The position numbers and the translations under genes are program-made. A model generated the notes under the pieces. The model was not told the DNA's origin. It made no database searches and worked only from the letters and a program-made list of their open reading frames with translations. A stretch of DNA of 64,000 bases from Sphaerolaimus hirsutus. Its lineage: Eukaryota; Nematoda; Chromadorea; Monhysterida; Sphaerolaimidae. The DNA lies in NCBI GenBank assembly GCA_964036195.1, contig OZ038460.1, positions 6,203,504-6,267,503 on the forward strand, given 5' to 3'. Shown in pieces: positions 1 to 64,000 of this stretch. Within the stretch, counting starts at the first letter, position 1, and the number at the start of each line of letters is the position of its first letter.

Positions 1-2561
1 ATGACGTTTTAGTCTGCGCTTTTAGACAGTTTGCGCTGTCTGCATTTCTCTTGAATAAAAATAGGTACCCAGAATGCAAGATATTTTTGCACAGAAATAA
101 ATACGAGAAGAATGGAGCGAATCGCTGTATTAGCCTAATTGCACGGCTGTCTGCGTCTGCAAGTGAACTATTCACATGTACATATTTACAGTTGAGCTGA
201 AACGCTCATGTATGTATTTACGTGACATTTTCTAACAATATTCGATATCATCAGATATCTTGTCAACTGACAAGGGACTTGATTTGTTGAGAAAAATGGC
301 AAGAAAATTTTCGTCACTGCTCCCATCCATTTTTAACCACACCTCAAAACAAACGAACCCTGACTACTCTCTCCATTGGAACAAAATGATTCGGACCCAA
401 GTACCCTGGACCGAAAACATGTCGACCGAAAATAGGGTTGCAATGATATTACATTTTAATGTCGATAATCGATATTTTTCAAGGTTTTCAATACTGATAT
501 TTTGGTCTCGATGTTCAAAATATTTAAAAAAAATTATATCGACATTTGGTGTGATATATCGTTGCAATCCTAACCGAAACGGCGCAGACAAAGTTCTGTC
601 CCTGGCGTGCGGCTCCAAAGTACTCTCCTGTTTTGATTTATTTGTTAAGCCACGCCCACATAGCCGGTTTAGGTAACCTGCGCCAGGGGGGGGGGGGTTA
701 AGCTGTGTAGGTTGTCAAGTGGTTTTGTTATCATTTGGTCACAGTGCATTATGTCACAGTGAGATGTGTCTAATGTGTTTAATGTGAACAGCCATATTAG
801 ATTTTCAATCAGTTTCGGGATGTTTTAAAATGGTTACATTGTTTGTTAGTTTGAATGCGATAAAAAAAGCTGTTCGAAAAAGACGTGCGGAAAAAAAACG
901 TTAAACAGAATTACCAGTGCGATTGAGAAAATTTCCATTTTTGGGACGTTGATCCATTTTTTAAATCTTGAATACCTAATTGCCGGATGACGATAATATT
1001 GTTTCCAAGGTAATATCATGTAGAATTTAAAACAAATACCTGCGCGTGATAATAGATTTGCAAGAATACGGTAATGATAATAAAGCTAAGCTAATGAGAA
1101 TTCATGTAAAATCTGCTATATTTAGCTATATTTATCTAAAGCAACATTCACTAACAAAACTGGACTTGTTTACAATAAAGGTAATTTTGATTAGTCGTCC
1201 CAGTTTGAAAAGAGTTTGCGGAAAAAGACCGTTGACTAGAAATGAATACAGTCAGGGGTAGGGTTGGGAATTTCTAAATTTTCGGGTGCGGGTATCGGGT
1301 ATCGGGTCTTAAAAATTTCGGGTCGGGTATCGGGTATCCGTTCCAAATAGTGTGCGGGTATCGGGTTCGGGTCGGGTTCCCAGCCCTAGTCAGGGGTCTC
1401 TGAGTGATTTGGGGGGGGGGGGGGGGCTCGGGGCTTGGTAGCCAAAAATAATTTGCCTCGGGATAGATAGATAGCTGGCCCCCTTTAAAGACCTTTGTGA
1501 ACAAAAAATCATGACTTACGTAACATGTTTACCTGGAGTCACGTTTTACAATCACGTGGGTTGAAAATATTTGCGGGCAGGGGGTAATTATCATGGTTAA
1601 TGGCAACAGACATTGTTTCAAGCTTTCCAATCAGCGCTTGAAAGAAATACCGCAACTCGCACCGCACCGTACGCGCCATTCCGGTGCGGTTTTGGTGCGA
1701 GCAGTGAAACGCACAGAAAATACGGTTCCTCAACATTTATGACACTATCGGGGGAATTGTGATATTTACATTTCCATAGCTATAAATATGCTTTTTAATT
1801 ACATTGAAAATGCTACAAATGTTTCGGAGATTTTCCAACCCTTAGATTAATCAAAAAGAGTAGTTACTCATGATGTGAAAATGCGTCAGAAAAAAGACAA
1901 TTTTTAGTCTTTTTAATATTAAAATTAATATAAAAATTATCGACTTTTTCGTGTTATTTCTTGCATCTTAAATATTAAGTTGTAGGATTTTTGTTCGATT
2001 AGTTTCGATCTTTTCATAAATATTATGTGTCGGAGTACACAATATTTTTTTATTAAATAATTTTATGTCACTTAAATGTATTTTTCAATGTAAACAACGA
2101 ACCGTCTGATGCGTTTTCAAAAACTATTTTTCTTAATATTTTCAACAAAAGTTGAGGTGACTCAAAAATTAATGTTTCCCATCGTTTGTAATTTCACGCG
2201 TGGCCGCTGAGCAGAACCGACTTTCGTAAATACATGGAATTGCTTTCTGCTTTTTTACAAAATGTTTTCCTGGTAAAGTGTGATCAATGATCATACTGAA
2301 TGCGTATTTACATATTTGAATACTTCTGATACCATAGTCATGGTAATTAGTTTTAAGTTGACAGTAGAGTTTGGAACTGAGAAAAATGACATTTTACAAA
2401 AATTTGCTCAGCTTACAAATTTTTTTTTGTAGTTTTGATCTCACAAGACATTTTGCAATATGCGTGACCGACCCAATGGGAAATTGCAACTAAATATATA
2501 CTGACATACACAACCAACATAAAACAAAGTCTTTAACCCCCCCCCCCCCTCAATTTCTCAG
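1..2561. other. Non-coding stretch upstream of the visible HSF exons
   Basis: No convincing coding exon is visible here. The short open frames lack family resemblance or good codon structure. The N-terminal part of the HSF DNA-binding domain, expected just upstream of the exon at 2562, was not found, so it lies before the window or in a very diverged exon I missed. The stretch holds a small transposon at 1259-1388, G and C homopolymer runs near 687-697, 1411-1426 and 2537-2549, and AT-rich sequence. Confidence 0.5.
1259..1388. mobile_element. Small hAT-like MITE filled with GGGTATC-type repeats
   Basis: The ends are TAGGGTTGGGAA and its inverted partner TTCCCAGCCCTA. The element is flanked by a perfect 8-bp direct repeat GTCAGGGG at 1251-1258 and 1389-1396. 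The interior is a degenerate array of GGGTATC and GGGTGCG units. An 8-bp target duplication is typical of the hAT superfamily; there is no transposase. Confidence 0.8.
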
Positions 2562-5500
2562 GAAGGGAGCTCGTTCCACATCCACGAGCCGTACCAGTTC
2601 TGCAAGGATGTCCTGCCGCTCTACTTCAAGCACAACAATTTGAACAGTCTCATCAGGCAGCTCAATATGTGTACGTTTTGTGTTGCATTTTGGGTTGGGT
2701 ACAGGTTTTTGGGGGGTTCGAAATCATGGGTATTTTTTATCGAAAATTTTTCTTATTTTTCGAAATAAATTAGATTATGTATATTCTTGTTTACCTAGTG
2801 ATGGAAATGCGCCATGGCGCTAGCGCCACAGCAAAAAGCTCCATGGTACTTTTGGCGCTTGACGTTAAAATGCTCTGGCGCCATTGCGCCAAAACCTTAG
2901 GCCTTTTCCATCACTACTCCTGTTATCTTTACCCCTCGGACCTGGGCATTTCTCATTCCATTCAACTACACCTTACCCCCCACCACAGACGGCTTCCGCA
3001 AAATCACCCCCTTGGACCGTTGCGGTTTGGCCCGTGCCGATTCGGACCACGCGCACCTTCAATTCGCCCACAGCTGTTTCGTCCGCAACAGGAGCGATTT
3101 GCTCACGTGCATACATCGCAAGGGAAAGGTGATTTTGGGAGGTTTTATAGGGGATTTGAGGATTGAAGGGCGATTTGAGGAGACTATTGTGAATATTTTC
3201 AAGAACTAATTATTTTTTCTGCTACTATGCCTAATTAGTTAAGTAGAGTTAAAGGAATATCCGAGCAAATAACCACAAACAGAAAAATTTGAACCAAATA
3301 AAACATATTTAAAAAATCTGACTTTTCGGGCATTCCGTCTGACATAGGCCTGCTAGTCATGCAAGCCCGCTCGTCATGTAAACCCGCCCGTCATGTAACT
3401 CTACCCGCTGTATGTTAAAAATTTCACGATTTCTTACGCTGAACGCAAATTACAGGTGGGCGGCGGCGGCTCAGTCACCAGCTCGCACCGGCACCATCAC
3501 CACGGGCGGCACCATTCATCTCACTCGCGTAACAGCTCGGTCAACTTCGACACGGCGACTACGCGAGCTTCGACAATGAGCACCAGCGGCAGTACGAACA
3601 CTCGCACCCCGGCTTATATGTCCGGCATGGCGGGGGGTATGGCGGCGACTGGGGGTGCCGCTGAGTTTGGAGGGGGTGTTCAGGGGGGTAATGGCACTGG
3701 AAATGGAGGCATGCAGGTTTGTGGCGGTGAATGCGGTTTCGATTGGTTTTTGGTTAATAGTTTTCTTTCAGTTGTCCTGTGCAATCGAGACGTGCTGGTA
3801 TTTTTAGGCACGTCACATTTAAAATGCTCTTTTTGAAATTGATCCTCGACCAAAGTGTCACCGCGGTTCGATTGTGTACAGCGGATCAATCAAAATCCAT
3901 AAAAAGTTACCATCCCACGAAAAAATCAACCTCTCTCAAACTGAAACCCCACCCTCAAATAACCCCCCAAAACTTCACCCCCGCACCACTTCCAGAACAC
4001 TGCGAGCGGTCAATTCACCGTGGGCAGCGAGCAAATGGCAGCCGAGGGTCTCGACGTGGGCGCGGTCACCATGACGATGCTGGGGGGTGGCATGCAGCAT
4101 CGCAACATGCGCGATGCACATGGAGCACAGGTGAGGGCCTTTCGATTTCTTGACGTAGGCTCCCTAGGCATGTAAACCCGCTCGGCATGTAGACCTGTTG
4201 TAGGTTGTAGACCTGGGCATGTTGTAGGGGTCTCCAATGGGGAGGCTGTACATGGTTATAGGCCTATTTTAGTTGTATTTTACCTACATGCCGAGCGAGT
4301 TTACATGTCTACAGGCACAGGGCCGATTTCATGGAGGTTATCAAATTCACCTCCCCGAACTCGAACTCCACACTCAACCCCCCCCCCCCAATTACACAGT
4401 CACCCCCGATGGGAAACTCTCCAGCGAGCCTAACGTTGGAGCACGTGCGTCTGCTGAAACAAGTCGCTTCACAGGTGCGCCGCATTGGAGAACACCAGGC
4501 GGCTAGTGATGCTAGAATCGCGGCGCTTATCAAGTGAGATTTTGGGGTTTTGGGGGTGGTTGAATTAGATTTTATTATGAATGGATAAAGTAGGATAAGA
4601 GTGCAAGGTTTTCTAATTACAGTTGCATTTATATAGGTACCATATTTGCTTAAATAATTCCCCCTCGAATAATTTCCCCTCTAGGTACGTGAAAGATGTG
4701 AATGTTTTTACGCATACCATTTCGCATTTCTTTTCACCGCTTTGCATTTCTACCACAATTGTACAATATCTCATTTTAGTTCCCAAAAAACTCAATTTCA
4801 ATCGCACTCTCATCAGATATGTGAAAAAGAAAACTTGAAAAACTTAGTTTGACCCACAAAAACTTTCCAGAGAGAACCAATCGCTGTGGTCTGAAATCAC
4901 CCGCCAGCGAGCGGAATACAACAAACGCCAAGATGTCGTCCACAAGTTGATACAGTTTCTCATGCGCGTGCTACATCCCGCTCGTGCAGCTGGCACAGTG
5001 CCAGCTCTGCTAGCTATTCAACATGGTGGGTTGGGAAAAGATGTTGTTTTGAAAAATGAAATGACGGTGCTCCTACTAGGGTGTCAAATTTCCGTTTTCC
5101 GTTTCCGTTTTCCGCAGGCAAATTTTTTCCGTTTTCCGTTCCGTTTTCCGGCTGCTGAAATTTTTTTTCCGTTCCGTTTTCCAGCAACTTTTTTTTCTGT
5201 TTCCGTTTTTCCGGCTCATTTTCCGTTTTCCGGCTCAATTTTCAGTTTTTCCGCCTTTTTTCCGTTTTCCGCTTCAATTTCCAGTTTTTCCGCCTTATTT
5301 TACCTTTTTCTGGCTCAACTTTCTGTTTTCTGATCAGCCAAACTGGTAAAAATTCATGCAGATTGTCAATGATGTAAAAAAATTTCTGTTTCCAGCAAAA
5401 TTACTGCAAATTTTTTCCACTTCCAGCAAAATTTCAGCAAATTTTATCCGTTTTCCGGCAAAATTTCAGCAAGTTTTTCCATTTCCGTGCAAATTTGATT

Positions 5501-7707
5501 TTTCCGTTTCCGTTTTTCCGGCCTCTTTTTCCGTTTTCCAGCCGCTGAAATTTTTTTTCCGTTTCCGTTTTCCGCCAAGTGCAAATTTTTTTCCGTTTTC
5601 CGTTCCGTTTTCCGGCCACTGAAATTTTTTTTCCGTTTCCGTTTCCCGTAAAAAATTTTTTTGACACCCTAGCTCCTACTCTCAATCCCTACCCATAAAA
5701 ACAGTCCTCATTTTTTACATCAACAACTGAAAGATACAAAATTAGCGGTGCCAATTCCGATCGTCTTTACAAGTTCTATTCTGGCAAAAAAAAGGTTATT
5801 GAGTCCCAATTCCTGACCCCCCAACAAACAGTCCAAATTTAACCCCAAACAACTTTTACATCTGCAGTAAATACACTTATCTCAATTGTCATCATTTTCG
5901 CAGAGTCTCAAAACGTTATCAGTGGAAATGATGAACACAATGGACCTATAATCGATGAAACAGATCCCGATATAAATGCGTGCTATAACAACCAGACAGC
6001 TGCAGGTGTGTAGATCGATTTGAATTGCAAACGTTTTTTAGCTATCAAAGGGTTCAAAAAAAATATGTTGGCTTTAACAAAAGTCGCAAATAGTTTTTAA
6101 CCGCGTTAAAAATCACAAATATAAGCTAATTTGTTCCAAATAATTTAAATTTACCAACACTCATCGCCGAAAATTGCATCTCCTTTCAGACAAAAATTTA
6201 CATTAAATTCCCCCCCCCCCAAAAAAATACACCCCCACCCCAAAAAACACCAACACGTTTTTTCAGCCGACCGTCTAGTGAGCTGGCAGAAAAAACGCAG
6301 TCGCCAAGATCTCCTAATCACCGACGTAACCGACGAGCCAGAGCACAAAGTTCCCAGGCACCAAAACCAAAGTCATAACAACCAACAGACTTACAACATC
6401 AACACTAATAGCGTTGGAAACGTGCAGTGCAGCGCGACTAGCGTTGGAAATGGGTCCATTGACACTTCTAGTGTGGATGCGTATTCGACTGATGGGCGAG
6501 GTGAGAAAAGGGTTTTTTTGCATTGATTTTTTGTGTTAGTGACTTGGCTTTTGGAGATAATTTTGTATTTTGTATTTTGACAGAATATTTATCTGTTTAG
6601 AAATTACTGTATTATCTCAGAAAATCTCCCACCCTCAAATAATTTCCTCAAATGATTTCCCGAATGACTTCCCTGTCTCACATTGGCAGTGTAAGCTTAT
6701 TCAATTTTAATATATTAACTATACCTATTTACCTGTAAGTATGCTCATAACATGGAAATTTTCAGAAGTGTTTGTATGAAGTGATGTTTACTTGTCCTTG
6801 CCACGAAACACTTCCAGAAATGTTATTAAGTAATATTATTTCATTCAAGTAAAAACATGTCAAGCAAGTCAAACCTTCAGTTTCCATGTGCCAGTCCCAG
6901 ACCCTGTAAAATGCCCTGTAAAATGTCAAAGGTCATTCAAAGTGTCAAAGGTCATGTAACATGCCCTGCAAAACGCCAACTCGGTTGCCATTTTGCAGGG
7001 AATTTTACGTGACTTTTGACACTTTGCATGACATTTGACATTTTACAGGGTCTGCGACTGCCCCATAGTGATCTCAATCGACAACTGTCAAATCGAAATT
7101 CGAAACCCACCCAAAATCAAATCCCACTTTTCCAGGCTCCAACCTGGGCTCCCCCACTCAATCGGGAGCCGGTTCCATCAGTTCCACAAACTCAAACTCG
7201 TGCGGCTCCAGTTCCGCAATGTCCAACGTGTCCACGTGCAACGAGTCCGGCACGGCCGGCACCGAGTCCACCAACGACGGAAACAGCAGCGCCAATGGAG
7301 ACTGTAATAGTGGAGATTTGGAGAGTGGTAACGGAGTCAATGGAGGGGGTTCTGGCAATGGGCAGGGGGGAAGTACCTGTGCTATGCTGTATGGATGGGC
7401 TGATTCAAGTGGGTTTTTGGAGGTTTTTGTGTAATTTCTATTTAATTCTATTTACCATTTTTCATTTGGATTATGAACCAAAATTTATTTTGACATTTTT
7501 CTCTCGCAGTGACAAATATGGAGTCGAGCCCTTCAATGGATCTACTCTGCCACAGCACCAGCGATGACAAGTAAATTTTTTTTAAATCTTTCTTATCTTT
7601 TATAAAATTCATTTCTTATTCTTGTTCCTCACGCCTGAATTTCTTTGAAACTCAGGCAAGAACTGCGTCAACTTTTGGCTGGGATCGATGAAGCAGGAAC
7701 TCGCTAA
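2562..7707 (+). CDS. HSF: Heat shock transcription factor, 5'-partial, 11 exons
   Basis: Heat shock factors trimerise and bind heat shock elements to activate chaperone genes in the nucleus. Exons, joined by GT-AG: 2562-2670, 2989-3128, 3456-3716, 3996-4130, 4400-4533, 4871-5025, 5904-6005, 6267-6500, 7136-7408, 7510-7570, 7656-7707 (stop TAA). Phases agree throughout, giving 551 residues. Exons 1-2 encode the second half of the winged-helix DNA-binding domain (FKHNN, RQLNMYGFRK, HSCFVRN). Exons 3-4 are a Gly/Ser/His-rich linker. Exons 5-6 form the HR-A/B coiled coil (ENQSLWSEITRQRAEYNKR, DVVHKLIQFLMRVL). Exons 8-9 are Ser/Asn/Gly-rich low complexity, as in activation regions. The first half of the DNA-binding domain is absent from the window. 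I saw no clear HR-C repeat. Introns carry MITEs at 5077-5671 and 6888-7064. HSF1/2/4 orthology cannot be decided. Confidence 0.9.
2797..2926. mobile_element. GGCGCC-rich palindromic MITE in HSF intron 1
   Basis: Inverted ends TAGTGATGGAAA and TTTTCCATCACTA surround GCGCCATGGCGC and similar self-complementary GGCGCC motifs. It lies wholly inside the intron between HSF exons 1 and 2. Related 'GTGATG' plus GGCGCC sequence occurs near 14582, 16120 and 52267. Confidence 0.5.
5077..5671. mobile_element. hAT-like MITE filled with TTTTCCG repeats, in HSF intron 6
   Basis: Ends TAGGGTGTCAAA and TTTGACACCCTA are flanked by a perfect 8-bp duplication GCTCCTAC (5069-5076 and 5672-5679). The interior is a degenerate array of TTTTCCGTTTCCG units. 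Phe-rich open frames here are by-products of that array. It sits in the intron between exons 5 and 6 of the HR-A/B region and the following exon. Confidence 0.85.
6888..7064. mobile_element. Palindromic GTGCCAGTCCC-family MITE in HSF intron 8
   Basis: The element starts GTGCCAGTCCCAGACCCTG and ends CAGGGTCTGCGACTGCCCC. Its two halves are inverted copies built from CCCTGTAAAATG and GTCAAAGGTCAT motifs. It lies within the larger intron 6501-7135 and belongs to the family whose copies at 47924-48116 and 23541-23734 coincide with whole introns. Confidence 0.75.
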
Positions 7708-7716
7708 CAAGGAACA

Positions 7717-7722
7717 AATAAA
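7717..7722 (+). promoter_or_regulatory. AATAAA polyadenylation signal of HSF
   Basis: A canonical AATAAA lies about 10 nt after the HSF stop codon at 7705-7707, implying a very short 3' untranslated region if it is used. No other AATAAA occurs closer to the stop. Confidence 0.45.
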
Positions 7723-7872
7723 TATTGCATTTGAGCGTTATTGGGTATGCGTTTGCATGTAAACTGCTGTCAGCGGAGTATACACCCAATGGCAAATTAT
7801 GTGGGAGAGTTTTTGAAGAAATGGTGGATTTTGATATTATTATTTTTGTGGTTATTATTTTCGCGAACTCCG

Positions 7873-8003
7873 GGTGCCAATTCCGGTAGTGGAGAAGTAA
7901 GAAAACATTTGAGAAGGGAGAACTGAAATGGCATGGAAAAAGTAAAATGAGAAGTGAAATACTTTTGAGACTTTTTTACTTCTCCACTTACGGAATTGAC
8001 ACC
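7873..8003. mobile_element. Palindromic GTGCCAGTTCC-family MITE
   Basis: Starts GGTGCCAATTCCGGTAGTGG and ends in CCACTTACGGAATTGACACC, with GAGAAGT motifs in inverted arrangement inside. It is the same sub-family as the intron-forming copy at 48349-48514, about 170 bp after the HSF stop codon. Confidence 0.6.
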
Positions 8004-9067
8004 TGATAATGAATACTGCATTCCTAGATCCAATTCTGCTATCTGTGAATTGATGAGTGTCAAAAATCGAAAAAGTTACAAATTTCATTGCAAGTGCTGA
8101 CGAAAAATTCATCATCCAGGATGCGGAATTGGGCCCTGATTAGGCTGTCACTTTTTGCTGTAGTTGCGGGTGTGTATCCTTTCCTTAGTATCTGTTAATC
8201 TCATTTTCTTCTAGAATAAAGACAAATATGATTGGATACCTTGAAAGCAAACATATTGACACTTATGTGTTTTTTTTTGTGTTCATAAAAAACTTCCAGA
8301 AAATACTTTTTTTGTCAAGATCATGTCATAAGACCTTGTCTCTATTCTGTACCTACAAATTTTTTTTTACAGCTACATCTGGGATAGGCTTGCCATAGGA
8401 AAATATTCTATTTATGCTCACTAATTATGTATTTATGTTGTCTTAATTTTCGTGTGTGTGTGTGCCACATATGTTGTTGATTTTTTAGATTTTTTCTTAA
8501 CCGTTCAGAGCCTAGTCATCTTGATTATGTCTTTATACAGGGTTCCTTCAATTTTTCTACCAGCTTAGTTATTTTCTTTGAATATTCTATAATTGATTTT
8601 TTTCAACTACTTCATTATATTGACTTGAATAGATGTAAAAATGTGAGATATCTTCAGATTTCTATCTGACAGGTGGGTCAGTTCTGCCTGCCCTGTCTCT
8701 GCCTTTAATACCTTTTTTGTTACTTTAATTATAAATACTTTTGACATTATTTATTTCATTCATGCTGAAAGTATACAATATATACATCGGGTTTCACGAG
8801 GGATGAAAAGACATTTTTTTCCAAAAGAATTTTTCAAATATTCCTCATTTGGGAGAATACGGTAGTTCTCTTATTATTTAGATGCAAAAAAACCTTGGAA
8901 AAATTTCATGCTTGCAAAAACCGGGTGTACAGGTTACCACTCAGTGGTCTGTACATATATTGTTACATATGGACCGTTTGTGGACTTCTATTAGAAATAT
9001 TGAGTTAAATCCTTGTATACTTATCACACTTATGTAAAGTTTTACATCTTTGTGAAGTACTGTTCTG

Positions 9068-9231
9068 CCAGTTCCGCAAAATGAAAAGTGAGAAGTGAAA
9101 TGGCAAAGGCGAAGCAAAAAAAATGAAAATAAATGGTAATTTCCCTTCGCTTTTTCAAATTTCCTTCTCAATTCACTTACCATTTCACTTCGCCTTTGCC
9201 ATTTCACTTCTCATTTTGCGGAACTGGCACC
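9068..9231. mobile_element. Palindromic GTGCCAGTTCC-family MITE
   Basis: Starts CCAGTTCCGCAAAATGAAAA and ends CATTTTGCGGAACTGGCACC; the inner arms carry AGTGAGAAGTGAAATGGCAA in inverted form. The 10-mer TGTTCTGCCA occurs immediately at both ends, which may reflect a target duplication. Confidence 0.7.
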
Positions 9232-9717
9232 TGTTCTGCCAGTTCCAGCTTTGTGCACTACTTTAGTAAACTGTGAATTTTGAGTGGTGTGGTTACTCAG
9301 TATAGTACTGCTCAATTTCTGAAACACGGATCACTGGGTTGATGTTAGAAATGTATTACCTACATCATTAATCTTAACTGAGCTTTAAAAGGTAGCTATT
9401 TAGGTATGTGTGTAAAAAAAGCAGAAAATTGTTTCATTCAAAATGTGTGGTGTAATGTCACGTTATAAATAGCAGTTAAATTAGGTAGCATCTATAACTG
9501 ACGAGAAATTTTCTGATATTCAAATGATTACATGTTTTACATTCCACATTGATAGTATTTATTTTCAAGTGTTGTCATCGATTTATGTCTTTTTGCAATT
9601 TAATGCTGAAAATTTCAGGATATTTTGTAGAAAGGGTCTCCGTTGTTTTCTTTATATCTGGGTTATTTTCTAACTATAATGATTTCTGATACCGACCAAA
9701 TGACAACATGTTCGATT

Positions 9718-9960
9718 GTGCCTACACACACTAGTTTTCACCGTGACTTCGGGAAAACTGGATTTTTCAAATGCAAATTACCTAATCAACACGGTTGAAT
9801 GATTTAATTTAATTTTAATTTAAATTTAAATTATGAAAGTTTAAAGTTGACATTTTGAAAACTAAAACACATAGCGTACACTAAGGGTAGGCTGAATGTC
9901 GCCATGTCGCCATTTCAGTTTTCACAGAAGTCACGATGCAAACTAGTGTGTGTAGGGCTA
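9718..9960. mobile_element. MITE with CACACACTAGT ends
   Basis: The left end reads GCCTACACACACTAGTTTTC and the right end GCAAACTAGTGTGTGTAGGGC, a clear terminal inverted repeat. The interior contains a short palindromic AATTTAAATTTAAATT tract and TTCACCGTGACTTC near the left end. No reading frame of note. Confidence 0.55.
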
Positions 9961-10200
9961 TTTGAACACTAGATGTATAATGTAATGATCTTTCTTGAAT
10001 AAAGCCCCAGACACTGAAGAAAGTTCTTTCCTACATAACGTACGACATACATTTTACTTTTTATAGCCAAATACGCCTTTCATAATACAAAAATTCCTAT
10101 AAAAACTCAGATCAGTTAGGTGTCTACTGGGGTATTATTCAAAAAATATCATATCCCAGAAAGTCGAGCAAAGCTTGTTTGACTTATCTACCCCCACGAG

Positions 10201-10777
10201 GGGCCAGCCCGCACCCTGTACAATCTTATGTAAGACGAAAAATATCAGACTAACGTATTACCTCGAAATACCCCCATGGTGGTTTATTATTTCACCAACA
10301 AAAGTTCTGGGGGGTTAATTCGAGGGGGGGCTTATTCAAGGGGGGTTTATTATTTCCTCAGAAATGTTCGTAAAGGATCGTAGTAAATAGTAGGCATTTG
10401 CGTACCCAAAACAGGTAATAAATATGTCCAAACAGCATATATTTGGACATAAAACGTAGATACGTAGCTACATAAACTAGTCTATGTGTAAATAGCTGCA
10501 ATGCAAATTAGCAGTAATAAATACATCATGTACATTGCATTCATGATGTACATCATTCCGTAAGGGGGTATTTCGAGGGGGGGTTATTATTTCCCCAGCC
10601 TTTTTGAGGGGGGAGTTAATTCAAGGGGGAATAATTCGAGGTAATAGGGTATTTGTATCAGAAAATATTTGGCCAAATGTCACGAAAAATTAGACATGTC
10701 TGGTAAAATTCTATTTCGCGTTTTACCAAGAATTTTACATTTGACATGAACTTTTACAGGGTGCGGGACTGGCGGGC
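10201..10777. mobile_element. GTGCCAG-type palindrome interrupted by a second MITE
   Basis: The outer ends GGGCCAGCCCGCACCCTGTA and ACAGGGTGCGGGACTGGCG are inverted copies. A different element with CGTATTACCTCGAAATACC ends (10253-10651) occupies most of the interior, so this is a nested insertion. The inner element shares its core with 28206-28591. Confidence 0.65.
10253..10651. mobile_element. CCGTATTACCTCGAAATACC-family MITE, copy 1
   Basis: The left end is CGTATTACCTCGAAATACCC and the right end is its inverted counterpart ATTCGAGGTAATAGGGTA. The core (GGATCGTAGTAAATAGTAGG, TATATTTGGACATAAAACG, ACATCATGTACATTGC) is closely matched by the copy at 28206-28591. The element has no coding capacity. 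Confidence 0.75.
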
Positions 10778-10990
10778 ACTGTTCCATCACTAAAATATTA
10801 TTCTATCCTCTAAAAACAGAATTTGGTTATTTATTTGGCTTTGAGATTCAAAAATGTGCATTACTGTGGGGGTGATTACCGTATACCTAGGCAAGTAAAT
10901 ATTTGCATAAACTCGAGTGACTCATCGCTATACAATTTACTGTGCAGTAGTCGATTGAACTAGTAAGTTCAATTAGGTAACCAAATTTAC

Positions 10991-11429
10991 TACCGTATTT
11001 CCTCGAAATACCCCCCCTCGAAATACCCCCCCCCTCGAAATACCCCCCCCCCTCAAAATGGACACTATGAACTTATAAACCCCCCCCCCCCTCGAAATAC
11101 CCCCCCCCCAAATTTAGTGTATAGAGAACGTAAATGACAAAGGCTGCGGTTTGTCACCTGGGTAATGCAAAACACACGTTAAAAACGATGACTCTGTTAT
11201 GTGAGAACAGTGATTATACGTCTACACACTTATACAAGTCTTTAGAGTCTTATAAATGGCCATTTTTGTTGCATTTTCGACGTCTGCGTACGTTTCAGAC
11301 GACAATTTAGTACTTGGTTTTCAAAAAATTTCTGACGAAATAATAACCCCCCCCCCTCGTTTAACCCCCCCTCAAAATTCTCACTCTGAAACAATAAACC
11401 CCCCGGGGGTATTTCGAGGAAATACGGTA
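10991..11429. mobile_element. CCGTATTTCCTCGAAATACC-family MITE, sub-family B
   Basis: Ends TACCGTATTTCCTCGAAATA and TATTTCGAGGAAATACGGTA are perfect inverted repeats followed by C- and G-runs. The core, including ACGTCTGCGTACGTTTCAGA, recurs in opposite orientation in 52663-53070. Confidence 0.75.
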
Positions 11430-11438
11430 TTTACATAC

Positions 11439-11760
11439 GGTGCCAGCCCCAGACCGTGTAAATGACCACTAAAGTGTTAAAATTCCCTGCCAAATGTGGA
11501 AAGTTATGAAAAAGATAAAAAAATTAAAAAAGCAGTAATAAAAATTAAACGAAAAATAATTAAAAACATAAAACATAATAAAAGTTTTCCATCTTCTATC
11601 ATTTCGTTACGATTTGTAATGTGTTGCATGACATTTGACATTATACATGTTTGTTTTTACATGGAATTTTGCATTTTACAGGGCCTTTTACATGACACAT
11701 GACATGTTACAGGTAATTTGCCACTTCACATGGATTTTTACGGGGTCTGGGACTGCCCCA
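11439..11760. mobile_element. GTGCCAGCCCC-family palindromic MITE
   Basis: Starts GGTGCCAGCCCCAGACCGTG and ends TACGGGGTCTGGGACTGCCC. Inside are repeated short motifs GACATTTGACATT and TTTTACATGG. It begins about 10 bp after the element at 10991-11429. Confidence 0.55.
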
Positions 11761-12378
11761 TGTAGTGAAACAGTCAACAGCGAGCACACCGTTCATATAA
11801 CGCGTGCCGCCGCGTCAAATGCTCATCGGAAAATTGACACCAACGTAAATATGTGAGGCTTCTACTTCTAAAAGTACATAAGTGCAAAAAGTTGATTTGA
11901 CGAAAAATGCATTTTGAGTTTCGTTTCCAATTCTCTGCAAGCAAAGTCTAGTGTCTAGTGCAAAGTTCCAAATGTCAAAACAAAATTTACCGTGCCACAT
12001 TAGAATTTTAGAAATTTTAGACTTTGGACCTTCAGGGGGCATATCTACCTAACTGATCCAAAACTTGTATAGCAATCGGCCACTAAATCAAATACTGAAA
12101 ACATGAAACTGAATTTATCATTTACATATTTTTCTTTATGTATGAAAATATCTTAATTTTCCTTTGTGAAAAATATTTTGTTGTTTCATCTGTTAACGAA
12201 TGAAGCGTCGTCTCAATTACAATTTTCTCCATATTGGAATTCATTTAATTCATTCACTTTCTTTCTTCAACTTAAAAATCCTGATAATCATGATTTCGAA
12301 TCGTGTCGATTTGTAACAAAAAAAAGAAAAACGTGCAGTTACATGAAGATTTTCGTTCAGAGAATAGTTTGAAAAAGG

Positions 12379-12570
12379 TATACTCGGCGGACCGTAAAGT
12401 ATGCGCAGAATCCTACCATAATTTAATGAATAAAACCCTGTGATAAATTTCGTGATAAAGTATTCCACAGTAAAAACGAAATATTATGATGAAAAACTGT
12501 ATAATTTCAGTTCATTATTCAGATAAGTTATGGTAATTTTCCATACTAAGTGTGATATCCGCCGAGTATA
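12379..12570. mobile_element. TATACTCGGCGGACC-family MITE (192 bp), copy 1
   Basis: Ends TATACTCGGCGGACCGTAAA and TGTGATATCCGCCGAGTATA flank a core containing ATGCGCAGAATCCTACCATA and GTAAAAACGAAATATTATGA. The copy at 32486-32677 has exactly the same length and order of motifs; diverged relatives lie at 46966-47157 and 22733-22985. Confidence 0.8.
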
Positions 12571-13174
12571 CTTACATTTAATTGGTGATAACAACGTTGA
12601 ATTGAAAAATCAATCAGACAAAATTGCAGTATACTGAGCGGACAGAATTGCATGCTTTCCACAGAATGTTACTATAATTTCATGATAAAGTGACATTTAG
12701 AATTTTATGTTGAAGTATTTTATAGCAAAAGCAATGGCGGCCTGCACACCAGTTGACACGTGAATCAACTGGTCTTTGACAACTCAGATTTCGGCGTCTC
12801 TCGTCGCAGTTAAATAGATCTTCAGTGCACTTGCCGTAATACTTTTTTCAACGTTGCCGCGTTTGCATTCAATCTAATTTAATTCTCTAATTTTTTCTCA
12901 TTTTTTATAATTATTGAACTGGAAAATGGTAAGGTGTATATGGTAAGATTCTGTGCAAGGTGTGCAGACTCTTCACTATTTATGAGCATGTAATCAGGTA
13001 TCAAGAATACCCAAAACCATGGTATTTTAAATAGGTAATCACTACATTCTGTATACACTTAAATTGACAACTGCGAGAAATCGTTATCTTTTTGTTCAAA
13101 ACTAAATATTAGAAGAAATCTTGTCATCGTTTTTTTGTAATAACAGTTCCGACGGGACAGTGAGTATTATATTT

Positions 13175-13814
13175 GAGGCGTCCAATTCTAAAAGTCGACA
13201 AGTCCAAATATGAAAATTTCGAGTTAGGCCCGGAAACGTCATCTGGGGCTACTTCCGCACATTTTTCATCATTTTCCATAATTTTTTGACCTCACATGCC
13301 CATATGGCATAGTGCCAAATTCGACATTTTTGGGGAAAAATGCAAAAAAATTGGGCAAGAAGTCGACAAGTCCACTTAGTTTTGGGCTAAAAGTCGACAA
13401 GTCCATCCTGCGCATCTTTTTTTTATGGGAAAAAAACGCTAGAAATGTGATCAGTCCACTATGGGCACCGATTTCTAAAAGTCGAGAAGCGCATAAATTT
13501 TCCATAAGGGAGGCGCAACGCCGGCGGGAACAAAAATGTTCTCGCGTGCAAGAGGGCGACAAGTCCATTTCCCTCCCAAAAACAGTTTTGCTCTGACCGA
13601 ATGGAATTTTATGGACACCCCATTTTTCACATATACGTTGAGATTTGGGGCTGAAAATTTGACACTTTATTGTCAACATATGGAACTTGATGAAAAGCAT
13701 GAGAGAGCCAAATTGGACACGCACCACGGGCCTGGAATTGGGTTTGAAACTTAAAATGCGATTTACTCAAAATCACATTTTGTGGACTTGTCGACTTTTA
13801 GAATTGGACGCCTC
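13175..13814. mobile_element. 640-bp inverted-repeat element with GAGGCGTCCAATTC ends
   Basis: Ends GAGGCGTCCAATTCTAAAAG and CTTTTAGAATTGGACGCCTC are perfect inverted repeats. The neighbouring GTCGACAAGTCCA continues the repeat and recurs internally several times. The 152-residue open frame inside overlaps these repeats and is not judged coding. A fragment with GTCGACAAATCCC occurs near 24212. Confidence 0.75.
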
Positions 13815-14330
13815 ATTTATATCCTCGAATAAGACCTCAGAAGAGTTACAATTTTTGTCAGATTTTTAGACCGGGGAGTTATCTCAGTTGGCTAACAGGG
13901 GGTGTATTTGAGGATATACCATAGCGTATGTGAAAACAGTGACAAATGCACTTAAATCCAGCCAAGTACGAGATTGAATTAAAAAGACTGTTTTGTTGAT
14001 TAGGTATTCAATCAAACAATATTTGAGGGATCGGAATAGAGGAAAACTTTGAAAAAATCCATTTACAACTTATTCGGTAATGCGATGGACATTGGTTTTA
14101 GTATGTCTTGTAGAAACTGAGTCAGGATGAATTATTTATTTACCTGGCCTAATAAATTCTGAATTAAATTTAATAAAAAACATAACAACTATGCATTTGA
14201 CCTTTTTCCGAATACCTCTCCAATCACTCCATGAACTGGTTAGAATAAATAGTTCTAAATAATAAATAAAAAGAATTTATACAGGCAAAATTGTGTGAAC
14301 ATTATCCGCATTTTCACAAGAGTTGTCGCA

Positions 14331-14530
14331 TCCACACACTAGTTGACAATGTGTGTCAACTCAGATTTCGCCTTCACGTGTCGCAGAGCGATCTCCAAAT
14401 GCACTTGCTGTGATATTTGGTTTATAAGATTACCACAATTAAATTTGATTATCGCGCTGCAACACGTGAAGCGGAAATCTGAGTTGACACAGACAGACCA
14501 GTTGACACACATTGTCAACTAGTGTGCGGG
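14331..14530. mobile_element. CACACTAGTTGACA-family MITE
   Basis: Ends CACACACTAGTTGACAATGTG and CACATTGTCAACTAGTGTG are inverted repeats. Internal segments CAACTCAGATTTCG and CGGAAATCTGAGTTG are also inverted, making a near-complete palindrome. A related half copy starts near 12736. Confidence 0.7.
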
Positions 14531-14720
14531 CTGCCAAAACCGCAAAATGCTTGTCAAATATTTTCAGTGGTTTCTCGACTAGTGATGTAAAAGCGCTTTG
14601 GGCCAGGGCAATTTTCACCAGGCGACATTTTGGCGCTCGGTGCTGTCACAATGGAAAGTTGCAGCAAAAAGCGCCGCAGAACATTTAGGTGGTTTCCACA
14701 TCGCAAGTTTGTAGGGCCAT

Positions 14721-15210
14721 TACCGTATTTCTCCGATCAAAGCACCCCTGGTGCTTTACAAAATTGGAGCACTTTTGAACTACTTTTCAAGTGCCGTTTA
14801 TAGCACCCTGGTGCGATGAAAATCAAGGGGTGCTATACTATTGTACAGTTGTAATGTTTTTGATGAACTTCTGCTATATTCCCGCGACCCTCAAATCTAT
14901 GAACACTAGCGCCACTTCAAGTTGCTCTGGTGAATTACACCAGAAGCATTTGATGTAGCCACAGCATGCAGTTAAATATGTGTGCAATGTGTGCAAAAGA
15001 GCGCCGCGCGCCATGCAAACAAATTCTTATGCAACACATGGTCTTGTGATCTTTCCTCACAGAAATATTATTTACGCTATGAGATGATCACCAAATTTTT
15101 TTCGGATGAGATGTAAAGCACCCGGGTGCTTTACACGGAACATTTTGCACAGCATAGCACCCCGGGAGCTTTGAACGGGGGGGGGGTGCTTTGATCGGAG
15201 AAATACGGTA
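14721..15210. mobile_element. MITE with CCGTATTTCTCCGATCAAAG ends
   Basis: Ends TACCGTATTTCTCCGATCAA and TTGATCGGAGAAATACGGTA are perfect inverted repeats. They share TACCGTATTTC with the CTCGAAATACC family but continue differently (ATCAAAGCACCC). GCACCCTGGTGC and GCACCCGGGTGC palindromes lie inside. Confidence 0.75.
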
Positions 15211-15284
15211 TATGTATTTACAACCGAAGCACATATTCAAATAAATCTGGCAAAAACGTTGAATTTAGAAAAAATATAAGCCAA

Positions 15285-17953
15285 TCACTTTTTCGTTGTT
15301 TCCGGTGACGTGGCCCCCAAGGCGGAAGCCATCATAGCGAATTGAGCGTTGTGCGCTCGCAGCAGCGCGCTGGTTGCACTGAGCCCGGCTGGAGATATTT
15401 ATTTAAATATTGAGGTATATTTTTAAAATTTAAAACATTTAAAGTAAACTAGTGTATTGACATTAATAATTCCCGCGTTGATAATTCCCTCTCTTTAAAA
15501 ATTTCCTGTTAGATGAGTGAGTAAAAATATTCACCCTTCAATAACTGGAATTGTCTCGAATTTGGAGAAAAATGACATGTTACTTTGTAAATAAATTATA
15601 TTTCATGAAATGACTTGATACAATGTTTTACTATATACTAATTCCTCCCATTGAATAATCCCCCCTCATATTTCCCCCCTCATTAGTCTGACAAAAAATA
15701 AGTCCCCAGGGGGATCATTCGTATACGTAGTATATCCTAAACGTATAGTAATTTCAGGTAAATCGTTGGATGTAAATACTGGTGATTTTTGGTACGCTAC
15801 GGCAAACCTTCCACCCCACAACACCTCAACGCCAAAAAATTGAAATGAACCTTTTTTCTTGCTCGCACGCGATATTTTCTGTTTGCCGTGTCCAGATTTT
15901 GAACTTTTGCGCCTACTGAGATTATCCTTTTGCGAATGACTCGTATCGGAACGGTGCGAAAATGTGGTATTTCGCCGGAGAAATCGAGGTTTTGTTCTGC
16001 GGGAGGGGGGGGATTGCACAAGGTCGTACATTTGGTGTAAATGTAAATTTCTGCACGTAAAAATGGGCAGAATAAAATAACTGTGCAGCGATTTCAAATG
16101 AAGCAGTTGTGTTCCGTCATGTTTGTGATGAAATAGCACCATGGTGCCAGAAGGCGCCAGATCTATGGCGCCATTGGCGCTTGGCGCCATTTTCTCTTGC
16201 GTTTTATCTCTCACGGGTTGTGGTGTAGAGAGGTGAAAATTACTTTAGAGAGTGATAATTTTTATTGTTATGATCATGCAAATCCGTATTTGCATACCTG
16301 TCAATGTAAATAAGTGGACCGCCCTTTTGTAAGTTTCCTTTATAACTAGAAATGGTCTATTTACGTCAATATATGGTATGCTATTTTAACAACATTTAAG
16401 TATTCCGTCAAACCGTCCGGGCGAATGTCGTGCTTGAGACAGAACCATATATTTATTTAGCTATGCATGCATGACGTCCAAAGCGAATTTATTTTTAAAA
16501 AGTCCATTTGAAAATATGTAAATATGCGCATAGGTGGTATTATAAATTTGTTTCTTTTTCAAAACATTATCATTTAAAAACCTCTCCAACTATCAACAAC
16601 AAGACATTCAAACACTCTCCACTCCAAACCCGGTCAACCCCCCCCCCCCACAAAAGACCCCCCCCCCCGACCTGGCATCCCTATCCCTGCAACCAGCGTC
16701 GTCCACAGTGAGCTGGCTGCCCGCCCCGCTGTGTAGGGCGCGCTCGGGTGGGGAGGGGGATCTGTTTTCTTTTGGCGTCAGATGTAAGGAACAGCTCGAG
16801 CGCCGGCGCCAGGATCTGGGGGGGGGGGGGGTTCAAGGGGTTGTAGCGAATAGAAAATAAAACTCCCCTCGAAATACCCCTGTCTGGATGTCCAAATATA
16901 TAGTGTTTTTGTCACAATTATGACCAGTTTTGGCCAGATGTAAAAGCCTATTATTTGCTTTGATCCTTCACTAATATTTATGATGGAATGATAAAACTCG
17001 ATTCCAATAAACCCCCCCCCTCAAAATTTGCTGGTGAAATACTACATCACCTGAGGGGTATGTCGGGAAAATATAAGTTACCTATACATTTTTATAACGT
17101 TCAAAATTTATTATTTCTATGTTTAAAAAAATTAATACAGCGGTAATAATTTTAATTTCAACAATTTCATTTCATTGTGAATTCACTGAAGTGCAAAAAA
17201 TACCCCAAACAGAAGCCAACCTCCTATGCTGCATGACCCTGGGCGTAATCTCGCCATTGCTAACGGACATGTGCACACTGGGCGACCTTCTATCTCCCCA
17301 CTCTTCCACAGAGATTTTCTTTTTACGACCCCCCAAGGCCTTGGCGATGGGGCTGATTCCGTCGGCGGGGTCGATGCGCGGCTCGCCGGGCTCGCATTTG
17401 GAGTCCGAGTTGGACTTGTCGTCGCTATGTTTCCTGTTTTGAGCTCGACGGGAGGCGGACCGTCTGGAGTGGGGGGGGGGGGGGTTGTTTTAGTTGGGTG
17501 AGTTTTTTTATTGAGTATTTCTATTTCTATTTTAGTATTTATATCGTCTTAAGTTGAGTGAGGATAGAGAATACAGCAGTGTTCAAGGCTTCTTCGGGGG
17601 TAAGTGCAAGTGGACCAATGAAAAAAAAGTGTACAACTCTTTTGTGTTGATCTACAAATAACATAACTTATGCATAGAACATAACTTCTCACTTGACCTT
17701 CCACTTTGAACACAACTTCAAATACCGCTAACCACTTCGTTTACCATAATCAAAATTATTAACCCCCAGGGGAACCAACTAACCTATACAGCACAAATGA
17801 CAGCATGCCCAACAGCACGCTGAACACCACTACCGTAACCCAAAAAGCCACGATATAGTGTATAGTCGAATTCAATAAATACTTGAAATCGCCGAATGTC
17901 ACAGAATTCTGGCTCGTATCCAAATGTGATTTGTGATATGTTGCAGGTGCCAT
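15285..17953 (-). CDS. Single-pass membrane protein, possibly MRAP-like, 5 exons
   Basis: Exons from 5' to 3': 17953-17784, 17463-17221, 16815-16672, 15996-15851, 15388-15285 (stop TGA). All junctions are GT-AG, the phases agree (2, 2, 2, 1) and the product is 268 residues. The start at 17953 has A at -3 and G at +4; an in-frame ATG at 18013 is an alternative. Residues 1-30 are a short polar N-terminus, followed by a membrane span (IVAFWVTVVVFSVLLGMLSF). The rest is a basic, Ser-rich cytosolic-type tail (GRRKKKISVEEWGDR, SPSPPERALHS, RRKSSKSGHGKQKIS). Melanocortin receptor accessory proteins have a short N-terminus and one span with a conserved AFWV-type motif starting the helix, as here. The resemblance covers little more than the span, so the family is only suggested. 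Upstream exons may exist. Confidence 0.6.
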
Positions 17954-18281
17954 TCTATTTCCACGGCCGGGGGGCTTATTTTTGTGTTTGTAGGTTTGGG
18001 ATAGGAAATCCACTGGGGAACGATCTGAAAGGTGTGGTTTTATTTATTCAGGATGGAATTTTTGATGGACAGGCTGCACGATTTCTACCGTAATTTTTTG
18101 GGTTTTTTTTACATTTTAGATTTCAAATGTATTTATGTAGTTTGACAGATGAAAGACAATTGAATTTCAGTGTTGTTTGTGTGTTCCAAATGTTTCCGAA
18201 AATTTGCGAAAATCTACGTTTCCGACTCTGGAAAAACGTTTACAGGCCGTGTGGCATATTAATTCAAACTTGAGGGGGAAT

Positions 18282-19317
18282 CAGGGTTGGCAAAATCTCA
18301 GAAAAAAATAACAATAAAATAAAAATAAAATGGAATATGCAAGAATAAAATAAAATAAAATAAAATGGAAAATTTAAGAATAAAAATAAAAATTGTATAA
18401 AAATTCGAATTTTTGTATTTTTTTTTGTAAAATTGTATAAAAATTCGTATTTTTGTAAAATTGTATAAAAATTAATTTTTTTTGTAACATTTTATCTCGT
18501 TGCTTGAGTTTCTACCTGTTTATTCATGGATATGGGAGCAGTCCCAAGTGTAAAGTGTCAAATGTCATGTAAAATGTCATGCAAAGTGTCAATTGTCATG
18601 ACAAATGTAAGGTAGAGTGTAAATTGTCATGACATGTAAAAAATAAAGTATCAATTGTCAAGCAAATTGTGTCCAAATCTTATGTTTGATATCTAAATCT
18701 TATGTTTTGTATCCAAATTATGTTGTTGTTGAATCCAAATCTTATGTGAACATTTGGATACAAAAACATAAGATTTGGATACAATACATACTATGGATAC
18801 AAAAACACAAGATTTGGATACACAATTTACACTTTGCATGACATTTGACATGACACTTGACATATTGCATGACAATTGACACTTTACTTTACATTTGTCA
18901 TGACAATTGACAAATTGCATCACATTTTATAAATGTGCCCAGCACACTCCACTAGTTCTTCTACTGAAAATGCAAACCATTCTTATCAATAATTGTAACT
19001 TTACACTTGCAGCTAGCTAACAATACATACTGCATGCAACTTTTGAAAAGTAAGGGAAAAATTTGTCACAGGTTTTTCATGTATAGGTCTAATTATAACA
19101 TTTTTCTGGCCTTGCATGCATGATTATGATTTTTTTGTAAAATTTTTGTAAAATTTTTGTAAAATTTTTGTAAAATGTGTCATTTTATTTTATTAATGAC
19201 TTTGGGAATAAAATAAAATAAAATAAAATGAAACAAGAATAAAATTAAAATAAAATAAAATTTTTATACAATTTTTATACAATTTTACTAAAATGAATTT
19301 TTATAAAACCAACCCTG
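18282..19317. mobile_element. hAT-like MITE filled with AATAA repeats, with nested palindrome
   Basis: Ends CAGGGTTGGCAAAATC and ATAAAACCAACCCTG are flanked by a perfect 8-bp duplication GGGGGAAT (18274-18281 and 19318-19325). The flanks of the interior are AAAATAAAAT-type repeats and TTTTTGTAAAATT units. The middle (about 18538-18930) is a separate palindrome of the TGTCAAATGTCATG type. The copy at 49111-49399 has the same ends and simple repeats. Confidence 0.85.
18538..18925. mobile_element. TGTCAAATGTCATG palindrome nested in the AATAA element
   Basis: The arms consist of repeated AGTGTCAAATGTCATG units inverted around about 18745, where ATCCAAATCTTATGTTTT motifs face their complements. 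The left end GCAGTCCCAAGTGT matches the GTGCCAGTCCC family loosely; the right end is not clear. Confidence 0.4.
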
Positions 19318-19380
19318 GGGGGAATTTTATTCAAAACTTAAATGCAACACTTTACATGTGTATAGTAGCTGATTGAGTAG

Positions 19381-20835
19381 TAAACACCTTCCCGGACAAG
19401 TTCACCACCCATTTTTTTATTTCACTTCGAATGCAATATCCCCGTCCATGGGGGTGTTATAAAGCTGAAACTTTGTAAATATAAAGTTGTAAGACCCCTC
19501 TACTCCCCAACAATGGGGGAGGTGCGGCGACCCACTACAGGGTGGGTCGTCCTACATGCAAAAATTTTTTTGGCGTTTTTGGTGTCCCAAACAAGTTCAC
19601 CACTCACTTGATTGACTACACTACGAGGACCATATATCCAGCTGTGATGGCGGTATAAAGTTGAAATTTGGGGGATGTCTTACCAACAACCCCCCTCACG
19701 ATACACCAGTGGGGCGGCTGCCAACAACCCACTAAAGCATGGGTCACTGCATATAAAGTTGACCATTTTCTAAAGACAGCCCAAGTGTCCCAAAACAAGT
19801 TCATCATGCAACTGCATCAAAAAAATGTTGCAACAACATACCTAATATAAAACTGAATCAGGTTGGAACACTATTTCAGCCAAATAAAATTTTTTTCAGT
19901 AGGGCACCCACCCTGTCCCATAAATGGTCAAATGAAAATTTCACTTTAAACCATTTTTTTGTTTCACACTTACAAAGTTGGTTTACAAAGTTCACTAGCG
20001 AATGGCCTAAGGTTCAAAGTTATGTAAACAACATAACCTCTAAAATGCCTCCATAAGGAAATTTACTTGGGGTGAATTCTATGATGTCAAAATGATGTCA
20101 TTTCAGGAACAAAATTTGACAAAATTTTCACTTTTTCATTCACCCCAAATAAATTTCCTTATGGAAGCATTTTAGAGGTTATGTTGTTTACATAACTTTG
20201 AACCTTAGACCCTCCCCTAGTGAACTTTGTAAACCAACTTTTTAAATGTGATACAAAAAATTGGTTAAAAGTGAAATTTTCAGTCTGCTGTTTATGGGAC
20301 AGTGTGGGTGCCCTACTGAAAAAAATTTAATGAGCAGAACTAGGGTTCAAATCTTATTCAATTTTATATCAGGTATGTTCTCACAACATTTTTTTATAAT
20401 GCAGTTGGGTGGCAAACTTGTTTGGGACACTTGGGCTGTTCTTAAAAAAATTATCAACTTTATATGCAGTGACCCATGCTTTAGTGGGTCTTCGGCAGCC
20501 GCCCCACTGGTGTATTGTGAGGGGGTTGTTGGCAAGACATCCCCCAAATTTCAGCTTTCTACCGCCCTCACAGCTGGAGATATAGCATTCAAAGTGTAGC
20601 TAATCAAGTGGGTGGTGAACTTGCTTGGGACACCAAAAACGCCACAAAAATTGTTGCATATAGGATGACCAACCCTGTAGTGAGTCGCCGCACCTCCCCC
20701 CATTGTTGGGGAGTAAGGGGGTCTTACAACTTTATATATACAAAGTTTCAGCCTTATAACACCCCCATGGACGGAGATATTGCATTCGAAGTGAAATAAA
20801 AAAATGGGTGGTGAACTTGTCCGGGAAGGTGTTTA
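19381..20835. mobile_element. 1.45-kb near-complete palindrome with TAAACACCTTCCCG ends
   Basis: The ends TAAACACCTTCCCGGACAAG and CTTGTCCGGGAAGGTGTTTA match, and each half continues as an inverted copy of the other to a centre near 20108. Examples are GGGGGAGGTGCGGCGACCCA against its partner near 20690, and CACCAGTGGGGCGGCTGCC against 20497. TA at the borders would fit a TA target duplication. Open frames of up to 112 codons occur on both strands as mirror images and show no known domain. Confidence 0.85.
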
Positions 20836-22186
20836 GTTAAACTGGTAGTAAGTTCAATCAACTACCTAGGTACGCATGAAATTTGAATTTGAAACATTGA
20901 GTGAAATTTCTCTGTGATGCATGGTGTAGGATTCCCCTCCAGTCTGCTGTGATTTTTAAAAATATTTTCTTAAATATTGCGATAAAATAAGACACTATCA
21001 GAATGGGCTTTCAGAACACTTGAAAAAAATCCATATACACTTTTAAACTGTTGACACTTGTTATCTCCAAAAATTTTCTGAAAGTAAATGGAGATAAAAT
21101 CCCGCAACTTTATGCACGCATACACCAAGTAAATACATAAAATTACATAAAAAAACGTGGGTGGGGATATAACTGAACAGAATGTAGCAAGGCAGCTGAC
21201 TTGACCATTTAATTAAATTTCATCTGACAAGTTCAATGCGAATGGAACATACATTGCACGCAATGTGATACCGTGTCCGGTAACAGAAATTTTGCCTTTT
21301 TTACATGCAACTTTTCATTCAAGCGGAAAAAATGAGATGGGAACCCTGATTTTGTTACATGTCTGCTTTTATCTAGTGAAAATTGAATTTAGTACCTAGA
21401 AAATCCAGGCAAAAATAAAAATATTTAATATAATCTTGGGTATATTTTTTGACTGATTGCAGGACCCAGTTCCAGCTTGAGACAAACATAAATACATGCA
21501 TGTTCACAAAAACATTTTTTCGAATAAAACGAAATAGAAAAAAACAACATAATATAGGTACCTATGTAGATAAGTTGTTTACTGATATGTAATTGTAAAT
21601 AGGTACGGGATTGTTATCCTCCCGAAATTTTTATCTTTGCAAACACATAAATATTTACCTTCCCCCAAAATAGGAACTGGACCCAGCAGTGCATTAGCAT
21701 GTGCACGCTGAAGTTTTCACGCCTGAAATCGAAACGAAAAGCATGGGCATCATGCTTCCTCGGAAGCGTGAACCGCAGCTTATTGCATAAGGAAAGCTGT
21801 AGAGCGGTGTCGGTTTGCCGCTTAACTGCACTTTGTGCATGTCTGGCTGCGAGTGGCGACTGGCTGGCGCCATTCATATGGCACGGGTTGCCATTTGTGC
21901 CATTTTCTGGCGGTGCAACACTTTGGAATAAATCAAATGTGCGCCATTGGAAGTTGATAGATTTTTAATAGACCTACTAGGTACCCATAAATATATTTAC
22001 ATAATCATAAAATACAGAACTTTGAAAAAATCGAACATCGATATTATATATAATTTCAACCTTCCTCAACGCCATTTTCCCAAAAATCTGAAATTCATGT
22101 CGCCAAAAACAGCCGGCGCTTGGCCACCACTAATCCACACTGCCGGTGTCACGAAAAAAGGTGCAAAATGTTCAGACACAAAATCA

Positions 22187-23900
22187 TCAATAATAGTCCA
22201 ACCCATCCGAACCATCGGTCCATTTCTTGGCGCTTAGCGCAGTTTTTCCTGGCGCGGGTGAATTCTTGGCGCCAGTCTGGCGCCCCGCGGCCACATCTTG
22301 AATGTAAGCCCTTTGCACTTGGTGCTGATAGCGATTTTCGTGCGCCGAAAGTGCCACTTGAACATCGGCCGCCTCTGACGATCTGAAGGGGGGGGGGGTG
22401 GATTTTTCAGGGGTCGACGATTTGTTATAATTTTCTGACGCCACTAAATTTTTGGGATAATTTTTCACGCCCCCGTAGTTTTCGCGGAACACCCGGCGTG
22501 TTAGGCGTTGGGAGATGGGTTTTATTGGAGAAATTGCCGCTGTGCGCCGCCACAACATCTTAGTCCAGCTCCCCGGGGGTCTTCTAGGGTGTGGCTCAGT
22601 AAAATGGATGAAAAAGTTTTCTGTAGGTAGGTAGGGTTCAAATAAATGTAACATAGTGTCAATATGCGACATTTTCTTCGAAACTTTCGATTGCTTTTAT
22701 CTGAATATCAAATGCTTAATTCTCAACGTATCTATACTCACTCCGCGGATCGAATTTTTTGCCTTTCTCTGAATGAAATACTCCATTCTGACGTCATCGT
22801 TAAAATTGTACAGAAAAGGAAAAAGGTTTTAGGGAAGAACATTCGTCCCTTGTACGCACGCAGTCTTTTTCTTCTTGAAAAATTTCTGTTGTTTTTTTAA
22901 AGTGCGTGCATAAGTATCCTGCTGACGCGTGATCGACTGATACATAAGTAATTTTGGAGGCACACAATGCGGTCCGCCGAGTATAACGAAGTCCATTTGG
23001 CCCTAAATAATGAGGCACCCTGCACAAAGCGGTGCGAAACTCAGATAAATGACACTGGTCAGGAATCGGGAAGAAAATTGCTTCGGCGCATTTTAATACA
23101 TCTTATTTAGCTCGTCTTGTGCGCAGATTGTGCGAAATGCAATTTAAAAGCAATTTTCAGCTGCTCTTAAATCTGTTTGTGACTTAGACATCTCAAAGTG
23201 AATGGTGGGAAATTGAAAAATAGTTTATCCTGGTTGCCTTCTGTCAATTCACTTGCTGGATGTGAGTTTCAAGTAGATTTACGTCTGTATTTTTGAGACA
23301 AGGTATCCTTCTAAATATCAATTCTAGTTATTTGACACCACTTTTTACCAAGAATATAGCTTACAACGTTTCGTGCAAGAGTCACATACCACTGGTAAAG
23401 TCACATTTGCACTTGCACCGGAATAAGTCACCAAACCCACCCAACCCAATATAAACCCCACTAAAAACCCTCAAAATTAGACCCCCATACGCACACAATA
23501 TGAACATAAGCCTTAACAATGTCACTCATCCAAGGTCCATCTGGGGGCACTCCCAGATCCTGCAAAATGCCCTGTAAAATGTAAAATGTCATGTAAAGTG
23601 TCAAAAGTCATGTAAAATGCCCTGTAAAATGGCAAACGTACGTTTTCCATTTTCCTGGGCATTTTGCATGACTTTGACACTTTGCATGACATTTGCCATT
23701 TTACGGGGCATTTTACAGGGTCTGGGACTGGCACCAGTACTCCCACTGCCCCTTCCACAGCAAACCCATTCAACTATGCCGGAATCAAATGCCCTGTTTG
23801 TTGGTATTATTGTGCCGCGGGGGTTCACTAGGGCGCAAGAAAATTTGGGCGCCTTAGGATGCTGTAGTATGTAGACTTCGTTTGTCCATTGCGATTCGTG
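22187..23900 (-). CDS. Candidate exons of an unidentified gene, possibly RCK-containing
   Basis: A tentative minus-strand series, not a proven gene. Exon 23900-23735 begins HESQWTNEVYILQHPKAP and joins, across the palindromic intron 23734-23541, to a 23-nt exon 23540-23518 (GPWMSDI) with phase kept. A last open block ending in a stop at 22187 contains RRTAAISPIKPISQRLTRR and SAHENRYQHQVQRAYIQ. Just upstream, 24310-24223 reads RHIVVCGSRGIGSEFSLHP and would splice in phase to HESQW. HIVVCG followed by a helix and a V-Y-I-L strand resembles the RCK (Slo/BK) regulatory fold, but no pore sequence was found. The joins could be wrong. Confidence 0.3.
22733..22985. mobile_element. Diverged TATACTCGGCGGACC-family element
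   Basis: The left end TATACTCACTCCGCGGATCG and right end GCGGTCCGCCGAGTATA are imperfect inverted repeats of the family at 12379 and 32486. The interior differs and is about 60 bp longer, so this is a separate sub-family or a chimera. Confidence 0.5.
23541..23734 (-). mobile_element. Palindromic MITE forming a candidate intron (introner C)
   Basis: On the minus strand it starts GTGCCAGTCCCAGACCCTG and ends CTGGGAGTGCCCCCAG, so the element begins with GT and ends with AG. The arms (CCCTGTAAAATG, GTCATGCAAAGTGTCAA and inverses) are mirror images. The sequences on both sides are open in one frame when it is removed. The host gene itself is uncertain. Confidence 0.55.
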
Positions 23901-24164
23901 CTGGATAAATTTTGGGGTTGTGATACAAAATTTAAAATTGTGTGCGATTTTTAGTCATTTTTTGCATATTTATTTACTCTAGAAATGAACCAGGGCCAGT
24001 TAAGAACCCTGTAAAATGCCGTGTAAAATCGCCGGCAATTTTTCAAATTTTTTAAACTTACCACAACACAATCAACTACATATTGTCTTTTTGTCTTTTT
24101 TACCTTATTTCCAGGCACCAATAGCGCACGTTGTCAAGTGATCAGATACTCCACATTTTCAGCC

Positions 24165-24310
24165 TCACCCTTCAAAAAAACACCCAAACCTTAACCGAAC
24201 CTCAACTAGGGCGCAGGTCGACAAATCCCCGCAAGTGTAGGAATATTTCGGCGGGGTGTAAGCTAAACTCGCTGCCAATTCCACGTGAACCGCACACCAC
24301 GATGTGACGC
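24165..24310 (-). other. Candidate exon with RHIVVCG motif
   Basis: After an acceptor CAG at 24313-24311 the frame reads RHIVVCGSRGIGSE, then a donor GT after 24223. A competing frame of the same block (HVELAASLAYTPPKYSYTC) is also open, so strand and frame are not certain. If real it belongs with the exon at 23735-23900. Confidence 0.25.
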
Positions 24311-25026
24311 CTGGATTTTGTGAAAAAATTATTTGTAAAAAATGTGCTACTGCAAAAAATTGCCAAAACTGGGAAAAGCTTGAATAATTTTTAAAAAATA
24401 AAGCATAAAATTGTAAAAAATGTGGCAACTTGGGCTACTAAGACCGATGTTAAAGGAACTTTACCTCTGTTAAAGTGTGGGTCATCTGTGTGCAATTTAA
24501 TACGAGAAAATATTCCCAATTAAGGTTAACAAAAAATGTTGACAATTTTACAGTACCCGTTGAAACGATGATTGGTTTATAAAATAAATTTTATTTAAAT
24601 TCAAACAACTTCTCTATAAATTAAGCCGTGCCAGTGAATTTTCAAATAAATAAGTCACAAATGTTTGCATTTTTGTAAATAAAATAGTTTACTATGTATA
24701 TCTATGTTATTTATCATATTGGAAATTTCGTCAATAATTTTGTCAACTTGAAAATCTTCACAACCCCCCGCCACAACATTTTAGTTTTTACCTAGTATTT
24801 ATACAAACGTTTGGGTTAACTGAGAGCTATACTATCATCAAATATTTTACGGTCAAGTTACCTTCATTTTATTTTTCCTTAATCAAATTTCTTTGATTGA
24901 TAAACTAGTATTTACCAACGACAAAAAAAGAATTCACACTAGACATCAAAAGAAGCCTTTTGAAGATCAAAGAATATCAAAAGAACAAGAAAATAGAAGC
25001 CTCAAAACAACCAAAAAATGGCCCCA

Positions 25027-25640
25027 ACCCACCGACGCATTTCTGCATATGCAAACTAGCCCCCTCCTTATCATCTTCATAATCTTCCCCTTCCTCGTCC
25101 AAATCAAAACCTAGCATCATTTCCAATTGCAAAGTGTGCCATTCCAACGTGCCCACCAGGGGGCAGTCCCACACCCTGTAAAAAGCCCTGTAAAATGTAA
25201 AATACCCTGTAAAATTTCATGTGTCATGTAAAAGATGCTGTAAATTGTCATGTGTCATGTAAAAGACCCTGTAGTGCCATGTGTATCAAAATCTCATTCT
25301 ATAGTATCAAATCTTGTGTTTTTGTATCCAACCGCTTACGTTTCACTACAGAAAAAGATTTCGATACGTATGACACTTTACAGTGTCTTTTACATAACAC
25401 ACAACATTTTACAGTGTCTTTTACATGACACCTAACATTTTACAGAGTCTTTTACATTTTACGGGGTCTTTTACAGAGTCTGGGACTGGCACCAGACATT
25501 TCTGCTGAGTAATGGTGTTGGCGCCAGAGTTTGGCGCTAGCGCCAGTAGGGAGCCCAGGGGGAGGTAGAGCAGGAGAGTGTGCACCAGGTGGGGGTTGGG
25601 GAGATGGGACTGCGTTGGGGGGGGGGAGTTTGCTGAGTAG
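25027..25640 (-). other. Candidate exons flanking a palindromic MITE
   Basis: Minus-strand open blocks lie on both sides of the MITE at 25159-25493: a proline-rich block (PPPGAHSPALPPPGLP, ending near 25494) and an acidic block (FDLDEEGEDYEDDKEGASLH, about 25120-25040). Two different phase-consistent joins are possible, so I do not build a model. They could be upstream exons of the candidate gene at 22187-23900. Confidence 0.25.
25159..25493. mobile_element. Palindromic GTGCCAGTCCC-family MITE
   Basis: On the minus strand it starts GGTGCCAGTCCCAGACTCTG and ends CAGGGTGTGGGACTGCCCCC. The interior consists of CCCTGTAAAATG and GTCATGTAAAAGAC units facing their inverses. Unlike the copies at 23541 and 47924 it has no AG directly at the 3' end. 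Confidence 0.7.
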
Positions 25641-25667
25641 TTTGGGTTTTTAGTTGTTTGTCATTTA

Positions 25668-25810
25668 GGGCCCACGCACACTGGTTGACACCGCAAATTA
25701 ATGTCAACTGAATGTCAACCAAATAGCACAATTTTAGGTAGGAAAGCTGAAATCACATAATTAACGAAAATTTAAGTCGAATTTTGATGTCAACTAGTGT
25801 GAGTCGGCCC
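25668..25810. mobile_element. CACACTAGTTGACA-family MITE with TTA duplication
   Basis: Ends GGGCCCACGCACACTGGTTG and CAACTAGTGTGAGTCGGCCC are inverted repeats. TTA flanks both ends (25665-25667 and 25811-25813), a 3-bp duplication as in PIF/Harbinger elements. GTCAACTGAATGTCAACC lies inside. Confidence 0.65.
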
Positions 25811-27403
25811 TTAGCGGGTGATCATTTCGATTCAGCATTACTAGTAAAATGTATTTCTAGGTGACGTACAGTGCTGATCGTAGCCATTCAAACCAGGGGC
25901 CAGACCCGCAAGTTGCAAAGTAATTTACAAATTAAGAGAAAATTTACAAGAGACAAGTCAATTTTCATGAGGCAAATCAATTTATAATGAAAAGTGTCAA
26001 GAGACGAGTCCATTTGAAAGAGGCGAGTGAATTTACATGACACGATTTTCAAGAGAAAAGTCGGTTCACAAGAGACAATACGTGTAAAAATTGGACTTGA
26101 CTGTTCACACTAGCCTTGCAAACCTTGCGCTCGAGTTAAAAGTACTGAACTTTTTTTCAAAGTAAACATAAACGCAAAGTACTACTCACACCTGAGTACA
26201 GAAAACGTAAAGTGAATTTTGTTAATTTTACGCTGCGTAAAAGGTCAGTAAACGTAAATACCAGTACTTTTACTCAGGAAAACGTAGAACCAATAATTTT
26301 TTCGATTTTGTACCTAGGAAGACCTCAAAATTAGTGAAAGTGAAAGCTTTCCCTGCCCATCGCGACTTACCTATATCATTTCCGCTGCCATTACTGTAGC
26401 CGTTTCAATTCGTTTGAGTGGTTCTTGCTGTTTAGAAACCCAAAAAAATTCACAATTACGTTTTCTGTACTCGCGTACTTTCAAATAGTACGCGAGTAAG
26501 TGAGTACCGGTATTTTTTTCGGGAGACGTAAACGTATTTACGTAGTACTCATATTTATCGAGTAAACGTAAATACGTTTCAACAACTATAGGTACTTTGC
26601 GGGACAGTCATTACTTCATAAACGTTCAAAAATGTCAACTGCACCATAACTTACTTGCTTCCACATAACTTGGTGTCCACAAGGTACACTACTTCCATAA
26701 AATCACACCATGTCGCTTGAAACTACACAGCACCTCAAAATAATGTAACAGCCACGAAATGCCATCCAAAATTAAATTCTCGCCTAACTGCAGACATGCT
26801 TTGAATTTGACTGTACATGTGAAGGTGAATTTGCAAGTCTTTGAGTGTAGCTAAGGTATATTATGCTGGCGGAGTTAACTAGGTACGGGGCAAATTTTTT
26901 TTAAATCAGAGTTCGTTCCACGATAGCCAACGAAAAATAGTATATCAGGAGCATGCTTAACGCGCCTTTATGCTGCGATTACAGCTCGGGCGTAAAATTG
27001 ATTTTTGGGCGTAAAATTCATAACAGGATAAAGATACGACGTTGTAATTTTAGTCAAAGCGCATATGCAGATGTTGCTTGTGTCGAACGCTCATCAGTTT
27101 ATTTTAGTCGTACCAGAAGTTATGAATTTTGGCAAATTTTTTTAATTTTACACCCTAATTTTACGCAACTTACAGCGCATAATTGGAAAAATTGTGCTAA
27201 AATTCATAACTCCCAGTATGATTAAAACAAACTCATGAGCTTTGGACACAAGAAACGTCTGCATCTAAGCTTCAAACACGATAACCTGACCAAGTCTACA
27301 ACGAAACGGCGGTAAATTTAGTATTTTATTACCGGTACATTACAGTAAATTTTCCCACCCAGTATTTAAATATGTATGCATTTATGTTCGTATTATAAAT
27401 ACA

Positions 27404-27929
27404 TACCGTATTTGCTTGAGATACCCCAGGTGGTTTTATTCCGCCAGCAAATTTTGAGGTGGTAATTATTCGGGGGCATATTATTCCACCAGAAATTTTA
27501 CGCAACACCACATACAAATTACCATTGGTAGTTGTTTTCATTGGTTTTGTGGCATTTTACTGCAAAAGCTTCACTTTCTCATGCTAGTGAGTAATAATAA
27601 ATGTGATATGTTAGTGTAGTCGATAAAATTTAGTAGACATCCAATGTGCTCCCACATGCTTACACAGGGTTCAACCATCACTCTCACTGTATTAGCCTTC
27701 TCTTATAAACTTATGCCACTATTCCATGCCCAAATCCACTTGGCGTGGTGAACGTTCAACAAAAGGTGACATATGTAATAAGTTAATATAAAAATAGATT
27801 TTTTCAGCAGAAATCACAACTTATAATGCTATCTCATATGGCCAATTTCAAGGGTTGTATTATTCCACAGCCCACTCAAACCATGCGGGGGGGGGGTAAA
27901 TCAAGGGGTATTTCGAGGTAAGTACGGCA
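27404..27929. mobile_element. CCGTATTTGCTTGAGATACC-family MITE
   Basis: Left end TACCGTATTTGCTTGAGATA and right end TATTTCGAGGTAAGTACGGC are imperfect inverted repeats of the CTCGAAATACC family. The core (TTTTCATTGGTTTTGTGGCA, CACTATTCCATGCCCAAA) is shared with the simple-repeat elements at 31384-32078 and 62056-62696, so cores have been exchanged between families. Confidence 0.6.
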
Positions 27930-28205
27930 TGTAGCTTTTCGCAGCACAGATTTTTTTTCGTAACTTTTTCATCATACGCAAATGCACGCGTCAAAAATTG
28001 ACAATAATAATATATTCTGCCGGAATATAATCTAGCCGAATAAATACTCAGGTTCGAGAATAATTTTCTACCGTGGCTTACAAGAGTCAAAATGCATGAC
28101 CCTTCTGCGCGAGCGCCATCTTTTTCGCGACAATTTCCAATGAATTTTAAATTACTATTGGAGGGCGAAAAAGTGCATTCACATCGAAGTATATATACAC
28201 ATACC

Positions 28206-28591
28206 TACCGTATTACCTCGAAATACACCCATGGGGATTTAGCCAGCAGAATTTGAGAGGGGGTTAATTTGGGGTTATTATTTCGCCAGAAATTTTCGTT
28301 AGGATCGTAGTAAACAGCAGGCATATGCGTACACAAAAAAGGTAATGATTGTGTCCAAACAGGATATATTTGGACATAAAAACGTAGATAGCTACACAAA
28401 CTAGTCTATGTGTAGCTGCAATGCCCATTAGCAGTAATAAATACATTATGTACATCAATTGTATACATGATGTACATCATTCCGGAGGGGGGGTATTTCG
28501 AGGGGTGTTATTATTTCCCCAGCCCATTTTGAGGGGGGTTAATTCGAGCGGGTGGTTAATTCAAACGGGGGTAATTCGAGGTAACACGGTA
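28206..28591. mobile_element. CCGTATTACCTCGAAATACC-family MITE, copy 2
   Basis: Ends TACCGTATTACCTCGAAATA and ATTCGAGGTAACACGGTA are inverted repeats. The core (GGATCGTAGTAAACAGCAGG, GATATATTTGGACATAAAA, ATGATGTACATCATTCCG) matches 10253-10651. Confidence 0.8.
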
Positions 28592-29734
28592 ACCACATAT
28601 TTACATCAATGGCGTCACACATTGGCGTAGCCAGGGGGGCGGGGGTGGGTGGCTGCCCCCCCCCTTCCCGGGTGAGGCAGAGAAGATGCCAGGAATGATT
28701 TTTTTTGATATTCAACAAACCATTTACCCCCCCCCCCAAAAAAAAAAAAAATTAACTTATTTAACGAGGTGGCCACTGTAGGGCTAATGGCTAGTGACAT
28801 AAGAGCATTGATAAAAAGTGACAAGTCAGCTATCGCTTTTGTTTGACTCAGATTTGATTTGGATTTTCAGTGCTGTTAAATTTTTTTTGAAATTTGCACA
28901 CTGAAAGAATTTTACTTCGTTTCAAGTTCACAACATTCGACAATATTTTCAATTTATTCTCTTTCCAAAATAAAAGTATGAAAATTTAACTATTTTGATT
29001 TTTTTGCGTCCCAAATAGAAAATAGCGGGGACAAAAAACTCAACAGATGAAACAACAACAATTCGATGCCATTTGACAGAAAATTGGATCACAAATATGG
29101 AGATTTTTCACGAATAACAATACATGCGATGAAAGGTGATAGACAGCAAAATCTACAAAAAATAGTGTAGCGCCAGATAAATATTGGTTCAAACAGGCGA
29201 AACTATTAATAAAAACATACTTTCTTCAAATAGCCAAAAGAGTCGCACAAGGCTAGATAGCGGATAACTGACAAGAAAAAAAGTAAGTGATAAGTAACGT
29301 TCAATGGTAAATAGTATAAACATTTGTTTACTTTTAAGTCGGAAGTATTTTCATTTACAAAATTACCTGTCACTTCTAAATTTACCTACTTCCATTCAGG
29401 TAAGTGGAAGGTAAAGTCATGTGAGAAGTATTTTATTCGAGTAATTCAAGTGAGAAGTATTTTATTCAGAAACCTATTGATATTTCCTAGACTTAAGTTT
29501 TCTTGTCACTTATCGGCTAATGTTGGCATCATTTCTCCATAAAAACAAATAAATAATTCACATTTACGGTTCGACCCAGACTTTCAATAAATATGAGTGA
29601 AAAACGCACCGCGTGCTTAAAGAATAAATATCACAACACAACCATCCACCACGAAACCAACCGAACCCATTCAAAAATCTATACCAGTCACCAAAACAAA
29701 ATAAAAAATTTGCAAAAAAACCCCCATAACTTCA

Positions 29735-32700
29735 TCACAAACTTTTCATTTTGCTCATAAGTTCATCCAAACTGACGCCTGACCCCGCAGCATCAATTTC
29801 TTCATTTCCACCATTTTCATTTTGCTCCTGTGCAATTGGGTGTGCAAAATGCAAACCACCTTGAAGTCTGGTCGACTGGGTGGGGTCTACGGAATTTGCA
29901 AATTTGTCACTGGGCGAAGTGTCCGTGTCCGCAGCATCTACCAGTTCGATGCCTGAAAATTTTAAATGATGTTTTCGGGGGGTAGGTATTTTCTTGGAGG
30001 GTGAGCATTTTGAAAAAAAACAGCAAAAACGGTGTTCCGAAAGTAACGAACCCCAATTATTTTCCTCATGCGTCACAGGGGTCTCATCTTCAGGTTCACC
30101 CTTAGTCGTCAAATCTTTTTCCACAATTTCTCCACTGCGCAGTTTCGCCTGCGAATGTACAAGTAGAAGTTTTTCAAAACTTGACACCGACAAAAATTGT
30201 TTAAAAAAATCCCCATCTAACCTGATATTCTTGCTGTCGTTTAACACAATTTCTATCAGTGCACTGGGGATTTGGTTTGATAGATTCCTTGGGGAAATAG
30301 TCGAGCATCGCATTGTAACCAACGTACGTGGACACTTGGCCAAATTCCAACAGGTACCTGAATGTGGCGGTGGAAAAAGTTTTACTCAGTAAAAGTGCAA
30401 ATTCAAATGAAAAAGCAAATGATGAATGTTGAGCAAACGATGAAAGCCGCAGCTGTCAATTTCGAAAGTAGACAGGTTACGGGAGGGGTTAACACCTCCC
30501 CTCAACCGCCCAACTATCCATCTATCCCGGAGGCCGCTCAGCTATCTATCTATCTACCGGAGGCAGAATTTTTGGCTACAATCTCTTGGACCCCACCCCC
30601 CAAATCTTCGCTGTTGTATACCTATTTTACCCCTACTTTGAGCGACTTTTCTCCCTTTTTCCCTTCTACACCTTGAAAAAGCCTATATATCGAACCCCCA
30701 CAACCCCCATCCAAAAAAAAAGTTTTTTTTTCAGCTATCAATCCCTCTGGGGGGGGATTTGCTATCTATCCAACCCTTCGAAAGCCAAAATTTAGCCTAC
30801 CCCTGCAAAAGACCCCTCAAACCCCCCCACACACTTCAACGTATTCTGCACCATCAAACCGGCGACCACAGCCATAGTAGTAGGCAAACTAGCCGCACAA
30901 ACGCCATCCCTTTTCAGCGTTTTTTCATCAACCCCCGAAGCCACAACCAAGGGTGGTACACAGGCGAAACAGGCACTTTTGCCCGGTGTTATGAATTGAA
31001 TGTGACCGGACATTGCCGTTTCCGCGACACCGGACTCGAACCAGGGTTGCAGAATTTCGTTGCAAGCCTGGGGGATTTAGAGAGGCGGTATATAGGGGTG
31101 GAAAAATGTTTTTTTAAACAACCGGTGTTTTTAAAAACCTCCAAAATATAATTATGAGTCAACATATACAGCAGTAAATTAAACAAGCCACCTTAATTAT
31201 GATGTTTTATATCCACAAGACGGCTGTGGAGCCGTGGGATAGCATTATAGGTTGCGTACACCTATGATCAGTAGAATATAGATTGGCATTTGAGCATAAA
31301 TTTTTCAATTTGCCAAACGTTTTTTTATCAATATCTCAGCCCCTCATGAAAGCATTTGAAGGCATTAAGTGATGATTTCTGCCTAGGGATGGAAAAAAGC
31401 GCTTTTTTTAACGGCCCCGCTTTTTTTTTAAAAACGCGCTTTTTTCGCTTTTTTTTCAAAAAATGTCGAGACGTTCCCTAAAAAGCTCCAAAATATAGTT
31501 CTGTATCAATATATACAGGTATATCAGACAATTGGCAGCAATTGTGATGATATATAGCCATAGAATGGCTGTGTAGTCATGGGATAACATGATAAGTGGT
31601 GATTTCTGCCAAAAAAATTACTTTTATTGTTGACTCATTATGTATATCACTGTTTATGAATGTTTCGTGACTTCAAGTGAAGTTAGGCATGAAATAGTGC
31701 TTATAAACAAGGCTATAAGAGAAGGCTAATACATTGAGACTATTGTTTCCCACTGTAGAAGTATCTGGGAGCACATTGGCTGAATATTCTATACTACACT
31801 AACATATTACAACTTATTATTACATGATAGCATGCAGGAATAGAAGCAATGACTATAAAAATGCCACAAAACCAATGAAAACAGCCACCAGTGGTAATTT
31901 GCATGTGAAATTTCGCGCTTGCTCACCAAAAAAAAAGCAAAATACCTAGTGCATAAGTACAAAATTTTTTGCCAGCGCTATTTTAAAAAAAAAAGCGCTG
32001 GGACCCTAGCGCTTTTTTATAAAAAAAGCGCCGTTTTTTTAAAAAAAAGCGCTTGAAAAAAAGCGCTTGCCATCCCTATTTCTGCCATAAGTATTGACCG
32101 CAAAAAACACATATTCGAACGAGAATTGCAAACTCACAGTATTGACGGTCATTCTGGCCTCATAATTATCCACGCAACTTAGCACCAAATCCACCTGTTT
32201 TCCATTGAAGCCGCCCGTTCTAAAAAAACACATAAAAGGCAATAAAAATTGTCATAACAATAACTATGTATTTTCATTCAAAAAGTCACACCACAACAAA
32301 CTTGATTGCATTCAGAAAATTATCAAAATTGTCCATAGTTGTAATGTTGTAATTATGCGCTTCAATTTCCACATCCGGGTTAATGTGCCTGCAAAAAAGG
32401 AATCTAATTTTATTTATGATGACGTCATAATGGAGCGTTTCATTCAAAAAAATGCATAGTATGCGCATGCGGTCGTGTAGTTAAGTATACTCGGCGGACC
32501 GCAAAGTATGCGCAGAATCCTACCATAATTTTATGAATAAAACATGTGATAAATTTCGGAACTAAATATTCCATAGTAAAAACGAAATATGATAATGAAA
32601 AACTGTAAAAAATTTGGTTCTTTATTCAGATGGGTTACGGTATGTTTCCATACTACTTGTGATGTCCGCCGAGTATACCATGATTGGCAAAAATAATGGG

Positions 32701-33721
32701 ATGACCATTTTCCGTGGGAAGAAACGAAAAAAACACCCTAAATCGCATAGACACAGATCAAAACACTATCTAAGAACGGCCGTTGGTACAAATCCATAAT
32801 TTCCTTCTCACCCTTTGATTCAATAAAACTCGCACATTTAAAAGGTGCGATCGCAATAAAACTCCAGTCGGATCGCCAAACCGCCCCTTACCCCCCCCCC
32901 CAAAAAAAATCACCAAAAACCACCCCCTCCCAACCCCAAAGTCCTCTTGGCAGCTTCCACTTTACTCATTCCACTCTGATGCGGCTGATAAAAAAGTCTA
33001 TTCATATTAGCCATCTCGACTTTATCATAGTCGAACAGAAGCAATTTTCCCGCGCCGCAGCGAGTCAACATTTCTGCGACCACGCTACCGACTCCGCCCA
33101 CTCCCACGATGCAGATGGATACGGTGCGGATTTTCTGGGGGGGGGGGTTAAATGGGTGGGGGGGGGTCGGATTGGATGGGAGGTTTTATATAAGTTATGA
33201 GAACCTCGCAAAGGTCCATAAATTTTTTTTGCTCATTTCGGGGTTTATAAAAATTTGTTGAAAACAAAAGCATCATAGAGCAATCCACAGTAAATCAAAA
33301 AGCAATACCTCGTAATTGTCGACGATACCCATTCTTTTCAGCGCCATCAGACGGCTGCGAAATACACAAATATTAGAAAAAAACATCACAAACGCAGCAA
33401 ACGTTACGGCAAATTTTCACATGACCGACACCACCCAATACAGCTATTAAACTTAAATACCATGATTATATCACAGCCAAAAACGACATCGCGATCACAA
33501 CAAATCGCTCCAAAACAAGAAAAATACACAACTCACCTGTAAGGATTGCTATCCACAACCTCCGAACTCATTTGATCAATTTTCTCCCGAACCGGTCCAG
33601 ACACACTTGGCCCATTTTCACTTTCACTGGCATTTTCAATGTTTGATTTAAGCTGTTTATCTGCGGTGAGCTGTTCGCGCAGATTACGCATCGATTCCTT
33701 TAGTTTCAGGATATCGTCCAT
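29735..33721 (-). CDS. UBA5: UBA5, E1-type activating enzyme for UFM1
   Basis: UBA5 adenylates the ubiquitin-like modifier UFM1 and passes it from its catalytic cysteine to UFC1. Nine exons: 33721-33537, 33354-33309, 33134-32935, 32388-32302, 32219-32138, 31067-30835, 30357-30222, 30148-30052, 29952-29735 (stop TGA). All are GT-AG and in phase, giving 427 residues against 404 in human. The ATP-binding Rossmann motif is [19 protein letters not shown], then [18 protein letters not shown] and [12 protein letters not shown]. The catalytic Cys lies in [11 protein letters not shown]. Zinc cysteines are CFAC and QCTDRNC. The UFM1/ATG8-interacting motif NWGIELV and the UFC1-binding tail [12 protein letters not shown] are present, so the enzyme looks complete. 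An ATG at 33766, 15 codons upstream in frame, is an alternative start. Introns 3 and 5 carry transposons at 32486-32677 and 31384-32078. ThiF relatives such as UBA4/MOCS3 are excluded by these C-terminal motifs. Confidence 0.95.
30473..30800. repeat. GATAGATAGCTGG-type repeat in UBA5 intron 6
   Basis: Contains CTATCCATCTATCCCGGAGG, GCTATCTATCTATCTACCGG and GCTATCTATCCAACCC. The same unit with neighbouring 'TTTTTGGCTAC' or 'GGTAGCCAAAAAT' occurs at 1437-1485, 46910-46960 and 63650-63990, so it is a dispersed element, not only a microsatellite. Its ends are not resolved. Confidence 0.45.
31384..32078. mobile_element. hAT-like MITE with AAAAAAGCGC repeats in UBA5 intron 5
   Basis: Ends TAGGGATGGAAAAAAGCGC and GCGCTTGCCATCCCTA are flanked by a perfect 8-bp duplication TTTCTGCC (31376-31383 and 32079-32086). 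The arms are runs of AAAAAGCGC. The core (GGTATATCAGACAATTGG, ATGGCTGTGTAGTCATGGGA) is homologous to the inverted core of 62056-62696. A partial core copy lies beside it at about 31095-31260. Confidence 0.85.
32486..32677. mobile_element. TATACTCGGCGGACC-family MITE (192 bp), copy 2
   Basis: Ends TATACTCGGCGGACCGCAAA and TGTGATGTCCGCCGAGTATA; the core matches 12379-12570 motif for motif and the length is identical. It lies inside intron 3 of UBA5 without disturbing the exons. Confidence 0.85.
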
Positions 33722-33885
33722 GCTGAAAGATAATTTGTTGGCGCGGCGCCAATTTTGTGGTTGCAAGGGTAGATTCGAGGCAGGTATTGTTTGAGGATTG
33801 AATACCTCTGTTAAACATTACTGGACAAAAAATCTAGTATACTTACTAATGCAAAACTAGAAAGAGAACGATAAACTATCTCAGT

Positions 33886-33981
33886 TACCATATTCCCCGA
33901 AATACCACCCGGGGGTTTATTATTTCGTCAGCAAACTTCTTTTTTTTTGGGGGGGGGGGGGTAATTCGACGGAATACGGTA
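33886..33981. mobile_element. Short CTCGAAATACC-family MITE (96 bp)
   Basis: Left end TACCATATTCCCCGAAATAC and right end GTAATTCGACGGAATACGGTA are inverted repeats with almost no core, mostly a G-run. It is a deletion derivative of the family at 10253 and 28206, located about 165 bp upstream of the UBA5 start. Confidence 0.65.
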
Positions 33982-34296
33982 TTTGGGTTTGCATAAGCAA
34001 ATGTAAGAGCATGACCGCACAACTACCTTCAAAGAAGTAACAATTTTCCAGAGTCCATAATGACTTTATTCAATGTAAACCACATTGGAGCCACACACGC
34101 TGGATGTCAACTGAATTGGTGTCAACTAAATTTAAGTGAATTTTTGTATTTTAACTTTCCTATCTGATAGAGCATAGTTAATTTTACACCATGACACTTT
34201 ATTTCCATGGTTTGTGTTAAGTGTGACGCTTAAAAAAGGTTTTTGTGTTATTTGGTTGACATTGAGTTGACACAAATTTGCGATGTCAACTAGCGT

Positions 34297-34912
34297 TGTT
34301 ATGCCGTCATTTTAGGCATCTATTTTTCTATATATTTCAATTCGTTTTCTTATGGTAGGCATTTGAATGCAACCCGTAAGTGTACGCCCACGAGTAGATT
34401 CCCCCCACGCGCTGTCCTATTCTTTCTATGTGCCTATGTATTCAGGTATGCATTAGGTACTCGCGCTGCGGAACGGTTGTGTCGCGCGGCGGTTTTTTAG
34501 GTGTTCGTTTTGTGTGGCTTAAGTATTTATGTATGTGTTATGTACTTGGCGCCGTGTAGTAGACTATTTGGCGCCATTCCGTTTGTGACATTTAGGTGTA
34601 AGTACCCCCCATATTTTGTGTATGGACTGCCGATATTTTGGATCGGCAGTTAGTCAATGTTTATGCGTTTTTTGTGTGAATATTTTCCTTAATAATTGAT
34701 GTTTTGATTTTCTATTCTTGTCGCCCAAATCTCCTATTTTTATAAACTCAAATCGCCTAAATAAATTCGCGTTGGTTTATTTGGACTTGGGCTTCACTGG
34801 CACTTGCTCGCACCTTTATTCGAGTGCAATTAGGGCTGCCGCTAATCATTTCATCATTTAAAAACCCCCACCAAGCAAAATCTCTTCAATTGGCTGCGAT
34901 CAGCCAATTACA
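34297..34912 (+). repeat. 5' long terminal repeat
   Basis: 616 bp, starts TGTTATGCCGTC and ends CAGCCAATTACA (TG...CA). An AATAAA at about 34758 may serve as polyadenylation signal. Differs from the 3' LTR at six visible substitutions and one C-run length change. Confidence 0.95.
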
Positions 34913-34930
34913 TGGTGATCGTACTGGGAG
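34913..34930 (+). other. Primer-binding site
   Basis: TGGTGATCGTACTGGGAG directly follows the 5' LTR. TGG is the expected complement of a tRNA 3' CCA; which tRNA primes cannot be told from the window. Confidence 0.7.
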
Positions 34931-35026
34931 CTATTTAATTAGCTCCTATTTTCATCGACCCCAGGCCTCCTGTTTGCCCGGCCGCGCCGAAAATTGCGGC
35001 ACGCGTCACGTCTGCCCGGCCGGCCG

Positions 35027-35455
35027 CTTATCAGCCACTGGGGCTGCGCGGCCAAATAATTTCGCTTCGATCAGCCACTGGGGCTGATCGACATCGTTTT
35101 GCCGCGTCGCTTTGCCACTGGGGCTAGCGACATTGCGGCGACGCTTCGCGCCGGTTTTCCCGACTCGATCAGCCACTGAGGCTGACCGAACCATCGTTTT
35201 TTCCGCTGTGCCACTGGGGCCAGCGGAACGCCATCGTCAATCCGATCAGCCACTGGGGCTGACCGGAAGAAAATCGTTTTTTTGTCGCTGAGCCACTGGG
35301 GCCAGTGACAAGGTTTTTTTGATCTACCTGGCCACTGGGGCCAGGTAGAGTTGATCGATAGGGCGCTGGGCCCTGTTTCTGTTGGGTGCCGCGCCGTGTT
35401 TTCATTTTTCTGGTGCTGCACGCCCACACGCGATCCAAAGGCGCCACTGGGGCGC
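35027..35455 (+). repeat. Leader with about nine GCCACTGGGGC hairpins
   Basis: The 11-mer GCCACTGGGGC (one copy GCCACTGAGGC) recurs at about 35034, 35083, 35114, 35172, 35210, 35248, 35292, 35331 and 35443. Each copy is flanked by a different self-complementary arm: GATCA/TGATC, CGCTG/CAGCG, ACCTG/CAGGT, GGCGC-type. Constant loop-side sequence with changing but paired stems suggests selected RNA structure, for example for packaging, dimerisation or translation control. Confidence 0.7.
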
Positions 35456-35653
35456 CATTTGTGCAGGTTGCTGCGCGGTGTGGAATCTTGGCACGGTGCC
35501 AATTGCTGCACGTGCTTGCATTCACATCGATTTTGGATCATTTTTGGCACCTACACGCCTCATCAAAACTCCAGTTGTGTTTAGTCACTCCTGCACCATC
35601 TTTGCACGTGAATTGTGCCTGTGCAGATTTCGTGACTTCTCACATTTTCCGAC

Positions 35654-35930
35654 ATGTCGCAATATACGCGAGCGGAACTGGAGCCGGTGGTCGAATTGTG
35701 GGTGGAGCGCACTGAACGGCAAAAATTGCTGCGTTTGCTCAATGTGCTCTTGCAGTTTCGAATTGATGGCGATGATTGGCCTACGATTAGTGATCCGCCC
35801 CGCCTGGGAACCGTGCCACTTGTTCGGCATGTATGGCGGTGCATGGACCTGTATTTCACTGACCCAAATACTACATTGGAATTGGTGCTTGACCTCGAAG
35901 ATCAAATACCACCCGTTGGCATTGGGAACG
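35654..35930 (+). pseudogene. N-terminal gag reading frame, cut off by a frame change
   Basis: The ATG at 35654 opens a frame with a gag-like acidic/hydrophobic N-terminus (SQYTRAELEPVVELWVERT). Around 35925-35950 the coding character passes to the next frame, which continues as the long gag-pol frame. The overlapping earlier part of that long frame (35382-35925) is Cys/Trp-rich and not coding-like. Either a single-base change broke gag or the switch is an assembly error; the exact position is not resolved. Confidence 0.55.
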
Positions 35931-38900
35931 ACCCCACGCCGCCTCCCGGTTGTGGCCGCCCAACCGGCTGCGGCGCTAACCGTGGACAACCTTTTGCCGG
36001 CTCTCCAGCAGCTGCTATCCAGCAATCCGACATTCGTCCAGCGATTGACTTCACAATCAGTGCCGGCGCACACGGCACCGGTTCAAAACGCGCCTGCAAA
36101 TTTGCAATCGGTACCGGCACCTGGCACAATCAACCGCTGTTCATCAGCGACCCCTTCTGCTTCCACGGACCAGCTAATTGACTCCACTGAAGCTAGATTG
36201 CAAGCCGTCTCTTCGTCACCTGGCGGTTTGATTGGTCAAATTGCCGCCTACATCGACCAATACGTCATGGTACCGGCCGATGGTTTTCCGTCACTCGTGG
36301 ATACTCTGGGACAAATGTCGTCTCACGATCGCATGGGTGGTGGCCATGTGGCCAACGTAGCCAGCAAACAAACGCCGTTCAATGGGGATTCGAGCGCGCC
36401 ATCGGGGCCGTTTAAATTTTGGCTTCACAATGTGGCGTTACAGGCTCTGAACGTCCCGCCGGCATACCAACACTTGTTTTGGACCAATGTTTTCCAACAG
36501 TGCCTGAAAGGCAGTGCGCAGGCACATTACACTTCTATCCGCCTCGACAAATGCAATTCTATACTTTACGTTTTGGACCAGTTGGCATGTGTGTATCGTG
36601 TGGACCGCAAAGCGCATTCGGTAGCTGAGTGGTACAGAATTTCTGCTAACAAATCTGACACTGTGGTCTCCCTGTACAACAAGTTGTGCAATTCATTCCA
36701 CTACATCAGCGAGCAGATCGACGACTCACAACGTGAAAAAATGATTGGGGATAAATTATTCCTCGAGATTGGCAGTATACTGCCGATTTCGCTTTGGTGT
36801 CGGTGGCGCGATGAATGGCGTGAAGGTCGGTATCGACTGGCTGATGTCGTTGGTCGCCTTGACATATCGCGCGAGGAAAATTTACATTTCCGTGCCGAGC
36901 AGAACAAACGACGTAATGCTAATCGAAAACCAAAGCCGTCGCGGGGTGGAAATGCCGGGTGGGGCAACGCTCCATCGGCTGCGGCTGCATCGCAAAATGC
37001 CTCGGGCCGATCGGATCGTCAGAAGGGCAGCTGGGATAGGCAGTCCAAATTTGACCCGACGACACACCAGGGTCCATGGTGCACTTATTTTTTGCATCGT
37101 GCTCCCATGCCGCACGAGCCGGAAAAATGCTATTTGAACCCCGCTTCTCCTGCCTTCCGGGCTGACCAAGCTGAAAAGGTCAAAGCTAACCTCGAAAGCA
37201 CTAACAAATCTCAGGAGGATGCAAAGCGAAATATGCTAGCTGAGTGCAAGAAACTAAACTTGAATATGAACAAATGGTCGACCCCGAGCGCTAAATCCAG
37301 CAGAAGTGGCAAACGGAATACGAAAGCCAGGACTACTGCTCCGCCTGCACAAGCCTCGGAACCAACCTCTGACTCTGAGCAGTTGGACTCGTGGTTTCCA
37401 CATAGCGAGTCTGCCCGCCCAGTTGCCGTCCGACGGGCTGACAACGAATTCTGTAATCGGGCAGTCGCTAAAGTCAAATTCATGGGCTGTACACTAACTG
37501 GCCTACTCGACAGCGGGTGCGATGTCAGTATTGTGATCGAGGAGCGCCTTTTGGAGCACGCGTGGAATACGGCAAAACGGGACATATTGGCAGAAAAGGC
37601 CAAGTACCGGCCCTACCCATATCCGCATTTAGGCACGACGGGTGAACCGATTCCCAGCCAGCACCTAGCATTGTATGATATGCATCTGCAGCACACCACG
37701 CCCGACAATCGGCGTCAATCCGCGAAAGTCACAGCGGTAGTTAAATTGAAAGAATTCTGCCGGCCATCATCCGACCCATTGCTGTTTGGCCATGAAGCTC
37801 TTTATGGCCCATTGAAAATGAACCGCACTTCTATTGCGGAACACCAGCGCTTGGAGCAAAATTATGTACCGGTCGCCATGGGCACTTTTGCAAGCCCATT
37901 GCCTCAGGCTAGGCGGTCTATCCCGGTACACTCAGTGGCTGATGTGTGCATTCCAGCAGGTTGCCAGCGACAAATTTTGGCTGCTGCTGACAAGGGCGTT
38001 CCTCTGGAGGGCGACCTTGGTTGCGGTAAGGCGGCCTACATTATCGACAGCCGCTACCGTGATTCCAATTCAAATGACTTGGTTGAATTTTCGCCGGGTC
38101 TGGTGTGCGATACTGCATTGCATACCGAACGGGCTATTCTAGACGAGCCTTCATTCCCACTATGCCTGACAAATCAGTCTGGCGACAATGTGCGACTCCG
38201 AGCTGATACACCGGTGGCCGAAATTTTCACGGCCAACAAAATACTGGTTGAAAGCGAGCCGCCGTCGGTGAACAAGGCCGTTTCTCTGCCCTCTCCGCCC
38301 GATCTGGCCAAACTTCCAGACTTGTCACTGCCACTCACTAGTGAGCAGGAAGCATATGTCCGTGAAGTTTGGGCTCGCTTGCCAAGCGACGGCTTCGAAG
38401 CCCTACTGGCCAAATTCAGGGAAAATTTTCGAAAACTTTTGGCGCACCAGTCAGGCCTATTCAGCCTGTCTGAATATGATATTGGGAAAACGCATATTCT
38501 GGACCATAAGATTTCACTGGTTCCGGACGCGCAGCCCGTCAAGTGCGCTGTGAGATTCGAAACTCCACCGAAGCGCGCTTTCATGTGGCGCACGGTGGAA
38601 GAGATGATGCAGCGGGGCCTCATTGAGCCCTCTTCATCGCCATGGGCTTTCCCTGTTGTCATAGTGCCCAAGGGAAAGGACGACTATCGTCTATGCATCG
38701 ATTTCCGCCGACTAAATGAAGTTACCGTGCGGGATGCATATCCTTTGCCGCGCATCACCGACATGCTATTGCAGCTATCGGGCCGATCTCTATTTTCGGT
38801 TATGGATGCCAGCTTCGGCTACTATAATGTGGCCATCACTGACCCGGACACGCGCAACATGGTGACTTTTGTGTGCAGCCGGGGCCAGTATAGCTTCAAG

Positions 38901-40440
38901 CGCATGCCTCTGGGTTTGGTCAACTCTGGCGCCAGTTTCCAACGGCTCATGGATTGTGTGCTCACCGGGCTGAATCGAGAGCCCGAGCGACCTAATTTTT
39001 TTGCATACATTGATGACGCACTGGTGGCCAGTGATAGCCCTAAGGAGCATTGCATGCATTTGGCACAATTCTTTGCACGCCTCCGGTGGGCCGGGATTCG
39101 GCTCAAGCCGGAGAAATGCCATTTTTTCAAAGAAAAGGTGCAATTTCTCGGATTCGAGGTCAGCACCCGTGGCATCGCTCCGAAGCAAAGTAATGTGGCT
39201 GCGATTCTGGAACAGCCCGTGCCAACTACTAAACAAGAGCTGCGACGGTTCCTAGGCCAAGTGGGCTACTTTAGCGCCCACATTCCCGGCTTCCACCGCT
39301 ATCAATCTCCATTGCATGCTCTATGTAAAGGGACATATACTGCAAAAGGCGCTGACCCAATCCCTTCATTTTCGGAATGGCCCGCTGTCGCCCAGCAGGC
39401 CTACAACGTATTGAAGCAGAGGCTAAGTACCGCCCCTCTTCTGGTGCACGTGGACCGCGACAAGCCGTTTTACCTCTACAGCGACGCATCAGACATCGGT
39501 TTGGGTGCTGTCCTAATGCAAGAGGACGGTCAGGGCAATTTGCGCCCTGTTGCTTTTGTGTCCAAGTGTCTGCCGACTACTCATAAAAATTGGTCGGTGA
39601 TTGAAAAGGAAGCCCTCGCCGTAACCTGGGCCCTTGATCGACTCGGCAGTTACATCGATGGTGGCCATGTCAAAGTTCGCACTGACCACAAGGCTTTGAT
39701 GAATGCACTCACTAAACCCTCCAAAGGGAAAATTGAGCGCTGGACCCAGCGTTGGGCTATGCGCCTTTCCCTGCAAAATTTGGAGATTGAGTATGTGCCC
39801 GGTGAGCAGAATGTTGTCGCCGATGCGCTAAGTCGTGCGCCAGTTGACGACATTGACTCTGCTGCATTTGAACGGGCCAGTGAAGCCATCAAGCTGCCTC
39901 TCGACAAAATTTGTCCTCACGTGTCAAATACTAGCCCTTTTGACTGGGCCAAGGCACAATCTACTGATCCTGAATCACAGAAAATTCTAACTGCACTTGA
40001 CGTGGGCCAAATTAAAAAAGCCCAATTCGTCAAACGCAAGGGTGTCTTGTACACAAATTGCCCCCGTGGTTTCGTGCCATTCGTGCCTGCTGCATTGCGA
40101 CAGCAGTTCATCAAGTTGGCCCATTCGGGGCTGACTGGCGCCCACGGTGGTGTGGAACGTACCCTGCGTCAACTTTACACTGCTGGACATTGGCCGCAAA
40201 TTCGCCGTGACGTCCAGGCATACGTTGCCCAGTGTGAAGTCTGTCGACTTACCAAGGATGCCCAGCGCACTTGTGTGAGCCCGTTATTCCCCGTGACCCC
40301 GGGCACCCGGCCTTTTGCTAAGATTGCTGCCGACACAACTCCAATGCCTAATTTCAATGGCTATCGTCACATCTTGGTTATTGTGGATTACATGACGCGT
40401 GCTGTCGCCCTGGCTCCATTGCGGAGCGCCAATGGGAAGT
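35930..40440 (+). CDS. gag-pol: protease, reverse transcriptase, RNase H, integrase N-part
   Basis: One open frame of the Ty3/Gypsy type, open from 35382 but judged coding from about 35930. Gag residues lead to a Cys/His segment near 37075 that is not a canonical CCHC knuckle. Protease has LLDSGCDVSIV near 37505. Reverse transcriptase shows YRLCIDFRRLNEVT (38686), LPRITDML, and the catalytic YIDDALVASD (39004). RNase H begins FYLYSDASDIGLGAVLMQ (39468) and includes TDHKALMNAL (39682). Integrase opens with the HHCC zinc domain (HSGLTGAHGG, then CEVC near 40233), followed by the first catalytic Asp at about 40330. The frame then fails: its last residues to the stop at 40506-40508 do not match integrase, whose core continues in the next frame from about 40430. 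Confidence 0.9.
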
Positions 40441-42813
40441 GTCTGTGCTGCACTGGAGCGGGAAGTCATTCACCGTTTCGGGTCTCCCACGACGTTGATC
40501 AGCGATAATGGGCCTGAGTTCGCAAATCAGGACTTAGCTGCGCTCGCTGACAAGTGGGGTTTTACCCATCGGAAAACGACCCCGTATCATTCACGTGCAA
40601 ATGGTCTAGCTGAACGCGCTATCCGCAGTGTCGAGCAGTTGGTGCGCCAGTGGTCGGCGCACAACAGCAACTCCTCTAATTGGCCCATTGCATTGCCCGA
40701 AGTTGCATTTAGAATGAATGTGGCGTATAATCACGATGTCGCGCACCCTCCCTTTGAGCTACTGTTTGGTTACGTGCCATCGTTCTTGGGAGGGGCTGGG
40801 GAAGCATTGCTTGAAAATTCTATAAAAAAATCGGCTGACCCTGCAACAGTCGACCCTAATCTGCAAGCTGAGAGTGGGGATAGTGACAGCGATGACAACG
40901 GGCCAGTTCAGCGCCCTGCTGTTAACAAAACTAAAACCATCTATAAAACCAAATTCGCGAAAACACTGCATAGCGTGGCTACCATTGTGCGAGATCGTGC
41001 CCACCAAACTTCTGGCCAGCACGTACATCTCTGGCGTAAAGCGCGCGAGTGCCTTAAGCGAGCCCAAGTCCGCTATAAAGCCGCATTCGACAAACACGCT
41101 GGCCGCACGCTTAAAATTGGCGATTTGGTTCATCTCCGTAAAAACTTTGGCATTTCGGTTGATAAGAAAATTGAACCGCTTTACTCCGGCCCATTCGAAG
41201 TGGTTGGAATAGATAAATCTGTCGCCCTAATTGACACTGGCACCCAAATTCGCAGAGTGCCTACCGATTTATTATTATTAAAATCCACTATCCAAAATCA
41301 CGTCATGAGCAAATCCGGCAAATCTAAAAAGGGTGATAAGGCCCCCTCCTCTAATAGGGGGTCTCTTTATTCTGGCAGTATGGACGATTTCCGTGAGAGA
41401 TTGGCCCGCCAGCCCGTTCGCGCGGGCAGCGACGACTCCGTCTGGCACGTGGGCAATCACGACCAGCCCCAGCATCAGCATAGTCGGTCACCATCGAGGC
41501 ACCGACGCGATTTGGCGGCTGAGAGCCGCTCTCGTTCTGGTTTCTGGCGTGCGGACCGTGATCCTGCGAGGCGCACCGGGGCCACTGACCGTCGCCCTCC
41601 ACCGCGCTTGGACGATGTGTCTCCTATCCGCAAAGGCGTCAATCACAAGGATCGGGACGAACAGCGCCATATCTTTGGCAAGCGCCGCTACGACAATATC
41701 CACCACAAGGATCGGGTCCCCATTGATAATGACCCGGTTCTTCCTGCGAGGCATTTGTCTGCCTCCCTGTCAGCCCGCGCTGTAGCTGAGGAGCTCTATC
41801 GCCCGCCTACGCCGCCCGCGAGTCAGCCCGCGCCTGTTTCCAAGCAGCCTTCCCGCTCGGTCTATGTGCCGCCGCCGCAGCCTACTATCACTGCTACCAC
41901 GCCGGCTTCCGAGGCTTATTCTGCTGCTATGGCCGCCGTTAGCGGTCAGGTTCCCGAGCGCCAGCTACTATTCGACGTCCGCTACATTCGCAATATTCTC
42001 GATGAGCGGCATCGCACCCATTTGCTCTATCAAGCCGTCGATCATTGGCAGCGCACTGTCGACGATCTCACTCTGCACAAAGAGCGGGATCTGCTATCTC
42101 AGTATGCTGTGAAAATCGAGGAGATCACGCGCCTGAATACCGAGCGAAATGATTACAAGAATCGGTATACTACGTCCCAAGCCGAAAGCAAAGTTATGGC
42201 TGCTGACTACCAGAAGAAAATTGCATCCCTCAAGGAGCAGCTGCGCCTGAGCACTGACCGCTACTCTAAATTAGAATCTGCTCACGCTCAGCGCCAAGTC
42301 GAGTATGAAGATTTGAAGAACATGGCTGAAGGCCTCATCCGCGATTGGTCCATCGAGCACCGCGCATTTGCTAAGGCCGCCCCTAATTCCGTCGGCCCCG
42401 ACACGGGCCCACCGTCCCTACGCGTGCGCACTATTCAGCAGAAGATGGCCCGCAGCTTTTCGTGCCCCTCTGGAGGGGACTATTTCGAGCTGGATTGCCT
42501 GCATGGCCTGTCTTTCCCACCTACTGTCACCGAGCCTCCTGTCGTGTCCGGGCCCGCTATTGTGCCCGTGTCCGAGCCCGCCACCGTGGTCGTGTCTGAG
42601 CCCGTTGTCGTGCCTGGGTCCGAGCCCATCTCTGTGCCCGACTCCGACCCCGAGCCTGCACGCGCATCTCCACCTGCCAAGAAGCCACTGCCTGATTCGG
42701 TGGCCAAGTCGAGCGAGCCTACTGTGGAAGTGCACGAGATTACCGATCAGAGCATGGCCCTCAACCTGTGCACTGGCCGCGCCAAAGATTCATCTGTGTG
42801 GCGCCCGTTTTAG
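40430..42813 (+). CDS. Integrase C-part with long coiled-coil extension
   Basis: This frame (open from 40399, ending at TAG 42811-42813) carries the second integrase Asp in SDNGPEFANQD (40501) and the catalytic Glu in ANGLAERAIRSVEQL (40600). The C-terminal DNA-binding fold follows (DLVHLRKNFG, LYSGPFEVVGID, about 41125-41280). About 500 further residues follow, which is unusual: an Arg/Asp-rich stretch (41330-41750), a Pro-rich segment, a predicted coiled coil (KKIASLKEQLRLSTDRYSKL, 42120-42340) and a Pro/Val/Glu-rich tail with SEP repeats (42530-42660). No signal peptide or membrane span is seen, so it is not envelope-like. It lacks its own plausible start and is cut from pol by the frame break. 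Confidence 0.85.
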
Positions 42814-43121
42814 CGTGTAGTTCTGCACTGTTATATTGTTGTTTTGCGCTTTAGGTTTTTTCTCAGTACAATGTGTATGTCACTGGTAACTTCACTTCAA
42901 TCTATGTGCAACAACAAATAAACTCGTCTCAGGTCTGATCAGAGTGTGATTCTAGACATACCGGTTTTATATTCAATCACTTGTCAGATCCTATATTGGG
43001 TAACTTCATAGATTCTGTTCACAGTGTAGTGTGGCTGAAATTATTTGTAGCTTCTTTATGTAGGCTGTTATCTGACTTCCAGTTCCACTAGTGTTTTTTG
43101 TAGGTAGTGTAACTGTTGTCA

Positions 43122-43131
43122 TGGGAGGGGC
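43122..43131 (+). other. Polypurine tract
   Basis: TGGGAGGGGC lies immediately before the 3' LTR, the expected position for plus-strand priming. Confidence 0.7.
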
Positions 43132-43748
43132 TGTTATGCCGTCATTTTAGGCATCTATTTTTCTATATATTTCAATTCGTTTTCTTATGGTAGGCATTTG
43201 AATGCAACCCGTAAGTGTACGCCCACGAGTAGATTCCCCCCCACGCGCTGTCCTATTCTTTCTATGTGCCTATGTATTCAGGTATGCATTAGGTACTCGC
43301 GCCGCGGAACGGTTGTGTCGCGCGGCGGTTTTTTAGGTGTTCGTTTTGTGTGGCTTAAGTATTTATGTATGTGTTATGTACTTGGCGCCGTGTAGTAGAC
43401 TATTTGGTGCCATTCTGTTTGTGACATTTAGGTGTAAGTACCCCCCATATTTTGTGTATGGACTGCCGATATTTTGGATAGGCAGTTAGTCAATGTTTAT
43501 GCGTTTTTTGCGTGAATATTTTCCTTAATAATTGATGTTTTGATTTTCTATTCTTGTCGCCCAAATCTCCTATTTTTATAAACTCAAATCGCCTAAATAA
43601 ATTCGCGTTGGTTTATTTGGACTTGGGCTTCACTGGCACTTGCTCGCACCTTTATTCGAGTGCAATTAGGGCTGCCGCTAATCATTTCATCATTTAAAAA
43701 ACCCCACCAAGCAAAATCTCTTCAATTGGCTGCGATCAGCCAATTACA
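43132..43748 (+). repeat. 3' long terminal repeat
   Basis: 617 bp, same boundaries as the 5' LTR (TGTTATGCC...CAATTACA), with one extra C in the CCCCCC run near 43240. It is followed by the GCGT duplication and the right end of the split MITE. Confidence 0.95.
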
Positions 43749-43762
43749 GCGTGTGTGGGCCC

Positions 43763-44155
43763 ATTTCGACCACCCACACTAGTACACCATACATCAAATT
43801 TGGAAACACATACATCACTTTTGAGCACATTTTGATTTAACAGAATGGATGCTCTTCGCAGCTAAAGACAGTAGTTGGCACTGGCAAACTCCTCATTCTG
43901 GTAAACTCAAATGTGTTCAAAACTTATTTTTCTGAGTTTCCCAAATTTCTGTGTGCGCAGCGCCATCAAAAAAACAAAGTAAATACCTATGTGAAAACAT
44001 ACAATATTTCAGGGGGAAAACGGGTAACTGACAATGTACACTAAATCCTTCTTCACAACAATCAAGAATCTAGCGCTGGAAAAAAAATAGACTGGAATAT
44101 ACAAATAAGCCAACACAATCCAAAGCATGACATAGTTCACATTTCAAATGACATT
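43763..44155. other. Non-coding spacer with partial repeat
   Basis: No gene. CCACACTAGTACACCATAC near 43780 and CCCAAATTTCTGTGTGCGC near 43948 are loosely inverted, with AAATGTGTTCAAAAC also shared with 49404-49585, so a diverged element of that type is probably present. Confidence 0.4.
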
Positions 44156-47100
44156 TCAAATAGGCAAAATGACCTCATCAGAAGTAAAGTCCATCAAACT
44201 GCCGCTAAAGCTACCATAAACGCAGACATTTTCCGGACTTTTTTCACTCGATTCTGATTTCACAATTTCGGTCGTTTCTTTTTCCGGTGCAACTTCTTCA
44301 TCATCAGGCATAACGATCACATCCGGCGAATTGTCTCCCGGTTCCTGGTTCGATTCAGGTGCCGGTTCCGGTACGGTTTCGAAATCTTCACCGTATTTTT
44401 TCAGTGCCTCCTTTAAGCCACCTGAATATAATTGGTTGGTGGTTAGCTACGTTTAAATAAATTGGCATGCAATAAAAACTGGGCACGAAAGCTTAGTGCT
44501 CAAACGAAACCGACCTTTCCAGGATACAGTCACTAAAATTGGACGTAAAGCGCCCGACACGCTTACTTAAGCGCTGAAATTGTGCGTGTTTTTCAGTGGT
44601 TACACGCGTGTCGGGCATCTTACGGCCTAATTGAATTTGGCGCCAGGGTTACGACGTATAATGCACTTTTAAATATCAAAAAGGACACCGACAAGCCCCA
44701 AAACACACCATATCTACACCAAAAAACACCTCCCAAATCCACCCACCAAGATTCTGCCACTGCGACAGGGAACTATCCGCGGCCACATTTTCCAGCCACT
44801 CCAAAGGGCGCCAAGTTCCGGGCAAATGCAGAGAGTAACGGCCACACTTGTAGTCGGGCACCGACTGCAGAATGGCTATTAAATCCGACGGGGTGAGACG
44901 TTTGGATACGGTTAGACGCCGGTTGACACCGGTGCCCGTTGAGTGCTGTAGGGGGGGGGGGGGTTATTGTGAGAGGGGAAGTTTTGTGTTGCAAAAACTG
45001 GAACTAGGGAGCACTCCCAGACACTGTAAAATGCCATGTAAAACGTAAAATGTCATGCAGTTTTTAAATTGAAGTGAAAAGCCCTGTAAAATGGCAAACG
45101 AGAATGCCATTTTAAGCGCTTTTTATTTTTTTAATACTTTGCGTGACACATTCGACATTTTACAGGGTCTGGGATTGGCACCAGCCTCTGACTGTCTGCT
45201 CTATCATAATGAGAAACATGCGTGGTTCGTGCTTCCTGAGGTTTCAAAAAAGAAAGCTGTTGAATATATAATACCACCGCAAACTCTTCATAAAAATTCC
45301 ATTTCAACCCGCAAACTCTTCACAAAAATTCCATTTCAACCCCCCCCCCAACCCACACTTTTCAACTTGAATTTCGCCGCAATTTTATGCACCAGCATTC
45401 TCTGATCCTTTGACAAATCCCTCGCAAACGTAATGGACGGTAAGTCGCCTTCCGCGGATGTATGTCTCGATGCCAATTCATGCAGCATTCTTTCGACAGC
45501 GGCGGAAAATTGTCGAAAATCGAAACCTGTCTCCACACCGGAACTGAAGCCCAGCCCCTGGCGCATTACTACTTCGTTGGCGGTAATCGGTTCCGCCATA
45601 CCCTGTGATTTGTTGCAGTAACTTTGGTGCCGAGGGTTGTGCTGTTTTTTTTGGTCAAGTTTACGTTAGTAAAGAGTGACACTATACCAAAATTTGACAT
45701 TATACAAAATAAGATATATTTTCTGTTTTATACTTCAAAAACGCTATAAAATATCATCATTTATTTAGAGCCGTGTAGAAAATTTGTAGGAAATGGACAA
45801 AAAGCAGCGAAATGAACAGATTAGATTGTGAGAATATCAAAGATAAACTTCATTTTTGTCAAACCTCAATAACTGTCAAACACACCTGCTCCGATTTGCC
45901 CAATCCTCCCCCACTCCAGCCCATATTTTTCATCATTTTCATGGCCGCCGTAGAAACGCCTTGAGCCCTCTGTTTGGCCCGTTCATTTTGCACATCGCTA
46001 AGCAAATCTTCGATTTGCACGTCGCTATTAAAGCCATGCAGATCGGAAAATTTCTTAGTGTAGCTGTCCGGGTCAAATATTTGCACAGTATAACAGATGT
46101 GTGCAAAAAGTCGGATTGCACTTTCGGCGGAAGCCTGCGTGGGGTTTTTCCAAAGTTGTGATTAAATGACAAAAATGGCGCTGCGCACACTCAAAGGTGC
46201 CACGGGTGACGGGGGCCTCGCCGTAATGAAAACCCGGCCGTAATGAAAGCCTGGCTGTAATGTATGCCTACCCGGCCGTAATGAAAGCCTGGTCGTAATG
46301 TAGCATCCCCTACATTACGGCCAGGCTTTCATTACGGCCGGGTAGGCATACATTACAGCCAGGCTTTCATTACGGCCGGGTTTTCATTACGGCCGCTACA
46401 CCCTCGCTAACCTTCTGTTTCATTTTTGTATTGTTATCTTTTTCAACTTATTCGAGGGAGAGTTATTTTTTCACCGCTTGGCCAACAGGGAGAGTTTTTC
46501 AAGGGGGTAACTGCAAAATCAAGTGAAGGGTTTACCGGAACTGGCTAATTTCACATAATGTTTCGATAACCCGACAGACATGTTTTCATAGCACCTAACG
46601 TTTCACAAATCAATGACATTCGAAACTTCTACACAGGAAAGGGTTCACAAGAAAATTCGAAACATTAGAAATTTCACTTGACTTGTTTCATTTCTTAGTG
46701 CTTAGAAAACAGTAAAAAGATATCCGAATTATCCGACAGACCTGTTTGGCCATTTTCACGGTGCGCGCGCACACCTCGGACTCTGGCACTCTTTGATTGT
46801 TAAATTTTATCACAGCCCTGCGAGTTGGAAAAGTGCCAGAAATGCAGCGTACCGCTAGGGTTGCAAAAACTATTTTTTAAACTGGTTGTATACCTGAGGG
46901 TTCCATAACCGCTCAGCTATCTATCTATCCCGGAGGCAAATGTTTTGGCTACTATCCCATAAACCATGGCGGACCGCAAAGTATGCGCAGAACCATACCA
47001 TATTTTAATGAATAGAATTTTGTGATAAATTTCGTCATTGATTATTCCACAGAAAGAAAACCCCCGAAATATTATGATGAAAATGTATAATTTTTGGTTC

Positions 47101-49045
47101 ATTATTCAGATGGGTTATGGTAGGTGTCCATACAAAGTGTGAGGTCCGCCGAGTACACAACGTCAAAACTGACCCCCACCAAACCTCCTCCATCCGTTTG
47201 GCGCAATATCCTCGTCAAAACTCATTTTAATCTTTGAAAAATGCGCGCTTTGATGCAGCACGCCGGTGGCTGTTTTCACATTCGTACGATGTATCAAAAC
47301 CAGGTTATATGGATTGGAATTCTGCGGAGTTTTCGGAACGGGCCCACCGCTGAAGCGCGATTGATATTCCTGTTGGTAACTGCGCATGAGGAAGGTTTAT
47401 TGGGAAAAAGAATGGTATTTACTAGGGATGGCCGAAAAAGCAAGTTTTTTTCAACGCAAAGTTATTTAAAACATAAAACCGTTTTTTTTCAAACCTCCCA
47501 GATATGGTTATGAGTGAACATTTGACTAAATAGAGAAAATTTGAATTGAGAAAAATTGAAGAGAAAATTTCTATCATGAAAAAATAAGTGCACTTATCAC
47601 AGATCCGCACTTAACTCATTTTTTCTACTTCGGTCTTTACCGACATTCGGAACTAGATGCCTCAGATACGTACTCAATTTTTGTCATTTTGGCGCTAATG
47701 TACTTATGAAACGAAACTCTTCATTTGTCATTCCACCTTGAAAATAAATCTTTGCAAAAACGCACGTTCTAAACTCCGCCTCCTCACCCTGATCAGACTC
47801 ATCAGCAGTGACAGACTTCAGCCACCTATGCTGTTCGTGAATTTCCCGATTCAATTCCGATTCATCTACATATTTCTTCATAAGCATAGGCTTTTTTCGT
47901 TGCTGGCGCCAATTATTTGGCGCCTGGGGCAGTCCCAAACCCTGTAAAATGCGCTGTAACGTGTCAAATGTCATACAAAGTGTCAAAAGTCGTGTAAAAT
48001 GCCCTGCAAAATGGCAAACGTATGTTTGCATTTTGCAGGGCATTTTACACGACTTTTGACACTTTTCATGACATTTGACACTTTACATGGCATTTTACAA
48101 GGTCCGGGATTAGCACCTGGCGCCCATAATCGTAGTTCCCTTGGCGCTCATTGTACTGTTGTTGAAATTCATCGTAATCATCTTGATGGAAATTTCTCTT
48201 GTTTTGGTAGGCCGGGTTTCGCATATCTAGTGTTGCGGATATGCCTTCATCTTGGCGGAGAGATTGGCGCTGGTGAGCTGCATCTTGGCCATAATCATAT
48301 TGTGATGCATTATGTTGCTGTGGTCGGGAAAAATTCTGCTTCTGATATCTGGGGCCAGTTCCGCAAGTGGAGAAGTGAGAAGTCGGCAAAAGCGAAGTGA
48401 ATTGAGAAGTAAAATGGTGAAGTGAATTTTTTTTATTTTACTTCGCTTTTGCCAATTTACTTGCCATTTCACGTCGCTTTTGCCATTTGACTTCTCCACT
48501 TGCGGAACTGGCACCTGGGCCTCTGGAAGTCGTTTGACATGTCATATTGTGATTCGTGGGAACTTTCACCCGTCGATTGGCCGAGTGCATGTTGCTGGGT
48601 TAGAGCGTCCAGTTGGCGCTGCGTTTATTTGGGTACTTTACATTTCGGTATACTTTACTTTACTACAATCGTGAATGTACTCAGTATGGTAATAGAGTAC
48701 TCAAATCCCCAGTATGGTAATAGGGTCCCCAATGAGGGGTAAAAGTACATGCGGTAAAAATCGCCATTTTCGCAAGTTTTTCTGCCGCACAGACGGCTTC
48801 AAATCTCATACAACACGCAGCCGTAAGGCACCCCAAAAACACCCAACCCGACCACGTACCTTCTGCCACTCAAGCCAACCCTTAGCGGCCATCCCTCTTT
48901 TACCTCTACCGCCCCTTCCCGTTTTCTGGTAAGTTTGCGGCGGCGGCACCGACGCCAAATTGGCGTTGGCGCCAGCGCCAGGCGTAAAATTGAGTGTATG
49001 GCGCCAAGAAGAGCCGGGCTCGCCCCATCGGGTTATTTTTGGCAT
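44156..49045 (-). CDS. G-patch and R3H domain protein, NKRF-like, paralogue 1
   Basis: Predicted nuclear RNA-binding protein of the NKRF architecture. Exons: 49045-48860, 48618-48515, 48348-48117, 47923-47766, 47379-47185, 46120-45886, 45602-45357, 44945-44747, 44421-44156; about 606 residues. The N-terminus is Gly/Arg- and Gln-rich. Exons 5-6 may hold a dsRBD-like helix (AESAIRLFAHICY). Exon 6 carries the G-patch (NMGWSGGGLGKSEQ) and exon 7 the R3H-type segment (EVVMRQGLGFSSG to AAKFKLKS). Exon 8 has LTVSKRLTPSDLIAILQ, and the last exon is an acidic tail ending in TSDEVILPI. Human NKRF also has G-patch followed by R3H. Introns 2 and 3 are each exactly one palindromic MITE. The exon 5/6 junction is the least certain: an acceptor after CAG at 46135 would suit the domain better but needs another phase. 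The nearby tandem paralogue is at 58254-63454. Confidence 0.78.
45009..45182. mobile_element. Palindromic GTGCCAATCCC MITE within intron 7
   Basis: On the minus strand it starts GTGCCAATCCCAGACCCTG and ends CAGTGTCTGGGAGTGCTCCC, followed at once by TAG. It occupies the middle of intron 7 (45356-44946) of the 44-49 kb gene, but that intron has its own outer splice sites. Same family as 47924-48116. Confidence 0.7.
46219..46395. repeat. Near-perfect palindrome of GGCCGTAATGAAA units
   Basis: GGCCGTAATGAAAACCCGGC, GTAATGAAAGCCTGGCTG and GTATGCCTACCCGGCCG run to a centre at about 46305 (TAGCATCCCCTA), then the whole block returns inverted. It lies in intron 5 of the G-patch gene. Pairing along some 80 bp per arm would give a very stable hairpin. 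No target duplication was identified. Confidence 0.8.
46966..47157. mobile_element. TATACTCGGCGGACC-family MITE, diverged copy
   Basis: GGCGGACCGCAAAGTATGCG at the left and GTGAGGTCCGCCGAGTAC at the right, with the family core between. The outermost bases are decayed. It lies in intron 5 of the G-patch gene. Confidence 0.7.
47924..48116 (-). mobile_element. Introner B: palindromic MITE that is intron 3
   Basis: On the minus strand the intron runs from GTGCTAATCCCGGACC to TTTGGGACTGCCCCAG. The element spans it entirely: the arms CCTTGTAAAATGCC and GTCATGAAAAGTGTCAAAAG face inverted copies around AAACATACGTTTG. Exons on either side join in phase 0 (NYDYGRQ to APNNWRQQ). The element is bordered by GGCGCCA on both sides, an imperfect 8-bp duplication (7 of 8), and the acceptor AG falls in the duplicated flank. 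Confidence 0.85.
48349..48514 (-). mobile_element. Introner A: palindromic MITE that is intron 2
   Basis: On the minus strand it starts GTGCCAGTTCCGCAAGTGG and ends CCACTTGCGGAACTGGCCCCAG. Inner arms with GAGAAGTCAAATGGCAAAAG are inverted. Removing it joins phase 2 exons without loss (SNDFQRP, R, YQKQNFSRP). It belongs to a different sub-family from introner B. No clear target duplication. Confidence 0.85.
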
Positions 49046-50267
49046 TTTGGTGCGCTGGGGGGGGGGGGTAAATGAGGATTGTAAAAGGGATTGTTTTGGT
49101 TGATTGTGACCAGGGTTGGTTTTACTACAATTATTTTTTTATTAAAATTATATTTTATTTTTATTTTATTCTTCAATTTTCCGTTTTTATTTTATTATTT
49201 ATTTTAGTTCGTGACAAGGATTGGTTTTAGTAAAATTCTTTTTACTAAAATTGTATAAAAATGGTATTTTATTTTTATTTTATTCTTCAATTTTCCACTT
49301 TATTTTTTTTTATTCTTCAATTTTCCATTTTATTTTTATTTAATTCTTCAATTTTCTATTTTATTTTGATTTTTTTCCCCTGAGATTTTGCCAACCCTGA
49401 TTGTGACCACGCACGCTAGTACATCGTCGAAATTTGAAAAACTTGTATATCTTTTTGAACACATTTTGATTGGCCAGAATGAACGATTTTTGACAGGCTT
49501 CTGATTCCAGTCGACTCAAATGTGTTCAAAACAGAGTATTATGAGTTTCCCAGATTTCGGTGGCGTACTAGTGTGAGCAGCGCCATTACGATAGGACACT
49601 GTGGGCGTTTCACATCACATATATGCATCGAAATTTATAGTCAACCTAAATCCAAATAAAATCAAAACTTAGGTGAGCCGCGATATTGTATTAGTCAAGC
49701 ACTGATATGAAACAGCAAGGCTATTTGATTTTCCCGAAATTTCACATTTTGACACCCATTTATTTGCATTTTAACAAACAAATTCAACATACACAAGCCA
49801 TACATTTGCACACAACCCGCATAGAAATCTATCATTAAAAAACACAAGACAAATTAATACAATCGTTACATAGAGATAGAATTTATAAATTCATTTTTTA
49901 AAGAAAAAACAACGTTGAATCAGTATGAAAACTGTTCGCAAGTGGTCTGAGATGGAGCTAGCGACGCAATTAAGGGTTGTAAATTAATCAGAACTGCGAA
50001 CAAAACTTGATTGCAGTTCTTCAGAATGTGTATTGTATTTGTATAGGAAACCGTATTTCCTTGCAATAATACCCCCATTAAATAAACCCCCCTCAAAATT
50101 TAAATGTCTTTCTTTTTTTCATTTTAGACGTTTATGAAATTTCTGACGAAATGATAAAACACCGCTCGAATTTCCCCCCTACAATTTTGCTGGAGAGATG
50201 ATAAACCCCCGAACTGCCTCAAATTCCGAAAAAGCATTTCCAGTATTTACATCCAAAAGATCACAAA
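49046..50267. other. Upstream region of the G-patch gene
   Basis: Holds the simple-repeat element 49111-49399, only 66 bp before the start codon, and a MITE at about 49404-49585 (CACGCACGCTAGTACATCG facing CGTACTAGTGTGAGCAGCGC). The remainder to 50267 is AT-rich, with a CCGTATTTCCTTGCAATAA fragment of the CTCGAAATACC family near 50050. No gene seen and no obvious TATA box. Confidence 0.45.
49111..49399. mobile_element. hAT-like MITE filled with TTTTATTTTTATT repeats
   Basis: Ends CAGGGTTGGTTTTA and ATTTTGCCAACCCTG are flanked by a perfect 8-bp duplication ATTGTGAC (49103-49110 and 49400-49407). The interior is TTTTATTTTTATTCTTCAAT units. Shorter relative of 18282-19317 in the opposite orientation. 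Confidence 0.85.
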
Positions 50268-52617
50268 TAAACACCTTCCCGATCAAGTCCGGCCCTCTAT
50301 TTTTATTTTCACTTCGTACGCCCTACCTCCGGTTGTGGGAGGGGTGGAAAGCTAATACTTGTGGGGTATATAGGTGCAACCCCCCACTACCCCTCATGAA
50401 TAAATGGGGCAGCGGTGTCTTATTTTAGAGGGGGTTGCCATATAAACTGCCGGTCAATATAAACTGGCTTTCGCTCAAAAATTATTCAAAAGTTTGTAGT
50501 TCGATCCAGGAAGGGAGTCTGGCCAAAGTGTTTGTATTTCTGGATAGCCCTAACATTTGTCTACTCGCACCCCTGGGGGGACCCCTGTGGCTGCACCCCA
50601 GCAGCCACAGGGGCGCCTCCCGTAAAAATTTTTCATATTTGAGTTGGTCAATATAATCAAGCTTTTAGCGGCATTTTTTTTGCTCGCTTTACACGGAATG
50701 TGTAAAGCGAGCAAAGCTATCCGATTTGGATACTAAAAGGTGTAGAAATTCACGCTCTTTCTTTTGAGCATGGATTCAAGCCCTGTATCCAACAAAAATC
50801 GCGACTTTTTAAAGTTATCGCTGATTTAAAACAAATCAGTCTATCATTACTGAATCTACAGGGTGGGGGTAAAGATTTAACTGTGGGGGTGTGAAAACTT
50901 AACGATGGGGGTTGAAAATTTGACATAGTATACAGAAAATTATGGCGCACATTTTGAATAAATCACCCCCACACATCTGTGCACACAGAAAAAACTTTCG
51001 TAAGATAAAATTTGAACTTTAAACTAACGTTTTCTTTTCCTCCTCCGCCCCTGGACGAGAAAAAGTTATTTTAAATTTCAAATTTTATTTTACGAAAGTT
51101 TTTTCTGTGTGTACAGATGTGTGGGGGTGATGTATTCAAAATGTGCGCCATAGTTTTCTGTATACTATGTCAAATTTTCAACCCCCATCGTTAAGTTTTC
51201 ACCCCCCCACAGTAAAATTTTTACCCCCACCCTGTAGATTCAGTAACGATAGACTGATTTTTTTAAATCAGCGATCAACTAAAAAAATCGCGATTTTTTT
51301 GGGATACAGGGCTTGAATCCATGCTCAAAAGAAAGAGCGTGAATTTCTACACCTGAAGGATCCAAATCAGATAGCTTTGCTCGCTTTACAGATTCTGTGT
51401 AAAGCGAGCAAAAAAAATGCCACAAAAAGCTTGATTATATTGACCAACTCAAATATGAAAAAATTTTACGCGAGGCGCCCCTGTGGCTGCGGGGGTGCAG
51501 CCACAGGGGTCCCCCTGGGGGTGTGAGTAGACAAATGTTAGGGCTATCCAAAAATACAAACACCTTGGCCGAACTCCCTTCCTGGATCGAACTACAAACT
51601 TTTGAAATTTTTTTTAGCAAAAGCCAGTTTATATTGACCGGCAGTTTATGTGAAAATTTTTTTTAGCGTTTTCACTGTCCCGCATAGGTCCGGCCCCCAG
51701 TTTATTTCTTGCGCTACAGCTTGAAAAAGGGGCGTCAGAGGCCAATATCACCACAGGAAATAGGTGCCCTGGCGTGGCACCGCTTGGCTACCTGAAATGG
51801 CGCCAGTGCCATGGCCAAACATTCCACAAACACCCACCCCCTAAGCAGCAGACAAGAAAATTAACTTTGCGAAATTAAAACTGCACTTTTTGCTTTTATT
51901 TTTGTACACACTTCACACGCTGGTTTGGGATGTTTTTAAGAGGGGGGTATAAGGTTCCAAGCTGCGTAAAAAACTTTACCTCTAAAACGCCTCCATTAGA
52001 AAATTTACTTGGGTTGAACTTTATGATGTCAAAATTACGCCATAACAGGAACAAAAATTGTCAAAATTTTCTATTTTAAATTAACCCAAACTAAATTTTC
52101 TAATGGAGGCATTTTTGGGGTATAGTTCTTTACACAACTTGGAACCTTAAACCTTCCTCTATAAAACACCCTAAACCAGCGGATCAAGTTTGTGACAAAA
52201 TAAAAGTGAAAAAGCCTTTTAAAATAAAAGGTTTGGGATAGGGAATAAATATTGAGGCATCGGAATTAGTGATGCAATGGCGCCATGGAACTGGCGCCAT
52301 TTGAGAAGGTCATTACCACTTAGCGCCATTTTCCTGTGGCGTTATTGGTGTCTGACCCCCTTTTTCAAGCGGTAGCATAAGAAATAAACTGGGGGCCGGA
52401 CCTGTGCGGGACACTGAAAATGCCGCAAAATTTTTTCACGTATACAGCGACCCCCTCTATAATGAGTCGTCGCTGCCCTATTTCTTCATGAGGGGTAGTG
52501 GGGGGTTGCACCTATATACCCCACAAGCATTAGCTTTCCACTCCTCCCACAACCTGAGATAGGGCATGCGAAGTGAAAATAAAAATAGGGGGCCGGACTT
52601 GATCGGGAAGGTGTTTA
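50268..52617. mobile_element. 2.35-kb palindromic element with TAAACACCTTCCCG ends
   Basis: Ends TAAACACCTTCCCGATCAAG and CTTGATCGGGAAGGTGTTTA; arms such as GTGGGGTATATAGGTGCAAC (about 50366) face inverted copies (about 52507). The left arm is interrupted by the 1.2-kb palindrome 50443-51648. The centre, about 51940-52180, carries CGCCTCCATTAGAAAATTTA and its inverse and is homologous to the centre of 19381-20835. TA borders fit a TA target duplication. Confidence 0.85.
50443..51648. mobile_element. 1.2-kb palindrome inserted in an arm of a larger palindrome
   Basis: Ends TAAACTGCCGGTCAATATAA and TTATATTGACCGGCAGTTTA. The arms, including CACAGGGGCGCC-type stems, TGTAAAGCGAGCAAA and GGGCTTGAATCCATGCTC, mirror each other about 51045. 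Comparison with the uninterrupted right arm of the host (52380-52445) shows the insertion site between CCATA and TGTGAAAA with a likely TA duplication. Open frames (73 and 61 codons) are mirror copies. Confidence 0.85.
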
Positions 52618-52662
52618 CATGAGCCCATCATTAGTTTTCTGTCCAGTGTTCTGAAAAACAAA

Positions 52663-53070
52663 TACCGATTTCCTCGAAGTACCCCCGGGGGTTTATTTTA
52701 TCAGAGTGAGAATTTTGAGGGGGGGTATTTCGAGGGGGGTATTTTGAGGGAGGGGATTATTATTTCGCCTAAATTTTTTTGAAATCACAGTACTAAATCG
52801 TTGTTTGTAACGCACACAGACGTCGAAAAATGCCATAAAAACCACCATTTATAAGACTCATTATAAGACTTATAAAAGTGCGTAGACGGTATAATCCCTG
52901 TTCTTACATAACACACTTATTGTTTTAACGTGTGTTCTGATTTTCCCGGAGCTTTCGTCATCTATGTGCTCTATACACTGAAATTGGGGGGGGGGGGTAT
53001 TTCGCGGGGGGGGGGGTATTTCGCGGGGGTGGGGTATTTCGCGGGGGGGGGATTTCGAGGAAATACGGTA
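52663..53070. mobile_element. CCGTATTTCCTCGAAATACC-family MITE, sub-family B, inverted
   Basis: Left end TACCGATTTCCTCGAAGTAC and right end GATTTCGAGGAAATACGGTA. The core (ACGCACACAGACGTCGAAAA, AAGTGCGTAGACGGTATAAT) is the reverse of that in 10991-11429. Long G-runs lie before the right end. Confidence 0.75.
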
Positions 53071-54118
53071 TGTAAAGAAAACCTCAAACGATCTTTTATG
53101 GTGTGCATTTGCAAATGTACAATAAAATATGCGACAATATAACCGCCAAAAAATCGTTTTCACTCCGAGATTTTGCACACACTCGCTTTGGCGCTTATAT
53201 TTATAGGAATCATCCGGCCGTCTATGATGAAGAAAACAAAAAAATACGCCCACATCTCACTATCGTGAATAGCAATGAAAAAATCATCAATTTTTGGAAA
53301 ATATAATTAAATATAATCTCGGAAAATCTCTCAAGAAAAAAAAATAATTAAATCTACCTTTAAAAACCCCCGGGAAAAGTATCAAAAATATAAATATCAG
53401 AATTTGAGAGATTTTCTGATATTTTTAAAAATCTCTCAAAAAGAAAATATAATTGAATCTCTTTGGAAAAATATTAATCTGAGAAAATCTTATATTTTCT
53501 AAGATTTTTTAAAATATAAATCTCGCAGAAATTTTTTCAATGCTAATCGTGAACAATTAACAATGGCCAGTCAGTCAAATAGTAATAATAACCAGCAAGG
53601 ACGTACCAAGGGGGGTACCATATATTTAGATACTTAAAATAGAGTCCGCCCCCCCCCAAAAAAAAAATCCTCGGTACGTCACTGACAGGTATAAATATTT
53701 ATCTACTCATGAGATACTAAATTAAAGTGCAAAACTGCTAATCAAATTTACACATTAAAATCAGCAGCGAATATTGGGCAAACCTCCGGCGAAAGATCTA
53801 CCAACCATAAACAAATCCCTTTTTCAATGTTTTAAAGTAAAGATAACGCCCTTAGATATAAGAACGATGGAATGTGCACATTGCAAAAAAATATTTATTC
53901 GTTCTAAAACTCCGGATAATTTAAAGAATACTACCTTCTAACATTAACACCCCCAAAAAATCACCAGCGACAATTCTTTTGGAACATTGCCAGTTTATCA
54001 AGAATTCTCATGAATGCTGTAAATGCCACATGCCACACTGTAAATGCCACATCAAATGTTTCACTATTATCCGGTATATTTAAACCGATAAATATCATTT
54101 CAATGTGCGCAACACAAT
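53071..54118. other. Non-coding AT-rich spacer
   Basis: No gene. 53320-53530 contains repeated AATCTCTCAAGAAAAA and AAAATATAAATCTC motifs; 53598-53687 is a small element bordered by GGACGTACCAAGG and CCTCGGTACGTC. No domain-bearing frame was found. Confidence 0.45.
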
Positions 54119-57100
54119 GGGCCTCCACACGCTAGTTGACATCGCATTTTTCGCATGTAAAATGTCAACTCAGAGTCAACTGAAATTTTTCTCAGTTGAC
54201 TCTAGTTGACAACGTACGCACTAGTGATAATGTCAACTAGTAAATTTGGGCAGTACAGATATTTGTGTCACTGGCCGAGTCAACTAAAGCATACGCGTAT
54301 GTTTTTTTGCGTACGCGTATGTTTTTTTGGCATACGCGAACGCAGAAAAACGTACGCGTATGCTTTTTTGCGTACTTATACAAATGTTTGCGTACGCATA
54401 CACATATTATGCCTTTTGAATTGCCAAAAGTGTAAAAGTGAAAAAGTTAATTATGAATGTGATATTATTAGTGTTTTTATGTCAAATGTGATATGTTGTG
54501 ATATTTATGATTGTTATTTACTGTTGTTTTTACGTTTTTGAATGAAATTTTCCAAATTAGTTTTTTTATTACATATTTATTGAAGACACATACTAAAGTG
54601 AAAAATCACACAATCATCGATCTGGATCAAGTAAACGAATTTTTTTACGAAATTTTACATTTTGAAAAATTGAAATCAACGAAATTAAGTAACAGAAATT
54701 GCTGAAAACTTTAAAAAGCAACAATTTTAGAATTGGAAACAACAAAGTAAAGCGTGTACTACTCAGGTTTATTGACAAGTTTTGAATATTTTGACAAGTT
54801 TTGAATTGTTTAAAGAAAAACGAACAACTAAGAAAAAAACAGATTTAGAAAAGAGAAAGAAAGATTCTTATCAAGTTGTAAAATTTTGAGAGAAATTGCA
54901 AACAGAATCTGTTGAACAAAATTTTTTCTGCTTTTTACTCAGAAATATTTAGATAGTACATTTTAAAAAAATTAAATTCTGAAAATTTATAAATGTTGTT
55001 GTTGTGGTTTTGTAAATCTTTACATATCAAAAAATTTGTAAGAAAAAAAAAGAAGAGGAGATTCATTTTAAACTTGAACAATTTGGAGATTGAAAATAGC
55101 AAACATGAAAACTTTAATTGTTGCATTTTTGCATATTTTCAAAAAACATTTACAGCTTTTGACACAACTTTTTAAATTTTTATTTTGAAAATTCAAGGTA
55201 AAAAAATTCAAAATTTAGTTATTCTTTAAAAGTTGCACTTTTGTGTCTAACAAAGAATTCATATCTGCTATCTATTTACTATTAACAACAAAACAAAAAG
55301 TTTCCAAATTATTATAAAAACAAGCACATTCAAATCTTTCCAAAAATTCAAAAATACTCAAAAATCATCGCAAAATACCAAACAAAACCACTAATTCCAG
55401 AAAACATTCAAGCCATTTCACTTCAGACACCGCCCACTGCTGCCACTCTCCTGAAAGTATCAATAGAGTTAAGAATGGATTAGTCTATAAAATGTCAACT
55501 TATATATTGTTTACTTCACTACCATGCCCCACACAGGCTACTTGACAACGACAGAAAATGTCAACTGTTTCCTGTCCCAATCCAAAGCTTGCTTTTCAAT
55601 TCCTGAAAGCGAGCTTTGAATGGGGATCAGTTTGGTTTGGAACTTTACATTTGGTGTTGATGTCAACTAGCCTGTGTGGGCCCTATTTTTCAATTATGAG
55701 GTGGAGCCAACCACTTACACACACACTCAAACTTATATAAGTTGACATTTTCAATCTATAAATATAACTATAAGCAACATAAATGACAACATGCAACCGT
55801 AAATGTCAACTAATCTGTGTTTACATTTGCAGTTGACATTGTCATTTTCAGTGTTCATTGAATTGACTTTTTGGCTGTTTCAAAAGTTTCAATAAAAGTG
55901 AAAATCATGATCGAAAATGTCAACTGAGCTGAAAGTGTACGCTGCGTACGCTAGTATACGTTTTTTTTCATTTCAGTTGACACAAGTGTTGTGCGTACGA
56001 TGTCAAGTACCCAAAATCGTATGAAAACGTCAAAAAACGTATGCAAAAGTGCGTATTTCCGGCAGTTGACTCAGCGCTCGCCGACTTTCCAAAAGTAACT
56101 TTATTTATCCAATTTACATTCTATTTATACGAAATTTTAGGTACACATAGAGAAAAATAATGCGCATCTTTCATAGAAGAACTTTTTGCAAAGCAACAGT
56201 TCAAAAAAGTGTGAGAATTTTTTTTGTTCAAAATTTCCAAGTCAGTTGACATCGCGTTTTTTGTATACTATGAGTGCATACGCATATTGACATAAGCTAC
56301 ATAGACATTTTGTCAACTTCAAATTTTTTTCTACACTTCATGTGTTCAGTAAACAATGCTTTTCAATACTAATGTTCTGATTTTGTTGATGCAAAGGTAG
56401 CTGCACCAGATATTACTATCACAAGGGACACTACTTGGTGATTCTGTTCATTTCTGCAAGTGCTGATTTGTGTGTGCAGTATGTGCATCCTTAAATTTAT
56501 TTTTACACTTATATTTTTTCCTATATTATTATTATTTTTTAAATTATTTTTATTTAAATTTTATTTTTTTATTTGTTTTAAATGTTTTTACTTATATTTT
56601 AATGTCCATTTTTTTAAATTGTTTTTTTTTCTTAAAGTTTTATTATATTTATTTTTATGGGTATTTTATCTATTTTTTATTTTTCAATTATTTTCATTTT
56701 TTTAAATAAATTTTATTGTTTTCATTTTAATTTTTACTAATTTTTTTATATTTTTACTTGAATTTTATAATTTTTATTATTATTATTTCATATTATAATT
56801 ACTTTTTATTTATGAATTTTATAATTTTTATTTTTATTTTTTTCTTCCTATTTTTATAACTTTTTTATTTATATTTCAATTAAATTTTCCTTATTTAATT
56901 TAATTTTTTATGTTAATTAATTATGTTTTTTTTATACAAAAAGATACTGTATACTGGCAAGATTTCTGAGTTAGTGAGTCAGATTTAAACATTATGTCAA
57001 CTGATCCATTTCTAGGTGAAATGAATCAGTTGACATATTTTTGTAATCTGTCAGTGTCAACTCATCAATTTTTTTTCAGAGTTAGATATTTAGGTGTTAA

Positions 57101-57845
57101 AAATTGAAAAAGCTGCCGTTTTTTGAAATTTCTTGTGTTACTTGCTTCAATAGTTTTAGTATATCAAATTTCACATTCAGTGCTGTCATAACTTGCCAGA
57201 AAAACTTTTTAAAATTATTGAAGTTTGAAATATTGAAAAATTCATATCTTTCTTTTGTGTTATGTGATTCTTTCAAAAAAAATACTGCTGTGTTCGCATT
57301 TATTTTGCCTTTCATTTGGTTATGTTGGCATTATGATGTGATTCCGTGTTGCGCGATGAAAAATAAATTTCCGTTTAAAGAAAAAGATTTTTTATTCTTT
57401 CAAAAAAATTTATTACGAATGAGAATTAGTACAGAAAAATTCACAGACATTTATAGTACATGAAACAACTATCTAATTAACAAGCATTCACACATGTAAA
57501 CAATAAAAAAATTTTGAATATGGAACATGCAAATAATTTTTCATTTGGTTATGCTTCACACAATATATGATAATTAGGTGTCAAAAAATCAGATTAATTA
57601 TGGTCTATCACATAACACTCTTTAAATCACACAAACTGCATCGTAGAAAGCAGGGTCAACTCGTTTCTGAGAATGGATTTTTCCAGTTGACTTTTTCAAT
57701 GAAATACATGAGCTAAATGCCAAAAATATGGGTTAACGCGTATGCTCTTTTAAAAAAGTCAAGTGGTGAGTGATTGCGTCAACTGAAACACTAGTTGACT
57801 CTGAGTTGACTCTGAAATGCGATGTCAACTAGCGTGTGGAGGCCC
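54119..57845. mobile_element. 3.7-kb element with GGGCCTCCACACGCTAGTTG ends
   Basis: Left end GGGCCTCCACACGCTAGTTG and right end CAACTAGCGTGTGGAGGCCC are perfect inverted repeats that continue as GACATCGCATTT. AAT flanks both sides. GTCAACT/AGTTGAC motifs are scattered densely in the outer 500 bp at each end, and GTACGCGTATG repeats lie at 54290-54410. The middle is extremely AT-rich. Frames of 111 and 119 codons show no transposase similarity. A smaller relative lies inside at 55526-55682. Confidence 0.75.
55526..55682. mobile_element. Small CACACTAGTTGAC-type MITE nested in the 3.7-kb element
   Basis: Left end GCCCCACACAGGCTACTTGA and right end TCAACTAGCCTGTGTGGGCC are inverted repeats, with CAAAGCTTGCTTTTCAATTC facing AAAGCGAGCTTTGAATGGGG inside. 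Inner motifs match 60257-60419. Confidence 0.65.
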
Positions 57846-58253
57846 AATGCTCACGCACACTCAACTTGAAAAAATTATGGAAAAAAACAATATCACACAC
57901 TTCCAGCGTTCTGCAATTTCTTTAATATTTCTGCAATGGGTGTCCCTTTATTAGAAAAATAACTATAAAAAATGCATTTTCATTTCCACATTTGCTGAAT
58001 CAAAGCGTTCGAGTGCGTAAAAAAGATTTCAGTGGGCGATTTTGCGAAGAAAAAAGTTTACAAACTACCAACCAGTATGACACCGAAACATCTTCTTTTA
58101 GGTTTTTTTAGGTCTTTCTGAAGCTGTTTTTACACAAATTTCAACATTTCGAAGGAAAAAAAAACAATTAAAAATGGAAACTGAAGCGTCATATACATTA
58201 ATTTGTCGGTCCGACGCCGACCACAAAACCACAAACAAAACAATAAAAACACG

Positions 58254-61200
58254 CTAATCCAACCACCATTCATTTGTGTCATTAGTCACGGCATTCCCGT
58301 GCAGAACTTTCTCATCACCCGGCCGAAAATCGATCATATTTTTCAGCGGCACTTTGGATTTTGGCTGAAATCCAGGATTTTTCTTGCCCATCATGTCTTC
58401 CATCAATTTCCTATTCGCTTCCCTTTCCTTTACCAATCTGCCGCCCCGTTTCGAGCGTTTTTTCTCCGGTGTTCCGTCCGAATTTCCGCCATCGAATTGA
58501 CTCGGGGGCGGTATTTGGGCAGTGGGCGGAGCCCACGGCCTTTTTGGTCCTGGGAACCTTTTGGCAGTTGGCCACTGTGCGGGAGCTTTTGGACCCCATT
58601 TTGGCCCGCCGCCAGGTCCGCCTTGCATAGCTGCGGGGAAATGAAATAAGAAAATTAGAAAGCTGGGATGTACGGTAGAGAGTTAATTAAAGAGATGCCT
58701 TTTTAAATTGTCTAAAGAATTTTGAAAAACTATGTTTTCTTTTTAGACCTTGACACGACCTAGACACGACCACGATCTTTTCCCATAGACCGATTTACTT
58801 CTTGTTGTGTTTTTGGTTTTTGTAATTGAAAATCAATTCCATTTTTTCTTATCATGACTGCCTAAATAGTACAGTACCAAAAGACGTAGAGGAAAAAGTA
58901 GTTGGCCATTTATCCAGATACCGAAAATACTATAAGTACTGAAAATCACGAACACTGCAACTACTTCCCACCGAATAGCCAAGGGCTTGTGTTCCAAATT
59001 ACTGTTTCTAACCTCTGACTTTAGCTCCGCCCCTTTCGCCGCGTCTTTTCTCTCCAGGTCTACCTCCGACATTCATAAACAGTTGCTCTTGACTAGGTAA
59101 ATAAGACCCACCCTGGCTCTGATACTCAGCGCCAGGGTAAAAGTACTCTCCGCCTGGGTAGTAATACTCTGGACCGGGGTAGTAATACCCACCGTCGGGA
59201 GGGTAACCATACGCTTCAGCGGGGTAATAATGCCCGCCGCCCATATTGAAAAAAGACTCTGCATTCGATTGATAAGCGTGCGCTGGTCGCGGCGGCCTCA
59301 CAGCTTTAGTTTTCGGAAACTGCATAGATCCGGGTTTTTGCACATTTTGCTTTTTCCACGGCGCCGCGCTCGGTTTGAACGCCGTCGGCGCCGCCGCTAG
59401 CGCTTGTATAGAATCCAGATTTTGGGCGATTTGGGAATCAGAATTTTCTAAGGTCGCAGATGCATCCGATGGTATAGATCCAAGATTTTTGGAAGTTCCA
59501 GATGCAGGAGGAGGCACTGAAGGCTGCGGGATGGGAATGTGACTGTATGGTGCAACATGGCAAAAGTTGTAATTAGCCATTTATTTTGTGAACTGGGTTA
59601 GGTAAACGAAATCAGTGTACTTGTACATTGTACAAACGAATCCCGATCCCGGTCCCGAGACCCAAATCCAAAAACAATCCCGATTCCGAAAAGTCGATCC
59701 CGTTTGAACCTTAACCAAAAGTGTTCTTTTTTCAATGTGCATCATATCGATACCGATTTTATATAATTCAGAAAAATTCAACTGCAAACCAGAAAATTGT
59801 CAGTTTCACGCAGAAAACCTAAAAAATAAACAGAGAAATACCTTTTTAAACTCCGGCTGGCTATCTTGACCTTGGGCGTTTTTTGAGTACGCTTTGTCAA
59901 CTGCGCTTGGATGATCACTCGTTGATTCTTCATCTTTGTCAAACTCAGAGTCATTTTCAGTTTCTGCGTAATTCGGGACACTAAATTCAGACATTGTCTT
60001 TATATTTTGTGGTGTATTTGACTTTGAGATAACGACATAAAATGTAATCGCCAAAAGTAGGTGTAAAATAGCTCAAAATAGGTATACAAGAGCATTTAGT
60101 ACCACAAATTGCTGAAAAAAGCCTATAAGGTGATTTTGGAGGTGAAAAAGTCAATAAAACGGTATGATCATTGGCGATTTTGACCAAAAATTTGGGTATA
60201 ATTTCTCGAAAATTGCTCCAGATTGGTAGATTGGGGGATTGCCCCCAACCCCCAATGGGGCCACACACGCAAGTTGACATCGACACCAAATGTCAACTGG
60301 TGCCGATCCCGATTCAAAGCTTGCTGACGAACCGACGATCGACGCTCAGACGCAAGCTTTGAATTGGGAACGGAACCAGTTGACATTTGGTGTCGATGTC
60401 GACTAGTGTGTGTGGGGCCATTGGAGACCCCTGCAACCACCCAGGAACTTACCACCACCCTCTTGTTGCTTCAATTTATTCCTGCGAATTGTGCGCCTGC
60501 TAGGCGGCACGGTCGCCAGCACTTGTTCCGGCGGCAGCATTTGACTGGACGCGTACTGGAGTTGACGCGATTCTGAATTGGGGTGTATTTTTCTGAATGA
60601 TAAGTTATTGAGTTGAAATAATTGTATGAAGATGAAAAGAATATTATAAAGGTATTTTGCAGAGATATTGTTTACCACATAGAAAATACTCGATATTGGG
60701 TATTCTATGTGGGAAATCGTTACTTAAAGACACTTCACAGCTGAGCCCTAACTAGTTTCTACAAAAATGTCTTATCTACAAGGGCGATTATCTACCTTAC
60801 AAAACAAAACAAAACAAATAGCGGCACTTAAAAATCAAAACATAATTATGCAAGCAAAGCGGTCTATGTCTCGGTGTTGGAAAACAACAACTTTTCAACC
60901 ATATCTGCAATCAAATCACCATCACCAACCACCGTAATTTTTTTCACGAACCGCGCATTTCTCCAACAAACAAAAAAAACAAAAAAAAAATCCCCAACCC
61001 ACTAACCAATCTTAGCAAACTTCTTCATTCTCACACTAGTCGCCAAAATCTCGTCTACATCCCAACTTCCGGGCGGGAAAACCTTATACTTGCCCAACCT
61101 GCCGTCGGGCATGGCGAGCACCAGGTCGAGCAGCTGCTTGGGGGGCACCTGCTTGCCGATGGTCAAGTGCTGCCCGCAGTTGGAGGTCGCCTGGTTGGGG

Positions 61201-63454
61201 GGTGTTTTAAGTTTATTTTTTTGAGGTTGAGTTAACTGGATGAGCTCGTATTTTCTGTGCATGTGAGAAGTTAGATGTTGCAGATTCATCACTGCATATA
61301 GTTGCCAGGCACACTGGTAGGCGCTAATATAACTATTGATTTTATATATCTATGTGCATATTTATTTATTTATAAAAATTTATATACACATAAAATAAAC
61401 AAACATTTATTGGGGCTTCTCGGGTCATATTATCACTCAGCTGATTATGCTAACACAGTTTTATAAATGCACAAACGCATTTACACAGATTTTTTCCTAT
61501 TGAATATTGTTGTACAAAAAAGTGGAACATAAAAAATTTGGAAATCAAATCCCAAAAGCAACCAACCGCCTTCAAAGACATTTTGCTACACAAGTTTGTC
61601 AAAACTTTCTTATATTCCGGCTGCAAATTGGCTTCAAACACTAAATCAGGTGCGCCAATATCACTTTCTGTGGTCGCATATTCATGAAGCATTTTTTCCG
61701 CGGCTTTTTGAAACTCTGCAATGTCTTTGCTTTCCGAGCCTAGTCCTTGTCGATTGAACACTTCAGTCACTGTGATTGGTTCGCTGATACCCTGTGGGCA
61801 TTTGAGGGTATTTTGAAAAAAATTCTGTGATTGTGTATAGGGTTCAAACGGGATCCCGATCCCGATCCCGGATCCCGTGAAATTACGGGATTTAGCAGTC
61901 CCGATCCCGATCCCGGAAAAATTAGTGGTAATAATAAAAAGTGAAAAAAATGACATTTTTGCATGCAAAAATGTGAACTAAAACACCAGCGTCCATTTTA
62001 TGCCAATTTTCTGGCATCCAACAGTGTTTTGAGACCTTTATGAACAACTGTGGATTAGGGTTGGCCGATGTTTTTTTTAAACGTTTTTTTTTCAAAAACA
62101 TGACGTCCGAAATGTTTTTTTTTTTTTTTAAAACATCGACCGAAATTTTTAGTACTAAGCACTAGGTATTTTGCAAAATTTTTGCGCGCAAGCGCGCAAT
62201 TTCACACACAAATTGACATTGGTGGTTGTTTTCATTGGTTTTGTGGCATTTTTAGTATCAAAGTATCCATTTCTATGTGCTACCATGGGTTAATAAGCCG
62301 TCATATGTTGCTGTACTATATACTATTGAGGTAATGTGCTTCCATGTACCTCAACAGTGTGTAACTTCACTCCCAAAGTAACAACCTCCTTTTATAACCT
62401 TGTTTGATCACTATTCCGTGCCAAACTTTATTTGAAGTCATGAACATTCGACTATAAGGCGATATACGAACGATATGTCGACGAAAAATGGATATTTTTG
62501 ACACAAATCACCACTTATAATGCTATCCCATGGCTCCACAGCCATTATATGGTCATATATAACATCACAGAGTATTGCCACTGTCTGATATACCTATATA
62601 TGTTGACACAAGGTCATATCTGGGAGCTTTAAAAAAACAACGTTTTTTATTTTAAAAAACATCGAGTTAAAAAAAAACGTTTTTTTTCCAACCCTACTGT
62701 GGATGCCAGAACATTGGCCAAAACCTCTATCCCAAGACCCCAATCCCGATCCCGAAAAAATGCCAATTCCGATCCCGTGACCCCAATCCCGGCCAATCCC
62801 GATCCCGATCCCGAAATCTCAAAAAACCAATCCCGATCCCGAAAAGTCAATCCCGTTTGAACCCTAATTGTGTACTGATATGGGGTACTTAAGCGGTTTT
62901 AAGTCTGATGAAAACGATCGTCCTGGCCAAGGACGTCGCCAGCGGCCGCCCCCCCCTTCCCGGGCCGGACCAAAAAATGTGCCAGAAATGGCACTTTCAG
63001 AAGACGGTCTTGTCGACAGTTTCAAAAAGTTTTGCGCGCAAGCGCGCATTTTCCCTTCACAACGTATATTTTCGGCTCACCAGTCTTCGCGGCTTCAAAG
63101 CCAGTGAAAATGTCGCTGTATATACCTGTAAAATACAGACGTATACAGCTGTTTTGGCGCCAATGCCAACGCCAGTGGCGCCATGGTGTGGCGCTTACGA
63201 ATGGCGCCAGCGCCAAGACGCCACTCCCTTACTACAGGGGTAAAATTTTAGGAATTTCCCAAAAAAGCAACCCAAAAAGTCACCCAAACCTGTTCATCCT
63301 TTCCCAACCCCTTACCGCCCCAGCCCATTTTGTCCATCATATTTTTCACTTTCTCATTTCCATCCGCAACTGTGGGTTGAATTTCACGCCGCATTTCAGA
63401 TAAAATATCATCGGCGGTCATCACCACTTGCGCCTGGTCAGTGGGACTGTCGAC
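58254..63454 (-). CDS. G-patch and R3H protein, NKRF-like, paralogue 2, 5'-partial
   Basis: Exons: 63454-63290, 61791-61567, 61190-61007, 60572-60453, 59963-59842, 59523-59013, 58630-58254 (stop TAG). These give at least 567 residues; all junctions are GT-AG and in phase, though the boundaries at 59963 and 59523 rest on phase. The first exon has the G-patch (KMGWGGKGLGKDEQ). The second has the R3H-type segment (EVFNRQGLGSES, MSLKA). The third has HLTIGKQVPPKQLLDLVL and aligns with exon 8 of the 44-49 kb gene. The tail is unlike paralogue 1: an acidic stretch (ETENDSEFDKDEES), a Tyr/Gly/Pro-rich region (GGYYYPGPEYYYPGGEYFYP), a basic segment and the ending NDTNEWWLD. Upstream exons are outside the window. 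The downstream exons from 59963 might instead be a separate gene starting at ATG 59994. Confidence 0.72.
60257..60419. mobile_element. CACACTAGTTGACAT-family palindromic MITE in an intron
   Basis: Ends GGGGCCACACACGCAAGTTG and TCGACTAGTGTGTGTGGGGCC; the two halves (CGACACCAAATGTCAACTGG, CAAAGCTTGC) are mirror images around about 60338. It lies in the intron between exons ending at 60453 and starting at 59963 of the second G-patch gene. Confidence 0.8.
61838..62866. mobile_element. hAT-like MITE filled with GATCCC repeats, with nested element
   Basis: Ends TAGGGTTCAAACGGGAT and ATCCCGTTTGAACCCTA... more exactly CCCGTTTGAACCCTA are flanked by a perfect 8-bp duplication ATTGTGTA (61830-61837 and 62867-62874). 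The arms are CCCGATCCCGATCCC arrays. The element at 62056-62696 is inserted in it. A fragment with the same arrays and CCCGTTTGAACC lies at 59635-59710. Confidence 0.85.
62056..62696. mobile_element. hAT-like MITE with AAACGTTTTTT arms, nested
   Basis: Ends TAGGGTTGGCCGATG and TTTTCCAACCCTA are flanked by a perfect 8-bp duplication CTGTGGAT (62048-62055 and 62697-62704). The core is homologous to 31384-32078. It lies inside the GATCCC element, in the large intron of the second G-patch gene. Confidence 0.85.
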
Positions 63455-64000
63455 CTTGGAAAATTTGAGGGAATTTTATTGTTTGTTTTTTGTTGTAATT
63501 TTTGACAATTGAAAGTGTATTTTTAGAGTTTGTGGGAGACTGAACGAATGGGGGAAATGGTTGGGAATTTTCGGAGGAATGAAATATAAAAAAACAGTAG
63601 CCGAGCGACGGGCGTTGTGTAGCTTCATTAGATTAGCGTGGGAAGATACAAAACAGTCGTTCGTCTTTTCTTTGGGGGGAGGGAGGGGGGCATACGCCAA
63701 AAAATTTGTCTCGGTATAGATCGCTGGAGCGCCTTTACGGCAGGGGTCTTCTAGATTTGACACCCCGAGGGTTGGATAGATAGCAAATCGCTCCTCCGGA
63801 TAGATACAAAGCTGAAAAAGTACTGAAAATAAGCAGAAAGGGAACATAAACTAGCGATTTTGCAGGTGAAAATCAATAAAGAGGTACAGAAATTAGCGAT
63901 TTTTAGTAAAAATTGGGGTAGAAATTCTCAAAAACCGCTCCAAATGGGTAGATAGCTGGCCGATTTGGGGGGGGCGGGTTCAGAGGATAGTAGCTCTGCG
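63455..64000. other. Upstream intron or flank of the second G-patch gene
   Basis: No exon recognised. 63650-64000 holds part of the GATAGATAGCTGG-type repeat (TAGATCGCTGGAGC, GGTTGGATAGATAGCAAATC, GGGTAGATAGCTGGCC) seen also at 30473 and 1437, running off the window end. Confidence 0.4.

Follow-up and report, generated by a model that had tools for sequence, protein, structure and literature searches.

A hairpin transposon family with CWG target duplications as a probable source of introns in the nematode Sphaerolaimus hirsutus

Introduction

Introners of the MITE kind reportedly occur in the algae Aureococcus and Micromonas, where, as Huff et al. are said to have found in 2016, the elements have terminal repeats and one splice site is supplied by the target duplication, given as 8 bp for Aureococcus. 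The family that we describe here from the nematode Sphaerolaimus hirsutus resembles these algal elements in its terminal repeats and in drawing one putative splice site from a duplication, a likeness drawn from their descriptions; it differs from them in its host and, from those of Aureococcus, in the length of its duplication.

Introners that have one splice site within the element and co-opt the other from the target duplication are known (Gozashti et al. 2022, PMC9860276), and by the account of that paper animal introners have been reported in only two groups, of which copepods are named (PMC9860276). The introners described there are near-identical introns that come from a non-autonomous DNA transposon, with the sequence restored by splicing, and the elements analyzed here appear to be of the same sort (PMC9860276). 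The Chrysochromulina class, according to the legend of Fig. 2C of that paper, carries the 5′ splice site and co-opts the 3′ one, the same logic that we propose for the intron studied here; however, Chrysochromulina introners have 4-bp duplications and lack terminal repeats, whereas the present elements, in an animal, have 3-bp CWG duplications, strong terminal repeats and a hairpin formed by the whole element (PMC9860276). A 5′-CWG-3′ duplication is made by the NuwaI group of the PHIS superfamily, which has a DDE transposase and occurs mainly in animals (PMC4482050). Our family shares this target duplication, but NuwaI elements are described as transposons, most autonomous candidates having two genes, with no link to introns in that paper's account of the group, whereas we studied MITEs alone (PMC4482050). 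In Fritillaria, another animal, non-canonical introns make up 95% of the total, with AG/AC and AG/AT the most frequent, and intron-making transposons with weak splice sites have been suggested to aid the tolerance of non-GT/AG introns (PMC13326754). Unlike the mostly non-canonical introns of Fritillaria, GT-AG is available in most of the copies counted here, and GT-TG would apply only to a minority (PMC13326754). Introners and CWG transposons are each known, and among the open-licence papers listed in our searches we found none that joins the two; what is new is that this animal has a hairpin family of CWG type, which is well supported as an introner.

Results

The window (the whole stretch of 64,000 nucleotides analyzed, contig OZ038460.1, positions 6,203,504 to 6,267,503) contains a minus-strand NKRF-like gene with G-patch and R3H domains, and intron 3 of this gene, predicted at 47924..48116 (minus strand, 193 bp, phase 0), is made up of one candidate introner copy plus the acceptor-side CAG. 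Its termini are GTGCTAATCCC...GGGACTGCCCCAG. The transposon proper (47927..48116, minus strand), GTGCTAATCCC...GGGACTGCCC, has terminal inverted repeats, as do MITEs of the PHIS/NuwaI type, and its ends were placed by aligning 43 copies; one C at its edge could belong either to the element or to the duplication. The exon-side CAG of the 3-bp target duplication lies at 48117..48119 and the intron-side CAG, the proposed 3′ splice site, at 47924..47926 (both minus strand), as judged from the end alignment, the shuffles described below and the joined site. The donor GT is the first two bases of the element, and the acceptor AG lies inside the duplicated target; GT at the 5′ end and AG at the 3′ end are found in both intron 3 and intron 2. 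Removal of intron 3 joins the exons as ...GGC CGC CAG^GCG CCA AAT..., in one open frame and in phase 0. The original prediction had given the sequence, coordinates, ends, palindrome and phase 0 of this intron, all of which were reproduced. It had also placed the boundaries of a MITE at the splice sites, as the end alignment and the joined site confirmed, and had drawn the donor GT from the terminal repeat and the acceptor AG from the duplicated flank, a reading that was upheld by the alignment of copy ends.

The two arms of intron 3, each of 81 nt and 90% complementary, are spaced by 15 nt, and its RNA was predicted to fold into a single hairpin of -130.7 kcal/mol, compared with a mean of -44.5 for shuffled sequences (z -22; none of 200 shuffles was as stable). 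The motif GTGCYARTCCC occurs five times in the 64-kb window, against 0.02 expected.

Exon 1 of the host gene (48860..49045) begins with ATG and is followed by an ordinary GTACGT donor; exon 2 (48515..48618) and exon 3 (48117..48348) follow, the frame being open across introns 2 and 3, and exon 4 (47780..47923), the 3′ end of which is not fixed, remains open to about 47687 (all minus strand, from open frames). Downstream on the same strand, and in the same gene, are open frames with a G-patch domain (45859..46161, minus strand; Pfam 6.2e-06) and an R3H domain (45339..45665, minus strand; Pfam 0.00032, below the Pfam cut-off). The joined protein matched, at 35% and along a third of its length, an NF-kappa-B-repressing-factor-like protein of Tribolium. 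We considered whether the gene model might be an artifact, with intron 3 no more than an intergenic MITE: joined exons 1–4 had no match in Pfam, and NKRF relatives aligned in the G-patch/R3H part only, with no alignment at the exons that flank intron 3. Against this reading, which we regard as very improbable, exons 2–4 without introns 2 and 3 give ∼160 stop-free codons in one frame and stops in the other two, the G-patch and R3H frames lie downstream on the same strand, and an equal arrangement is found in conserved genes elsewhere in the genome. By eye, a likely tandem G-patch/R3H paralogue (weak G-patch, 0.17) lies ∼16 kb away at 61450-61977 and 61002-61349 (minus strand), and a separate long palindrome of ATGAAAGCCTGGCCGTA-like repeats lies beside the NKRF-like gene at 46221-46400.

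Intron 2 (48349..48514, minus strand), defined by sequence comparison and by the joined site, contains the second introner. It had been assigned to a different family, but only the interior differs; because the two introns have in common the GTGCCAGTtCC terminal repeat as well as a duplication of CAG, intron 2 is, to judge from its sequence, the same kind of transposon as intron 3. A wholly separate second family was ruled out by the shared terminal repeats. Another copy of the family (45008..45181, minus strand), with an imperfect CTG/CTA duplication, sits between two coding frames of the NKRF-like gene, and the frames on both sides of it align to relatives. Elsewhere in the window, copies lie at 6888..7064 (plus strand; CAT/CAT duplication, from motif search and end alignment), at 23544..23734 (minus strand; CTG left and CAG right, from end alignment) and at 25160..25492 (minus strand), the last being a longer copy of 333 bp with the same terminal repeats and CTG/CTG. 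An element of the intron-2 type with GTGCCAGTTCC ends, CTG left and CAG right, was seen at L050 6070-6282, and a second, very uniform subfamily, GTGCCAATCCCAAGCCCTGTAAAGTG..., has the same ends and target (e.g. G000:C1:10861125-10861322, in the CTG/CTG list). The window also holds long open frames of 1717 aa and 805 aa at 35355-42813 (plus strand), which, to judge from their motifs, may encode a Ty3/gypsy-type retrotransposon polyprotein.

A genome search with intron 3 yielded 4,655 candidates, the best 40 of which were scored; these are the copies most similar to intron 3 and no random sample. The 39 other copies were taken with 600 bp per side, and the ends of 43 copies, four of them from the window, were aligned, the 333-bp window copy standing outside this set. 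The consensus begins with CWG, continues as GTGCCAGTCCC...GGGACTGCCC(C) and closes with CWG. Duplications were counted in 40 copies, leaving out L025 and L041 (score 18) and L028 (wrong register): the end pair was CAG/CAG in 23, CTG/CTG in 7 and CTG/CAG in 5, with CAG/TAG, CAG/AAG, CCG/CAG, CAT/CAT and CTG/CTA in one copy each, so that the identical pair CAG/CAG or CTG/CTG was present in 30 of the 40. Copy-specific identity between the two ends was clear only at the W of CWG, where it was reached in 0 of 2000 shuffles (across the remaining offsets, -8 to +5, the lowest values were 0.042 and 0.0585). The target duplication is CWG, as in PHIS/NuwaI MITEs. The sequence GGCGCCA on both sides of intron 3 had been taken as an imperfect 8-bp duplication; it arises because the target is itself palindromic at this point, reading GGCGC-CAG-GCGCC once the empty site is joined, and given this and the copy-specific identity at W only, the 8-bp reading was ruled out, the true duplication in the 40 copies being the 3-bp CWG. 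Of 41 copies, 24 have C ahead of the left CWG, and G is the base most often found behind the right CWG; the target therefore leans to CCWGG.

Next to the copies, coding sequence was sought in 42 copies scoring at least 18 (L028 excepted, L025 and L041 kept) by joining the flanks without the element and one CWG and keeping frames of at least 55 residues that run across the junction with at least 12 residues per side. This gave 117 frames across restored sites, 64 sense and 53 antisense, in which 30 Pfam families were found with E ≤ 0.01, no family in more than one frame (25 of them named). A set of 20 proteins, 18 from the 64 sense frames and two shorter ones from outside them (L021, L044), matched exactly 30 families at E ≤ 0.01, including those 25, in 11 copies; because the 30 families are all accounted for in sense frames of these 11 copies, none is left for the antisense frames. 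All 11 copies for which Pfam gave a match at E ≤ 0.01, whether spanning the site or next to it, are in sense orientation, and in 7 of the 11 the match was above Pfam's cut-off. The matches were to GH63 (L010; ungapped by coordinates across the junction), Myb (L012), ZP-N (L018), a kinase (L022; a CTG/CTG copy), WD40 (L027), a ligand-gated channel of the glutamate-receptor type (L045; CTG/CTG, ungapped across the junction, 79 residues to 79 profile positions) and EGF (L047), and, below the cut-off, to FYVE_2 (L014), vinculin (L017), VWD (L020) and cation efflux (L029; on one side of the junction only). No Pfam match at E ≤ 0.05 was obtained for L021, L044, L013, L015, L024, L030, L042 or L046, and L034 had only a weak one (0.011). 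Four frames, sense only and picked by eye, were searched against PDB sequences and matched GRK2 (L013, 1.7e-26; pair CAG/TAG), cadherins (L024, 1.1e-22), VMAT (L030, 6.6e-25; CTG/CTG, the alignment gap-free across the junction, MGYL^VDLRHV) and, weakly, K2P (L046, 0.035). The check suggested with the original prediction, that genic copies have GT 5′ on the sense strand, was thus borne out in the 11 Pfam-matched copies and in 3 PDB-matched copies, the latter from sense frames picked by eye.

The ends of the family coincide with intron ends, as judged from the end alignment and from the coding sequence restored across junctions. MITEs are common in introns, and nothing dates intron 3, so that a MITE could instead have landed inside an older intron, replacing or filling it, the intron then predating the element. 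This origin is most improbable: in both intron 3 and intron 2 the element ends coincide with the two splice sites, with no intronic remnant, and at other loci removal of the element restores conserved protein sequence, which together argue against it. An insertion into exons is what we continue to favor. G+C within 60 bp of the copies was 59.5%, compared with 40.0% farther out and 40.4% in the background (n = 38 copies; p 2e-18), and these flanks are exon-like in G+C; since the target prefers C before CWG, part of the excess may reflect site choice. In the joined exon of L010, the left CTG lies at a Trp codon within the ungapped GH63 match and the right end is CAG, and this copy has apparently acquired its acceptor AG. 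Among other features of the genome, a 10-kb tile (L067, G000:C16:8000001-8010000) has 57% G+C in a genome of 40% G+C, and L074 (contig C762; 14,754 bases) is a mitochondrial genome with the invertebrate code and a rearranged order, nad2 and nad1 on the minus strand and then cox1, atp6 and cox3 on the plus strand (genes named from frames; COX1 by search). Among the 120 rows listed of 7,999 matches, this COX1 was 64-67% identical to those of named insects, and to other sequences it was 89% and 79% identical.

We then counted matches to the pattern CWG-GTGCCANTCCC-N{150,180}-GGGANTGCCC-N{0,1}-CWG, with its fixed length range, in the 348-Mb genome. There were 1,446 matches (CAG/CAG 715, CTG/CTG 434, CTG/CAG 221 and CAG/CTG 76), compared with 0 in each of the four classes for reversed-pattern controls, and left and right CWG were associated (Fisher 1e-118). 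Because CWG is self-complementary, random orientation of insertion predicts equal numbers of CAG and CTG, with A-to-T and T-to-A changes in balance. The CAG:CTG ratio was 936:510 at the right (putative acceptor) end (p 2e-29; 1:1 expected) and 791:655 at the left end (p 0.0004), and CTG/CAG outnumbered CAG/CTG (p 1.4e-17), the p-values of all these counts being too small, since clustered copies are not independent. Equal-length neighbors with the same end pattern cluster at C9:24.96-25.76 Mb (CAG/CTG list) and C2:10.4-11.2 Mb (CAG/CAG list), and some copies are therefore duplicates of one insertion; both clusters look like single insertions multiplied by local duplication. We read the asymmetry between the ends as probable selection for a splice acceptor, together with loss of CTG insertions in genes. 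Alternatively, the right-end CAG excess might be a by-product of transposition, from a carried base or a biased CWG mismatch, with no selection on the acceptor. CTG/CAG pairs do occur where no exon is known, in the window copy at 23734, whose frames matched nothing in Pfam, and in L050, but a by-product would leave the left end, which is the original target, even, whereas an excess of CAG was seen there as well, although clustered duplicates weaken both figures. We consider this explanation unlikely as a whole; carry-over may account for some of the excess at the right end, though not for that at the left, and selection on the acceptor remains our preferred reading. A control with a dead donor gave only 2 copies in the CTG/CAG class. 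A 200-kb sample (20 tiles) held few intact copies.

Intact CTG/CTG copies lie in sense orientation inside conserved protein in L045 (channel), L030 (VMAT) and L022 (kinase domain); exact removal of these copies would be GT...TG, which a simple GT-AG model does not explain. In five CTG/CTG copies, scanned for donors from -30 to +70 and acceptors from -80 to +31, none of the pairs listed (at most 30 per copy) was a GT-AG pair that consistently kept the protein unchanged; one net-zero GT-AG pair among them, in L045, would swap residues. Within that range, and among the pairs listed, a consistent canonical GT-AG alternative for the five copies was ruled out. Human TG 3′ splice sites occur, according to the account in PMC2374985, only beside an alternative AG; in the present family the element's own ACAG lies ∼19 nt upstream of the acceptor end. 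The likeliest single alternative, to which we give considerable weight though somewhat short of even, is that the CTG/CTG copies in exons are unspliced disruptive alleles or lie in dead gene copies. It would accord with a junction that has no AG, with the outcome of the pair scan and with the human TG acceptors (PMC2374985), but in 3 of 3 homology-supported cases, a number that is not significant, the flanks are clean, conserved and in sense. For the family at large, splicing at the ends of the element remains our favored interpretation.

A different way of removal was also considered. Pairing of inverted repeats triggers SOS splicing, and the transposons that it removes have hairpin-forming inverted repeats and are excised independently of orientation and splice dinucleotides. 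Such repeats are present in intron 3, the RNA of which would be an almost perfect 193-nt hairpin, and SOS splicing is known to excise transposons from animal mRNAs (PMC13247085). Removal of the exonic CTG/CTG copies, and perhaps of the whole family, could proceed by hairpin-triggered SOS splicing, with ligation by RTCB, and not by the spliceosome. However, a hairpin is alike in both directions, and SOS splicing should therefore leave orientation random, whereas every one of the 11 Pfam-flanked copies is in sense; the enrichment of AG is, moreover, much stronger at one end than at its opposite. The orientation and the acceptor-end excess together argue against SOS splicing for most copies, and we hold it to be improbable, preferring removal by the spliceosome.

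At least 163 DDE_Tnp_4 matches were found in the genome (150 of 306 candidates scored), and these are not linked to the MITE ends. Most of the listed matches have an open frame of ∼300 aa and score almost alike, with roughly four in-frame TGA codons inside the part that matches (perhaps an intron). The set is possibly a young Harbinger-like family and, on its domain content, might be the presumed mobilizing element.

Discussion

Intron 3 is very probably an introner, a CWG MITE of PHIS/NuwaI type by its target, which would have been inserted into an exon at CAG and would take its GT from the element and its AG from the duplication. In the mechanism that we propose, a non-autonomous cut-and-paste DNA transposon would land in an exon at CAG, and the initial GT of the element would serve as the 5′ splice site. 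Insertion would copy the target CAG to the far end, where its AG would serve as the 3′ splice site, and splicing would remove exactly the element and one CAG, restoring the reading frame as it was before insertion. As RNA, the intron would form one long hairpin that may bring the two splice sites together. The abundance of similar copies makes ongoing intron gain, with the recency of insertion that it implies, plausible.

More tentatively, with less than even confidence, we suggest that this hairpin introner is spliced at whatever the target gives: CAG copies would be spliced as GT-AG introns, CTG copies would function as GT-TG introns with the aid of the hairpin or of the ACAG inside the element, and CTG acceptors would later turn into CAG by a single T-to-A change, as the 221 CTG/CAG against 76 CAG/CTG copies might reflect.

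The origin of introns is an old question, and here the target of a single family, with 1,446 matches, is 3 bp long and self-complementary. Whether an insertion receives an AG or a TG acceptor would thus be an even chance, and the family would hold a built-in neutral control for measuring selection on splice sites. Splicing of the CTG copies would mean that the AG rule is relaxed in this animal; if they are not spliced, the cost of a missing AG could be read from the counts. Should CAG copies indeed give GT-AG and CTG copies GT-TG introns, the family would show new introns in large numbers, in a natural series that spans the gain of a canonical 3′ splice site.
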